Positions 1 through 64,000 of a stretch of DNA of 64,000 bases are shown piece by piece (the stretch's first letter is position 1; each line of letters opens with the position of its first letter). Under the pieces are notes generated by a model. It ran no database searches. It was not told the DNA's origin and saw nothing but the letters and a program-made list of their open reading frames with translations. Origin of the DNA: Bryum argenteum (Eukaryota; Streptophyta; Bryopsida; Bryales; Bryaceae). The DNA lies in the NCBI GenBank assembly GCA_037043015.1, contig CM073328.1, forward strand, positions 2,281,409 to 2,345,408, given 5' to 3'. A program made the position numbers and the translations under genes.

Positions 1-310
1 GCATTATTAGTTCAGTGTCCACCGCCATCCTGTTTTCTTTACAAGCTCCGCATTGTGCTAATTATCAGGGCGATTAGCGGTTCGCCATTATTAGAATTTG
101 CTCTGCATTCCCTTAGCTGAGGCGCTGCATTGCTCGAGAGATTAGAAGGAACGAGGTGGTGGCGACGACCATACAGGTATGAAGAATTTACAGTTTGATG
201 AAATGGTTGAACTTACCGACTTGTTGGATGTCTTGCACACGCTATCACTCTAGTGGGCCATGGTTTTGATTCTCAGTTCATGGCAATGTTAATAGTGTGA
301 CAGTGAGAGA

Positions 311-1975
311 ATGGGGGCGGAGTGGCCGAGTCCCGAGCAAGAAGTGGAAGTGGATCCTTTGATCGGAGCGAAAGCCGAGACGGTCGTTCGTATTGATGGG
401 GTAGCGAAATTCACATTCAACGGCGACCCGCAGAGACCGAAGCGGGATGTTTTGTTCACCGTGCTCTTCGTCGCCACGGTGCTCACGAGTTACGCAATCG
501 GCTTCTTCGCAGTGCGGAATGCGAATTTGCACCCGGAATCTAAGCTGCGGTTCATGCGCTTCAACCCGGAATCCAACCAGTGCGAGCGCATTCAGCATGC
601 GTACGTTGGCACTACCCCGACTCACGTCGCGCTCATCCCGAAACGAAGAGCTTACGAAACAGCGCAGGACTTGCGCACCTTGTTAGTGCCCGTGCTCACC
701 ACTGCGGCACTCATCACCCCCCTGGGGTTGAGCCTCCTCTACCTCCTGCATCGCTACACTCGGGAAGCTATCTTCGCCATCCTCGCACTCATGTGCATTG
801 TCCCCGTCTCTTTCTTCCTTGTGACCTCCTGCATTTGCCTCACCTCGGATACATGCTCCACTGTGTCCACCAGCGGGCAGATCACATTCGCAGTCCTCTC
901 TGTCGCGGCTTTTGTCACATTGCTACAATTTATTATAGTGTGCAAGAACCGGAGCCGGCTTGACCTCACAGTGCAGATACTGAAAACCTCGTTGGAATCC
1001 ATCAAGCAGAATTTATCGCTGCTGCTGTTGAATCCTGTATTGGGCATCGCAACGCTGGTGATCATTACTCCGATCTGGATTTTCACGTGGTACGCTTTGT
1101 TTAATGGCGCGGTGGCACCCAATTTTGATGCTATTAAGGATGGGACGAACAGATGCAGCCAATCGACGGGCGCTCCGTGCTGCCATTTTCAACAATCGAA
1201 TTGGGTGACGCCGTATCTTGTCCTGGCGAAAGTGGCAATGCTGTGGGTGGTGTTGGTGGCAGGACAGCTGCATGTTCTCGTGGTGAGCGGCACGGTCTCA
1301 CAATGGTACTTTGCGCCCTCGGGGTCCTCTACTGCGGGGATGACCAAGAGGGCCATGCGTAACGCCTTCGGGTCGTCGTTTGGAACAGCCTGCTTGTCCA
1401 GCCTGATGCTCACGTTCTCGGTGCTGCTGAAATCTCTAATCAACAGGGTTGTAGGGAAGATAGGCCCCAGCATTGTGGCCGTCTTCCTGCGCGCGTGCTT
1501 CGCGTGGCTCTTCCAGCTCTTCGAGTTTTTCACGCGCTTCACCACCAACTTCGCGGCCATTACTGGGGACGCATTCTGCACTGCGGCCCAGGCCACTTCG
1601 GAGCTCTTGCGACCCAAGTGGCTGTCCACGCTCATCGTCGAGGTGCTTATTCAGTATCTTCTGACGGGGATGGCGCTTACCGTTGCTATTCTACAGTTTT
1701 TCGTAGTATTCGGAGCAACGCACTACTTCGCTGTGACTGAGCCGTTCTGGAGCCTCATGACCGCGAATGTGTGCTCTCTAATTGTGCTTCTGGGCTTGGG
1801 GCAGTTCCACCAAGCCATGTCCGCCGCTGTCGATACGGTGTACATCTGTTACGCCATGGAGAAGGATGTGGGCGTCGTTTCCAAGCCTGAGGTTCACCAT
1901 GTGTATATGCTGCTCCCTCCAGTGTCGTCGTCTGGCGAGGAAACCGTGCTTGCCGTGAGGAGCTCCCAACCCTAA
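311..1975 (+). CDS. choline transporter-like (SLC44/CTL) membrane protein
   Basis: Single intronless frame of 554 residues. The ATG at 311 is the first good start and the stop is at 1973-1975. Seen: a short acidic cytosolic N terminus (about 45 residues), then about ten hydrophobic segments spread to residue ~515, and a short polar tail. A loop near residues 280-300 contains several cysteines (RCSQ...APCCHF), as expected for an extracellular loop. Around residue 330 the stretch VSGTVSQWYFAP, followed by a segment with RAMRNAFGSSFGT, matches the most conserved part of the SLC44/PNS1 choline-transporter-like family (Pfam Choline_transpo). Family members sit in the plasma membrane, Golgi or plasmodesma-associated membranes and are linked to choline and lipid trafficking; the substrate here is inferred only. 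Length is normal for the family. It faces the F-box gene tail to tail. Confidence 0.85.
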   Translation: MGAEWPSPEQEVEVDPLIGAKAETVVRIDGVAKFTFNGDPQRPKRDVLFTVLFVATVLTSYAIGFFAVRNANLHPESKLRFMRFNPESNQCERIQHAYVGTTPTHVALIPKRRAYETAQDLRTLLVPVLTTAALITPLGLSLLYLLHRYTREAIFAILALMCIVPVSFFLVTSCICLTSDTCSTVSTSGQITFAVLSVAAFVTLLQFIIVCKNRSRLDLTVQILKTSLESIKQNLSLLLLNPVLGIATLVIITPIWIFTWYALFNGAVAPNFDAIKDGTNRCSQSTGAPCCHFQQSNWVTPYLVLAKVAMLWVVLVAGQLHVLVVSGTVSQWYFAPSGSSTAGMTKRAMRNAFGSSFGTACLSSLMLTFSVLLKSLINRVVGKIGPSIVAVFLRACFAWLFQLFEFFTRFTTNFAAITGDAFCTAAQATSELLRPKWLSTLIVEVLIQYLLTGMALTVAILQFFVVFGATHYFAVTEPFWSLMTANVCSLIVLLGLGQFHQAMSAAVDTVYICYAMEKDVGVVSKPEVHHVYMLLPPVSSSGEETVLAVRSSQP

Positions 1976-2789
1976 AAGGTTAATAGAAGCTTAATTACAC
2001 AATTTGAGCTCAGAGCTCGAAACTCCACCCATAAGTAGGTCATATAGTTCTGTACTAAAAAGAGAGAAAGCCATGGTAGTAATCATACTCATGGCAGAAT
2101 GTAGTATATGGGAAAATCTTGCAGGAGCAAAGTAACCTGCAAGCTTTTTATAGTGTTACAAATACACAATCAAAGAGGAGTTGGGAAGGAGGAGAGCTGG
2201 CAAAAAGCAGCTGATTGTATAGGCCTCAGGAAAGGCTTTGCAAAATTTATAGCAAATCGAGAGGTAGAAGAACTTGCGTCAAAATTTGTGGAAGCCTTAC
2301 GCGAACTTGTGGAAAGAACAAGTGCTCCTCACTCAAAACTGATTTAAGACAAATATGCAACAAATAGTACCTCATGTGGAAGCATTCTGAGGTCCAATCC
2401 TTGTTTGGAGTTCCGTGTCTCCATCCACGTTTAAGTGTGTAAAAAGCAATCACTAGAATCTGAACAATGTTGTACCAACGCGCCACGTTGCGTAGAAAGT
2501 CTTCACAAAGTCCATCAGCATCAAGTGTACCAAGTATATGGGCAGAAGTCTCCGTCTCGAATAAAAAGAAATCAATGTTTCATGTAGTAGCAAGTCACCT
2601 TCACATCGAGATGTATACTTCAATCTCCTAAGAAATCTTCCAGCAAATCAAAATTGCCTAAACTGCTGAGATCGCAGCTCAACTAGAGGCCGCTGCAAAT
2701 GCTCCGTGTTGCAACTTTCTTGCAACGTGACAAAGTTCTGGGACTATATACAGAATATGTACAGGATTGTACTTATGAGCGAAACGGAA
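1976..2789. other. convergent 3' region, no gene seen
   Basis: Space between the stops of the CTL gene (+) and the F-box gene (-). It should contain both 3' UTRs. A 79-codon frame at 2108-2347 has no recognisable features and is not called. Confidence 0.5.
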
Positions 2790-4016
2790 TCATACTACAG
2801 CACTCAAGGAAGGAGTGTACGAGAACCCAACGGCCTTCGTGTCGCCTTTTTCGGAACAGGGACACTTCGGAAGCCACTCCCACGACCGCTCCAACACATC
2901 ATAAACCAACACGTCCATGCTTTTGAAACTTGTTAAGTAGATCTTCGACTTCTGGGCAGTACAGTTGTAGCTTTCTTCTTCACAAAGCTTCCTGAACTCG
3001 TGTAGAAGTTTCCGGGGCAATTTTGCCACCTCTGTCCACTCCTTGGTGTCGGGCTCAAGCCGCAGCAGATGAATATTCTTCACACTGCCGTTTAGATAGC
3101 GCTCAGCTACCATCAGAATCTGTCCCATACACTCCACAACTTGTGCAAGTGAGAAGCCCTCTGGCAGCTGCTGAAAATGATCGCTCCACAGACCAGCCTC
3201 TAAATTGTAGCTGATTACTCCCAGACTGTGATTCACCGCATCAGCCTCATTAACCATGCAGTACAAAGTGCCATTGCAGTCAGCTGAGCTCCAGCCTGGA
3301 TCAAACCTGGAGGGTATGCTACTAGTCTCGGTCCACACCCCTGTAGAAGAATCGTACACTTCCGTGTTCAAGAACCTATGGTATCCATTCCGGTTCGAGA
3401 CGACATCAGCGTTACCAGCCACAACTATCTTGTATGACTTTGTTTCTTCATCCACCACCATATGCCGAAATATTGGCGTGCGCTTGTGGGACATCTCTGG
3501 CAGTTGTCGCCAACTCCTCGTAAGAGGATTGCAGACGTAGAGCTTCACAGGTTGGAAGGGCATTTCAACGCTGAAAAATACCAGGCCTCCAGCAACACCT
3601 TCGACGAACTTGATCTCCGAAGGAAGGAAGGACATTGGCGGCATGGGCTGCCATTCCTTGGCAGACGGATCGAACGCTGCGTAAGTTAGGGAATCCCCGA
3701 CGAATGGAAACAGCAGGAACGGAGTGTGCTTGCCAAATATCTCCGCATGCATGTTTAAAAAAGCTGGAGAACCGATGGTACTGCTCCAGCGCTTGCAGAC
3801 TGAACGCGCTTGGAAGAGCAACGGTATAGGCAGCCAGGCCAAAACCCTGTTCATCAGATCTTCAGGCAACGTACTCCACAACTCCGAATCGAAACTGGAA
3901 AATGTGCAGGAGTCGTTGATGGTAGATGCTTCTGCATATTGAGATTCATCGTTCCTCTTGGAGTTCGCTGTTCTTGCCTTCTTCCTCGTGTTCCTCGATG
4001 CTTTTCTCATCCTCAT
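2790..4016 (-). CDS. F-box/kelch-type substrate receptor
   Basis: Single exon of 408 residues. The N terminus is basic (RKKAR) and Ser-rich, then an F-box spans residues ~47-86 (LWSTLPEDLMNRVLAWLP, then RSVCKRW), the segment that binds SKP1 in SCF ubiquitin ligases. The rest (residues ~100-400) has repeated blade-like segments such as YAAFDPSAKEWQPMP, VCNPLTRSWRQLP, EVYDSSTGVWTE and VYDVLERSWEWLP, typical of plant F-box/kelch proteins related to the Arabidopsis At5g15710 type. Predicted role: substrate receptor of an SCF E3 ligase; the target is unknown. No internal stop or frameshift. It is divergent from the DEAD-box helicase gene, with about 1.8 kb between the starts. Confidence 0.85.
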   Translation of the reverse strand: MRMRKASRNTRKKARTANSKRNDESQYAEASTINDSCTFSSFDSELWSTLPEDLMNRVLAWLPIPLLFQARSVCKRWSSTIGSPAFLNMHAEIFGKHTPFLLFPFVGDSLTYAAFDPSAKEWQPMPPMSFLPSEIKFVEGVAGGLVFFSVEMPFQPVKLYVCNPLTRSWRQLPEMSHKRTPIFRHMVVDEETKSYKIVVAGNADVVSNRNGYHRFLNTEVYDSSTGVWTETSSIPSRFDPGWSSADCNGTLYCMVNEADAVNHSLGVISYNLEAGLWSDHFQQLPEGFSLAQVVECMGQILMVAERYLNGSVKNIHLLRLEPDTKEWTEVAKLPRKLLHEFRKLCEEESYNCTAQKSKIYLTSFKSMDVLVYDVLERSWEWLPKCPCSEKGDTKAVGFSYTPSLSAVV

Positions 4017-5707
4017 AGTGAACTTACAAGTCTACACTATCAGCACTCTTCGAAAACCTATAAGCTCGAAATTCTCCTATAAACCTTGCGCTATTCCAAC
4101 GAACCGAATATCTCAAATCACCCTCGCATTCTTTATACGGATCACTATACAACGAAAATCTCCGACACAAATTAAGGTTCACAATGATGCTCCTCTTCTA
4201 ACTTCTTTTTACAAAAACTATCTAATATGACTGCCTTTGAAGTTCACATGTATTGACCATAACTGCCACATAAACTACAGTGTAGGACCAATATCGCACA
4301 TACATGCTCATCTCGGTTGGCTTGCCAAGCCATGAGTGTTCCTCTTGCAATCTACAACTTCTCAATCCTGTATTCTGCAAGACAACGATAACACATCGAC
4401 TGTGAACTCAAAACTTTCAGGGAAAATATTGTAATAAAATCGTAACAAGCATTCTCTGAAATGACCACTAACATTTACGACAAATGTGCAGAGCAATCTC
4501 ATGTGCAAATATAGCATTCGACGTCCCTTCACCAGCACTCCTTCTCCTCCATTCTACAGACACGACTCCTGTGTAATCAAATGCTTCCAGCCCGTCTCTT
4601 TCTGGCGTTTTCTCAACTCCTGAAGTTGTAACATAGCTACAGCGTCTGTTCACAACAACTCATAACCTAATTCTCTTGATAACCTAATTTTTCCCGATCT
4701 AAGAATTCGAAAATGTCACCAATTCTGAGCGACATGCAAGAGTACGATTTGAAATTTTTCTTTAAAAGAAAAAAAGCAGCACTGCAAACCCTACATTGCA
4801 AGAGTGGACGAATTAAGCATGAAATCTCGCGGCTTCCTACTTCCAGAACGACTCTCACTTATTAGAACTCTCTCTCGCTCACCAAAACACTACGAATTAC
4901 TTAAGAAAGCATTCAAGAGCTCAAGAAATTAAAACAGCAGATAATTCAAAAAAATTCTGGCACTGAACGTGGAGTCACTCACATTTGCACCAGACGCAAA
5001 CCAGCATCGTCGAAAAAGAAATTTGCACCAAAACTGCTGAAATCTCTCTTAAAAAAGGTTCAAAGCGAAACGCATTGTGCACAGAGTTAAGCATAATCGC
5101 AGAATTGAATGACGGTGTACCTGAATCGGACTAAGAGCCAGTACTTGTGGTGTCCCGAAGAGGCCAGGGCTTCTCCTTTGGAGCGAGGAGACACTCGACG
5201 GCGCAGTGTTACTCGAGTGTACCGAAACAGTCGACGTCCGCTGTCGTTCACCGTTTCTCGTCGTCACTGAGGACGAAGAGCCAGTATTCGTTGATCGATG
5301 CAGTGCTGACGAGTCGAAGTGAGGCAAAAGACGGCGGTGTCAGGCCACGTGGCGATCGTAGAAGTAATGAGCAGTCTACATCGGTCAGCAATGGAAACTC
5401 GCCGTCGAGGGGAGTGGTGGGTTCGTTCGTCTAGTCACCACTCCGGTATTTCAAACTGTCTCTTTTAGGGTTAGAGGAACATGGCACGTCTATATAATTT
5501 CGAAAAGCACATGTATCCTTTCACATCAAACCCTCGTTGAATAAAACTCTCATTTTCAACCAATCACGTTTGAAGAATTTAAAAAAAAAAGATAAAAATA
5601 AAAAAATAAAAAAGGAAGGCCCCAAAGTCAGTGTGAACAGGGACACATAAAAAAAGTAAAAAGTAAAAAGTAAAAACAATTAAAGAAAACCAAACGAGTA
5701 GGCCGCA
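4017..5707. other. divergent promoter/5' UTR region between F-box and helicase genes
   Basis: No confident gene. It must hold the F-box promoter and probably a long 5' UTR. On the minus strand, 5327 to about 5120 gives a Ser/Thr-rich frame followed by CAG|GTACAC, which could be a leader exon or upstream ORF of the F-box gene; support is weak. The right part (5580-5690) is A-rich low-complexity sequence. Confidence 0.4.
5580..5690. repeat. A-rich low-complexity tract with AAAAAGT tandem repeats
   Basis: A poly-A/AAAAATA stretch at about 5580-5612, then a short tandem run of a 7-bp AAAAAGT unit at about 5651-5680. It lies 130-240 bp upstream of the helicase ATG, where a poly(dA) tract could keep the promoter free of nucleosomes (inference). 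Confidence 0.6.
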
Positions 5708-5720
5708 GGGTTTAGGGTTT
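5708..5720 (-). promoter_or_regulatory. telobox (plant telomere-like promoter motif)
   Basis: The plus strand reads GGGTTTAGGGTTT, i.e. AAACCCTAAACCC on the minus strand, about 100 bp before the helicase start. The AAACCCTA telobox is a known promoter element of plant translation and ribosome-biogenesis genes. The downstream gene belongs to that class, so the placement is functionally consistent. Confidence 0.6.
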
Positions 5721-5819
5721 AAGGATCATGTTTTTGGAGCAGCTCGGATTCTGAAGGCAAATTGCGGAGCCGTTGAACCGCAAGGATTTGCGAACTGGCC
5801 CGCTAACTCGAAGTTCTCG

Positions 5820-8800
5820 ATGGCCCCGGGGCGGATGAAGCAAGCGGGGGGTACAGGGAAGGGGAAAGCTAACCGAGCGAAGTTCAGGGGCAAGAGAGTA
5901 GACGAGGCGGACGAGATTGAGTCATTGGAAGCCCGAATTGCAGCAGGTGCGCCAGCGCCAGGAACGAACCCGCTGGCCTTCACAATTGCCAAGGATGATC
6001 CCGAGGGTGCATACGCAGGAGCTAAGGATTTCACAGGCCTGCCTCTCTCGGACCGGACGCAGCGGGGCTTGAAGGAGAGCAAATTTGTGCACATGACTGC
6101 GATCCAGAGAGCGGCTATTCCTCATGCGCTTTGTGGCCACGACGTCCTTGGTGCTGCCAAAACCGGCAGCGGCAAAACCCTCGCCTTTCTTCTACCGGTA
6201 CGCACCCGCTCCTCACCCAACGTTCTAACAGCACTCTCATCCGGGTGATCGTTCTTATATGAGGCAGTTTTGCAGGTGATCGAGAAGCTGTATCGGTTGA
6301 AGTGGGGCTCTATTGATGGAGTGGGCGCGATCATCATCTCTCCAACACGAGAACTGGCTGTGCAAATCTTCGATGAGCTTCGGAAAGTGGGCAAGCACCA
6401 TTCCATTAGTGCTGGCCTGCTTATTGGAGGCCGCAAGGGCGTGGACATGGAGAAGGAGACTGTCAACAATTTGAACATATTGGTGTGCACGCCTGGTCGG
6501 CTTTTGCAGCACATGGATGAGACCCCCAATTTTGATTGCTCACAGCTCCAGGTAAAGCCACTGATGCTCCATTTTTGTAAAGCAGTGGTTAAAGAGAGTT
6601 CAATTCTTAGATGCAGAAGCCACAGAGTGTTAATTTTCCAAAAGCAGTAGTCACAGAGGTTTAATTCCTTGAAAGCATTTACAGCAAGCTGAAGCTAGGG
6701 TTGGTGATGGTGAGCAGGTTCTGGTTCTGGACGAGGCAGATCGCATCTTGGACATGGGGTTTGCGGGCACTTTGAATGCCATAGTGGGACAGCTTCCGAA
6801 GCAGAGACAGACGATGCTGTTTTCAGCGACTCAAACACGGTCCGTGAAGGATTTAGCTCGCCTCAGCTTACGAGACCCTGAGTACTTGGCAGTTCACGCC
6901 GAATCTGCAGCTGCAACACCATCTCGATTGCAACAAACAGCCATGATCGTTCCATTGGACGAGAAAATGGATGTGCTGTGGAGCTTCGTTAAGACTCACC
7001 TTCATACTAAGATGCTTGTTTTCCTATCCAGTTGCAAGCAGGTACGTGATGCTTCCCATTCAGCTCCCCTACTCTAACAGTGCTATCAACTGTTACCTGT
7101 TACCTGTACTGATTTTCAAGGATTGAGTCGGAGAGTTGTTGGGTTATGTATCAAGTAGTGTAGGTATCATTTAAGATAATCGGGTTCCATGTATCATGGC
7201 TATGGTGCTTATGGAGTTGGTTGTGGATGATGAGCAGGTGAAGTTTGTACACGAAGCATTTAGGCGATTGCGGCCGGGTATTCCTTTGTCATGTTTACAT
7301 GGGCGCATGAAACAGATGGCGAGGATGGCGACATTTTACAAGTACAACGAAACGAAGCACGCACTTTTGTTTGCAACGGACGTGGCTGCTCGAGGGTTGG
7401 ACTTTCCAGATGTTGATTGGGTTTTGCAGGTCCTTAAGCCCTAACCCTCAATCGAGTCATGATCTTTGAGCTACCTCTAATACGAGTGTTTTCAATCTTC
7501 TTGCTTCTCACCTAATCCACACCGTGACAATAATTGGTAGATTGTAGCCCTAGATCCTTCATCATGATCTTCGAGCTACTCTGTTCTTAATTCTCTTGCT
7601 TCTCATCCATTTAATACTGTTTGCATACATGATATAGGTGGATTGTCCCGAGGATGTCGCCACGTACATTCACAGAGTGGGCCGTACAGCTCGATATACT
7701 GCAAGTGGTCACTCGCTTCTCTTTCTCTCGCCGTCAGAGCAGCCGATGCTGGCGGCTTTGGAAGCTGCAAAGATACCTGTGAAGCTGATCAAGGTGACGA
7801 TCGATGTTGAAGAATTTTTAACATTCTTCATTTTCGTTAAGACACGAATGATTACCTGTGATGGGCATTCAGTGATGGTTCTAGTGGGATTGTGGCAGGC
7901 AAATAAGGAGAAGGTGCAACCGGTGTCGGGTGCTCTCGCGGGATTGCTATCGAAAGACCCTGATTTGAAGTACATGGCGCAACGTGCATTTACAACGTAT
8001 CTGCGCTCTATTCACGTCCGTTCAGATAAGTCGATCTTTGACGTAACGCAGCTTCCTCATGAGGCCTATGCCGCATCGTTGGGATTGCCCACCACTCCAC
8101 GCATTCGGTTCTTGAAGCGCAAGGTGAAGGGTGGCAAGAATATCCAAGGATCAGACGAGGTATTTACTTACTATCTTTTTGGTATCTCGCTGCATATACT
8201 TAATCGAACCTTACCCTTGTCTCTATACATATTAATGCCTGGAGCATCATGGCGTTCGATTTGTGTTCAACTATGAATCCTGTGTATCAGGCTTCTGCAA
8301 TGTATTCTGCGAACCTACATTTGTCTTCATTCGTAGTAGCCTGGTGCTTTTGATGTTTGAGTTGCAAAGTATCAGCACGGCAATGTTTATTCTTCTGTGA
8401 AGTCTTGCTTGAAAATCTGAATTGATGGAGTTGGACTTTGGCCAGGATATGAGTGCGGAAGGAAGTGGCGATGAAGAGGAGGGACATACAGGAGATGAGA
8501 AAGAGGAGGAGGCAGCACCAACTGCTCCTGTGGAGAAGAAGACGAAGAAGAATAAGTTGGATCGTCTGTTTGCGCGAAAGAATAACGACGTTCTTTCAAC
8601 TGCATTTGATAAAGTTAGAGCACATGACGATGATTCGGATGAGGAGGGTAAAGATGATAGTGATGCCGATGAATTCTTGACGAAGAAAAGACCTAGAGAG
8701 CAAGTAGCTGCGGATGAGTTTTTGACGAAGAAAGCCCGAGTGGACGAGGAAGAAGTTGAGGCCAAACAAATGAAAGCCAAAAGGTGGGGCTCTTGCTCAT

Positions 8801-9684
8801 TTCATACTTTATTTGGGTCAGATTTCCGGATAACTTTTCAGGCTCATTTAACTTGCAGCTCTTATATATGTAAATTGCATCAGATCCAGTGAGGTGCATT
8901 GCACGTGGTTGTTCATATGGTCCTCACTCTATCCTTATACAAACTCTTGAAAAGTATGAGAAGGCCTCATAGTCTTGAAAGAGTGAAGCACCACGCTAAT
9001 CCGTTGAAAATTTTCATCCTTGCAGTGCGGGCGTGAAAGTATTGAAGAAGAATAAGCTAAAGATCGATCCAGCCAGAGCTGGAGCGCACCGAATGGTGTT
9101 CGATGACGAGGGTGTCGCTATGCCTCCTCTTGCTGCTCTTGCTCAACAAAGCAAAGAAGTCCTCAATGCGCCACCAGGTACTACTCACCCCTACAAAATC
9201 TCACATCGTGTCTATATTGTCCTCTCGGTTATGGCTGTTACTGATGTGCGGGATTTGCGCAGGAGTGAGCAACGAAATAGCGGAAGCAGCAAACGAGCGG
9301 TTCAAGCAACTGAAGATGGAGATGAAGCAGAGAGACAAGGAGGATCGGCAGCAAGAGAAGCAGAGGTTGAGGGAGAAGAGAACGAAGCTGAAGCAGAAGC
9401 TGAAAGCAGAACCCGAAGAATCAGAAGAATCAGACGATGAAGATGAAGATGAAGTAGCAGACAGCGGTGGAGACACTGAGAGCGAGAATGGGAGTGGGGA
9501 GAATATCAAAGAACGACAAAGAAGGCAGTTTCGACGAACAGCTCAGGAGGATAGCAGCAGTGATGACTCTGATGATGATGATCAGCCTGAGACACAAGAA
9601 GAGTATCCATCGGATGTTGAGGAGTTGTCTTTGGCTGAGAAGGAAGCCCTTGCTCTGAAGCTCCTGAAAATGAGAAGAGATTGA
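5820..9684 (+). CDS. DEAD-box RNA helicase, DDX10/Dbp4 (plant RH32) family
   Basis: Nine exons, all with GT-AG borders and consistent phases: 5820-6197, 6276-6551, 6718-7041, 7238-7429, 7638-7793, 7899-8159, 8446-8783, 9026-9177, 9263-9684 (2499 nt, 832 residues). Helicase motifs in order: AKTGSGKT (~113-120, ATP binding), [18 protein letters not shown] (223-226), SAT (254-256), [20 protein letters not shown] (402-409). After the core come [13 protein letters not shown] and [10 protein letters not shown], a signature of DDX10/Dbp4 rather than DDX54, then an acidic/basic tail rich in SDDED and coiled-coil KLKQKLK. The yeast and human relatives act in the nucleolus on the small-subunit pre-rRNA and release U14 snoRNA. 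No frameshift or missing motif; it looks intact and functional. A telobox lies ~100 bp upstream. Confidence 0.93.
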
Positions 9685-12001
9685 CAGAGCTATGCTGTTT
9701 TTGGGCTTATTGGCCTGCCATCATTTTTGTAGCTAGGATTTCTTCATTTTTTAGTACCAGAGTTGCATATAGGTCAGAGATATTCAAAAGCTTAGCTTGA
9801 GTTGTAGTACAGTAGTTGTATCACTAGTAGACGTGAATTGGTAAGTGTGAGCTCCAGGAAGCTCATGGACATGAGGAGAAAAATGAACTGAATTGACACC
9901 CATGCTTTTTTCATATCAGTGGCCTCCCATCATTTGTCTCTCGTAAATTTGAAATACGATAAAGTTTATAGATTGACTTTATGGAGCATGAGAGAGAGCT
10001 TATGAAACAAATATATGAAATGTAAGAGAATAATGGAATGACGAAAGGGCGGGACTGAGAACGTGTTTTGACCATTAGAAATTTGTAGTGTGTAGTTTTT
10101 GTAGCATAAGAAGTAAGGTAGAGGAACCCATAGTCGATAAGTTAAGGCGATTTGCATAGTAGAAGTTGTATTACTCATGGGGAGAAATTTTTCTCGTATA
10201 AGGAAATAAGGTTTAGGTAGAATGCACACTTTTCCAAATTTTTTTTCTCGAAATTGAAATTACTACAAATTAAAAAGGTGAAAAGTTGATCCGGACTAGT
10301 TACCAATATGTAGCTTCACCTCTAACCGATAACTATAAGACTAGTTCACAAACACAAATTCACTAATTCCCGTAATGGAAACTGATGTAATTAAGCTAAC
10401 CACATAACTAATAGTTGATTATGTTGTTCACTAGTGGCCGGTCATGCTTAAAGCCGAGCAAAAGGCTAACAATAACCAAACCACCTAATTTTGCTGCTTA
10501 ATTTAGTGCAGCCATTCTAAACCTGGAAGCCACCATGCACAATCACATAAAGTTGCCATGATTTTCACTGTTTGCCAAAACCAAACGTCGACAATTGGTC
10601 AATCAGACCCTGGCAATTGGGGAGTCTACAACTTGGGCATGGGGACCATATCGACTATGGGTTCCTCTACCTTAAAGGTACGTCCTACATTTTCGACTGT
10701 ACTTGGACCCAAAGTTTCTCATTTGAAGTAACTTTGTATAAGATATTTTTCTTTTATTCTATTTCACGATATTTGAGGGTCCCCACAGAGTTGTATCCCA
10801 ATTGAATTGGGTTTCTATTCGAGTTTTATTTTTTATGGTAGGAATCAAAGCACAATCCAAATTGTTGTAAAGTTCTCGAGTTTTATTTTTTATTGTAGAA
10901 ATCAAAGCTCCATCCAAATTGTTGTAAAGTTTTGGCATGCATTACAGTGCAAGGGATCTAGTTTCGAGGTCTTAACCCCTAAAGGTCCAAGAAAGCGGAA
11001 ATCGCTTTCTGGAATTTCCGCAGGGAGGAAATTCAATCAACTTTGACCATTATAATCTCAAAAGTGGAGAAAAATTAACGGTTCAAATTTGACGTTCGAG
11101 AAAAGGGTCAAGTTAACTTCAAGATCCTACGGTCGGATCTTCTAATCAATGCTTAGATTGAGTTTCTTTGCACCCGAAGTAGAAGAAGGTTCTTTTCGAG
11201 AATTTAAACAATTTTGTATCAAGGACCTTTCGGGGTTAATTTGTAATGGTGAAGAAGTGTTTTAATATTGAAAAGGTTTTATCATGGTATGGCATACTAC
11301 TTCAAGAGTTAAAATATGTTCATTTTTTTTTGCTATTCCAAAATTAGAATGACTCTACAAAGAAATTAGATTATTTTCAGTCGAGTTATTCTTGCTCACA
11401 ATCTAGAATTATAGGCAAAGTGTTTGCAACAGCTCGTATATTTGATCAACTCGACATAATGTATCCCTCCAACTTCTATTACTTACAAGAATTATCTTTT
11501 GGTCTTATCAATCCATAAATAAACATTGAGGCTTAAGTGATGTACTAATTCTTATGCAAAATTTGTTAGAGAGACCTCAAACAACTTTATGTTAGTTTTA
11601 TGCCAAATAGTAATATGTGAACTCTAAATCTTTTGACCCATAAATACTTAGACAAATAAAAATTAATAATGATACAAACTATATACACTACAATTTATGA
11701 GTTCCTTTATGACAAGAAAACAAGTATTTATTATCCTTCACCAAATTGATCATATCAGTTTGCCTCATATGTTACGTATATTTAACAATGTCATACATAC
11801 CAACAAGAAACAAATATACACATCTTTGTAATTTTATACATCACACAAGTACAATTAGTCTACGTGCTTAAAATAAAAGAATCACGCAAACACGCAAACC
11901 CAAAATCTATTGAGAAATGAAGCAAGAGCCTTGGGTTATCGAAGAGTTGGAACCATATTTTAATAAATAACATGAGACCCGTGATAACGAGTCTTGTTAA
12001 T
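9685..12001. other. AT-rich intergenic DNA, no gene seen
   Basis: About 2.3 kb of AT-rich sequence after the helicase gene. Only short frames without features occur. A near-duplicate phrase (TCGAGTTTTATTTTTTAT, then AATCAAAGC and CCAAATTGTTGTAAAG) is seen twice between 10815 and 10935, a local tandem duplication of about 65 bp. Confidence 0.5.
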
Positions 12002-12117
12002 AAATATTGCCTCGAGGGTAAGTAGTAGGAAAATATTGCCTCGAAGGTAAGGAGTAGGAAAATTTTGCTTTGAGGGTAAGTAGTAGGAAAATATTGTCTC
12101 GAGGGTAAGTAGTAGTT
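12002..12117. repeat. 29-bp tandem repeat, four copies
   Basis: Starts of AAATATTG-type units at 12002, 12031, 12060 and 12089 give a constant 29-bp period. Each unit carries a core of the type CTCGAGGGTAAGTAGTAGG with a few substitutions. It lies about 280 bp upstream of the three-exon gene at 12395 and may be in its promoter or leader. Confidence 0.8.
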
Positions 12118-12394
12118 TCTAGCGTATAAACTGAGATCAACTCTTCCTTACTTCCTCATTTTCAGAGAGTCTTCTTGTAGTGCGTCGATAGCTTGAGAGT
12201 GCGGGTGTAGACAATATCTTTGTTTTATTGTTATTCTTGTGTTACATTGATAAGCTTGTGTTGTAAGTGAGTTTTTAAGGGCTCAACCCCTTTGAGTATC
12301 TTGTATGTGAAAGAAACTTCTTTAGAGTCATCAAAAGTCTAAGACGTCTGTAGTGATTATTTTGTTCCTTGCTTATTGCTCAAGTGCTTTTCGG

Positions 12395-13823
12395 ATGGAA
12401 ACCCGTTCGCGGAAATCGCCTTCAGTAGAGATTTCTTGCAATGAAAGTGACTCCAGCAAGGAAAGCTCACCAAACCAACCCACTCGCCGGTAAGTAAACC
12501 GTGTGACAAAACCTTCATTGTATTATACATGTTCATTTGCTTTTTGAAGACTTGATTAAGGCACATCAATAATAATAGTTAAAAAATAATAAGCATAGAT
12601 TTGTGTTCAAAGAAATAGAAGCTTTTACGCTATTAACATCTTTTTCTCATTACCACTTTCAAAAACAAATTGTTTGATTTGCATATGCTTTGCAGTTCCT
12701 TACGTAGCAAGACTCCAAAAAGACTTCTCGCCGAGGACGTGGATTGCAATTTAGGCAACAAGGCTTCAAAAGAGCTTTTTGCAATAGGGTTTTCTGATGC
12801 ACATGAAAATGATAAGAAACGGCAAAAGAGGAAGATTTTTTGGAATAAACAATTTCGCGACTTCAAATGCGAGCATACCGGTGGTCCAAGCTATGGAGTA
12901 TTGTTGAAGAATGATCCAGCTCGAGAAGTCTCAAAGCATCGAAGCAATCTTGCCAAGTCAGTTTTGAATGATGACTTTGTTTTGATAAAGGGCAAGCCCT
13001 CAAAGGAAAAGGCATACCCCAATCGCAGTGAGCATATCATCAGGGAAGCTGATGATCTCCAGTATGAGTTCGACATGACAATAGAGATTCTCTCAAGCAC
13101 AATTCAAAGGTTACGTGAATTTATAGACATCTTCTTTGCTGCAAATGACAACCACACAAAGCTACCGCCGGCCAAGGAGTTCTTTAATGTGGTAAGCACC
13201 CTTTCAAATAAACACTACTATCAATTTGGAAAGATTTGTTGTCCACCAGTATCCATTCTCAATCTGGAATGACTGTCGAAGGAGCTTTTTATCTCAAGTG
13301 AATTCATTTAGTTCAAATGCTATTGTTAATTTCAATGGATGCTTTCAATTTTTTGATGATGAGTACCATAGACAACTAATTTTATTTGTAAAAAAAACCT
13401 TGAATTTGTGCAAAATCTAAATACCACTCTTTTAATATCAATTCTTTTCTACAGATTTACCAAAAATGCATCGAACGCTTGTATGGTGAGAAGAAGGAGA
13501 AGGAAGAGAAGAAGAAGGAGAAGGAAGAGAAGAAGAAGGTGAAGGAAGAGAAGAAGAAGGTGAAGGAAGAGAAGAAGAAGGTGAAGGAAGAGAAGAAGAA
13601 GGTGAAGGAAGAGAAGAACGAGAACAACAAGCTCATACTCGGTCGAGAGATACCTGTACACTTTGTGGACATTCTTGATGAGATTCCACTTCATGAGATA
13701 CTTGCGGAGCTCATAGAAAAGGAGGTGGAAGAAAGAATGGCAAAAGAGAAACGAACTGAGAAATTTGCAAAAATGTATGAGGAGAATCCGCACCCTTTTT
13801 GGAAATATTGCGACTCACTTTGA
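12395..13823 (+). CDS. unrecognised protein with Lys/Glu heptad repeats (three exons)
   Basis: Exons 12395-12489, 12696-13191 and 13455-13823 join in phase (2 then 0) to 319 residues. All borders are GT-AG with strong donors (GTAAGT, GTAAGC) and T-rich acceptors. I do not recognise the family. N terminus: Ser/Arg-rich with basic KTPKR and KKRQKRK, compatible with nuclear entry. Middle: mixed charged sequence. The start of exon 3 encodes about five near-identical KEEKKKV/E heptads in 21-bp DNA repeats (13497-13620), predicting a single charged alpha helix or coiled coil. The C terminus is an ordinary globular-looking segment ending in HPFWKYCDSL. Non-repeat codons look like true coding sequence, and splicing removes all stops. 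It could be a host gene or a transposon cargo gene. Confidence 0.7.
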
Positions 13824-15689
13824 GTCTCAAAGTAGAGTTTTAGTCACTTTTGACTTATTTGAATACCTTAAATGGATTGTGACCACCAAAGACGTAGGAC
13901 TTGTGATAGGCTACTAGAACTAATGCCTCGTAATAGTTGGAGTATCAAACTTATTTAGCAACTTGATTTAGTCTTGAAGTGGTTTTGAGTATAAAGCCCA
14001 AACATTTATCTTGTGATAAGTGTGAGAATATTGTATGTTTGTATATTGGATATTACATAAATATTGTTGTTGATAATTTGTCTCTGTGCGAGATCAGAGT
14101 GGGCAGGTAGAGAGATGGTACTCTCACTTAAAAGTTAATTAGGAGGGCAGAGATTCAGATTGCATTTTCATCTTCACATGTAAGATTACTTTGCTCTTGG
14201 TAAATAAGATAAGAATTTAGCAAGTCCCTTTAGTTATTAGAGATCTAAGGATAGAGAGCCTACTATGAATTTCAAGGGAAATTCAATTTGAGTCACCTCT
14301 ATTTGCAAGTTGGTCAATGGCAGAGACTAATGTCAACATTCTTTGTAATCAATATGAGCACATTTCTAGAAAGTATATGAAATAGAATCATAAACACTAG
14401 AATCATGACTAAGAAGTGATCAATATAATCATAATTTTGTGATACATAACTAAGAAGGGACAAATATGTTTCCTACACAGGCTCCAACATGTATTGATTT
14501 GAGTTCTCTAAGTACATTGCCTTTCAAATATTGGACATTAATTTGTGTGAAGATGCTTCAATGCGGACATGGGGTAGGACAAGTATGGAAATTAATTACA
14601 CACTAGTACCTATTGTAAGTGAATATCAATATCAAAAATTCATCAAGAGTTGTGAATATGTAACCAAATGTATTGAGTTTGGTTTCTCGTGACCAAAGTG
14701 ATGCGCACAAAATTGAAATTTAAAACTTTCAAAGATTGGTGGATTTTGACACTAAGTTATCATTTCCTAGATAAGAAAATGGTAGAATAATTGTATGATG
14801 GACATTTGAGGGTTTAGATATTGAGGAGTTGTGACATGAGCTACATCATCTTATTTTCTAATAATTATTTTGTAAATTATTGGAAGGGTAATATGAATGC
14901 AAAATGAACATTAGTTAAGAGGAGTTGATCTAGATTTTCTTCTTTTTGGTATGTCCCGAGGAAGAGTCCTACAAACTAGTTTTACTTGTAATAATAAAGT
15001 TTGAGTGTTTATTTACTTTCGAGAGCAATTAGTCAAACCAAATTGCACTTAAGTGTTTTAATGGAATTAATAAGATCAAATACCAGCCTTGCAACAAAAA
15101 GGTTGTCTCAAATTTTTACCCTTGCACGACACAAAATGCACATCTTCACTGCATCATAGAATGTGTTAAGAATTTCTACTTAGGTAGCACAATTCATATT
15201 GGAATCCAATTCAACAAAAAAAGTTGAAATCAAACGCTAGATGAAGGAGACACAACTCCCCTAGAATCATGCGTTTTCTCAAGGATTATTAGCATTCTTT
15301 TTTTTACTAAAACATCATCCCAAATTCAATTCCAAAAATACTCTGATTCAAAAAACTTCAAACAAGAAAGCTGTTAAACCTCATCTAAAGACTTTGTGAA
15401 TTTGTCAAAAACTCAATGAAGAACTCAATGCAAAAATTTGCTTGCAATGGTTATCAATGCCCCAAGTTTCAAAACCCTACAAACAAAAGCTACCTTCATA
15501 AAAATGCATGCCATAATCCTATCTTCAATTACTTTTAATAAAGTTTGGAATCCAAACCAACACATTTACTTAGAATCAAACAAGATTTTAAATGAAGTAA
15601 TCATTGCTCTTCAAAGTTTATACAATGTTAAATATGCAAGAAATCATAGAAGGGACCTTAAAAAACTTAAGGCAACACTAGAGGAAAAC
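13824..15689. other. AT-rich intergenic DNA, no gene seen
   Basis: No supported gene. A 111-codon frame at 15438-15773 (ending in a run of charged residues) has no homology I recognise and runs into the repeat field; it could be a fossil of a transposon ORF but is not called. Confidence 0.4.
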
Positions 15690-16880
15690 AATGTCCCAGG
15701 TAACAGTTTTTTGACGTTTTTAACGTGGTTTAAGGTGGACATAATTGTTGACGCAAATGAACTAAAAATGTGACGGTCGTCTTTTTAGTTTATTGTGGCT
15801 TGTTAAAACATGTTAAACGAGTTAACATGATTGAACATGCTAATGTTAAAAGACGTCATTCAAGTTGGGGGAAGTTACCTATGGTCAGTAACTTGGTAAG
15901 TAAATTCCTTTCCACGTTGGCTTTTCCCGCTTTCGTACATTCCATGTGGAACAAGTTCTCGTCGTTGTCATTGATGAAATCTGATATGATGTGACACAAA
16001 AATCTGACGTGGCATTTAAATTTTGATGGCAGAGATCGTGACAGCTGGCCACATCTAGGAATGTGCGTCCGTGTCTGGACTTTGTGTCAAAAGAAACAAA
16101 AGATAGTGTCCATGTTGACGCTGATTAGCACTTATATCCTATGATTTAACGCGATTTTTGAAACGTCCTTCGACGTTGGATGACGTTGGGCACGTTTGTA
16201 GGGAACGTAGAAATTCTAGATTTTTGTGTCAAAAATGACACAATGTTTTATTAATTTTGACGTTGTTTAAATCATGTGTTACAAATTTTAACACGTTTAC
16301 GTAATCGCATCTAAACCTATGGTGACCCGCATTGTGTCACTAATGACGCATCCACATTGGAATTTGTGTCAAGAGAAACACAATTTAGTGTCAACGTTGA
16401 CACTTATTAACGTATATGTCCCTTGTTCTGACGCTTTTTTAGAAAGTTAATGTCAATAGACATTGGATGATGTTCTGCACGTCATCGGAAACGCATGGAA
16501 TCCGGATTCCGTGTCTAGCGTGACACAATAATTTGTTCATTTTGACATTATTCAACACATTTGTCACAGATTCTAATTTCTAAAGCGATTACGTAAACAA
16601 CTGTACATGTATGGTGACGTGCGCAACGTCACTAGTGACGCATCCAGTTTCCTTCTTTGTGTTACAAGAGACACCATGCACTTTTTAGTTTGATGCATAG
16701 TTAGCGTCCTAAATGGCACATATAGACAATCATAAACATGAACGACAATGTCATCCACAACATTACAAGTCACATTCCATGACGCATGTCAAATGTGAGG
16801 CATAACACATTGTGACATAAAATAGAACGCAATATAACGTGTATCATTCAACGTGTATCATTCAGACGTTCACAGAAACG
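15690..16880. repeat. degenerate TGACG/CGTCA-rich repeat field, left block
   Basis: Recurrent phrases such as GTGTCAAGAGAAACACA, TTAGTGTCAACGTTGACA, TTTTGACGTTGTTTAA and GTGACGCATCCA occur at irregular spacing, mixing both orientations of the TGACG core. No tandem period is exact, so the block is old or assembled from short inverted units. A similar field occurs at 17860-18420. Confidence 0.6.
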
Positions 16881-17859
16881 CATACATGCTACCCGCATAG
16901 AATGCTAGCAAACACCAATCTAGTGAAAATAGCGTGAGTCTACATCTTGTGAAGGCGGTCTTCCATGGGTGTCGGATGTCAGTCACGTGAGGGGCTGCCG
17001 ATTCAGAGATTCTTCTTAATGTGCACAGCCCACATCATCAAGCTAGTGGTATGTTAATTTGAACACACCATCAATTGAAACATTGCTAAAGAGGCTGTGG
17101 ATTGAACATACTCTTTTGACGCTCTTATGATGCGCAAATCGACTCACAATTCACCATGAGGTGGTATAGCAATTTGAAAGAACCAAAGTCCTAAACTCAC
17201 GAATGCTTCTCGACTACCCCAAACAAACAAGATGCTGAGAGCCTCAAAACCCTACGAGTTGCCAAGAAACCACCACACTGCTTTGGCGCGCAGCCACTCT
17301 CAAACTTCGTCACGCCTACTTTGATCTTTGTCTCATCTTGCGGCCCTTACGTTTCAGGCGCCCCATACGTTTTTTCTTCCACTGTTGCACAAAAACATCA
17401 TCAGCAAAAGCCAAACCCTAATCCTAGCTTTGATCGACAAGGCTCACGAAAAGGGAGAGAAAAGATGTCTTGTGCTATCATGGCGCCAGAGAGGAGAAGT
17501 AGGGGTTCAACTTCGGAGGCAAAAGCATGTGCAGACAAGAATTGACAATACTCTTTAGTTTTGAAAAATAATATGTCGTAGAGAAGCAATGTCTATGAAC
17601 GATTGCAATGCATATCAAGAATAGGAGTGAGTAAGAGACGGTAAGGGTGAGTACGAGCGAGTAGAGAATTACCTTGGCCCTCATGGTTTGCGAACACGCT
17701 CGGAAATCAGCAGCTGTAAGTAAGTTTGTGAAAGAGACCAGGATGAAGGAGAAGAAGGGTATACGCTCGCGAAACCCTAGTTATGCTCACGTGGCTTTCG
17801 GGCCAAGTGTGTCCTTCCAGGTCGGAAATATCGGGCAGGTATCGGTACACCAACGTAAA
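16881..17859. other. unique DNA between the two TGACG repeat blocks
   Basis: About 1 kb without a recognisable gene. Several short frames (17321-17862) have no features. It contains AAACCCTAA-like phrases at about 17411 and 17780. It could be the interior of a non-autonomous element bounded by the TGACG blocks. Confidence 0.35.
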
Positions 17860-18420
17860 TAATGACACTACTTGGACTGCACGTTTTTCCAACGTTAATA
17901 CTAACGCGATCGCGTTAAAGCAACGTCAAGATTAAGGGGTTCATGTCAAAACTACGTCAATACGGACAAATCCAGGTTAAAACTATGTCAATAGTGACAG
18001 GTTTAAGACTTCACGTTTAAACATCGTCAATTGTCACGCGTTCACGTAGTTGCGACGTCAACAATGATGATTTCGCGTTAAAACTACGTCAGTCGTGACA
18101 CGTTCACGTTAAACCAACGTCAATACTGACGCGTTTAAAACTTCATGTTTCAACAACGTCAATGATGACGTGATCACGTTAATGCAACGTCAAGAAGGAC
18201 GTGGTGACGTTAAGACTACGTCAATACCGACGCGTCCACGTTAAAACAATGTCAATAGTGGCGCGTTCACGTTATACGAGTAATACGACGTCGTAAATGA
18301 CGCGCTGGCGTTCAACATGCGTCAATAGTGACGCGTTTATAAAGACGTCTCTAAGAACAGTGTTTAACACAACCTATGTCTTTTTTGACGCGTGCGTCAC
18401 TTTTGACGCAGATCAACCCC
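17860..18420. repeat. TGACG/CGTCA minisatellite, right block (~31-bp unit)
   Basis: Units of the form CACGTTAAAACAACGTCA followed by AATAGTGACGCGTT repeat about 12-15 times with substitutions; between 18100 and 18290 the spacing is close to 31-32 bp. Each unit holds an imperfect CGTCA...TGACG palindrome, so every unit can form a small hairpin or bind a symmetric protein. Confidence 0.75.
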
Positions 18421-18744
18421 TAAACTGCCTAACCCTAAAGCACCATGCACTTTCTTGAATCGCGTTTCTTGATATACAATTTAACATAATTTATGTAACT
18501 TTTAACATGCACGTTACCATTGACACTGTCTAGGATCAGGGTTGTCTTATTAGACACTTTCGAACGTCAGACAGACACGACATTTCAGACAGACATTGAG
18601 CCTCAGAATGTCTAATAGAATCTACAGAATCTTTTTTTTTACAGAAAAGTTACCCATGATTTACCCTGTCCACGTTGAATCCTATGTGGCTGCCACGTGG
18701 CCTGTACAACTCAGCAATACGGTGCGCGACTGCGCCACGTAGGA

Positions 18745-18935
18745 CAAGACCGGCGGTCGTCTCTTCTGGACCGGCGGTCGCCTGAGCTACCGACGTTCGC
18801 CCATGAGCTACCGAAGTTCGCCCCTGGGCGACCGCCGATACAGCCGATGGGCGAACGTCGCTCAGTGATGCGACCACCGATCCAGCTGATGGGCAAACGT
18901 AGGTCAGAGGGCGTCCGGCGGTCTACCCTCTTTGA
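18745..18935. repeat. GC-rich GACCGCC/GAACGTCGGTCGC repeat, locus A
   Basis: First of seven loci of a GC-rich repeat in otherwise AT-rich DNA. Two alternating submotifs are seen: GGGCGACCGCCGAT (often followed by CCAGC) and GGGCGAACGTCGGTCGC. Units here are degenerate. This locus forms part of the left arm of the foldback structure. Confidence 0.8.
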
Positions 18936-20070
18936 ACGAAGGACATGAAATTTGAAGAGCCATAACGTCTTCATTTGGACTCTGTTTTTGACAAAATCAC
19001 TTGGGTTGGGCCCCAAATTAAGTCTAGTTTATGTGGTAAAAATTGCAGACCCATACAATTAAGTATAAAAAAATGGCATGCATTTTAGTGAAGGGAGTAT
19101 TTGTTTTTTGGGTTTTTAAACATTTGGCATGTTTTACCATTGCAAGCCTATTATGTGACATCAAAAATGTTTTTGCATGATTTGTTTTACACAAGTGTGA
19201 TCTTTAGATGCATCCCACAAGCTTTGTAGTTGGAAGTATTTTGATCCAGATAATTTTAGTATTGGCTTTGCAATGATATTTCTACGATGAAAAAAGTGAA
19301 AAATTGTATTTGGCAGTTTTTATCATTGCAAGGCTACTATTTGAGCCATAGGGAAGTGCAAGATGTATAGGGAAATAGAGATGGAGAGTAGTATTTATAC
19401 ATTCCCTACGTAATTTATATGAAACATGATTAAAAGTTTTGGACTATAAAAGGAAGGTAAGTAGTTTCTGTTAAATACCAGAGATTAATTAAATTTGTTG
19501 AAATGGGGTGTGTGTATAAAAGGAGGGAAGAGATGATTCAATAATGATAAAAACTGCCATCCAATCCTCCAGTTTTTCACTTTTTTCATCGTAGAAATAT
19601 CATTGCAAAGCCAATACTAAAATTATCTGGATCAAAATACTTCCAACTACAAAGCTTGTGGGATGCATCTAAAGATCACACTTGTGTAAAACAAATCATG
19701 CAAAAACATTTTTGATGTCACATAATAGGCTTGCAATGGTAAAACATGTCAAATGTTTAAAAACCCAAAAAAACAAATACTCCCTTCACTAAAATGCATG
19801 CCATTTTTTTATACTTAATTGTATGGGTCTGCAATTTTTCCCACATAAACTAGACTTAATTTGGGACCCAATCCAAGTGATTTTGTCAAAAACAGAGTCC
19901 AAGTGAAAAAGTTATGGCTCTTCAAAGTTTATGTCCTTCGTTTAAAGAGGGCAGACCGCCGGTCGCCCTCTGAGCTACGTTCGCCCATCATCTGGATCGG
20001 CGGTCTCCCCACTGAGCGACGTTCGCCCATCGGCTGTATCGGTGGTCGCCCCTCTTAGTGATGTTCGCCC
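18815..20070. mobile_element. foldback (inverted-repeat) element
   Basis: The left arm (about 18815-19335) reappears reverse-complemented at about 19541-20070, with a loop of ~205 bp. Matching landmarks: AATGATATTTCTACGATG at ~19273 against CATCGTAGAAATATCATT at ~19589; CCCAATCC-side sequence at 19010 and 19868; the GC-rich repeat at the outer end of both arms. The loop has two TATAAAAGGA boxes, both in plus orientation (~19446 and ~19516). No transposase is inside, so it would be non-autonomous. Arms are several percent diverged. Confidence 0.75.
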
Positions 20071-20240
20071 ATCGTCTGTATCGGCGGTCACCCCAACAGG
20101 AGGGGTACAAATAGGCTCGCGGACACTTTGTCCTTGCCCATCAGGTAGAGCGTCGATCGCCCTCTCAGCTACGTTCGCCCATCAGCTGGATCGGCGGTCG
20201 CCCCACTGGGCGACGTTCGCCCATCGGCTATATCGGTGGT
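19950..20240. repeat. GC-rich repeat, locus B
   Basis: Inverse orientation of the locus A motif (GCCCATCGGCTGTATCGG, then GGTCGCCCC, and ACGTTCGCCCATC). About six to seven units, near 40 bp apart, with an unrelated ~60-bp insertion around 20100-20150. Its left part pairs with locus A in the foldback. Confidence 0.8.
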
Positions 20241-20459
20241 CGCTCCAACCAGAATTGTCTTATTAGACACAATTTTGGGAATGTCTGTCTGATTTGTCGT
20301 ATTGGACATGTCTGTTAGACGTCGAGTCGACGAAAATGTCGACCGTACCAAAAATTACATAGTAAAAAACTTGCTGAGATTTACCTTGAGGTAAAAAGAT
20401 ATTTTCCTACGTGGCGTAGGGTTGATAATGACGTGGAAAATCAAAATACACGTCACAAT

Positions 20460-20800
20460 GGGCGATCAAGGGTGGGCGACCTCGCTAAGGCGATCGACGG
20501 CCGCACCGGGTCGAACGTCGGTCACCTCACGCGCGACCGCCGACGCTTCGGCCGCCATGAAATAAGCGATCGGCGGTCCAAAGATGGAGACCGGCGGTCG
20601 CCCGCAACCGCTAGTAGGCGATCGCGGCCCATCTTGAGCGACCGACGACGCCCAAAGCGATCGTCGGTCGCTTATAGCGATCGGGCGGTCGCCCGGGCAA
20701 TCGCTATTAGGCGACCGCGGTCTAGTACTTAGCGATCGACGATCGCCCGGGCGATCGTCGGTCGCTTATGGCTATCGGCGGTCGCCGCGGGGTAGCGCCC
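20460..20800. repeat. GC-rich repeat, locus C (hAT-proximal subtype)
   Basis: A CpG-dense variant dominated by CGATCGGCGGTCGC, GCGACCGCCGAC and GCGATCGTCGGTCGCTTA. It lies about 360 bp beyond the 3' end of the decayed hAT transposase, mirrored by locus D beyond its 5' end, the placement expected of subterminal transposase-binding repeats. Confidence 0.8.
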
Positions 20801-21158
20801 ATGTGGCGATGTGTGTGTGACCAAAGACTATGGTTGTATATGAAACAAGAAAAATATATCCATATTGGTACAAAATGAGCTTCAAAGCATTTTTATGAAT
20901 ACCTTTTTATCGGAAACAAGGTCAATGGTGCATTTCATAGTACAAATTTGCTCATGTCTATAATCATAGTATTCATATATGTGATGTAACTATTACATAT
21001 ACCAAACTATATGTATTATACTCCCGAAACATACTAGGATACCAAAGTATTGTAAGCTAATAGTTGCCCTACTTGTAGTACATTGTAGTATTGTACCGAG
21101 TACTAACAATGAACTTCGTGCTTCCAATCCAAAATAACAAAATTCTAATAACCCGTAT

Positions 21159-24100
21159 TTAGGTATCCTTCAATGTATACGTATCGTCGTTTGATACTTC
21201 ATCTGCGTTTGGATCGGTTTCACCTAGAGAGTCATCAGTGCTTTGGTCGCCATCCTCGTCTTCATCCTCTGTCTCATTGCGTACTTCACACTCAACCTCA
21301 CTCGCCAAATTGCGCAATTCCGTGTCCGTGGTTGTTTTCTTGTTCACTGTAACGAGGCGCTTCAAGGGCCGTGAAGCATTAGTGATCCCGTTTGCGTTCA
21401 GTGGTAGATGGCGCATTGTACGTGTATTCGGATTATTGGATGAAGCAATCCCAACATGGACTTCTTCATGTACGCATGCTCCTTTCCGACATCGTCGATC
21501 GTGTGCCTTCCTCAAACGCTTCTGGCCTCGTGTAATACGATTGCGAGGTTGTGTAGATGGCCCGACGTCTCGTGCCACTGCCAATGCCCGGTTGCATGTT
21601 GGACTTGTTGGTTCTATCTTGACCTCCATCTTCGGCAATACCATACGAGTTGTATGGGCCCCTTTGGGTTGGGTAACCCTTGGGAACAATTGTTGTAGAG
21701 GTACATCGGAGTCATCTCCGTTAAGAGTTGAATTCCTTGATCGAATGGTTGAAACTCTAGGTGACCCCACTTCCATGCAACCTGAATTGGATACATCGTC
21801 AGGTTCCACTTTAATTTGGTCCATTTGAACTCCTGTCGTGGTAACCGTGCCCTTCACACTCTCAAGTTTATCGTCGTTGTTAGAGTGTGGGTCGCTTTTA
21901 AGTGGACCAATGTTCTCTTCATCCATCCGGTTTACCAAGTCTTGTTTCGCTAGGCAGGTACTCTCTTGGAGTTGTAAATTTGCCACTCCTTCTCCTTCTG
22001 TGTCGCTGGCAAATACCGCAAACTGGCGAGGCAGTTGTGGAACATCCTGGTCGTCATCGAACTCAAACGGGTCCTGGACATGAATAGTCATGTTTCCTTC
22101 GTTGTCGTTCCAATTCTCTAGGTCGTCGTGTTCGCTACCGTCATTGACATAATTGTCGTCATCTGCCTCCGGGTTATCCATGAATACACCATCATCCCAT
22201 TCATTGTCCGGTACATAGTCTTTTTCGTCAGAGTCCTCTTCTTCTAAGTAATTTTCATACCACGTTCTCGGCGATTTGGTACGTTTCTGGCGCTCGAGTT
22301 TGGCGTTCGCATAGATGTACACAAGGTCCTCTGCTTTGGAAGTTGACAACCGATTCCTCACTTTGTTGTGCACGAAAGAGTACATGCTCCAATTCCTCTC
22401 ACATGATGAAGCTGAACACGTCAATGCCAAAATCCTCTTCGCAATTTTTTGGCAAGGCATTCCCCCCGACTTGATGCCACCATTGATGTGGTAACAAGTC
22501 ACAGTGAGCTGGATCAGGGGCCTCTGAATTGGTGTTAAATGGACCATTCCTCTCCTCATATTGTATGAGTTCCCGCACCACTTCCTCATAGACCACTCCC
22601 ATTGGGGCGCTAAGCTTCCTTATGACCCGGTTTAAAGCTCTTTTTGCTTCTCCATTGTTTTGAATTGCTCCAATATTTGTCAAATAAGGGTTCAACAAAG
22701 TCAGGCATAGTGGAGGTCTCGCGAGCATCATCTCCCATCGTTTTTGAAATGCATCCTCGTATTTTGTAGCAATGTCGGGGATAGTTCGAATGGAGGTTCA
22801 CGCAAAGAGAACACGTGTTCCTTAAGGTCCGACATGATCACATACGCCCGGGCATGGCCGGTACTTCCCCGTCAAACTCCCGAAGAGCTAGGAGTACTTG
22901 GTTCAACTACTTTGACAAACTTCGTACAATTCTCCTAACTCATCGCTCCTAATGCTATTCCGCACATTCCTTGCCTTTGTCTCAGAATCGTGACTGCTTT
23001 TGCCTGTTGAACAATGTTTGGACAAACACATGCCACTCCGGATCGATCACCATGTTGTTCGTGAGGTTGTTGTAGCTTTAACAACCGCTCTATCATCAAG
23101 TAGTTTGTTGCAAATCGAGTCCGAGGTGGTACCTTGAGTCGCAGCCTTCAAGAGTACTTCCCGAATAGAGCAAGGGGGACGTGGGACCCCTTAATAAATG
23201 TGCACACTCTCTTGGCTTGCTCCACCAAATGCTTAACCCACGCCTCTTTCCCCCAATCTTCCAGAAGGAGGTCTAGAATATATATGTGCCGCACAACCTT
23301 GTCCATACAAGTGAGGATAGTCTATCTGCAACTTCTTCACAGCACCTAACATGGAGCTTGCATTGTCGGTGCATATCTGCACGATGTTTTGTGGTCCAAC
23401 CTCCTCTATGTACTTCGCCATTTTATTTGCCACATAAGCAATGTCCTTTTTCTTCCCTGTAGTATTTACTGATCCCAAAAACACCTCTCCCACTGGGCAA
23501 ACGAGCATCATGTTAATGAGTGGTCTGCTTGTGACATCGGACCACCCATCTGAGCATATTGTTCCTCCGTACTTCTCGATAGAAAGTTTTGTTCGATCCT
23601 CTACCGACCTTTGCACAGCTGCCTTCTTCGCATCGAGCATCGTAGTCCTAATAGCATGATACGAGGGTGGTTGATATCCACCAATACCGCCTTTTGTTTG
23701 TCCTCTTGAACGGCACTTATGAATCTGGATGTCGTACGACATTGAATGCAATGTTTGCCTCATAGAAAAATGAAGCCCACTTTGCATCCAAATTTTGCCT
23801 AATGGCAAGATCAAAACTATCCTCCATACTCCTTTGCCCATGTCGCCGTCCACTAGAGAGTGTAGAGATCCTTTGTCCATTGCTGCCATGACTCCCCTTG
23901 TTAGAGGATGGCACCTGATTAGACCTTAGGTTAGGGGATGGCACTTGTACAGAGTTGATGCGAGGGGTATCTATGTTCTTTGTAGTTTCCCTTGCCGCAT
24001 ATGGTATGCCGGCATCCACTCGTGAGTCAGGAACAACATCCGCATAAGAAATGTTGTTCTTTGGAACTATCCCTCCGCAGTCACGGAATAGCTCGAGAAC

Positions 24101-24320
24101 TCCACGGGGCAACCTCGTACACCGGGGTAATGGGGAATTGTGAGGATATCCGAAATGAGCTAATGCTCGTTGCCTTACAAAGACTGTGCTTTTTCCACAG
24201 AATAAGCACACGCGAGTATTTGGCTTGTCGTTCCGCCCGTGGATACTGTAGCCACTCGTCCCCATATGCGAGTGTCTCTTCTATTATCCGGTACCCGTTG
24301 GATTGGGAAGAATGATCCAT
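21159..24320 (-). pseudogene. hAT-superfamily transposase, decayed
   Basis: Reads on the minus strand from about 24320. Order: a BED-type zinc finger (DKPNTRVCLFCGKS...RALAHFG) in the 24265-23717 frame; a frameshift near 23730; then a DUF659-like core (GYQPPSYHAIRTT, CSDGWSDVTSRPLIN, QICTDNASSMLGA) to about 23270; another frameshift; more frames with stops to 22735; and a hAT C-terminal dimerisation block (ILALTCSASSCERNWSMYS, then VRNRLS) in the 22589-21159 frame. Catalytic acidic residues are partly visible (CSDGW, CTDNAS), but the reading frame is broken at several places, so this is not an active enzyme. After the dimerisation block an intact acidic tail of about 350 codons runs to the stop at 21159. 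GC-rich repeat loci lie outside both ends. Confidence 0.85.
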
Positions 24321-24494
24321 GTTCGAACCGCACCTCCGCCGCCGCAATGAAACCGTGACGACAACACGCACTACAAGGGCTCAAGTTACTCTTTGCACAT
24401 ATAGACCGAGCGGGGGCTTCTCATGGGGAGACCCAAGACAACGGGCCAAGCGCAGCGGAAAGTGGCTTGAGCCCGTGAAAGACTCCTTATATAC

Positions 24495-24660
24495 TCCACG
24501 GCCCGGATCGGCGGTCGCCACGCCGATCGGCGGTCGCCTTCTAACAACAACGCTTATTCGCGCCATGTGAACCGGCGGTCGCCCGCTTGACTTCATCGCG
24601 CTTAGTTGGACCGCGGCCGCCCTAGCCCCGACCCGCTTTGGACCGCCCGGTCGCCATAGC
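24495..24660. repeat. GC-rich repeat, locus D
   Basis: Four to five copies of GGATCGGCGGTCGCC-like units directly upstream of the hAT pseudogene start. Same subtype as locus C on the other side of the gene. Confidence 0.75.
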
Positions 24661-25199
24661 GATGATAGATTGTTCCGACGAAGTGCACTTTACTCTCCAA
24701 GTCAATATCCATGGTCCACGCAGTACAGCTATTATTAACTAGAATCCCGGAGACCATGTGGCTCAAAAATGTTTGATTCGCAATAATGCTTTTCTTTTGA
24801 AAGAAAAATAAAAATAAAAATAAACGGAACATGCGAAGGCAAGAGAGAGAACAATAAGGACTCATATTAGAAACTAGAGTTTTAACTTCTCTTGCTCCAA
24901 ATCCAAAAAATAAAGGGATGAATATTGCTCAATCCACGTTTCCTAAATAATTAAGAATGATAAAAATTGCCATGTATCAATGACGGTACCTCGGACATTG
25001 AAGGTTTTTCCTTTATGCTTATACCACATGCAATAGTGAGATTTCATTCACCAAGAATATTTAAATTGAAGAAAATCAAAAACTTCATATTCACATTCAA
25101 CGTTTTTGCATACAAAATGGCAATTGCACTTAGTGTTTGGTATTGAGTACACTACTTTTCTACAATTGCTAAAAAAACGTGATTAACTAACTACCAGTC
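24661..25199. other. AT-rich spacer, no gene seen
   Basis: AT-rich sequence between GC-rich locus D and the tail of the WCHI/CHH pseudogene. No frame with features. Confidence 0.4.
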
Positions 25200-25907
25200 A
25201 TTCTTCGCTTGGGCCCCCTTCATTGTAAAGTTGGCTTGGCCCCCCTTCTGTACAAACTTGGCTTGGCCCCCCTTCATCAAAATGTGCTCCACTTTCCTCA
25301 TCGTTTGGTTCGGCTCCCCTTCATCCACTTCTCGCCTTTCGGTCCCTTCTTCTTCCGAATCTGACCAAACTATGTCCTCATCAGGGATTCCTCCTTTGTA
25401 ACCCCTAGGTGTTGTAAGCCCTTCTCGTGGGTTGGCCGCTGGATAAGGAGCTCGCGGAATATGGGGTTCTGTTGGCTTAATTGTTTGAGGGGATTTTTTA
25501 AACGTCCCTCTGCAAAATTACCTCCGCGTACACCGTTTGTGCTATGTTGTACGAAACCTCGTTGCTCACCACATGCACACCGGCGTAGAGGAACTTCCAC
25601 ACTTCAATGCATCGTTGCACAATTCATCGTGATGGCAATAGTGCAAATTTGCGCAATTCAGGCGGCGATGAAACTCGTGACGATAGTGTGGAAACAAATG
25701 GCCGATGTGGCACCAAGCAATGTACCACTTGCAAGTCTTAAGGGTCCACGGTTCCTCTACTTGCCCCCACCCCGGAAAAGCATGTTGCGTGGGATCTATG
25801 AGAATCTTGTGAAATCTCCTTTGCTTCTTTCCTTTCCTCTTGCGGTCCTTGTCTCTCGCTATCTTCCGCTCCTGGCTAGGCGTCATGGTCACCCAAATGC
25901 TAACCAA
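25200..25907 (-). pseudogene. WCHI/CHH family gene, frameshifted copy
   Basis: Not a family I can name. The minus strand from 25907 gives a basic N terminus (RKIARDKDRKRKGKKQRR), then GW...EEPW, WYIAWCHIGHLFPHYRHEFH and ANLHYCHHDEL. A shift of frame near 25600 is needed to continue into EVWKFLYAG, NEVSYNIAQTVYAEVIL; a later frame gives an acidic stretch (VWSDSEEEG) and GGQAKFVQKGGQANF repeats near 25200. The same order of blocks is found in the plus-strand gene at 32102, so both are copies of one family. Conserved Cys/His spacing (WCHI, H, H, CHH) suggests a zinc-binding fold; this is inference. GC-rich locus E lies just upstream, as locus G does for the other copy. Confidence 0.65.
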
Positions 25908-26099
25908 GGAAGAAAATTTTTAAAGTAACTCAAAACAAAGTTATATCTATTCCGTGGACTAACACAGAATTTAGAAAACTCGAAAATCGGGCAAAGATGT
26001 ATGTGTAAAATGCACACGTGTGGCACGTGTGTGCCAATCACCGCACGCTCTAGCGCCGAACAAGCAAAGCGGCAACCGCAGGTCGACACTGCACAATGC

Positions 26100-26480
26100 G
26101 CAAGGCCCGACACGTGGAGGTGAAAAATGGCGATCGGCGGTGTCCGCGCGCGTATATGTAACCCTGGTTCTAGGGCGACCGCCCGATCCACCAAGAAGGC
26201 GGCGTCGGTCGCCAGGCGATCGCGCCGATCCACCCGATGGGCGAACGCGGTCGGCCGGGCGACCGCCGATCCAGCGGATGGGCGACCGCCGATCCACTCA
26301 GGTGGGCGACCATCGGTCGAGGGCGCGACCTCCAAATGGGAGGGCGCGACGATGCGTGGGGCACGACCTGATCGCGCGACCGCCGATGCGCAACGGACGG
26401 GCGAACGCGGTCGGCCGGGCGACCGCCGATCCAATCGGTGGGCGAACGTAGGTCATCGGGCGATCGCCGGTCCACTCATG
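26100..26480. repeat. GC-rich repeat, locus E
   Basis: About nine units of CGACCGCCGATCCA(GCGG/CTCA)TGGGCGA(A/C) type, with some G/C-rich spacer. It starts about 190 bp upstream of the minus-strand WCHI/CHH gene start and so covers its promoter side. Confidence 0.8.
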
Positions 26481-26619
26481 GGCAAGGACTAACCTTCCTC
26501 CCAGCGTGTTTGTCGAAATTATCAAAGTAGTAACGAATTTATATAATGACTTTTGGTGGCAAGTATTTGGAACCATCAAAACTAAAAACAAAAAATTAAA
26601 AAAAAAAATAAAAAATAAA

Positions 26620-26645
26620 ATATATATATATATATATATATATAT
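26620..26645. repeat. (TA)n microsatellite
   Basis: An uninterrupted run of 12-13 TA dinucleotides following an A-rich tract. Confidence 0.95.
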
Positions 26646-26669
26646 GGGGCAATAATGTGATTTTAATAC

Positions 26670-28000
26670 TTGGACTTCCTAATAATGACCCTATGAAAAT
26701 GATCGAATCATAAAAAAAACCATAGGGAAATCGCATCCATATGTCATAATTTAGGTGCACCCACCACAACTTCGAATGATAAGGGAAAAGAGAATGAAAG
26801 CATACAGGAGGTGATACGAACACTTGAATTAGGTAATAAGGGCCTCATAAATGTAATGGAAGAATTCATAAAACCATGGGAGAATGCGAACTAAGTGGTT
26901 GAGTTTATATGGGGATATTTGAATTGCGGGGTCTGAAGCACGGGGGAATATGTAAATATATAAGTAAAAAGGGAGTAGAAGGGGTGTTGATAACTTTCCT
27001 AGGTGATTCATATTGTGTAAAAAATATAATATAAATCTTAGGGGCACATGAGGAATGAAAGTATTTTTCCCGAATTTCCAAAAATTAAATAGTCATGTGA
27101 AAGTAGGCGGTGTGCGCACATGCATACGAAAACAAAGTGGGGAATGTAATTTGAACATTTGGACTACACTAAATAAGTACATTAGTGTTAGATTTTTATA
27201 AGATTTGAAAATGCTACAAGTTTTTACTTTTGGGATAAAAATTTTACCAAGAGTATCGATTCCAATACTATGTAAGGATCCCCATCTTCACCTTTGTAGA
27301 GGGTACAAATATTGACTAATAGTAAAAACTTATAGTCTATTTATGTATATTAGTGTATCTAACACTAATCTACCTATTTAGTGTAGGTAATATGGATCAT
27401 ATAAAAATAATGGAACCATCAAAAATATTATAGGACAACCTGTACTATTTTTCCCAAATTAATATAGAATTTTCGAACTAAGTAGAGCTTTAAATAATAG
27501 ATAAAAAATAGTTAAATGGAGAGAAAAATATTTAAAAAGAATTGGACTATGTAATAACTACCTTATGAACATGATGGAGCTATAAAAAAAAATCGTTGGA
27601 GTAAAGGATCTATAGGGTGGATTTTGGTTGCAAGCACTTAGAAACACCAAAACTTCAAAAAATAAGAAAAAATAGATAAAGGGGGTAAGAGGACAATTTA
27701 AACCCTTAGACTACCTAATGATGACCCTATGGAAATGATGGTGTTATTTAGAAAATCGTGGGGATATGTCATCTATAGGTCATCATTTACTTGTAAGTCA
27801 TTTGAATGAGTAGAATATTGAATGATATACGGAAAATGGATTTGTGGAAAGAGATAACGATTTTAAAACTTGTGTTGACTAAAAAAGACCTTATAAAAAT
27901 TATGGAAGAACAAAATTTCCCGTAAAAGAAACGTATCTACATGTTATGATTTACTTTGACTTTGTAGGATGCTAAGTAATAGAGGAAGTTATACTAAAGG
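26670..28000. repeat. degenerate ~165-bp AT-rich satellite-like repeat; no gene
   Basis: The phrase TGGACTAcctAATgATGACC, followed by CTATgaAAATGATGG, recurs with substitutions at about 26671, 27543, 27708 and 27874; the last three are 165-166 bp apart. Each is followed by ATAAAAAAA and an ATATGTCAT-like block. No supported ORF lies in 26.5-28.1 kb. Confidence 0.55.
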
Positions 28001-28164
28001 GGGGAGGAGGTGGTTTTATTATTTTCTCTAACCGTATTAAATATATTAAATCATGAAAGAAGCCACATGGAACTTGTATTTACATGGAAGGAAATACTTG
28101 GTGTTAATTTAATTCAACCTTGGCATGGTATAGGTCTATAGGATACTTGGTGTTAACTTCATTC

Positions 28165-28232
28165 AAAACCTCCAAATCGCGCGACCGCCAATACAGCGGA
28201 TGGACGAACGTCGGTCGCTAGGGCGACCGCTG
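28165..28232. repeat. GC-rich repeat, locus F (short)
   Basis: One and a half units (GCGACCGCCAATACAGCGG, then ATGGACGAACGTCGGTCGC). It is cut off on the right by retroelement LTR-like sequence, suggesting insertion into a repeat array. Confidence 0.75.
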
Positions 28233-28235
28233 TCG

Positions 28236-29340
28236 TAACGTGCTTTCCTGATTCGTGCCCGGATAACCCTTTTTCGTGGTAAAAGAGGTTTCCCAAACAA
28301 GAACCCGAGTATTCGTCCACGGAGATCCTGTGAAGTGCAAGGACAACAGTTTCCACCAGTTAGCAAACCCGGGTTTGTGCTATCACCCCTGTACCCTGTA
28401 TCCTGTCCTGGAAAAGCTGCCCGGACAGGAGAAGGGAGGGGGGGTTTAGTCTTTGAGGTTTAGTTTAGCCTCTGTATTCACCTCAGAGGGGTTTTCCCGG
28501 ATTTAGATAAGTGGGGGATTAGACCACTTTTCCCGTTGATTAACGTGACCGGAAAGGTCACTGACTCTCTCTCTCTCTCCTTACCCTGTTAGGAACTTCC
28601 CTTACACCTCCCTCTACGCCCGGACTCTAGGCCCACACGCATGTCACAAAGGTTGGTATCCGGTTCTCCTATGGTCCGGTTATCGCAACTCGCTACCCGG
28701 GTTAGTAGATCCCGGGTTACTGGACTGGGGGTGGTGCGACTGGCCCGGAGTTCACCGCTATCACCTACAGACAGACCTGCCTACCCGGACTTCAGCAATC
28801 CAGGGGGACTCAACTGATGGTGTTCTCGGGAGTCGGTTGAGCGACCGGAATCCCTTTCTAGCCGTTGTAATCCCAGACGCTACACGGACAGACCGGACCG
28901 TACCCTAAGTGGCAAGTGCCGTTCGCTAGCCGCACTCCTCCCCTGTCAGCTTCTCTACCTCCCGTACTATTCTCCGTTCAAGGACGGAACCGCTCTCTCT
29001 TGCCCGGATACCAAGGGTCCTCTGAACTCTGCAAACACCCCGACCCAGCAGACAAGACAGGAAAACGAGAAGGATACACAATCAGACACACACGCACACA
29101 CACGAGGGAAATGAGAAAGAGGCGTACTTGCGCTGAATTAGGGTATTGCAAAGGCACAAAAAGACCCCGAGGGAGTATCCTTCCCTCGGCTAAGTAGCAG
29201 ATCCTCCCTGGCATCCCAGAAGAGGACAAAATCCCACGCCAGGGAATCTTTCTAAATCTAACCCTTGTCAGCCTAGCGCCGTCATTCCCCTACTCGCAAT
29301 AAAGGCGCTAAGATCTAACCTAACCCCCGGTCAGATGCAT
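28236..29340 (-). mobile_element. LTR-like sequence of a Ty3/gypsy-related element
   Basis: Shares phrase order with the LTR region at 58584-59760: a TTTAGTTTAGCCTC/TTTAGTTTAACCTCC block, CTCAGAGGGGTTTTCCC against CTCGGAGGGGTCTTTCC, CGTTGATTAACGTGACCGG against GGTTGATTAAGGTGTCCGG, and TCTAACCTAAC at the right end. Related but distinct family members. An acidic ORF on the minus strand ends just to its right, the same order as in the 58-60 kb element. Exact borders are not resolved. Confidence 0.5.
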
Positions 29341-29361
29341 CCGCTAGCAACCATCTCAGCC

Positions 29362-30560
29362 CTAGTCCTTCCTGTTGCGCTCATCCGACCTCGCAGCCTC
29401 GGCAGTCTCGGGGGCGCCAACCTCCTGCACTCCCAACCCGGGTTGGGAAGTGACCTCCTCCTCCTCGTTCCCTGTCTCCTGGAGCACTGGAGCGGTCCCT
29501 TCGCTCCCTAGGATCTCAGTATCCCCTGAAGGCATCGGGGCTGAGGTGTCCGGGGGTGCCTCCCCGATCTCCGGGACATCAATCAAGTCCTCGTGGATGA
29601 GAGGGGCGACCTCCGCGGTCAGCGCCTTCTCGGGGAGGGCCTCGAGGTCAGAGGGCTCCGACGGAATGGCTAAACCCGGACAGCGAGGTGTCTGCGGGGT
29701 ACGGTTCTGATATGGGTACCACTAAGACGCGTCTCATTATGTGTGACCTATGTGTATTTCATAATATATGTGCCAAAAATTCCATTTTTTAACTACATGT
29801 ATACAACTATAGCCGTGTCACCTATAATACCATCTAGTAAGTATAAATTTTCAATATTGTTTTTTTATCAAAAAAGTAGTTTAAAAAAAATCACACTATT
29901 TTGGAGGGGGTACCCATATCAGAACCGTACCCTGCGGCTCTTCTGTTACCAGTCCGGGTGGCCGGGTATCGGTCTCCCCTTCCTGTCCTGGTTGGATCGT
30001 GGCCTCTAGGGCAGGAATAGGACTCCTGCCCTCGGGAACCACAGTCCGGTCCGGTGGAATGGGAGAGGGATTCCTTACCCGGGTATCCTCCTCTGCTATC
30101 CGGGAAGCCTCTTCTTCCACCGGGGGTATGCCTTCCCGGCTTGCCTCCGTACTCTCCGGAATGTCCTTGCAGAGGGAGTACAAGGCCCCCGTCTCCCTCG
30201 TGGTCTTCTCCGGGCTCGGGTTTGTTGGCAGGATTGGCTCCTCCATGGCCACGGGGTCGGTGGGCTCTTCCTCTTCGATTCTGGCCTCCTCGGTCACTTC
30301 GGGGTTGCCCTGGATGGGGGTATCCTCTACTACCGCAAGGGGAGGTGCCTCCCCGGGAAAAGTCCTGGCCATCTCCCCGATGAGGTCTCTCATCTCCTGG
30401 AGAGCCCCTTCCATCCTTTCCGCAGCCTTCTTCATGTACGCCGCCATCCGGGTTGGGAGGTCCGATCCTGAGGCCTGGAATTGGGCGTCGAGCAGCTGGG
30501 CTTTCAGCTGTGCATCTCCGGGTGCATACAGGAACCTCCTGAGCCCGAAAAGATGCTGCC
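29362..30560 (-). pseudogene. acidic Pro/Glu-rich retroelement ORF interrupted by a MITE
   Basis: The minus strand from about 30560 reads through a helical N-terminal part (ARQHLFGLRRFLYAPGDAQ, then MEGALQEMRDLIGEM) into a long acidic Pro/Glu-rich region and ends with TAG at 29362. The frame is broken only by the 29698-29931 insertion. Removing it with one target-site copy makes the frame continuous from LVTEEPQ on one side into TPRCPGLA on the other, on to IDVPEIGE. It lies just 5' of the LTR in element orientation. Function unknown: a Gag-like or post-pol accessory protein. A similarly placed acidic ORF is at 59865-60420. Confidence 0.6.
29698..29931. mobile_element. MITE, 234 bp, 23-bp perfect TIRs, 6-bp TSD
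   Basis: The left end begins GGTACGGTTCTGATATGG and the right end is its exact reverse complement ending CCATATCAGAACCGTACC; the perfect inverted match is 23 bp. CTGCGG flanks both sides (29692-29697 and 29932-29937), a 6-bp target-site duplication. The interior is AT-rich with no ORF, so it is non-autonomous. The superfamily is not assignable from the ends alone. Confidence 0.88.
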
Positions 30561-30578
30561 GAGCGTACCCCTGCTGCT

Positions 30579-30957
30579 AAACATATAATATATCATGATA
30601 TATCACCTTTTAATTTGGTAAGCAACTATTTCTCTCAGTGCTTTCTAGGGTATATGCACTAATTCCATTCACTTAATTGTATTTCAAGGCCTTATTATTT
30701 GACTTGCCAAAATTTTCAAATTCCTCCCCGCACTCAATTTAACCAATTTCATAATGTTATGAGCCCATAAACATATAATATGTCATGATATATCACCTTT
30801 TAATTTGGTAAGCAACTATTTCTCTCAGTGCTTTCTAGGGTATATGCACTAATTCCATTCACTTAATTGTATTTCAAGGCCTTATTATTTGACTTTCCAA
30901 AATTTTCAAATTCCTCCCCCACTCAATTTAACCAATTTCATAATGTTATGAGCCCAT
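30579..30957. repeat. 190-bp tandem duplication
   Basis: The block starting AAACATATAATAT at 30579 recurs at 30769 and both copies end in ATGTTATGAGCCCATAAA. They differ by only a few changes (TATCATG/TGTCATG, CTTGCC/CTTTCC, one base lost in CCCCGC), so the duplication is recent. Confidence 0.92.
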
Positions 30958-31605
30958 AAACTCATTGCAAGGATAATCTATTAGTCGGATATTATATACG
31001 GAGATCTTATAATTTATTAAAGGCTCCACTGATATAAAAAGAAACTAGAAATTGTTCTTGAATGTGATGTTAAAATATGAGGTGCAGTTTTGGTACAGAA
31101 ATGGTATCTTATCTAGATGCTAGGAATTGACTACCTTGGATTACATTCTTAGATTGTAGGTATTGAATCGTTAGATTCATTAAAGTGTTTTCATGCATTG
31201 AAGAGGCTGATGCTCTATAAATGAATTCACATTTTATCAATTATTATAACTGATTAGGCACGATATGACTTCTTAAAATATACACCATACAAAATAATAT
31301 ATACCATTCATGCCTACAAAGAGGACGAGGAACTCTCACCCCATCCTTCCTCCCATTCATTATTATCCATTTACACATCTCTTGTCCATTTCTTAGGAAT
31401 TGAATTATCATAAAATGGGAATTATGGGACCCACAATCCGAAATTCCTACCCTATGCATACCTTCCTAATTTTTAAATTAATACATTATAAACTAAAGGG
31501 CTCTTTTATTCCTCCCTCATCCAATATTCATCCTCATCTCATGATTCTCATCCTCGTAGGAGCTGCTATGAAACCTACTGCCCTCGCATTCAACATAAAG
31601 AGGTG
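30958..31605. other. AT-rich spacer, no gene seen
   Basis: No supported frame or repeat between the 190-bp duplication and GC-rich locus G. Confidence 0.45.
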
Positions 31606-31965
31606 AAATAGGGCGACCGCCGATTTAGCTCATGGGCGAACGTCGGTCGCTAGGGCGATCGGCGGTCCAGCTTTGGGCGAACGTCGGTCGCTAGGGCGAT
31701 CGGCGGTCCAGCTTTGGGCGAACGTCGGTCGCTAGGGCGATCGCGGCCCAACTCATGGGCGAACGCTCGGTCGGCCGGGCGCGGGCGTCCGGTAATGAGC
31801 GAACATCGGTCATAAGGCGACCGCCGGTATACCTTATGGGCGAACGTCGGTCGCTCATGGGCGAACGTCGGTCGCTGGGGCGATCGGCGGTACAGATAGG
31901 GCGATAGCTGGACCAACGGGCGACCGGCGGTGCACATTTTGTAGACCGCCGGTCGCCTTATCACT
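31606..31965. repeat. GC-rich repeat, locus G (cleanest array, 41-bp period)
   Basis: About eight units. CGTCGGTCGC starts at 31641, 31682 and 31723 give an exact 41-bp period for the first units (GGGCGATCGGCGGTCCAGC then TTTGGGCGAACGTCGGTC); later units vary in spacer. The array ends about 140 bp before the ATG of the plus-strand WCHI/CHH gene. CpG sites are largely preserved, unlike old methylated plant repeats. Confidence 0.88.
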
Positions 31966-32101
31966 GTGCTTAAGAACGCGACGGGCAGTCCATTTTCACA
32001 CTTTGCGAGTTCCTCCTTTTCGCGCATTGACTAGTATCGACTTCAGAGTTGCTGCTTGCTTGCTCGTAGAGGGACTTTGCGTTTTTCTACGAATTTTTCT
32101 T

Positions 32102-33426
32102 ATGGAGGCACTACCCGTTGTAGCGGGCACATCCATGGTGCGCCATGACCGAGGTCGGATTGCGAAGAAGCGCAGAGCTATCTTGAAAAATCCAAAGATA
32201 GTAGCGTTTAGAGGATGGGAGGAAGAGAGGGGGCCGTGGTCTTTTGCCATATGTGAGAAATATGTGGAGTGGTGCCACATCAACAAGCTCTTTCCTCTAC
32301 ATTGGCACAATATTCATCAGCACAAGAATGAAGCTAACCTCCGAGAGTGCCATCATTACGATTTCAAAGCGAGATGCATATATGCTTGGCATATGATATA
32401 CGGTAACAACCATATTTTTAAATATGAGGTTCCCTACTTTTTGGCACAAATGGCATATGCGGAAATGATTCTCGGGAAGAACGTGCATTGGTGGACGCAT
32501 CCACGTTTGCTATACAAGAGAAGACCGAACCAATAGAGGTTGGAGAGACATCAAAGACTATTGAAGGAGATGGAATTGGAACTGTACCTATGAGTCCTAA
32601 GGCCGATGCGGAATTTTACACAGCAGGGTCTTCTTCTGAATCCTCGGAGGATGAACACACACACGAATACGAGCTCTGTGAACCAACTGGTCCTCCAATG
32701 CATTGGATTGAAGGAATATCCTTTCAAGTAAATCCACTCCGAAAAGTGGGTGGAAGATTATCCAAAGCCATGGATACTTTGATCATTTTGCACAATTTTA
32801 GTATAGGAAAATGCATCGAATTGGATTTAGTACTGCAGAATAGAAAGGAATTGGAAGCCCTCAAAGAAAGAGCCCTTTCTACACCATACGATGTACAAGA
32901 AGAATGTCGGGAGGTTTTCGAAAAAGCTCTAGACTGCATAGCTGACATGGAGACCATGCTTGTGCTACGAAAAGAGGCTAAGGAGAAGTTTTTCGAGAAG
33001 AAAAATTCAAACAGCCTTTCCATAGAAGACTACGTAGAGTTCTGGACAACTAAACATAGTTACCTGGAAGGGGTCCTAGCTGGGAGGAGGGATCGGTTGA
33101 CGGATATTGAAGAATCTATTGCTCTAGAGGTAGATAAAGAGATGCTACGCATTCGGGATTTGGCATTAGCGGGTAAGTATGGCAAGAATCCAGAGGAAGT
33201 TGACAAATTAAAGAAGCTGGTGAAATGGAGTGAAGACCATAATGTAAAACTCGCAAAGCAACTACGTGTAGCTGAGGAGAATGCTCGATTCGAGGACGCA
33301 TGGGCAGAGTGGGCTCATCGTAAAAGTAACGCAAAAGATGACATCAACATAAACGCAATCGACGTTGATTTGGAACCGCAACGATCACTTTTTTCAAAGG
33401 GCAAGGAAAAAGTTGAAGATTCTTAA
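32102..33426 (+). CDS. WCHI/CHH family protein with acidic and coiled-coil C-terminal region (one frameshift)
   Basis: Unrecognised family. The first ATG is at 32102. Blocks: basic RGRIAKKRRA, GWEEERGPW, KYVEWCHINKLFPLHWHNIH, ANLRECHHYD, then YEVPYFLAQMAYAEMILGKN. The frame shifts by one base around 32480-32500, without an obvious splice pair, into a frame that runs to the stop at 33426: an acidic stretch (SSSESSEDEHTHEYE) and a long predicted helical region (KELEALKERAL, EKALDCIADMETM, LKKLVKWSEDHNVKLAKQL) ending in KGKEKVEDS. The two halves overlap at 32488-32536. This could be an assembly indel, a genuine mutation, or ribosomal frameshifting. It is homologous to the minus-strand pseudogene at 25907. 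Possible role as a DNA-binding accessory protein of a transposon is inference from the adjacent GC-rich arrays. Confidence 0.6.
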
Positions 33427-33837
33427 CGTAGAGGCGATGGACTTACACCCCCAACATTCACCAAACGATATTTGATTTACGTTAATTAGGTGTAGGGAAG
33501 GTGTACGTAATTTCTTCTATGTACTTTTTCGCATACACTTTATATATGGAAGTTTTTTTTACCTTTCATCATGCGTAAGTACGTGTTTGTGCATTGGTAC
33601 AAGGGGTTGGGCGGGTTATATGGACTATGAAGATGTAAGATACAATAAAAGCTGACAAAGTACAAGCGAACCAAATACATACCATTGATTTAATCGATGC
33701 AAAAAGTAGTACAATAGGAAATGAGATACATTGTTGCGCAAAAAGCTACCACTCGATAATACTACAATGAAATATAGTCCTATATAGCTAAAACCATACG
33801 CTATGCTGGAGTGTATGGATTCACAATATCGTAATTA
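33427..33837. other. convergent spacer, no gene seen
   Basis: AT-rich space between the stops of the WCHI/CHH gene (+) and the RING gene (-). Confidence 0.5.
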
Positions 33838-35676
33838 TCATTCACTAGGCTGAGGGTTGGAGCATTCTCCAACAAGAAGTTTGCGCTTTGCACGAGTTCG
33901 ATTGAATGGACCATCTGCATTTAAGATCAGATCTAATACTCTAGAGTCTTTCAAGTCCTGCAAAGTCCTTCTTGTGAGGGGACTATGTACATCCAGTAAA
34001 TAGTCTAGAGCTTGAGACTGGCATCGTGGCCCCCAAGTAGACTCAGCATATTGACACTCTTCCAAATCTTCCATGGAGGCACGACCTTCACCGTCGGTTA
34101 CTTTCTTCCCATATTGATTCCATCGATGTCCCATTGGATGGGGCCCCCACTTGAATGTATTAGAGCTCACATCAAAATAGCCTCCAAGGCATTGGAAGAA
34201 GAACATCCGATTACCCTCATGCTGTGGACCTTGTCCGGCAAGTATTGGAGCAACTCTTAGAATCTCGTTTGGGTTAGTCTCCCAATTCAATTGGGAGCTA
34301 GGAGTACTCTTCTCGAGATCATGTTCACCTCTACGCCAACTCCAAATAAGGTCTTTACCCCAGAATCGAACCTCATCAGTAGTCTCAGCATTGTGTTCCC
34401 AAGAAGGCGGCATATAAGTTCTTAGATTGAACATCTCGTAGAACCGCTCGTGAAAAGGCGCTTTGCATATAGCACAACGACTTTGAGTCAAACAATGAAC
34501 TAAAAGACACTGCGGATGATACATATGGACACAAGAGCCTAAAGCCCATCCACCCTCAGGTCCAAATGGATTTAGGCATATGGGACACGTAGAGTGATCC
34601 AATACAAATCATGGAGGGTTGGGCCACAATAATGTCCTGGATTCTACATCAACATGTGCCGACATGTGGTGTTTGAAATTCCACCCGGCCTTGCTCCAAT
34701 CTACAACCTCTGTAGAAGTATCATCTTGCATCTTGATGTCCATCATAGGAAGATTATCAAACAATGTATCCACACTCGGCCACGAGGTCATACCGAACGT
34801 TCACGACCAGCTCCACTAGTAAAATTCTTATCGATCTTCTCGGCTCGCCGCAACTTGTCTCCCTCTATCGACCGAAAGTATACATGCCACCTTCCAATGG
34901 TAGTAAGTGGCAGACAACTGCTCCAAACGGGCTTGCAGTTGTTGCTTTTCCTTTAATAAGGAGTTGTATCCATCGACGACACATGAAAGGGGGATTACGA
35001 ATAGGGGGAACAAATGTAAAGATAAAGAATCTTGAGAATCACATCGTACATCTTCTTCTCGTTCGAGGCCCGACATATTAACAACACATGGCTGAGCTTT
35101 CACAGGACGGCGCAATGTAGGGCATTGCGGTGACATTTCTCCAAATGCCAAGTCCTCTGTAAGGTTCAAGACAACTCTATCAACATCCGCCATGTCAGAT
35201 TTCTCTACATCTCCACGAATGTTACGTGCGTGAGATAGTTCTTGCATCTTCTCGCGCATGCGTGCATATTCCACGGAAAGCTGGTCCCCTTCTTTCACCT
35301 TCTCCTCATACATTGCTCGTGTTTTTTTGAGATCCGCTTCCAATCTTGCTATGACGTCGTCTTTACTCTTCAGAAGAGCTTTGAGATCAGAAGATGTGTC
35401 AAGTTCTTCCAATGGTAAGATGCAAGTACCATGGGGCTCTACTACGAGTGAATTACTTGCTATTGCAGGGCGAGAGCCACCTATTTCAGGAACGCGGCCA
35501 GGTAAATTATGAAGCTGATCCGCATCAATCACAACGCTAGCGGGAGGAAGAGGTTGTTGTACTTGACGCACCGCCTTACGAGGCCGCGAACCATCCGAGT
35601 CATCGTCCTCTTCCGATGTAGCACTATGATAGGCAGCCTCTTCCATAGCCTTGGTAATAGACCTCGTCACCGCCAT
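33838..35676 (-). pseudogene. coiled-coil/RING-H2 protein gene, broken
   Basis: The minus strand from ATG 35676: acidic nuclear-looking N terminus (SEEDDDSDGSRPRKAVRQ), then a heptad-rich segment (DDVIARLEADLKKTRAMYE, and later KEKQQLQARLEQL) predicting a coiled coil. The frame stops at 34828; the neighbouring frame has AEKIDKNFTSGAGRERS, implying a frameshift near 34870. Another frame runs from 34791 to a TGA at ~34609 and, in the same frame, continues into a RING-H2 finger (CPIC, x14, CVHMYHPQC, x11, CAIC) and about 200 further residues ending at 33838. So at least one frameshift region and one in-frame stop. RING-H2 proteins are normally E3 ubiquitin ligases. Unspliced introns are an alternative explanation for some breaks, but no clean GT-AG pair was found. 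Confidence 0.6.
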
Positions 35677-36139
35677 GCCACCATTAGGAGCGTCAGGGAA
35701 TCTTAGAATGTCTATCGGAATGGGACGTTACTTGGGCGTGAGCGTAGAGCGTAGAGCGTAGAGCGTAGAGCGGAGAATTTCATATTGGAGAGCGGTGGTG
35801 AGAACATTTGTTTGGAAAATTTTTCTAAACATATAAAAATTCTAAATTTTATACAGAATATTCTAGAGAATATTCGAATATTCTTGACTTATTACCGTGG
35901 ATTTGGAACCCAAACCCGTGGAAATGAGGGAAAAAATTCTGAAATTTGGCTAACTTCAACAACATTCAAAAGACATGGAGACACTTATGGTGTGACATTA
36001 CTTAAACAATTTTGTGGACATAGATACTAATATATATTTTTTTTTAATGCTATATTGCAAAATATAGTCACACAACGTGTTAACTACACAGTCTAGGGTT
36101 AAGGGCGAATAGGGAATATAGTGTGGAAAACTATGACAT

Positions 36140-37655
36140 CTAAACTATGGCGAGCTCAAGGATGCCTCTCTCCATGATCATCTTCACCTCGTTGAAACTT
36201 AGGGTAGGCGCATGGATGAAGAGGTCTACATCTGGTTCAAACTTGCATACCAACACAAAGACATAGTATAGGTGCTTGCAAGGTCTATAAGGTTCTCTCC
36301 GCCCTAGTTTTGCAATTGTGCTTTTAAACACCGGACAAGTGCAATCTGGTAATGCACCTATTGATAGTTGATAAATTGCTTGCGAATCTGACTCCATGGA
36401 AATAATGCATCCAATTCCTGGCGATGGGACCATAGTAACCTTTAGTATCTTCGCCTGCATCGCACGGGCGGAATCAATATTCCGTGTGTGCTTAGAAGTT
36501 ACGTTGCATATGCGCCGGAGGTTCCTTGACTTCCTTGATTTTGGGAAGACGTCTGCATTCTCCGGCACTGGAATATGTGACAGGTCCCGTGGCGCATATG
36601 CAGTGTTGAAAGTGCGGTTGAGTGGAAGTCTCTCCTTCTGAGGGAGTCAGAAACCAGCATTCTCTAACGCCTCCATCTCCGAACGTGTCAGATTCGTCCC
36701 TATCTTCACGGGCCAGATTGTTGGGATTGGGGGTTGATCTTCAGTTCGAGAGAACGGCTCCACCCACTTCCGACGAGTGCCCTTCACACACCTCTCAATA
36801 TCATCGGGACAGAAGTAAAACTTCTCCACCTTCTTGCGGTGACCATTTTTAGGAGGCATTCATATTCCGGTATAAGTTGGTGCAGGTGTGGACTTCCCGT
36901 TTTGCACTATACGAGACTCGCATTTCTTCTTGGTCACTGCATGCTGTGCCCAACAGGACTTGGCTGAGGGCTCCTTCAATCGAGCAATATGCCATAAGTT
37001 TTCGTTCACTTTTGTTTCTTGTACAGCTGTCACCCGATTAATAGAGGCACCAGCGGATGTGGAAGATTCGATTGGGCGTGCTTTGTCTTCGCCGTCCTCG
37101 TGAATAGTTGTCAGACTCTCACCACATCCCCGGGTAACCCTTCTGCCGATTCGGGGACGCGAGAAATTCACAGTGTCAGGCCTATGGGTTTCCTCTTCCG
37201 CTCCGATTGGAACATCATGCTTCTGTTTCTTCGAACCAAAAATCTCGGCACCCTCCAAGTGAGCATCGCGAGTACAAAATATATCAGCCTCCGGGAACTC
37301 TATTACTGCCTTATTGAGAGCTGATGGATCGCCTGTTCTATGAGCCTTAAGTTGTGCACTGCAAAGTCGGAGTTCCTCCCTAGACGGACCATGTCCACCC
37401 GCTCCACCTTTGGTGTATTGATAGTATCCCACAACTTGAAGGAAAGCACGAACGTAATCATCAACAGCTGCCATATAGAGATCACCACCCTTATTTCCTG
37501 AAGCTTGCAACCATTTGTTATGATTGGATTCTGCAAGGTTGCAGGATGGCATCTCAGCTAGCTCTTCAGGAGATAATTTTTGTTCCTGCCAGGTACATAA
37601 GCATTGCTGTCAGGCTCAAAGTGTAGGAAGAAGCAATTTCGTTGACGAAACTGCC
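36140..37655 (-). pseudogene. SWIM-type (MULE-like) transposase, C-terminal part
   Basis: The minus strand from ~37655: RQFRQRNCFFLHFEPD, a one-base shift near 37590, then TWQEQKLSPEELAEMPSC, NLAESNHNKWLQASGNKGG, a region of ~200 residues, and a SWIM-like zinc motif near the end (CTCPVF...YRPCKHLYYVF: C-x-C...C-x-H). The frame from 37552 to 36140 is one and the same but carries two in-frame TGA stops (36860-36862 and 36647-36649). SWIM fingers near the C terminus are typical of Mutator-like transposases. The catalytic DDE part is absent here. A possible N-terminal piece is at 42185-43445 in the same orientation. I am fairly sure of a transposon origin, less sure of the superfamily. Confidence 0.55.
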
Positions 37656-40600
37656 TACTAAAAATAGATTTTTTTTTTGTTTTTTTTTTTTTAAGGAGAT
37701 AATAATTTACGTTTATCCCGACTTAATTGTAAAATCGAAATTACTATAACTTGAAATTACCGTAGTAAGCTTTCACTTACTAGTTCCATGAATCCACCCC
37801 ACTGTCTATAGCGGTGATGCCAATACGAAAGCTGTCGGATGCCATGTATTCACTTTATCTTCCCTTACACGTTTATTGGTGTAAAACCCATGTTCAGGTG
37901 ACTCGTGTATCGTTCCACCATTCTCGATTGACCAAGACAAGTAGTGCTAGAACACCCAAACCCACAAACGTTTCCTAGTCCCAACTTATGTTTTAGCATA
38001 GGACCCTAGGGTATCCCTTTGCAAGAGGGGATGCACAAAGACTCTTTCCCTTATGTTTATCGTGATTGAAACTTCCACACTTAAACTCTACACACACACA
38101 CACATTCTAAGGCACACATTAGGATCCTCACAACTAATCCGTCCCTATCCGTCCGAACTAGCAGTCACGCAGCCGTCCCGTTACCCTATCACCCTTTCCT
38201 AAATGATGCCCAACAGCTCCGAATCCGGCTAGAAGACGTCTACACGTAGTCACGCATCGCGCTTAATCCGTCCTCCGAGACTACAGAGAGAAACCCAAGT
38301 CAAGAGCAACTGGAGGCCGGATTGGAATCCGTCCTCACACACCGTCTCCCGAACCTTCCGGCGTGTCTTACATGGTTGTTTTCCTCTTTGAGCACGCATC
38401 CATGGTCCAAAGACACAAGGCACTTTGGAATACGCCCAACCCGACTTCAACTCCAAAGTTGGAGCGATCTAACAAGGAATCTGGATTCCTAACTCCCAAC
38501 TTATAACACACATAGTAGATCCGGCATTCCAAGCACTCAACTTTGGAGACTCTGGAAATGATCACACCAAATATGCGCATAAGAAGGTTTGATTAACACT
38601 CAATGCTTTGGGAATGTTTTAGGTGGCCAAACTTCCACCTATAAGTACTTCTAAGTCAACGACTTAGATCCCTAACTCCCGATTGTTCAGAGGAGCATAG
38701 CCTACATAGAAGCCTACTCCTCAAAAAGCGGTCACGACATTCCCAAAAAGAAAACACTATAAAATGGGCTAGGTCGGATACCAATTGGATCCTAACCCCG
38801 GCCGTCCCGTTAGCCCGTTAGCCCGAGAAGAAGACGTCCTACCTCTTCCTTCGCTAACTAACTCCGGGTGGTCTTCCGCTTCACAAAAGTGTGTCACGGA
38901 ATGCCCCTCAACACTCTCTTGCCCGGGTTATCACGTACTCGACTCGGCTGAGTTAGTCTGAGGAGGGGTGGTCTTCAACTCTTCCTCTTGGAATGCCGAG
39001 GCCGAGGTCGTGTGACTCCATGCTCCGGGGACTTCTCGGATTGGGCCGTGACTTCCTCTTTCTTTGTCACCGTATTCTTGGCCGGAAAGAGAGAGTGCTT
39101 TGGAGCCTGCATCCGAAACATGGGGTTCACCTTCGCCCTGCCAAGCTAGGTCCCGTGATAAGAGTGCGGCCCAAAGATCCGACCTTCTTTGGCTCCGCCG
39201 GAGTCTTGGCATGGAAGAAGTGAAGCCGGCATCACTACCTCCTTCATTGCTCTTGTTGGATGCTCTTGCAGCATCCCGCACCATTGGCGTTGCTCTTCTC
39301 CACTTTCGTAGCGTACGTCTTCGCCGCCAAGAGGAACTTCTTGAATGTCTCCGCCTTGAAAACCTCCGACTCAAAATTCCGGCCTCGAACAAGTTCGCCC
39401 TCTGACTAGTGGGAAGTTGGAAAATGGATACTCGCGCATTTCTACGAGCTTCACGACCGCACCCTTGCCGTGATTACGGCCTGCCATTCCGACCAGGAGT
39501 TCCTCCTCCCTTCTCATGCCCACCGTCTCGTGGGAGTTCCGTCTATTTTCCAGGGACCAGCTTGGTCACTTGCTTCTCCATTTGTCGAAATTGCTCCGAG
39601 TCAAGGTGGAATCCCACTTCACCTTGACCTCCAATAGAACGTCTTCACTCCAAATTCTTGGCATAGCTTCATGCAAGATTTCTTGGTAGAGAAGAAATCG
39701 GCACCTGCTACCAACTGAAGTGGTGCCATGCTTCGCCTCATGGGATCCGGGTGATTGGCGGACGGAAAGAAGTGGGGAAGTCGAGGTCGTTGGATTCATG
39801 GGGTTCTCCCAATCGGCCGTAAATTCCCCTTCATCTACCGGCCAAGGTCTCCGTGCCTCGATCCATGAGTTCCGGCCTCGGTCGGATTCGTCCGGGAGGG
39901 ACGGGGACGGAAGGATGATTACCTGCGATCGCATGCAATGGTTAGGTTGCCTCCGAGCCGCTCTTGAGGTCGTCGGGTGGAACGCCCCTTCATCTCGATC
40001 CGACCTCGCCCTCCTCCTCATCGTTGACACGGCCTCGCTATCCGTCTCTCCTCCGATTGAATACGCCGTTGTTTTGCGGCGACATCCGCGCGATCTCATA
40101 GTTCGACTCCTCCTCATCCGTCCAACCTCCTCCTTCTTAAAAATGAAGACTTAAAGAAAAGGAGTAATAGGGCTAGGACGGGTTTTACCTACGTTCTCCA
40201 TACGCCGGGCGACCAAGTCGCGGATGATCATCCCCGATCCGTCTCTCGTTGCCACGCAAGGAACCCAAATTGTTGGCCATGTACTTGAAATGAGTAGATG
40301 CGATTCTCCCCGTGAATAATCGGTTCAAGAACTTGACATCTATCAAAGCTCCCTCAAGTTCTTACAATCTTCTATTGAGTAGCCGTTGTGCATCTGCGGA
40401 TCTCCGTGAACGAATATTACCTACTACGTTTCCGCCGTCAACCAAGACAATTTTGGAAATTGTTGCTCTCCATCTTGCCGTCCGTCAAATGCCGGCTTCC
40501 CTCTAACTCATCCCCTATCATTTGACGTGCGCATCTACCTTGATCTCCAACCATCTCATGGTGCTCGCAAAACCCTGGCGCGTATCACAAAAGCCGGCTA

Positions 40601-42184
40601 ATCCCATCCTCTCGAAATCTTCCGTCAGGTGGCTTCTTTGGTCCTCCTCGGGAATGCATGGTGACACGAGATTAGATGGAGAAAAGAAGAGAGGAAGAAG
40701 GAAGACAAGATGAAGACAAGGAAATCGGAAAAGAAGAAGAAGAGAAATAGAGGTCGGATGGCTTGGAAGTGGTCTCTACTTTTTAATTGCCATTCCTTCG
40801 TCTTAAGTCCAAAAGACGGACGGGCGGGCGCAAGAGCGACAAGGGGAAAGCGAGGAGGCAATGTGCACCCGCCCCTAAAATCTCAAATATCGAAGATCAA
40901 CGAGTTAAGTCCGACCATCATTGACTATGGTCGGCCATTTGTACTTCCCGCCGGGGAAAAGATTTCAACACCCCATTTATTTTATTCTTCGCCACTCTAC
41001 AACCTTTACCTACATCATGCTTTATAATCCGGAAAGCTCTACTGGAGCTCTATCTAGTGTAGAAATCTCAAAGGAGTTGAAGAAAAATCGAGTGAGTTAA
41101 TGGGGAAACAATTTTAGCTAAGTCCTTTATTTGTAAAAAGCTAATTGCCTTATAACAAAGGAACTTAACAAATACATAGGTCGATTCTAAACACTATACT
41201 TATTCTTAATGATTAGAACATAATGGCCAAAAATCGAAAAAACGGGTCCGACAAAAGCCATAGGCCTAGGTGGTAGAGGCCATTCTCGGAGGTGGCGTTT
41301 GAGGATGACCAACACGATCATTTTGCCAAACACCGGGTCTCTCCTTCTCCTAACGGATGAACGAGCATCAACTTGATCATTTTGAGAGGGGCCCGATGTT
41401 GACTTGCTTGCAATTCAAGAAAGATGTACTTCTTGGTATGAGTTTCTAATGATTGCGTCCCAATGAAAGTAACAAGTCCTCCTAACTTCCATGGAAATTG
41501 AAGGATCTCCGAACAAAATGGAACGATCCGCAGGCCCAAGGCCTTCCTTTGGCTTGAGCAACCTAAACCAAGAAAAATGGAAACTTAGTTTTGGGTACTT
41601 CTGCCTAGCCAACGTGGTTGGGATTCCTCCGGAAGACAAGTTGAGCTTGAGATCTTGATTGAAAATAACATGCAATGGTTAGAATGCTAACTAAGGCATT
41701 GGGTCGAATGACCGGCACGCCATGGTAGTCCATGGCTTCACTCCATGACATGGTCAAACATCATCCATGCATTGGAGAGGTCGCGCCTCCATGCTTGCAT
41801 CCGGGTTACAAGGTCGAACCTCTCAACAACCAAATTTCAAATCTTAAAAATGAAGACTTTATCGACTCGTCCCTTGGCCGGGGAACATGTTAAATTTCAA
41901 CGTAACTCCAAGTCCCTAATCCTCTTAGCTAATCAAACCATGCCATCACTAGGATGCCAAATCTCTAGTCCTTCCTACTTGAAAGAATAGATACGATTCC
42001 GGGCTTGGAGAGTTCAAGAGTTTACATCGAACAAAGACTCCTAAGTTCTTCAAGAGTTAGGTGTCCGGATTTGGGGTCATCTTCCTCGCGTAGAAGAATG
42101 TTACCTACTATATACCTATTGCATCTCAAGACAATTTTCAAATTGTTGCAAATTACCTCAACATGTCATGGATTAACTCATCTA
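37656..42184 (-). mobile_element. decayed retroelement block (LTR-like sequences and broken ORFs)
   Basis: Begins with a T-rich tract (37670-37695). 37770-38930 has the texture of an LTR/leader. Minus-strand frames at 40117-39566 (LLYQEILHEAMPRIW, LTRSNFDKWRSK) and 39392-38931 (ending TTPPQTNSAESST) lie to its right and look like Gag/accessory remnants. Two diverged copies of one sequence occur at 40290-40510 and 41990-42180 (AGATGCGATTC/AGATACGATTC, CAAGTTCTT/TAAGTTCTT, ATATTACCTACTA/ATGTTACCTACTA, CAAGACAATTTT), possible LTR or leader fragments. No pol domain is seen. It separates the two transposase pieces. Confidence 0.35.
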
Positions 42185-43445
42185 TCATTTGAATAAAAAT
42201 CTATAGTCTCCGACTTTGACAGGGTGCTCGTGGGTACCGATATGCACACATGCACGCTCTTGAATATCATCTCCAAAGACGTAGAAGATTTTGGCAGACA
42301 CAAAGCAACGCAGATCGGAGGTTCTCTCGCAAATCTTACGGACTAGGGTGGACGATGAGGGAGGCGGTTCACTTACCGAGAAAGGTTCTTTGGTGATACC
42401 TTCAAACTCCACCTCATTGACTACCGTCGCACGATCCGGCGTTCAAAGAAAGGGCACTTGTCATTGTGGCATTGGAGATGACCCACGCAATTTGAATATC
42501 GAAATGACAAGCCTGTGGTGTTGCTGATGTTAGTTGTCATCGTCCTAGTCCGACATGTCCGTCATACCGTTTGTCCATCCCTTCCATTGATCTTGCATTT
42601 TTGAGTACAAATGGAAGGAAGTGCCGGGGAGGACATATAGGGCATCTCCATTAAAAGATGGAGGCGAAAAGGATACAATGTGAGTAGGGATGGAATTGAA
42701 ATCTAGTTTCTTGAGTATATTCTTGCTACCGGGCATGCTACCAAGTTTGCGTAGACATGGAAGAATGTTTTTGGGTTTTCTGTTTGAGAGGATGGTGAGG
42801 GAGAGGCTAAGAATAGGGGGCGTTGATAGAAAAGAGTTCTCGAGAAATAGAGGAGATGGATGGAAGCTTGGCAGAAGAACGACGGGGTGGAACCGATGGC
42901 TTTCGTTCGTCATCGGATGAATCTGATATATCGATACTAACACGCTTGCCTGGTTCGATCTTGACACGAGCAAAGAGGGGACCAACGTTAGAGATCGTGG
43001 AGGAGCTACGAGGTGTTAGAAGTTGAGTGGAGGCGTTCATAACCGACTCTGTCAAACCGTATAGGCGATACTTTCCTAACTTCAGCTTCCACATGGTAGC
43101 GTTATTATCTAAGACGACTGGTTCTACAACCGTGGAGTACAGGACATGATAAGTTTGAGGATCAAGAACGTCGGTTTCTAACCACAATCTGGATACATCA
43201 TAGCCAAAGCGAATTGCAAGCCAAGAAGAGGTTACTTCAGCCACACCATCAGGGCCAGGAGGAAGACAGAGAGGGACATCAGAGGCAACTGACTTAATTT
43301 CGATCAGATCCGGAGAAGGAGGCTCCGTGGTGGAAGCCATGACTTCAGCCACGCCAGGGCGAGGAGGAGGACAAGCGGGGACATCATAGGCAACTGACTT
43401 AATCACGATCAAATCCGGGCAAGGTTGCTGAGAGGAGGAAGCCAT
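42185..43445 (-). pseudogene. probable N-terminal part of the SWIM-type transposase, decayed
   Basis: The minus strand from ATG 43445: MASSSQQPCPDLIVIKSV, an internal duplication of ~45 residues (PDLIVIKSVAYDVP / PDLIEIKSVASDVP), then SSWLAIRFGYDVSRLW and KLKLGKYRLYGLTESVM, and an acidic Ser-rich stretch (SIDISDSSDDERKPS). The frame breaks near 42810; later frames give SIPTHIVSFSPPSFNGD, then LVRKICERTSDLRCFVSAK and ACVHIGTHEHPVKVGDYR, where coding sequence ends at the retroelement block. The assignment to the same transposase as 36140-37655 rests on shared orientation and on my impression that HPVKVGDYR-like blocks occur upstream of the catalytic domain in such elements; treat it as inference. 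Confidence 0.4.
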
Positions 43446-43487
43446 GATTGAAGCTAGTACAAGAGAATGAACGAAGGAGTGGTACAA

Positions 43488-44070
43488 AAGAGATAATGAG
43501 TACCTGCGGCGATGTTTATGTACTAAAATAATGTACTCTTGTAATTAGTAAATGTAAAAAGAGTTGCAAGTTTATCTAGTGAAACATATTCGAAGGGGTT
43601 GACTGTGAGGCTAATATTGGACGCACGAACTCCACAACGTATACGTATTTAAAACGTATCATGTAACCACTTTGTTTAAATATAGAACACACGCATTAAT
43701 TAAGCACTAGTATTAAGATGGTGAAACTAATTAAGGAATTAAGATTTGAATTTGAGACGGAGGCCGCCACTGTCAGAGAATAAGAGCGCCAGAAAGGCTA
43801 CTTGAAAATAGATTAGTATATTGTGTCAGACACGGAATCTGAGTAAAAGATTTTGTACTGCATCGGTGTGCGAAAGTGGCTATGAGTGTTGATGGGTTAC
43901 GCGTTTAGAGTAGTTAGGGTTTAGGAAGAACGACACATCCAAAGAGTATAAAGTCATCGGGTTACAAGAGATATTCCTCTTTGTTTCTGTTGTATGATAT
44001 AGTTGTATATTCAGAGTCACGCTTTTGAGAATATCGTGTCTTAAGAGCGAGGAGTTTGTGATTGTTTGCA
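43488..44070. other. divergent intergenic region, no gene seen
   Basis: AT-rich promoter-type space between the minus-strand gene remnant and the plus-strand gene at 44071. It has no frame of interest. Confidence 0.45.
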
Positions 44071-44873
44071 ATGGAGGGTGATAGTAGTCAAGTCGAGAGA
44101 GGGAAGGATGGAGTACGCGGGAAGAAGAAGAGAAGAGGTGGCATAAAGTTTTCTGGATCGAAAGCATTGCGGCGGAGTGCCATGCGGAAGAAAGATGCGC
44201 CGGATGTGTCTGATGACGATCATATGCAAGACATAGATGAAACGATTGATGAGTTCCTTCCCGGGAGGTTTAGAAGGAATGTAAAGATTCGAACATTGTA
44301 CTTGGACGATGTTACTGAGAATACTGCGGGTGAAGACGAAGAAGAACGGCTTGATTGGAACGAAGGAGTGAAGGAGGTAGAGGCTAGTAAGAAATCGCAA
44401 AGCAGGAGTGGATCTCAAGAATTTGAACGTGATAGCGTGGATAAAGAGTTCGAAAAAGTAGTAAGTATAAATGGGAGTCTGGGTTTGCACAATGTGTTAA
44501 AGTTGATGTGATATACAGTCTTAAATGTTTTAATGGGTTTGTTCAGTGGGATGATATGGAGACATTCGTTGATGACATCTTTGGTGTTCATCCTCAGCAA
44601 TTTGAAGTCGAAACACATGGAGCAACCCAGGAATGTCAAGTGCAAGAACGGAATGCAGTGGATGGCCATGAAGAAAAAGACGAAATGGAATTTGACCCGG
44701 AACGTTTACCGGTACAATTTCCAAACCTTAGACAGGAGGTAGATCTAGGATGTCGACCTGAGTTTATGATTTATGAACACCCTAATGGCTTCATTCAATG
44801 TTGGTTGATAGACAATAATGAGTTCCCTTGGGCCGACCGTGAGGACGTGGACGAAGTAGATGCTGATAGTTAA
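44071..44873 (+). CDS. unrecognised acidic protein, two exons
   Basis: Exons 44071-44460 and 44547-44873 join in phase 0 (donor GTAAGT, acceptor TTGTTCAG) to 238 residues. The N terminus is strongly basic (GKKKRRGGIKF, RRSAMRKK), likely a nuclear localisation signal; then an acidic middle (DDVTENTAGEDEEERLDW) and a C-terminal domain with aromatic and acidic residues (FVDDIFGVHP, EFMIYEHPNGFIQCWLIDN). No known domain recognised. Divergent from the decayed transposase N-terminal piece and only ~0.6 kb from it, so it may be a companion gene of that element. The frame is intact. Confidence 0.6.
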
Positions 44874-46051
44874 CGTGCCACTAGGATGTAGACCCATTGA
44901 AGCCTTTAATTCTACATGTATTAGAACAGAAATTGGATATATTGTGAGAAAAGTCCAATTTATGTGAGACGGTCGCACATAAATAAAGACCATAGCCCAA
45001 CAATTCTTAGATGACATTTTTAGTAGAGAACATTCTAAACTCATATTCGGTGCTATATAAAAAGAAAAATAAAAATAGTGATATCTTATCTATATTGTTA
45101 TGTACGTTACCGAAACCACTCATGTCGCAGTAAATCATCATTTTATTATGTTATACGGCAAACTCCCCATCTAGCACTGTCGTCCACCTGCGTCTTCGAA
45201 CGCCCGGATAGCATAAGACGGCGGCATTGGGAGATAGTCGAATTGAAGCGACATTCACGTACCAAACTCTCTCATCATCAAAGTCATGAAGTCATGTAGA
45301 CTTAAAGGATATAAGTGCGATCAAAAAAACTTCCATCGTGAGCTATCGAGTAAGGTTGTTTATCATTCGCGCTGGTATTATAAAGCTGCGTATGTTTTGG
45401 AGGAATAAAGTAGAAGTGAACTGCTAGTAGCTTCTATGTAGAGTGTTGGCGCACAAAAGCCGTGTCTGGGATATCGGTCTGCGCGCAAAAGCCAGAATTG
45501 TTTGACTTAGTAGCTAGAAGCATATACCTTTAGCACACGGCATTCTAGCAATTCGGTCGAGGATCTGGACTGAACTGCCAGCAGAGGCCGGATTTCCTGC
45601 AGAGTCATCGGAGACGGGCACCAAAGTTACATCACCCTCCCGATCAGATCGTCGACCGCAGATAGTAGACCCCCCGCGTAGGTTCGGAGGTTTGGAGATC
45701 TTAAATGCCAGCGCAGCGCAGATGGCGGGCTGTCTGCCGCATAAGCAGGCTGATGCCGCATAAGCGGGCTGACTCCACCGAGGTGCCGAACTTTATGCAT
45801 GCCTTTCTCGAAAGCGCCGATGGTATATTTTCAGGCTGCGCCTGTTGCAGAGATGAGCGTGACTTTCGTGATAAGGTTCCTAGATATCCTCAGCTGGCTG
45901 TGAGGCTCATGATCGGAGGTCATGTTGAAAACCGAGAACTGCGAAGGAGGTCTGCTTTGGTGCGGGTGGGAGAGATACATTGCTAGAACAAAGTACTATC
46001 ACGGAGAGAGGAATTAATCTTCCTTTCTTTCACTTGCAGTGCGAATCGAAG
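44874..46051. other. upstream region of the ParB-methyltransferase locus, no gene seen
   Basis: Holds a faint GC-rich stretch at 45180-45240 (CGAACGCCCGGATAGCA, AAGACGGCGGCATTGGG) resembling a decayed unit of the GC-rich repeat, and a near-duplicate of GCCGCATAAGC(A/G)GGCTGA at ~45736-45770. A CACTTGCAG splice acceptor at 46031-46039 just before ATG 46052 suggests a 5' UTR intron. Confidence 0.4.
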
Positions 46052-49000
46052 ATGGCGAGGTGCGGAGGGGAGATAACGGCAATGCAGGACCCAAGCCAAA
46101 TCGTTGATGTAAGCGCCCCCTCCACGTTTTTGATCTCTGGGTGGCGAAGGATGTACTGGAAAACCACTGGGAAGTTCAAGGTCACCAAAGTTCAGACAAT
46201 CGCGTCGACGGGCATACGCTTTCCTGAGCAGGTATGTGATGATTATCTTCTCAGAATGTCAGTGCATGCCCGAATTTGAAGCGTCAATGAATTTGAGCTC
46301 GACAATTGAGTCCTGTAGAAGCCGGCTGGTATCCTCGTTTGAATGCAGCCTCGTAGACTCGCAGCCTCGCAGCCTCGCAGCCTCGCAACCTCACAGCCTC
46401 GCAGCCTCGTAGACTTTTTGCATGAGCATTGACATTGACGGATTTGCTCGCGAGATCGGTGTGGTTAGAATATGCTCGCGGAATCCTCGTTCTGTTTTGT
46501 GGTTAGAATGCGAATCTACTCGCTTGTAGCCATGTACAAGCTGGCTGGGAAGATAGGTTGAAGGCATGGCCGAATTCGCAGCCTCTTTCACTTTCAGCGC
46601 TTAGTATGTGTGAACCAGCTGCCTCGTGAATCTGCTCTGTTTGAGTTGTTTCGTCCGCGAAACTACCTTGCTTGAAGCCATGTAGTAGGTTCGTGGGGGG
46701 GACGATGGAAAGCATGGCCGAACTCGCAGCCTCGTGCACTTCCAGCATGAGCATCGAGCTAGGCAGAATTCCCATCCTCGTTGCCCTGGTGGAGATCGGT
46801 GGACCACTTCACCTCGGCACTTTCGTCAACGAAACATCCTTGCTTAAGAATTTTAATACTTCAGATCGGTGTGCTTGAATTATGCTCCCCGAATCCTTGT
46901 TTTGTTCATGTGAGTAGAGTGTGCAAGATCTGCTCGGAGCCCTGTCAAAGCCGGTTGGAACCTCGTTTGAATGCATGGCCGAATTCGCAGCGTTTTTGAC
47001 TTCAGCGAGCGCTGTCTGCGTAGACTAGCTGACTCGTGAATCCGCTCACGTCGAGCACTTTCGTCAACGAAACTACCTATCTCTCTGTGGTTGCAATGGT
47101 TGAGATCTCAAGGCTTAAAATTTGCTCGTGAACCCCCTTTGAATGAGTAGCCCGAATTTGCAGCGTCATTGACTTACAGCTTGACGATTGAGCCCTGTAG
47201 AAGCCCTCTCGATCCTCGTTTGAATGCATGCCCGAATTTGCAGAGTCGTTGCCTTGTCTGGTACTAAAACTACCTTGCCAGAATAAGATCGTGGATCCAC
47301 GTTTGATTGCGAAGCCCGAATTCACAGCGTCATTGACTTTGCGCATGACCATTGAGCCCTGTTAAGCTTTCTGGATCCTCGTTAGTTTCATGCCCGCATT
47401 CGCAGCGTCGTTGCCTTGCCTTAAACTGAAAGTACATTGCCCTCTCTGCGCATCGAATATGCGCATCGAATTCTTATTTTGTGCTTGTCGTTAGAATGTG
47501 AAAGATATGCTCGGAGCCGTATAGAAGCCGGCTTAGATCCTCGTTTGAATATTAGCCCGGATTCGCAGCCCCTTTACTTTCAGCATGAGAATGGAGCGTG
47601 GGCTTGCTGTCTGGGAACCTGCTTACCTCGAGCACTATCTACAGCGAAAGTACATGGCTCCGAGCCTAGCAGATTTCGCAGCCTCGTTGGCTTATTCGAT
47701 ACCTGTGGGCCACCTTAACTCGGCACTTTCGTCAACGAAAGTACCTTGCTCCGCATTTCTTTTGCTTGAGATCGGTGTCCTAAGAATGGGGTCGTGGAAT
47801 CCAAGTTTTGTATTCTGGTTAGAGTGCGAAACTAGCTTGCTCGGACCCCTGTAGATGCTGGCTGGGAGAGAAGTATGAATGCATGGCCGAATTCATAGCT
47901 CTTTGACTTTTAGCGCGATTCCTGCGTGATCTAGCTGCCTCGTGAACCTGCTCACTTAGAGCACTTTCGTCAACGAAACTACACTGCTCCTTAATCCTTA
48001 TGCTTGAGATCTGTGTGCTTAGAATATGCTCGCAGTATCCTCGTTTCGTAATTGTGATTAGAGTGTGCTAGATCTGGTCTGAGCCCTGTAGATGTTGGCT
48101 GGATCCTCGTTTAATGCATGCCGAATTCGTAGACTTTGAGCGGGCCTGCTGTCTCGTGAACTTGCTGCCTCGTGAACCTGCTCACCTCGAGCACGTTCAT
48201 CAACGAAACTAACCTGCACGGAGCCTATTAGAAGCTGGCTGGGAGAGTTTTGTCTTTGCTTCGCCGAATTCGCATTCTCGTACTCTCAGCGAGCGATGTC
48301 TGCATGTTGTAACGGCCTCTTGAACCATCTCACCTCGAGCACCTTCGTCAACGAATGTACCTTGCTCGGAGCCCTTAAGAAGGTGGCTGGGATGGACGGT
48401 ATGAATGGATGTCGCAATTCGCAGCCTCGTAGACTTTTAGCGAGCGCTGTGTAGTAGCGGCCTCGTGAAGCAGGTCTCCTTGAGCACTTTCGTCAACGAA
48501 ACTACCTTGCTCCGCAATCCTAATCCTTGTAATTGGTGTGCTTAGAATATGTTCGTAGAATCCACGTTCTGTAATTGTGAGTAGGGTGTGCAAGATCTGC
48601 TTGGAGACTTGTAGATGTCCGCTGGATCCTCGTTTGATTATTGCCGAATTCGTAGACTTTGAGCGGGCGCTGTCTCGTGAACTTCCTGCCTTGTGAACCT
48701 GCTCATCATGAGCACTTTCGTCAACGAAACTACCTGGCTCGGAGCCTATTAGAAGCTGGCTGGGAGAGTTTTGTCTTTGCTTCGCCGAATTCGCATTCTC
48801 GTACTCTCAGCGAGCGATGTCTGCATGTTGTAACGGCCTCTTGAACCATCTCACCTCGAGCACCTTCGTCAACGAATGTACCTTGCTCGGAGCCCTTAAG
48901 AAGGTGGCTGGGATGGACGGTATGAATGGATGTCGCAATTCGCAGCCTCGTAGACTTTTAGCGAGCGCTGTGTAGTAGCGGCCTCGTGAAGCAGGTCTCC

Positions 49001-49944
49001 TTGAGCACTTTCGTCAACGAAACTACCTTGCCATCTGATTGAAATGAAAGTGATCTGAAGGCTTGGATTCTGCTCGTGGATCCTTGTTCGAATGTGTAGC
49101 AAGAATTCGCAGCGTCATTGACTCTCAGCTCGACCATTGAGCCCTGTAAATGCCGGCTGGATCCTCGTTAGAATGCATGCCCGAATTCGCAGCCTCGTTG
49201 CCTTCCTGTAACTACCTTGCCCTCGTTGGAGATCGGTGTGCTAAAAGTATGCTCGTGGAATCCTCGTGTTATACTTGTCGTTAGAATGTGAAAGTTTTGT
49301 TCTGAGCCCTTTAGAAGCCAGCTGGGATCCTCGGTTGAAACATAGCCCTATGTCGCAGCCTCTTAGACTTTCAGCATGAGAATTGAGCATCGGCTTGCTG
49401 CCTTCTGAACCACCTCACCTCGGGCACTTTCGTCAACGAAACTACCTTACGCTCTCTCTGGTTAATATGTGGAAGATAAATGTATATGCACTTATAGCGT
49501 TTGTATCCGAAAGTAGGAGAATATTAGGTGATTCATATCTACACCTCTTATCATTTCAATATTAACATTATTCTCTTTTCTCTCATCTCCTTGAGAATAT
49601 ACTGACGCTCTGAATTTTTGTTGTGTTTGCTTTTGTAGGAGTCGATTGACATTGAGCCGGAGTTCTCTTCTGTGGAATCTGAGAGCGATAGTGCTACGTC
49701 TAGCACGCGAACTAGAGTCTTAGATGTAGAGGTTAAACGCACGGTGGTTCGAGCACTTCCAGCTGCTACTATAGATACTAACACCGACTACGTTCAATCA
49801 ACATTGACTGCTCCTGTGACTGTTGTTGAAGATCAACGAGCTACTTACATGAAGTGCTGGAGGGCGCGTCGTAGGCAACTGCGCTTGGAAGCTCAAGCTC
49901 AAGCGAGACTTTGCCCACGACGTTCTAAGAGGATTGCGACCTAG
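46052..49944 (+). CDS. 5' exon plus alternative short terminal exon (161-residue product)
   Basis: Exon 46052-46231 (60 codons: MARCGGEITAMQDP, FLISGWRRMYWKTTGKFKV) ends CAG|GTATGT in phase 0. A TTTGCTTTTGTAG acceptor starts an exon at 49639, also phase 0, which runs 101 codons to TAG 49942-49944 and ends in a basic tail (RARRRQLRLEAQAQARL, PRRSKR). The intron between them (46232-49638) is almost entirely repeats. The same 5' exon can equally join the exon at 50115 (acceptor TTGCGCAG, phase 0), which begins with a similar peptide (SIAPLSSESD against SIDIEPEFSSVESESD). So this is either a separate short gene or an alternative, truncated isoform of the ParB-methyltransferase gene. Confidence 0.45.
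46310..49450. repeat. repeat array with conserved TTTCGTCAACGAAA hairpin
   Basis: About 3.1 kb built from irregular units of ~250 bp. Recurring phrases: CGTTTGAATGCATGGCCGAA, TTCGCAGCCTCGT, GACTTTCAGCGAGCGCTGT, GAGCACTTTCGTCAACGAAA, ACTACCTTGCTCGGAGCC, TAGAAGCTGGCTGG. The core TTTCGTCAACGAAA (stem TTTCG/CGAAA, loop TCAA) is intact at about 46823, 47061, 47725, 47965, 48488, 48717, 49010 and 49429, with variants between. A 10-bp GCAGCCTCGC microrepeat sits at 46350-46410. The array lies inside the proposed first intron of the ParB-methyltransferase gene. Confidence 0.85.
48221..49032. repeat. 290-bp near-identical segment repeated at 521-bp offset
   Basis: 48221-48511 and 48742-49032 are the same sequence, from GAGCCTATTAGAAGCTGGCT to CGTCAACGAAACTACCTTGC, with essentially no differences seen by eye. 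This is a recent duplication inside the older array. Confidence 0.9.
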
Positions 49945-50162
49945 TCTAGCTAAATTTTAACAGTCTACTTTAATTTTAGCTACTGACATCATACATTACC
50001 ATGAGACGTAAAGACCAAAGTTCATGTTGTCTTTATTTATAATTTATGTTGCTTCTCTATTTCTATTTGAGTTTTCATTATTGATTACTAAGTATCTTCG
50101 GTACTCTTGCGCAGACCCCTCTCTCGATTGCCCCGCTGTCATCTGAGAGCGATCCCACCGAC

Positions 50163-53100
50163 ATGGCAACAACTGACGGTTGTGACGCGGGACAGCAGTC
50201 ATGTTCGCCATTGACTATCTCTCCAAGCCGCCAACTCACATCTCAATCTCCAATTGCCGAAGACGATGACGATGACATTCAAGAGATTGTTCCGGGTACA
50301 CAGTGTTTGCGCGACATTGATGCAGTTGACGAGATGAACACATTTACGGTAGCTGCGTCTCCAACTGTAAGATCTGCGAGGGAATCTCCTTCTCTCCCAG
50401 ATACTTTGGAGGTTGGGGTTGTTGAAATGCCAAGTCATTTGGCAGAGATGGATCCTATGTGGAGCGCCGACGAGTTACGAGCTCAACAAAAGGGAAACTC
50501 AATCAACACTATATCGAGATTGCGAATCAAACCAGTCGAGAAATCTCGACTTCGAATTCCCCTCTGTCGCCTCTCATGTTACCCCAAGGTACGTCCTATC
50601 ATAGAAACAGATGTTTGCAAGTTGGCAAACGAGTTTGTCAAAGGATACAGAGAGGGCGATCGTGTTCTTTATGTTTCCCCCTTCAGCAAGAACGGTAAGC
50701 AGCGGTTGGTGAAGGACGATGATGCCGTTTGGAATAACCCTCATTGGAAAGCGGCCAATGATCGGTTTGAATCCTTATTGCAAGCCGATCTGGACCTTTG
50801 CCAATTCAGTGGCAAATACTTCTACGTCTACGAGGGGAATCATCGCGTCACTGCTTGGATGCGGTACATCGAGCAAATGCGCAGAGATGATCCGGATTGG
50901 TATTTCTTTGTCGACTGCATTGTCCTTGACGGACGTGCGGAATACAAAGTACTAATCGACGCTATGAATGACATCAACTGGTGAGTTCAATTTCATATCA
51001 TATTCATTATCTGTAATCTTTTGTACACAAACTGTATTTCTTTAGTAACTCACTTTCTGAACAGGTCCACAGAGCATGATCATGTAGAAGATAGTCTGCC
51101 ATCGAGGTTGCAACGCATGCGCAAGTTTGGCAAGATGCCACTTGAGGAATGGAAACCCCTGATCTCTCCTGAGGACTGGAAGTACTGTTACACTGCAAAA
51201 GATAAGCTTAGACCAACTTGGTACTTTGTGACAAAGGACGTCTTCATCAAGTTTCTATATGCGGTGCGTCTTTAATCATACCTTCAGTTCGAATTATTGT
51301 CAACTAGCCTATTTACATTCTCTAACATGCGTTCTTTGATCGTCCAGAGGCAATGTGCAAAGGTTGCCGACGAAGCCCAAGCCCAGTACTATGAGGATAC
51401 TCCCGTAAACGAGAGGACAGCGCAAGGAGTTTGGACGGCCATGGACGATGCTCTTAAGGCTGAGATCAAACGAATCCGACAAAAGGATTTCGACAAAATG
51501 CTTGCCATTGCTAATCCAGAGTTAGGAAAAGCATTTGAGCAAGAGGTATGAATTCAATCGACCAAACTTAGTGTCTTCTCTCGATCCCTTGTCCATCCCT
51601 CTATTTAAATTCATAATCTCTTTGTTGTGTATCGATGCAGATCAATCTCCATTATAGCCGTCAGAAGGATCCCGAGATGTCTTTGGAGCGCCTCCAAAAG
51701 GTTGCCACCACCAACGTTTCGAAGGAAGTGAAAACAATGTGGCTTCGTTGGTGGAACAACACTCCGACATTCCGACGTAGTGTTCGCTTTCCGGACCCGG
51801 TCGAGATGAAAGACAGGGTGTTGGAGGCATGGCTTGCTCGTGCAGCATTGTGGTCCCAGGTACTTCATATCTACTCAATCACATGCCTTACAACATTTTG
51901 CACATACCATTCTCTGATGTAGTTTACTAACTTAAATCGTTGACCGCAGTTAGCGGCGTATCTGAAGGAGGAGGTCGACAAGTTCTTCAAACAAGAGATT
52001 CCCCAAATTCCGAACTTTGACGCAATTATGATGCCCGAAGAGTACGTCGAGAAATGGCGACTTCTTTTATGGGACAAGGCTTTTCATGCTTATGTAGGAC
52101 CCAAAGCCAGCCCTAAGTTCCTTAAAGGCTCCCACATCGACAAGATTGGCGGCGGTGCTCAAACTAAGAAGCGATTGATGTTCAGGTTCGAGCACGCCGT
52201 TTCGTTTTGTCTATTTTCTTATCATCAAATTCTTCCAAATGATTCTAATTGCTTATACTTTTGTAGGTATATCAAACAAGAGCTCGTTGCTAAGGGAGGT
52301 CTCGCTACATTGGGCATTCCATCGGAGTTCCAAGTCCCGTACTTGAAAAAGAAACCGATGTCGATTTTTTCCAATGATCAGAGGCAGCGGTTCAAGATGG
52401 CTCTACTGTTGACTGGTGGTTGGTTCCTAGAGTCTCAAACCCACCATGTTCATAAGGATGAGATGCATCTTCTGCAGTTATCGGAATCGGGCGACGCCGC
52501 TCCTGTGCAACTACAGGATGATGATGATGACGACGACTTCTACATGCTTCCGGGTGCTCCACCACCACCCCCCCAGCTGCACTTAAAGGTAGAGGAGATG
52601 CAGGTGGCAGCCGCAAACGTCGCAAGAAAGAGCCTACCCCTGAGCCAGAGGAGGAGAAACGAGAAGAGGAAGAGGAGGAGCACGAAGAAAATGACGAAGA
52701 AGACGACGGAGAGCATGGAGATGTTCCCATTCCGGATGAGCTTGCAGGTGGTGCAGATTCAAATGTATGTAAGTTACCTTTTTCTTATGTACATTGTTAT
52801 TTATGTAACACATACACTTCTGTATTCATTGCAGTTCAAAGAGAAGTTGATATGACACAAGCTTCCCAAGGGACGGTTGTCAACAACGGTGGGCAAGGTG
52901 TAAGAGGTCTAACTGCCTCAGAGAGGCAGCCAGTTCTGCCACAAAGGCAGGGTCGAGGGTGGACCCAAGCATCTCAGGGTGGGGTTTCGAATGTGGGATC
53001 TACTCCTCCATCGTCGTCAGCCCCTCGTGAATCCCCTCTGTCTCATGGACTGACCCAATCTCATGGACCCATGCGTCCCATAGTCATTCCCAAAAATTTG

Positions 53101-54336
53101 GGTAGTACTTCATCTTCTCCTACGAATGTGACGCTCCCTATGTTCCTAGAGAAAGGAGACACGGCGGCCTTGGTTCAGCAGTCTACAAAGGGTGCAGGCT
53201 GGGTAGACGCTATTCAGGCTATGGTACAACACATCAAGAAGGTGAATCCCTCTCTATCAAATCATTGCTTTCTTTGAGTAGTTACTCTATACTGCTCTTT
53301 GGTTTCTAATTACTTTGTGTCTAATCCACAGATTGGAAAGGGTAGGGACTACCCTTGCGAGAAGATGGAATACAAGCCCAATCACCCCGGGATTGACCTT
53401 ATCTTTGCAGACGTCCCGGAGAACTTGCCTGTGCTTGGTGTCTCGCCGGACGCAGTTCCCGACTGGAACAAACGACCGTTGTATTACTTCGAGTCTGTGT
53501 TTGTCTTTGCCTCATACCATTTGACTGACCTTGGGACTATCCTTATTATGCACCCCAAGGACGTCAAAATTGACCGCATCCTACACGATCGAGCGAGTAC
53601 TTACAATTTCCGGCTTATGCGAGAGTGGTGGGCCTATAACCCCCTTCCTTTGGTTAGACCTGGCGCTGCCGCAAAAGAGGTAAACTTCAAATATTGCACT
53701 TGATTTAGTCTTTGTCTCATTTCAGCATTACGTTTACTAAATTTAAATTGGTTATTGCAGACCCATAACTTTATCATCAAGGTCTATGCTCGTAAGGACT
53801 TCGTGAAGTTGTTCAATATACGGCAGGTGGCGCAAGCATACGCAGGAGTCGCGATCATACCTGACGATGATGACATGGTCAGTAACTTTGCTGATGCGAG
53901 TTCCATTACCTACCGCACTAACGGGAAGCCGTGGCGTGGCGCACGTGAGAAGGATCCGTCGTTTTTGCAATGCTTCGTAGATTGCCTCACGGACGATGGG
54001 GGAATCGTGTTTGACTTCAGCGCTAGTACAGGTAAAAATTTAAGTCCCCATTTATAATAAGTTTGCAAATTCATATTTTCAATACTCATGTGGATTTCCA
54101 AATGTGCAGGTGCTTCTATCATCGCATGTGCACGCTCCAATCGACACCTTGTTGCTTTCGAAGCAGATGAGGAGATTTTTGATGGGCTCTTGGCCACCTT
54201 CAAACACCCTAAACCGATGGAAGAAGAAAGTGGAGAATCAGCATCTGGCGACGATTACGACTCCGATGAACCGTATCTGAAGAAGCCTCGCACTTATATT
54301 GGTGTGTACTCTTTTGAATTCAATGACTTTTTGTGA
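50163..54336 (+). CDS. ParB-like domain fused to beta-class DNA N4/N6-methyltransferase-like domain
   Basis: Exons 50163-50980 (open upstream to an acceptor at 50115), 51065-51263, 51348-51545, 51641-51859, 51950-52185, 52267-52768, 52835-53241, 53332-53679, 53761-54031, 54110-54336. All are GT-AG and the phases agree, except that exon 52267-52768 needs one extra base at a C7 run (52568-52574); with it the protein has 1141 residues. Residues ~131-256 resemble ParB/sulfiredoxin-like domains (LCRLSCYPKVRPIIETDV, then YEGNHRVTAW). A low-complexity acidic/Gln-rich linker follows. The C-terminal ~280 residues fit a circularly permuted MTase: motif IV region IDLIFADVPENLP (887-890 DVPE instead of DPPY/SPPY), then GTILIMHPKD, then motif I DFSASTGASIIACA (1061 on) with NRHLVAFEADEE. 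ParB-MTase fusions are known in phages and bacteria. With DVPE, catalysis is doubtful; base or DNA binding may remain. Confidence 0.7.
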
Positions 54337-54386
54337 TTTCAATGTCCGTACTACTTTCAGAGCATTGACTGGTTATAATTATTTAG

Positions 54387-54640
54387 ATATGCAGTGTCAT
54401 GGGCCAAGGCCTCGTTGATAAGCTCGGCTGTTCACTCGCTATTAATTTTATAAATAGAACTTCGGCAGTAGAGCTAAAGTATAGCCTCGGCAGTAGAGCT
54501 AAAGTATAGCCTCGGCAGTTGAGCCAAGAGATTAGTATATAAGGGACTCTTATTCATTGTAAACCTAAGTCTTGGATCAATATATTTCTTTTGCAGTTTT
54601 TGCTTGTTTTGACAGCTAGACTCTTACATAATCCAAGACT
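54387..54640 (+). mobile_element. 5' LTR-like region of Ty3/gypsy element 1
   Basis: A TGTCATGGGCC start, three copies of a 25-bp unit (CTCGGCAGTAGAGCTAAAG) at ~54461, 54486 and 54511, and a TATATAAGG box at ~54537 followed by CATTGTAAACC. Position directly before the gag of the plus-strand element supports an LTR. The 3' border is unclear and no second LTR is in the window because the element is cut at 58583. Confidence 0.4.
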
Positions 54641-55099
54641 TCTCTTGATTTTCTGAAGGGCTTCATCCTCCCTTGTTTTTTCAAACGTCAAAAGTAGGAC
54701 ATTGATTAGATTGAGGAACTTATCCACCCTCGTGGTAGTGATTGAAGATAGCCACAGAACCGGGACGCATTTGAAGGCTTTGCGAAGCCTGAAGAGTTGA
54801 TTGAGAGGTGTTGCTTTTTGAGATGGAGAACGCCCAGATGATCGATGATGAGATCTTGCGGCGGCAGCAGCAGCAGCGCAAGGAGAAATTACGGCGGAAG
54901 ACTATCAACGAGAGATCGTGAGGTTGCGCACACACTTCAAGCTTCTCGCCAGTCGAGAAGTTGGCTATCGAGCGATTGGTTGCACAACATCGCCGCAGGT
55001 GGCTCCAGCGGCTGGACAATTCACGAGTTTAGGAGGTCCGTCTTCATCGCAGATGATGCCGCAATCGATGCAGTAACAATATGGAGGAACTGCCGTCGC

Positions 55100-58000
55100 A
55101 TTGCGCAAGCGATTGCCAGAGATTTCAAAGTTTGACGGGAGTCGCAAGGGCTACCCGATATGGAAGGTCGAAGCAGATAACAAGCTTCAATTGATGGAGT
55201 CTGATTTTGGTACACCTCAAGATCAAGCCGCATACTTGTTTTCGAGGATGGACGCGAAGGCGCAGATGATGGTAGTATCTTTCTACCAAAATCAACGTGT
55301 TTGCAATGCGGCGACTTTTATTCAACATCTTGACAAATTTACATCGACCCGAATGCAAAGAAATGCTGGCATTGAATCGGCTTCAAGCAATGAAGCGGGG
55401 GGAGTCATTCGCAACATTCTTGCCCAAGTTTGAGAAGGAGCTTGGTGAGAGTCAACTTACCATGGTTCCGGATATCGTGAAGATAGGATATCTTCGCGGT
55501 GCTCTCAACTCAGAGATGCAACGCGCGATGATTGGACCTGTGACGTACATCGATTATGGTATGTTTGTCCAAGCTTTGTTGGCGGTCGGCTCTCAACTTG
55601 ATTGCTTGCAATATCAGAAGGGTCGTGCAGCTCCGATCGCGACATCAAGTCGCGTATGGCCAGATGGAGATGAGATGGATTGGATACCAACAGTCCAAAT
55701 AAGCAAGCTTCGGAGACGTCTGACTTTGGAGGCTAGAAACAACAACGGTGTCGCCAAGAGGGACGCTGTTTTTTATGTTTGAAGCGAGGCCACCGTGCAA
55801 ATGACTGTTCATCCAAGCAAGGTGAAGGCAATGAGAAGAAGAAGAAAGAGAGCGCGGACAAAACTTCGATAGTGCGCGCAGTGAGAAAGAAGAGCAATGT
55901 CAAGATAGAGGAGGTCAAAGAGATGGAGAGTTGTGACTCTGATGTAGAGTCGGAAAACAAGCAGCTTCCGGCATAAGACTCAGTCGGAGGCGTGGAGGTA
56001 GGTTGTCAAAGTTGAAGAATCTAGGAGACAGCTTAGACACGGATGGTATGTATGTTGATGTTTTAATAAACTCAATTATATCTACTCGTGCTTTGTGTGA
56101 TTCTGGATGCCAATGCTTTGCAAATCGTATGCGAGCAATTTGTTCGACGGAGAGGGTTGGATGCGTCATCTATTCAACCTAGATCTTTGGAGCAAGTTAC
56201 GACAATGAAGAAGCGGCCTATGATTTGCCAAATTGCAAATTTTATGGCCGATATTGATGGTATGGAGGAGAAGATTGTTGCCTATGTTATTCCAGGACGA
56301 TAGATGATATAATCTTGGGAAAAGGTTGGATGGAGCGACATGATGCAAGTGTGTTCGACCACTAAAGAAGAGGTTTGCATTCGAAAACCTTTCAAGATGA
56401 TTGTGAAGACTCGACCGATTACGTTGGAGCCAATGCAAGAGATACATGCATCGATGATTCAAACTTTGCGGAGGCGGTGAACCAAGAGAGGTTTTTAGTG
56501 CCACTTGGTTGACATCCGTAAGGCACTACAAATGTATGTGTATAGGGACCCGCACAACATGCTCCCCGATCGACTCATGCCAATTATTGACGCTTTTAAT
56601 CGACAAGATGCAAAGTCGTTGCCCCCGCATAGGAAAGGGGTTGATCACGAGATCAATCTTATTGAAGGGAAGACTAATGATGACATCCCTGCCATGCCGC
56701 CGATCGGATGTCAAAGGATCAATTATTAGTTTTGCGCAAGACCCTTACGGAGTTGTTGGATAATGGATTTATTCGCGTAAGTAATTCACCAGCAGCACTC
56801 GGTCATATTTGTGAAGAAACCTGGCGGAGGATTGCGATTCTGTGTTGACTATCGGCGATTGAACGAGATGAGTCGGAAGGACAGCTATCTGATTCCGCGC
56901 ATTGATGAGACGTTAAGATCCATTGCTGCAGCCAAATATATCTCCAAGGTTGATGTAATCTCTGCGTTTCATCGGATACGTGTGAAAGAAGGTGACGAGT
57001 GGAAGACGGCGTTCAAAACACGCTTTCGCTTATATGAGTGGTTGGTCACACCGTTTTGACTGACGGGCGCACCTGCAACTTTTCAGCGATATATCAATTG
57101 GATACTTCGCGACGAATTGGATATATGCTGCTCCGTATATATTGATGACGTGGTGATCTATAGTGATACTCAAAAAGAATATCGTGATGCAGTTCTCAGG
57201 ATCATCCGTAAGCTTGCTAACGCAGGGCTTCAACTTGATTTTGATAAGAGCGAGTTTGAAGCAGACACTATTAAGTATCTTGGATATTTGGTGAAGACCG
57301 GTTGGGGTTTGCAGGCTGATCCAGGAAAACTTGAGGCAATTCGTCAATGGGAGCCGCCAACAAAAGTGAAAGGAGTTCGTGGATTTTTAGGTTTCTGCAA
57401 TTATTATCGACAATTCATAGATGGATATTCTAACATTGCAGAACCTCTTACTCGACTAACGCGGAAAGATCAACCTTTCCATTGGACATTGAAATGTCAA
57501 CATGCCTTTGATCGATTGAAGGAGGCATTAATTCATGCGCCGGTGCTCGTTAAATGGACTTCAGGTTTGGAAACAACCATTGAATGTGATTCCTCTGGTT
57601 ATGCTGTTGGTGGCACCTTAATGCAAAAGGTGGACGGATTTTGGCATGCGGTTGCTTATTTCTTGAAGAAACACAGTCCAACGGAGTCCAATTATCCGAT
57701 TCATGACAAGGAAATGCTAGCAGTTGTACATTGCATCCGCGAGTGGCGTACATTACTTGTTGGCCAACATTTTGAAGTGAGTTCAGATCATCGCAATTTG
57801 GCTTATTTTCAGAAGAAGCAACATTTGAGCGAGAGGCAAATGCGTTGGGCCTACGAGTTGAATGATTTTGACTTTGAGATCGTGCACAAGCCTGGCAAGG
57901 ATCAAGTTCAATCGGATGCACTTTCTCGTCGGGAATGGGATCTTCCCAACACGCAGATGATGATCGAATCATGAATCGATATCATCGACTTTTGGACGGA

Positions 58001-58583
58001 GATGATGGCGCTTTGAAGGTTGTCGCTAAATCCGCATGGATCACAAACGGTGATGCGATTCGAGAGAAAGAGCTCTCACGCTTTCTGAGTCGATAATGAC
58101 CCCGCGTCCCATATGTCCATTTATTGACGCAGAGATGATTGCATTATGGGATGTTGCCCCGCAAACAAATCATCGTTATTGGAAGATGCGAAAGGCGGTT
58201 ATGGATGGTGAGCGCCGACTACTCAAAGAATGGGGCTTACCTATCACGATTCATCGAGTGTTCAGAGATTCAGTCATCGATTGCGTTGGCGTGGGCGAAT
58301 ATGGATTCCGGCGCACGAACCTCTTCGGACGCGTTTGATCCAATCTACTCATGATTCACCACTAGCGGGACATCCAGTCGTGAGGGTACGCGTGACTTGA
58401 TTGCACGTGAATATACGTGGCACAGGTTGACACAAGATGTTCGGAGATTTGTACGGAATCGCAACGTGTGTGAAAATCGAAGATTTGGGGGAGCGAGAAG
58501 CAAGGTTGCTAAAACCTTTGCCAATTCCGGCACGGATTTGGACTGAGCTCTCCATTGATTTATTACCGGATTGGCACCAAGCA
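55100..58583 (+). mobile_element. Ty3/gypsy element 1 (gag-pol), decayed and truncated
   Basis: Order on the plus strand: Gag (SKFDGSRKGYPIWKVEADN, a frameshift near 55340, then FLPKFEKELGESQ); a CCHC knuckle near 55770-55815 in a different frame (CFLCLKRGHRANDC); protease active-site-like ALCDSGC at ~56085; reverse transcriptase ([49 protein letters not shown]) with an in-frame TGA at 57057 in place of the Gly of TPFGL; RNase H (ECDSSGYAVGGTL, SDHRNLAYF); an integrase zinc-binding remnant (SPLAGHP, ARIWTELSID) ending abruptly at 58583. The chromovirus-like style is inferred from RT motifs. Multiple lesions make it inactive. It lies only ~50 bp downstream of the methyltransferase-like gene (LTR included). 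Confidence 0.85.
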
Positions 58584-59760
58584 GTGTCGTGAGTTACCAG
58601 ACCGAGAAGACCAAAAACAACACAATTTTACTTATACAACCAAGCAAAATGGTTCGCCTTCCGGTAACGTTCCACGGAGATTCTGAAGTGTGAAGACCAA
58701 ATGAAATCCGGACCAACAACCTATGGACGCTACAACGACGTAAAACGTTCTAATCTACCGGATTAGGGAACTCGGGGAGGGGTTGGGGTCCACTAGCTCC
58801 CAAACCCAAAACCCCAAGGAAACCAAATTTTGCGTCCGATCCGGTGGTTTTCTAGATTCGAACGGCCTCCCCGTCCGGGAGGGGGACTTAGTATCCTGTG
58901 GTGATTTAGTTTAACCTCCGTAAATCCTCGGAGGGGTCTTTCCTATTTATTTGGAAGAGCGCGGAATGTCGCTCCCCTACCGGGTTGATTAAGGTGTCCG
59001 GAGTTCCACCCTTAGTATCTCGACTACCCTTTCCTTCTCTCTCGGGAGTTCCTTCCTTGCTACTACGCCGCCACTATCCGGATTCTCACCCAAACAAAGG
59101 GGTCACACAAAGAAGGGCCCGGTTTCCTCCCTAACTGAGCCAACGAGGGGGTTGTTTACTCGTGACCCGGATCAAAGTGGGTGGTATCCCGCCACTTAAT
59201 CCATTAGAGTTCCAATAACATAGAACCGGTTTCACTTACTCCCGGGAGAGGCTTTCCTCAACCGAACATCCCATTCGGGAGGTTGGCAATCGTCAGTTAG
59301 CGTTTCTTGCTAACCCTAGTACCTCAGCCCAACCCGGTTAGTGTATCACCTTCCTAGGTGACGACTACTCCCAGATATGCTCTAGTACTTCTCACACGGA
59401 CCTCTCACTGACTCTGTCACTCTCCTAGAGACCTCTCCCGGGTTCTGGGATTGCAACCACCGAATCTACGAGGGACTTCCTGTATCCACGACCCGGCTCA
59501 GACATCAACTACGCACACACAATTACAAGATCACGACTTACACACAATCACGAATTTTAGGTGCAAAGATCAACCTTTACTCACAGTGCGGAAACACAGA
59601 GAAGACCCGAAGGACTCCGCAGAGTCTTCGGTAAGTACAGAGGGTCCCGGTTTTCCCGGAAACCCTATCAGATCCGGAATTCTCGGGCTTCCGAGATTCC
59701 CGGGTGAGTGGCCAAAAAGGCACCTACTAATCCTACCCATTCTAACCTAACTAACTACTG
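58584..59760 (-). mobile_element. LTR (3' in element orientation) of Ty3/gypsy element 2
   Basis: Starts TGTCGTGAGTTACCAG exactly where element 1's integrase coding sequence is interrupted. The internal phrase order is shared with 28236-29340. It ends near TCTAACCTAACTAACTACTG, after which coding sequence of the element begins on the minus strand. Pol of the same element lies to the right, reading toward this LTR. Confidence 0.6.
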
Positions 59761-59864
59761 ACTAGTGTCTTCTTCCGGCGGCGTGGGTCGGCTCGAGGGG
59801 TTTGACGGCGGCGTATTCATCTTGGAAGGGCTTGCCAACTCGCGGGGAGGAATCTCCCTCCCGA

Positions 59865-60420
59865 TCAACCCGGGGTGGATGTAAAATCTCGGATTTTATC
59901 AAGCGTCCTCCGGCTCTTCCACTGTCCCGGAGTGCCTTCAACTTCGATGGAGGGGCACGGGGTGGACTTCTCTTCTTCATGAGGAACCACGGGTTCCTCC
60001 ACTGCACTGAGGCCCACGGGTTGGACCTCAACTTCCTCTTGAGGACCTCGGGCTCCTCCCGCCGCCCTTTGTTCGCCCGGATCTCCCACCTCGTTGACTT
60101 GGGCCTCCGGGTGAGGTATTACCTCTTCAACCTGTTCGGGGAGTACTGCCCCTTCTCCTGTGACATCGCCATCCGGGTGCTCATCCGGTTGTTGAGAGGG
60201 GTTCACCTCTCCTTCCAAGACATCATCACCCAGCGCTCGAGACGTACACCGGGAAGTACCCCGGTCATCATTGAGCCGCCGGTGATTATGTCGGGCGCCC
60301 GCGAGTTTTCCGGCCCTTTCTCCGGGTCGACCGGCGGCTCCGGTCATCAACCCGGTAGGAGAACCGGGCCATCCGGGCATCTCAGGGTATCAGCCGGGTA
60401 TCAACCCGGCTATCCAGTAA
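59865..60420 (-). CDS. acidic accessory ORF of Ty3/gypsy element 2
   Basis: A minus-strand frame of ~171 codons from 60380 between the integrase stop (60642) and the LTR. Gly/Pro-rich start, then acidic, Pro-rich sequence (EVQPVGLSAVEEPVVPHEE). No domain recognised. Its place and composition match the ORF at 29362-30560, so it may be an accessory protein of this retroelement group, or an antisense shadow of GC-rich DNA (a plus-strand frame overlaps it). Confidence 0.35.
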
Positions 60421-60641
60421 GCTCTAAAATCCCATAAGGTTAGCCGGAAGAATCTTAACACAAAATTACTACCTACGAACCGGTTTAAACAGGCCGGTTT
60501 TTATTCCTATTTGCTAAATCAGCTATTTTACTCCTAATTAATTGCTAAAAACAAAAATATTGGAGAACAGGGTTCGACATTACCCCTTTCTTAAATGTGA
60601 GCGTCCCCGCGAACACATTCGTCCTCTCAACATGATTGTCT

Positions 60642-63587
60642 TTAACTGGAATCATCAGCTGAGGCATCCTCCGGTTCGGAACCGGTGTCTGCCTCCGAAA
60701 TTGATTCGGGGTAGTACCTTTTCACTCGAGATCCGTTCGTTCGGGTTGGTAGGGGATTACCTTGCAAATTCTCCAACTGTAGTGACCCATTGGCGAAGAC
60801 CTCTGTGACCTTGTAAGGTCCGATCCACCGGGTGTGGAGTTTTCCGGGGAAGTCCATGAACCGGTGTCGACAAGAGGGGACCAGCGTCTCGGTTCGGATT
60901 CCATGATCCCGGGGAAGGCGTCGGTCATAGATTACCTTACGGTTCTCTTGCTCTACCCGGTTTTTCTCAATGGCCTCCTCCCTCAGCTCCTCCAAGTTGT
61001 CAATGGCCATCAGGCGGGGGGTGTCATCCTCTACTCTCTCCCCCATCCGGATTGCCATCACCCGGTGAGACTCGATGTTGAGCTCAATGCCGTGGATGCA
61101 TTCTTGTCCAAACACCATGAAGAACGGGGTCTTCCCAGTGGTGGTCTTCTCCGAGGTGTTGTAGGCATGTATGGCGGATGGCAGCTTGCGATCCCAATCC
61201 GTCTTGTGTGCCGACACCATTTTGCTGAGGATTTTGCCAACAATTCCGTTGGACCGCTCCAAAAGACCGTTAGCCTTCGGGTTATACGGAGTCGTCTTCC
61301 GGTGTTTGATGGCATACCTCTTGGTCAGATCCTCCACAATGTCGTTGATGAAGTGCTTTCCCCGGTCACTCACCAACTCCAGGGGGTACCCGAAACGCAT
61401 CATGATCTCCTCGAAAAGGAACCGGACTGCTACACGGGCGTCGTTTCCTCTTGTAGCCCGGGCCTCTACCCATTTGGTGGCATAATCCGTAGCCAGGATT
61501 ATGTACCTCTTCCGATCACTGCTGACCGGATTGACTGGACCGATGAAGTCGATCCCCCATTTGACAAAAGGGGCTAAGGGGATGATGGGGGTCAGTGGCC
61601 AGTGGTGCTTCGTCTGTGGGGCACCGGTTTGCTGGCACTGATCGCAACTCCGAACATACTTCTTCACTTCACGGATGATGTAGGGCCACCAATAACCAGC
61701 ACTTTTGATCCGGTTCACCGTGCTCATCGCTGCGAGGTGTCCTCCTGAATCGCCTGCGTGAAGTGCTTCCATCACCGGTTTACGTTCGTCAGGCTCCAAG
61801 CAGCGTCGGATGACATCATCAGGTCCCATCCGGAAGAGGATCCCAGATAGGAGGGTGTAGGGTGCCATTTTGTACTGGAACACGCTCTTCTGATCCCTCG
61901 ACATACCTTCCGGATACTCCCCCGTGTTTAGAAAATCCCTGATGTCCTGATAGTCCGATATGGGCGCCTGTTCAATGTGGAACACTCCTGTGGAGGGAAC
62001 CGGGTTCCCTTCTGAAAACTCGTCCGGAAAGAGGATCGGCACATCCTCAAAAGCTTTGTCTCCGCGCATCCTGGAGAGATAATCCGCATTGGAATTGGCT
62101 TTCCCGGATTTCACCTTCACCTCGTAATCGAATTCCTGGAGGAGTAGGATCCACCGGGCAATCCTCCCGGACAGGTCAGCCTTGTTAACAAGGTACTTCA
62201 GGGAGTCATGGTCCGTATGGAACACGACTTTGTAACCGAGGAGGTAATGCCGGAACTTCTTGCAGGAGTACACCACTGCTAACGCTTCCCTCTCTGTGGT
62301 GGTGTAATTGCGCTCCGCGAGCTCATCTCCCTGCTAGCGTAGTAAATCGGGTTCTCCCGCCCTTGGTCGTCCGCTTGCCACAAGATGGCCCCTAGGCACC
62401 ATCCGGACGCATCAATGGTCACATTAAACTCCTTCTTCCAATCCGGTGGGGAGAGGATTGGAGCACTGACCAACTGCTTCTTCAGGTCCTCGAACGCAGC
62501 CTGCCGTTCGGATGTCCACACGAACGGCTCGTTGTTCTTCAGCAACTCCGTCAGAGGGGACGCCCTCCTTGCATAGCTGTCGATAAATCTCCGGTAGTAC
62601 CCGACACAGCCAAGGAATCCTCGCACTTCCCGTACCGTCCGGGGTGGGGATAGGGTCAGGATTACCTTAACCTTATCTGTATCCACTTGCAACCCTTGCC
62701 GACTAACAACGTGTCCTAACAGCAACCCGGTTTCCATGCCAAAGAAGCATTTACCGGGATGCAGTTTGAGGTCCGTCTCTCTGCAGCGCTGGAAGGTTCG
62801 GCGAAGGTGGGAAAGGTGGCTCCTCCGTTCTCCAAACACGGCGAAGTCATCGATGAAGACTTCCGGGGAAATGTCGCAGAAGTCTTTAAAGATGTCAATC
62901 ATCAATCTTTGGAATGTACCCGGGGCGTTACAAAGTCCGAAGGGCATCCGGTTGAACGCGTAGGTTCCCCATTCCGTGGTGAAGGTGGTCTTCAGCTGAT
63001 CGCTAGCCCGGATTGACACTTGGTTGTAACCCGAGAATCCGTCGAGGAAGCTGTACAGTTCCCGACCAGCTACATGATCAAGGATGACATCGGTGAAGGG
63101 TAGGGGGTAGTAGTCCTTCTTGGTGGCCGCATTGACTTCCGGAAATCCCGCGCAGACACGGATCTTTACCTTCCCATCTGCTCCGGTTTTCTTCGGAACA
63201 ACCACTATCGGAGAAACCCATTCCGAGTTGTTGACCGGGTAGATGAATCCTACATCCAGCAACCGATCTATCTCTTCCTTCACCATCAGCGAGTACTTCG
63301 GTTCAAATGCGACGTTAAACGGACCGAACGGCTCCATCGATCAAATCGATTTCATGCTCCCCCAGGTGGGAAGGGATCCCCCTCAGGTCGCTCGGAGTCC
63401 AGGCGAACACATCGGAATATTCCGCCAGCAGTTGGCGGCATTCCTCCTTTTCCTCCGCGGTCAACGTCTTCCCCACGTAGAACTTCCGTCCTGCCCGGAC
63501 TTCCATCTCCTCGTAGTCCTTGGGTGAGACCACGTTCTTGACCCTCTCGTGTCCTTTCTCCTCTCGATCCGGGTCTAACGCCCCCAT
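60642..63587 (-). pseudogene. Ty3/gypsy element 2 pol (RT-RNase H-integrase), frameshifted
   Basis: Minus-strand order: the frame from 63587 ends with a pre-RT block (FAWTPSDLRGIPSHLGEHE); frame shift near 63330; reverse transcriptase 63337-62279 (VSPIVVVPKKTG, FSGYNQVSIRASDQLKTTF, FNRMPFGLCNAPGTFQRLM, VFIDDFAVFGE: FIDD in the YxDD box) into the RNase H start (TIDASGWCLGAILWQ); frame shift near 62330; then RNase H (TDHDSLKYLVNKADLSGR) and integrase 62276-60642 with HHCC (HAGDSGGHLA...CDQCQQTG), DD35E (GIDFIGP, VSDRGKHF, ANGLLERSN) and a C-terminal RWIGPYKVTEVFANGSLQL block. Two frameshifts, otherwise well preserved, so a fairly young insertion. Gag would lie beyond the right edge. Confidence 0.88.
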
Positions 63588-64000
63588 GACAAGTGACTAC
63601 CCCTCCCATTCGTGCGGGTTGGGTATCCGGGTTAGTCGATTTGTTGGCGTACCCACTTCTCTGTGAATGCGGTACATGATTCGCCCGAACGGTCCTCCAC
63701 ATCGGTCTTCCTTCCCGGAGTGGGTCCAAGCTGCGGGAGGGTGCTTCCTCCGGACTTGCTCGGGGAATTCAAGTCCTTCTCCACCAATTCGGTAAACTCC
63801 TCGACCGATAACACGCCCGGGATTCCGGTTCGACTCACCAATCCGAGGTGTAATCCTCGGTTATCTTGGTTTCTCCTTCGTGAGCGACGTGTCTCCAAGG
63901 AATCCGGACGGGGGTCTCCCAACCCGGAATTCCTTCTCTCCCCCGATCTACCACTACCTTGGCCGAGATAGAGCCATGGTCGTCCAAGCGAAGATTCGGA
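63588..64000 (-). other. upstream coding part of element 2 (gag/pro edge), truncated by window
   Basis: A minus-strand frame 63922-63632 (VLSVEEFTELVEKDL) and an overlapping frame suggest the Gag/protease junction region of element 2, with stops. Too short to assign a domain. Confidence 0.35.

What the first reader, a model, noticed from the sequence alone, without database searches (positions are those of the whole stretch)
50115..54336. Intron-rich plant gene fusing a ParB-like domain to a permuted DNA methyltransferase-like domain
Seen: ten exons with GT-AG borders whose phases agree; an N-terminal YEGNHRVTAW block in the style of ParB/Srx domains; and a C-terminal pair of blocks in the order of beta-class N4/N6 DNA methyltransferases (motif IV region before motif I), ending in DFSASTGASIIACA...NRHLVAFEADEE. 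Known: ParB-MTase fusions occur in phages and bacteria; I know of none described as a spliced plant gene. Inferred: lateral acquisition followed by intron gain, or the gene of an unrecognised eukaryotic mobile element. This is my main candidate for a new system.
Basis: partly seen in the sequence, partly recalled or inferred. Interest (0 to 1): 0.88.

Follow-up and report, generated by a model that had tools for sequence, protein, structure and literature searches.

The report
Transposon gene with ParB-like, methyltransferase-like domains
The finding is a decayed copy of a gene carried by a large, very numerous jumping element; it joins a bacterial-style DNA-clamp-like domain to a methyltransferase-like domain, a pairing already reported in algal transposons, and here it sits beside repeated mirror-image DNA sites that it might bind.

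Summary
The ten exons are real, but this is no single host gene: it is the accessory gene of a large DNA transposon family. Siblings at 82-100% DNA identity recur in the genome; first-look candidates number 1101 for the ParB domain (150 scored, 150 match) and 2077 for the methyltransferase part (143 scored). The one sibling read at both ends is 16.0 kb, with inverted ends and a 9-bp target duplication; opposite-strand ORFs look Mutator-like, but Pfam finds nothing. Exons are under purifying selection (pN/pS 0.11-0.51). The window copy is broken: a frameshift in a poly-C run, and an LTR-type insertion before the last exon. A ParB-like fold and beta-class methyltransferase homology are supported; catalytic motif IV is degenerate in 12 of 12 sequences. 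A palindromic core lies just upstream in 26 of 29 siblings, recalling VANDAL/VANC anti-silencing. Such proteins are already reported from brown, green and red algal transposons (PMC12477816 passage): a new variant of a known kind; the mechanism is inferred.

The parts
35722..35775 (.). left terminal inverted repeat of the transposon (GGGACGTTACTTGGGCGTGAGCG, then GAGCGTA heptamers)
   Evidence: boundary with sibling L043; matches the reverse complement of the sibling right end over 39 bp at 92%; sibling left against right end: local score 35.5, maximum of 500 shuffles 19.5
35722..54394 (.). transposon as far as it is seen in the window; the right end was not found in the window
   Evidence: collinear with sibling loci L043, L009, L044
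36143..37609 (-). C-terminal part of the transposase-like gene (SWIM-like CxC...CxH; AES..N motif)
   Evidence: ORFs, one longer ORF in sibling L043 888-2507; no Pfam hit; motif names recalled
37833..41250 (.). insertion (TGTCGG...CCGACA ends) inside the transposase-like gene of this copy
   Evidence: absent in sibling L043
41251..43544 (-). N-terminal and middle part of the transposase-like gene
   Evidence: ORFs; sibling L043 2508-4871; 42 matches from 40 scored of 711 candidates
44062..44873 (+). small plus-strand gene of the element, function unknown
   Evidence: ORFs conserved in L043
46000..49560 (.). non-coding tandem-repeat region with palindromic sites TTCGT(CA/TG)ACGAA
49639..49944 (+). 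last coding exon of another gene of the element (ends TAG)
   Evidence: pN/pS 0.47 in 31 copies, stops in 10; acceptor AG in 32 of 34
50163..50980 (+). exon 1 of the finding: ParB-like domain (GNHR = GxxR P motif)
51065..51263 (+). exon 2 (most constrained, pN/pS 0.11)
51348..51545 (+). exon 3
51641..51859 (+). exon 4
51950..52185 (+). exon 5
52267..52768 (+). exon 6; frame broken at a poly-C run near 52565-52575 in this copy; acidic linker downstream
52835..53241 (+). exon 7, low-complexity linker
53332..53679 (+). exon 8, methyltransferase-like half with degenerate motif IV (DLIFADVPENLPV)
53761..54031 (+). exon 9, motif X/I region (PWRGAREKD...VFDFSASTG)
54110..54301 (+). exon 10, end of motif I and motif II region; donor GT at 54302
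54395..57971 (+). LTR-type retroelement that cuts off the last exon (Ty3-type reverse transcriptase/RNase H at 57060-57971); its second LTR was not found in the window
   Evidence: that the two ends belong to one element is inferred

Best explanation
It is the accessory gene of a giant (about 16 kb) Mutator-like DNA transposon family that has spread and diversified widely in this genome. The product (about 1,200 aa) has a ParB-like N-terminal domain, a middle region of unknown fold, an acidic and low-complexity linker and a beta-class N4/N6 DNA methyltransferase-like domain with a non-canonical catalytic motif. Most likely it acts in trans on its own kind of element: it binds or clamps on the palindromic sites just upstream of the gene and keeps the element accessible (anti-silencing or transposition support), the methyltransferase-like half serving as a DNA- or base-binding module rather than as a normal methyltransferase. 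Shown here: movement as a unit, high copy number, purifying selection, the two domain homologies, the recurring palindromic core. Inferred: binding to the sites, anti-silencing, loss of catalysis. The window copy itself is defective.
For: Repeats in the same genome. Unit boundaries: the sibling at C2:34499470-34515493 has TIR-like ends and a 9-bp flanking repeat CAGTGTCCC. Selection: pN/pS 0.11-0.51 in ten coding segments, seven introns differing at 0.16-0.26 of sites. ParB-like: AlphaFold2 model of homologue P0019 pLDDT 81, pTM 0.75, order beta-alpha-beta-(insert)-beta-alpha-beta-alpha; 11 of 27 members match phrog_1033 ParB-like (best E 0.0027; the next family matches 3); that model searched over the genome gives 119 weak matches, 53 of them inside the 150 listed family loci where 0.04 is expected. 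Methyltransferase-like: PF01555 E 0.0022 and phrog_8769 E 2.3e-5; divergent relative L059 (40% over 75 aa) passes the PF01555 cut-off, 28.5 vs 26.7 bits, and matches DpnA (PDB 5hfj) at E 4.7e-4. Linked order: of 38 listed methyltransferase-exon loci of at most 73% identity, 10 have a listed ParB match 1.5-3.5 kb upstream and 0 have one within 10 kb downstream. Palindromic core: 11 sites of the 23-mer in the window against 0 in 100 shuffles; 11-base core in the roughly 1-1.5 kb upstream of 26 of 29 siblings, and in none of the 12 downstream 900-base stretches that read by mistake.
Against: No ParB hit in Pfam or PDB; P0019 itself matches no PHROG; fold search was never open. The model for the window's own exon is poor (pLDDT 61), and three of the five models for P0019 scored 57 or less. 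Only the motif X/I half of the methyltransferase matches profiles. The transposase-like ORFs match no Pfam family. Three of 29 siblings lack the 11-base core upstream, and L037 shows none in 2.6 kb. The exact 23-mer occurs in only 3 elements. No binding, expression or methylation data.
Confidence: 0.53

Rival explanations
1. The protein is an active self-methylating enzyme: the ParB-like part finds the element and the methyltransferase part writes 4mC or 6mA on it, as proposed for the algal relatives in PMC12477816.
For: Same domain pair and arrangement opposite a transposase (passage); motif X/I homology to DpnA in relative L059; exon 8 under purifying selection, pN/pS 0.32.
Against: Motif IV, placed by order, reads D-[VAL]-P-[ED] instead of [DNS]PP[YFW] in 12 of 12 readable sequences: the window and 7 siblings and 4 homologues. 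Motif I lacks the first Gly of GxG. The canonical motifs are recalled.
Confidence: 0.2
2. The gene is a host gene captured passively (Pack-MULE-like) with no role for the transposon.
For: Mutator-type elements of plants are known to carry captured gene pieces (passages of PMC13317346).
Against: Low pN/pS across many diverged copies; 128 of 150 scored exon copies without a stop (hand count). No single-copy donor gene was seen, but the searches list repeats and were not built to find one.
Confidence: 0.07
3. The protein serves transposition itself, for example target choice or end synapsis, with no role in silencing.
For: It lies next to a transposase-like gene.
Against: The recurring palindromic sites are internal and are not the terminal repeats.
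Confidence: 0.2

Closest known systems
ParB-like/DNA methyltransferase accessory protein of Sola1-1_Ec32 (Ectocarpus) and the green/red algal relatives mentioned there (PMC12477816, passages read; its references 50 and 51 are not held)
   Same: Giant DNA transposon, gene opposite to the transposase, over 1,100 aa, ParB-like plus N4C/N6A methyltransferase-like domains
   Different: Here the element looks Mutator-like with a 9-bp target duplication, not Sola1; catalytic motif IV is degenerate; palindromic sites upstream; very high copy number. Sequence homology to the algal proteins could not be tested
VANDAL elements and their VANC anti-silencing proteins, Arabidopsis (PMC5735166, passages read)
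   Same: Mutator-type element with transposase plus accessory genes; short motifs in fast-changing tandem repeats of non-coding parts
   Different: No sign of VANC homology was seen; VANDALs are called non-TIR MULEs (PMC13317346 passage), here the ends are inverted repeats; function untested
Phage/prophage ParB-N6_N4 methyltransferase fusions (PMC12704722, passages read)
   Same: Domain pair: ParB fold plus PF01555-type methyltransferase
   Different: Spliced, transposon-borne, eukaryotic; no tblastn hit of homologue P0019 in 50,697 phage records at E up to 10
TET/JBP-carrying DNA transposons of fungi (PMC12730594, passages read)
   Same: DNA transposon carrying a prokaryote-type DNA-modification enzyme
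   Different: Different enzyme family and hosts

Membership tests
ParB-methyltransferase transposon accessory proteins (algal) | ParB-like domain | tested here: met
   GNHR fits the GxxR P motif named in PMC12704722 (passages); weak sequence support only, no Pfam/PDB hit
ParB-methyltransferase transposon accessory proteins (algal) | N4/N6 methyltransferase domain, C-terminal | tested here: met
   homology only:
ParB-methyltransferase transposon accessory proteins (algal) | in a giant DNA transposon, opposite strand to the transposase | tested here: met
   16.0 kb in one sibling; transposase-like ORFs on minus, gene on plus; transposase identity not confirmed by Pfam
ParB-methyltransferase transposon accessory proteins (algal) | sequence homology to the Ectocarpus or red algal proteins | not testable with these tools
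   those sequences were not at hand
Mutator-like elements (MULE) | target duplication of about 9 bp | tested here: met
   9 bp CAGTGTCCC, 1 of 1 sibling read at both flanks; the defining size is recalled
Mutator-like elements (MULE) | MULE-type DDE transposase domain | tested here: inconclusive
   no Pfam match for the four transposase-like ORFs given; catalytic-type spacing and SWIM-like CxC..CxH are recalled motifs
Active N4/N6 DNA methyltransferase | motif IV [DNS]PP[YFW] | tested here: not met
   DVPEN, DAPDG or DLPEG in 12 of 12 readable sequences; position inferred from order
Active N4/N6 DNA methyltransferase | motif I FxGxG | tested here: not met
   D-x-x-A-S-T/S-G, first Gly replaced
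Canonical ParB | ParA partner, HTH and C-terminal dimer domain | not tested
   no Pfam match in the 653-aa N part; not examined further
VANDAL/VANC | VANC protein homology | tested here: inconclusive
   no Pfam match of part A, only PF01555 in part C; whether Pfam holds a VANC model was not checked
VANDAL/VANC | motif arrays in non-coding tandem repeats | tested here: met
VANDAL/VANC | sequence-specific loss of silencing in trans | not testable with these tools
   needs experiment

The most novel reading that the evidence does not exclude
A clan of Mutator-like transposons has turned a phage-style ParB-methyltransferase into a nucleotide-switched DNA clamp that loads on parS-like palindromes inside the element and protects or marks its own copies against silencing, with the methyltransferase half converted into a non-catalytic reader.
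Probability: 0.25. Interest if true: 0.85.

Novelty: new variant of a known kind. Interest (0 to 1): 0.6.

Why it matters
It shows the ParB-methyltransferase transposon proteins, published for a few algal elements, in a Mutator-like element with over a thousand first-look candidate places in one genome, together with a candidate binding site that recurs upstream in 26 of 29 siblings. That makes it directly testable whether such proteins bind and modify or protect their own transposon, and whether ParB-type clamps work on DNA in eukaryotes.

Tried and rejected
A 50-nt intron covering the poly-C run was considered, which would keep the frame; rejected because its donor reads GT in only 14 of 34 siblings (GC in 14) and 16 of 30 rows have an in-frame length without any intron. 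An 8-bp target duplication was first read from the L009 sibling; reading further into the flank showed 9 bp. A viral origin: no relative of the ParB exon in viral contigs (only one peptide pattern was used, 8 stretches met it, none confirmed) and none in 50,697 phage records. A homologue search with 653 aa found nothing; the exon-sized query found 30. L060 reads as a different, unrelated methyltransferase class (by eye). Two counts of mine were mended on re-checking. One search took the first 900 bases of each sibling locus as upstream although minus-strand loci are stored unturned, turned rightly, gives 26 of 29 instead of 14 of 29. The pairing counts: one search used a hand-picked ParB list; one search used all listed ParB places but left out five of the 38 listed methyltransferase places; with these five the result is 10 of 38 within 1.5-3.5 kb upstream, 12 of 38 within 10 kb upstream, 0 of 38 downstream. 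Because of the mended upstream count I raised the confidence of the best explanation from 0.50 to 0.53, the novel case from 0.22 to 0.25 and the interest from 0.58 to 0.60, and lowered the rival confidences of passive capture and transposition-only slightly. The genome-wide ParB Pfam search (PF02195) and the plant-marker search (PF01698) did not complete, so the host group is untested.
Full report
1. What was checked. The ten exons of the finding exist, with GT-AG borders and introns of 66-95 nt. The likely start is ATG 50163. The ParB exon finds 30 homologous ORFs in public sources with 40-91% identity to it; those that reach its end stop at or a few residues beyond the same NDINW-type border. 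Two corrections matter. Exon 6 is out of frame in this copy: over 30 rows (window and 29 siblings) the length across the poly-C run falls into the three frame classes as 16, 8 and 6; the in-frame class is the 16, and the window is among the 8. And the gene goes on: four siblings continue after ATATGCAG into a last exon, while the window has an LTR-type element from 54395 whose second LTR was not found in the window.

2. It is part of a transposon. A 30-base exact probe hits six places. The 2071-base probe gives 41 matches from 40 scored of 399 candidates, 82-100% identical except one 81-base piece at 76%. The neighbouring minus-strand stretches are repeated too: 40 matches from 40 scored of 678 candidates, and 42 from 40 scored of 711. 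Comparison with the sibling on C2 (L043, L009, L044) gives a unit from window 35722 to beyond 54394. In that sibling it runs from C2:34499470 to 34515493, 16.0 kb, with inverted ends (local score 35.5; 500 base shuffles reach at most 19.5) and a 9-bp flanking repeat CAGTGTCCC. Only this one sibling was read at both flanks. The minus-strand ORFs of L043 and the window have the look of a Mutator-like transposase with a SWIM-like end; that is my reading of recalled motifs, and Pfam gave nothing.

3. Selection. Against 24-34 siblings per segment, pN/pS is 0.26, 0.11, 0.20, 0.18, 0.21, 0.37, 0.49 (acidic part), 0.51 and 0.32 for the covered coding segments of the gene, and 0.47 for the separate upstream exon at 49639-49941; introns differ at 0.16-0.26 of sites. 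Per segment 6 to 19 copies carry a stop and 3 to 15 a frame-changing indel, so many copies are dead. All comparisons share the window copy and are not independent. Exons 9 and 10 were not in this count.

4. The ParB-like domain. Sequence support is weak: Pfam none, PDB none. In favour: with homologue P0019 as query and 26 further rows, AlphaFold2 gives pLDDT 81 and pTM 0.75 (two of five models near 81, the others 57, 43, 42) with strands and helices in the order expected for ParB/Srx (order recalled); with the window exon as query it gave only 61 and 0.55. The window's N part has phrog_1033, ParB-like partition protein, as its best PHROG at E 0.046. Eleven of 27 family members match it (best E 0.0027; P0019 matches nothing). 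The same model run over the genome gave 119 matches with E 0.008 to 1; 53 lie inside the 150 listed family loci, 0.04 being expected. EGNHR fits the GxxR P motif described in PMC12704722 (passages). Fold search was never open.

5. The methyltransferase-like domain. PF01555 at E 0.0022, below its cut-off, phrog_8769 at 2.3e-5. A search of the genome with PF01555 gave 15 matches, 2 over the cut-off; one of these, L059, is 40% identical to the window protein over 75 aa, passes the PF01555 cut-off on its own and aligns with DpnA at E 4.7e-4. Another match, L060, belongs to an unrelated class. Only the motif X/I half matches profiles. The motif IV half was placed by order and reads DVPEN in the window and seven siblings and DVPEN, DAPDG, DLPEG, DLPEG in P0031, P0033, P0034, P0035: in none of these 12 is it [DNS]PP[YFW]. 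Motif I keeps the Asp and the second Gly but not the first. Catalysis is therefore doubtful, but this is a prediction.

6. Scale and linkage. P0019 has 1101 first-look candidates in the genome; all 150 scored match, and by hand count 128 of them have no stop. The methyltransferase part has 2077 candidates, 143 scored, 303 matches. Of 38 listed methyltransferase-exon places of at most 73% identity, 10 have a listed ParB place 1.5-3.5 kb upstream, 12 within 10 kb upstream, and none within 10 kb downstream; only part of the ParB candidates is listed, so this is a lower bound.

7. The palindromic sites. Between the small plus-strand gene and the finding lies a 3.5-kb tandem-repeat region. The 23-mer TTTCGTCAACGAAACTACCTTGC occurs 11 times with up to 3 mismatches, all within 46649-49450, against none in 100 shuffles; the exact form GCACTTTCGTCAACGAAACTACC occurs 10 times in the genome, all in three elements. 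The 12-base core TTCGT(C/T)(A/G)ACGAA counts 10 in the window array, 1 in the rest of the element and 0 in 44 kb of the window outside it; 14 and 6 in two close siblings; and 1, 0, 0 and 0 in the stretches read of the diverged siblings L040, L039, L041 and L037. The 8-base core counts 7, 1, 1 and 0 in L039, L040, L041 and L037; in L039 it lies in an array of 9.6 units of 210 bp. In the stretch (0.95-1.5 kb) before the aligned part of 29 sibling loci, turned to the gene's strand, an 11-base core is present in 26 and absent in L020, L033 and L034. The 12 minus-strand loci that one search had read at the wrong end have it in none of their downstream 900 bases. Not each site is part of a tandem array. 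That the ParB-like protein binds these sites is inference.

8. What is known. PMC12477816 (outline, passages and two of five parts of the reference list read; [quoted passage not shown] The two works it cites are not held. PMC5735166 (passages) shows VANC proteins removing silencing through short motifs in tandem repeats of VANDAL elements. PMC12704722 (passages) reports ParB-N6_N4 methyltransferase fusions as frequent in phages and enriched in prophages. My searches of the held papers for ParB with moss, bryophyte, Mutator or plant transposon showed no Mutator-like or land-plant case in the rows listed (10 of 101, 10 of 315); subscription papers are mostly not held, so this does not show that none is in print.

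9. Verdict. Real, not an artefact, but neither a host gene nor a categorically new system: a new variant of the algal ParB-methyltransferase transposon accessory proteins, in a Mutator-like element, with a probably altered catalytic site and a candidate binding site. The window copy is defective.

Noticed in passing
window 49639-49944: Coding exon of a separate element gene just upstream (pN/pS 0.47 over 31 copies); its earlier exons, perhaps across the tandem-repeat region, were not found.
   Followed up: partly
window 44062-44873: Small plus-strand gene inside the transposon, conserved in sibling L043; only sub-threshold Pfam matches.
   Followed up: partly
window 18826-20051: Large near-perfect inverted repeat (arms 93-99% complementary), a foldback-like structure.
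   Followed up: no
window 21162-24280: Minus-strand ORFs that look like a hAT-type transposase (by eye, no family search).
   Followed up: no
window 60645-63340: Second Ty3-like gag-pol stretch on the minus strand close to the LTR-type element at 54395 (by eye).
   Followed up: no
window 37833-41250: Insertion with TGTCGG...CCGACA ends splitting the transposase-like gene of this copy.
   Followed up: partly
L045 23-1956: Another copy (L021) of the same transposon ends directly beside sequence of the L008 copy on C5, suggesting insertion of one copy into another.
   Followed up: no
G000 contig C1: C1 holds 50 of the 150 listed ParB-family places and the largest share of the matches; it is also the largest contig seen and may be transposon-rich.
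   Followed up: no
G000:C1:1924683-1925207 and L059: Relatives that appear to lack one of the introns of the methyltransferase part (between exons 8 and 9; between exons 9 and 10).
   Followed up: partly
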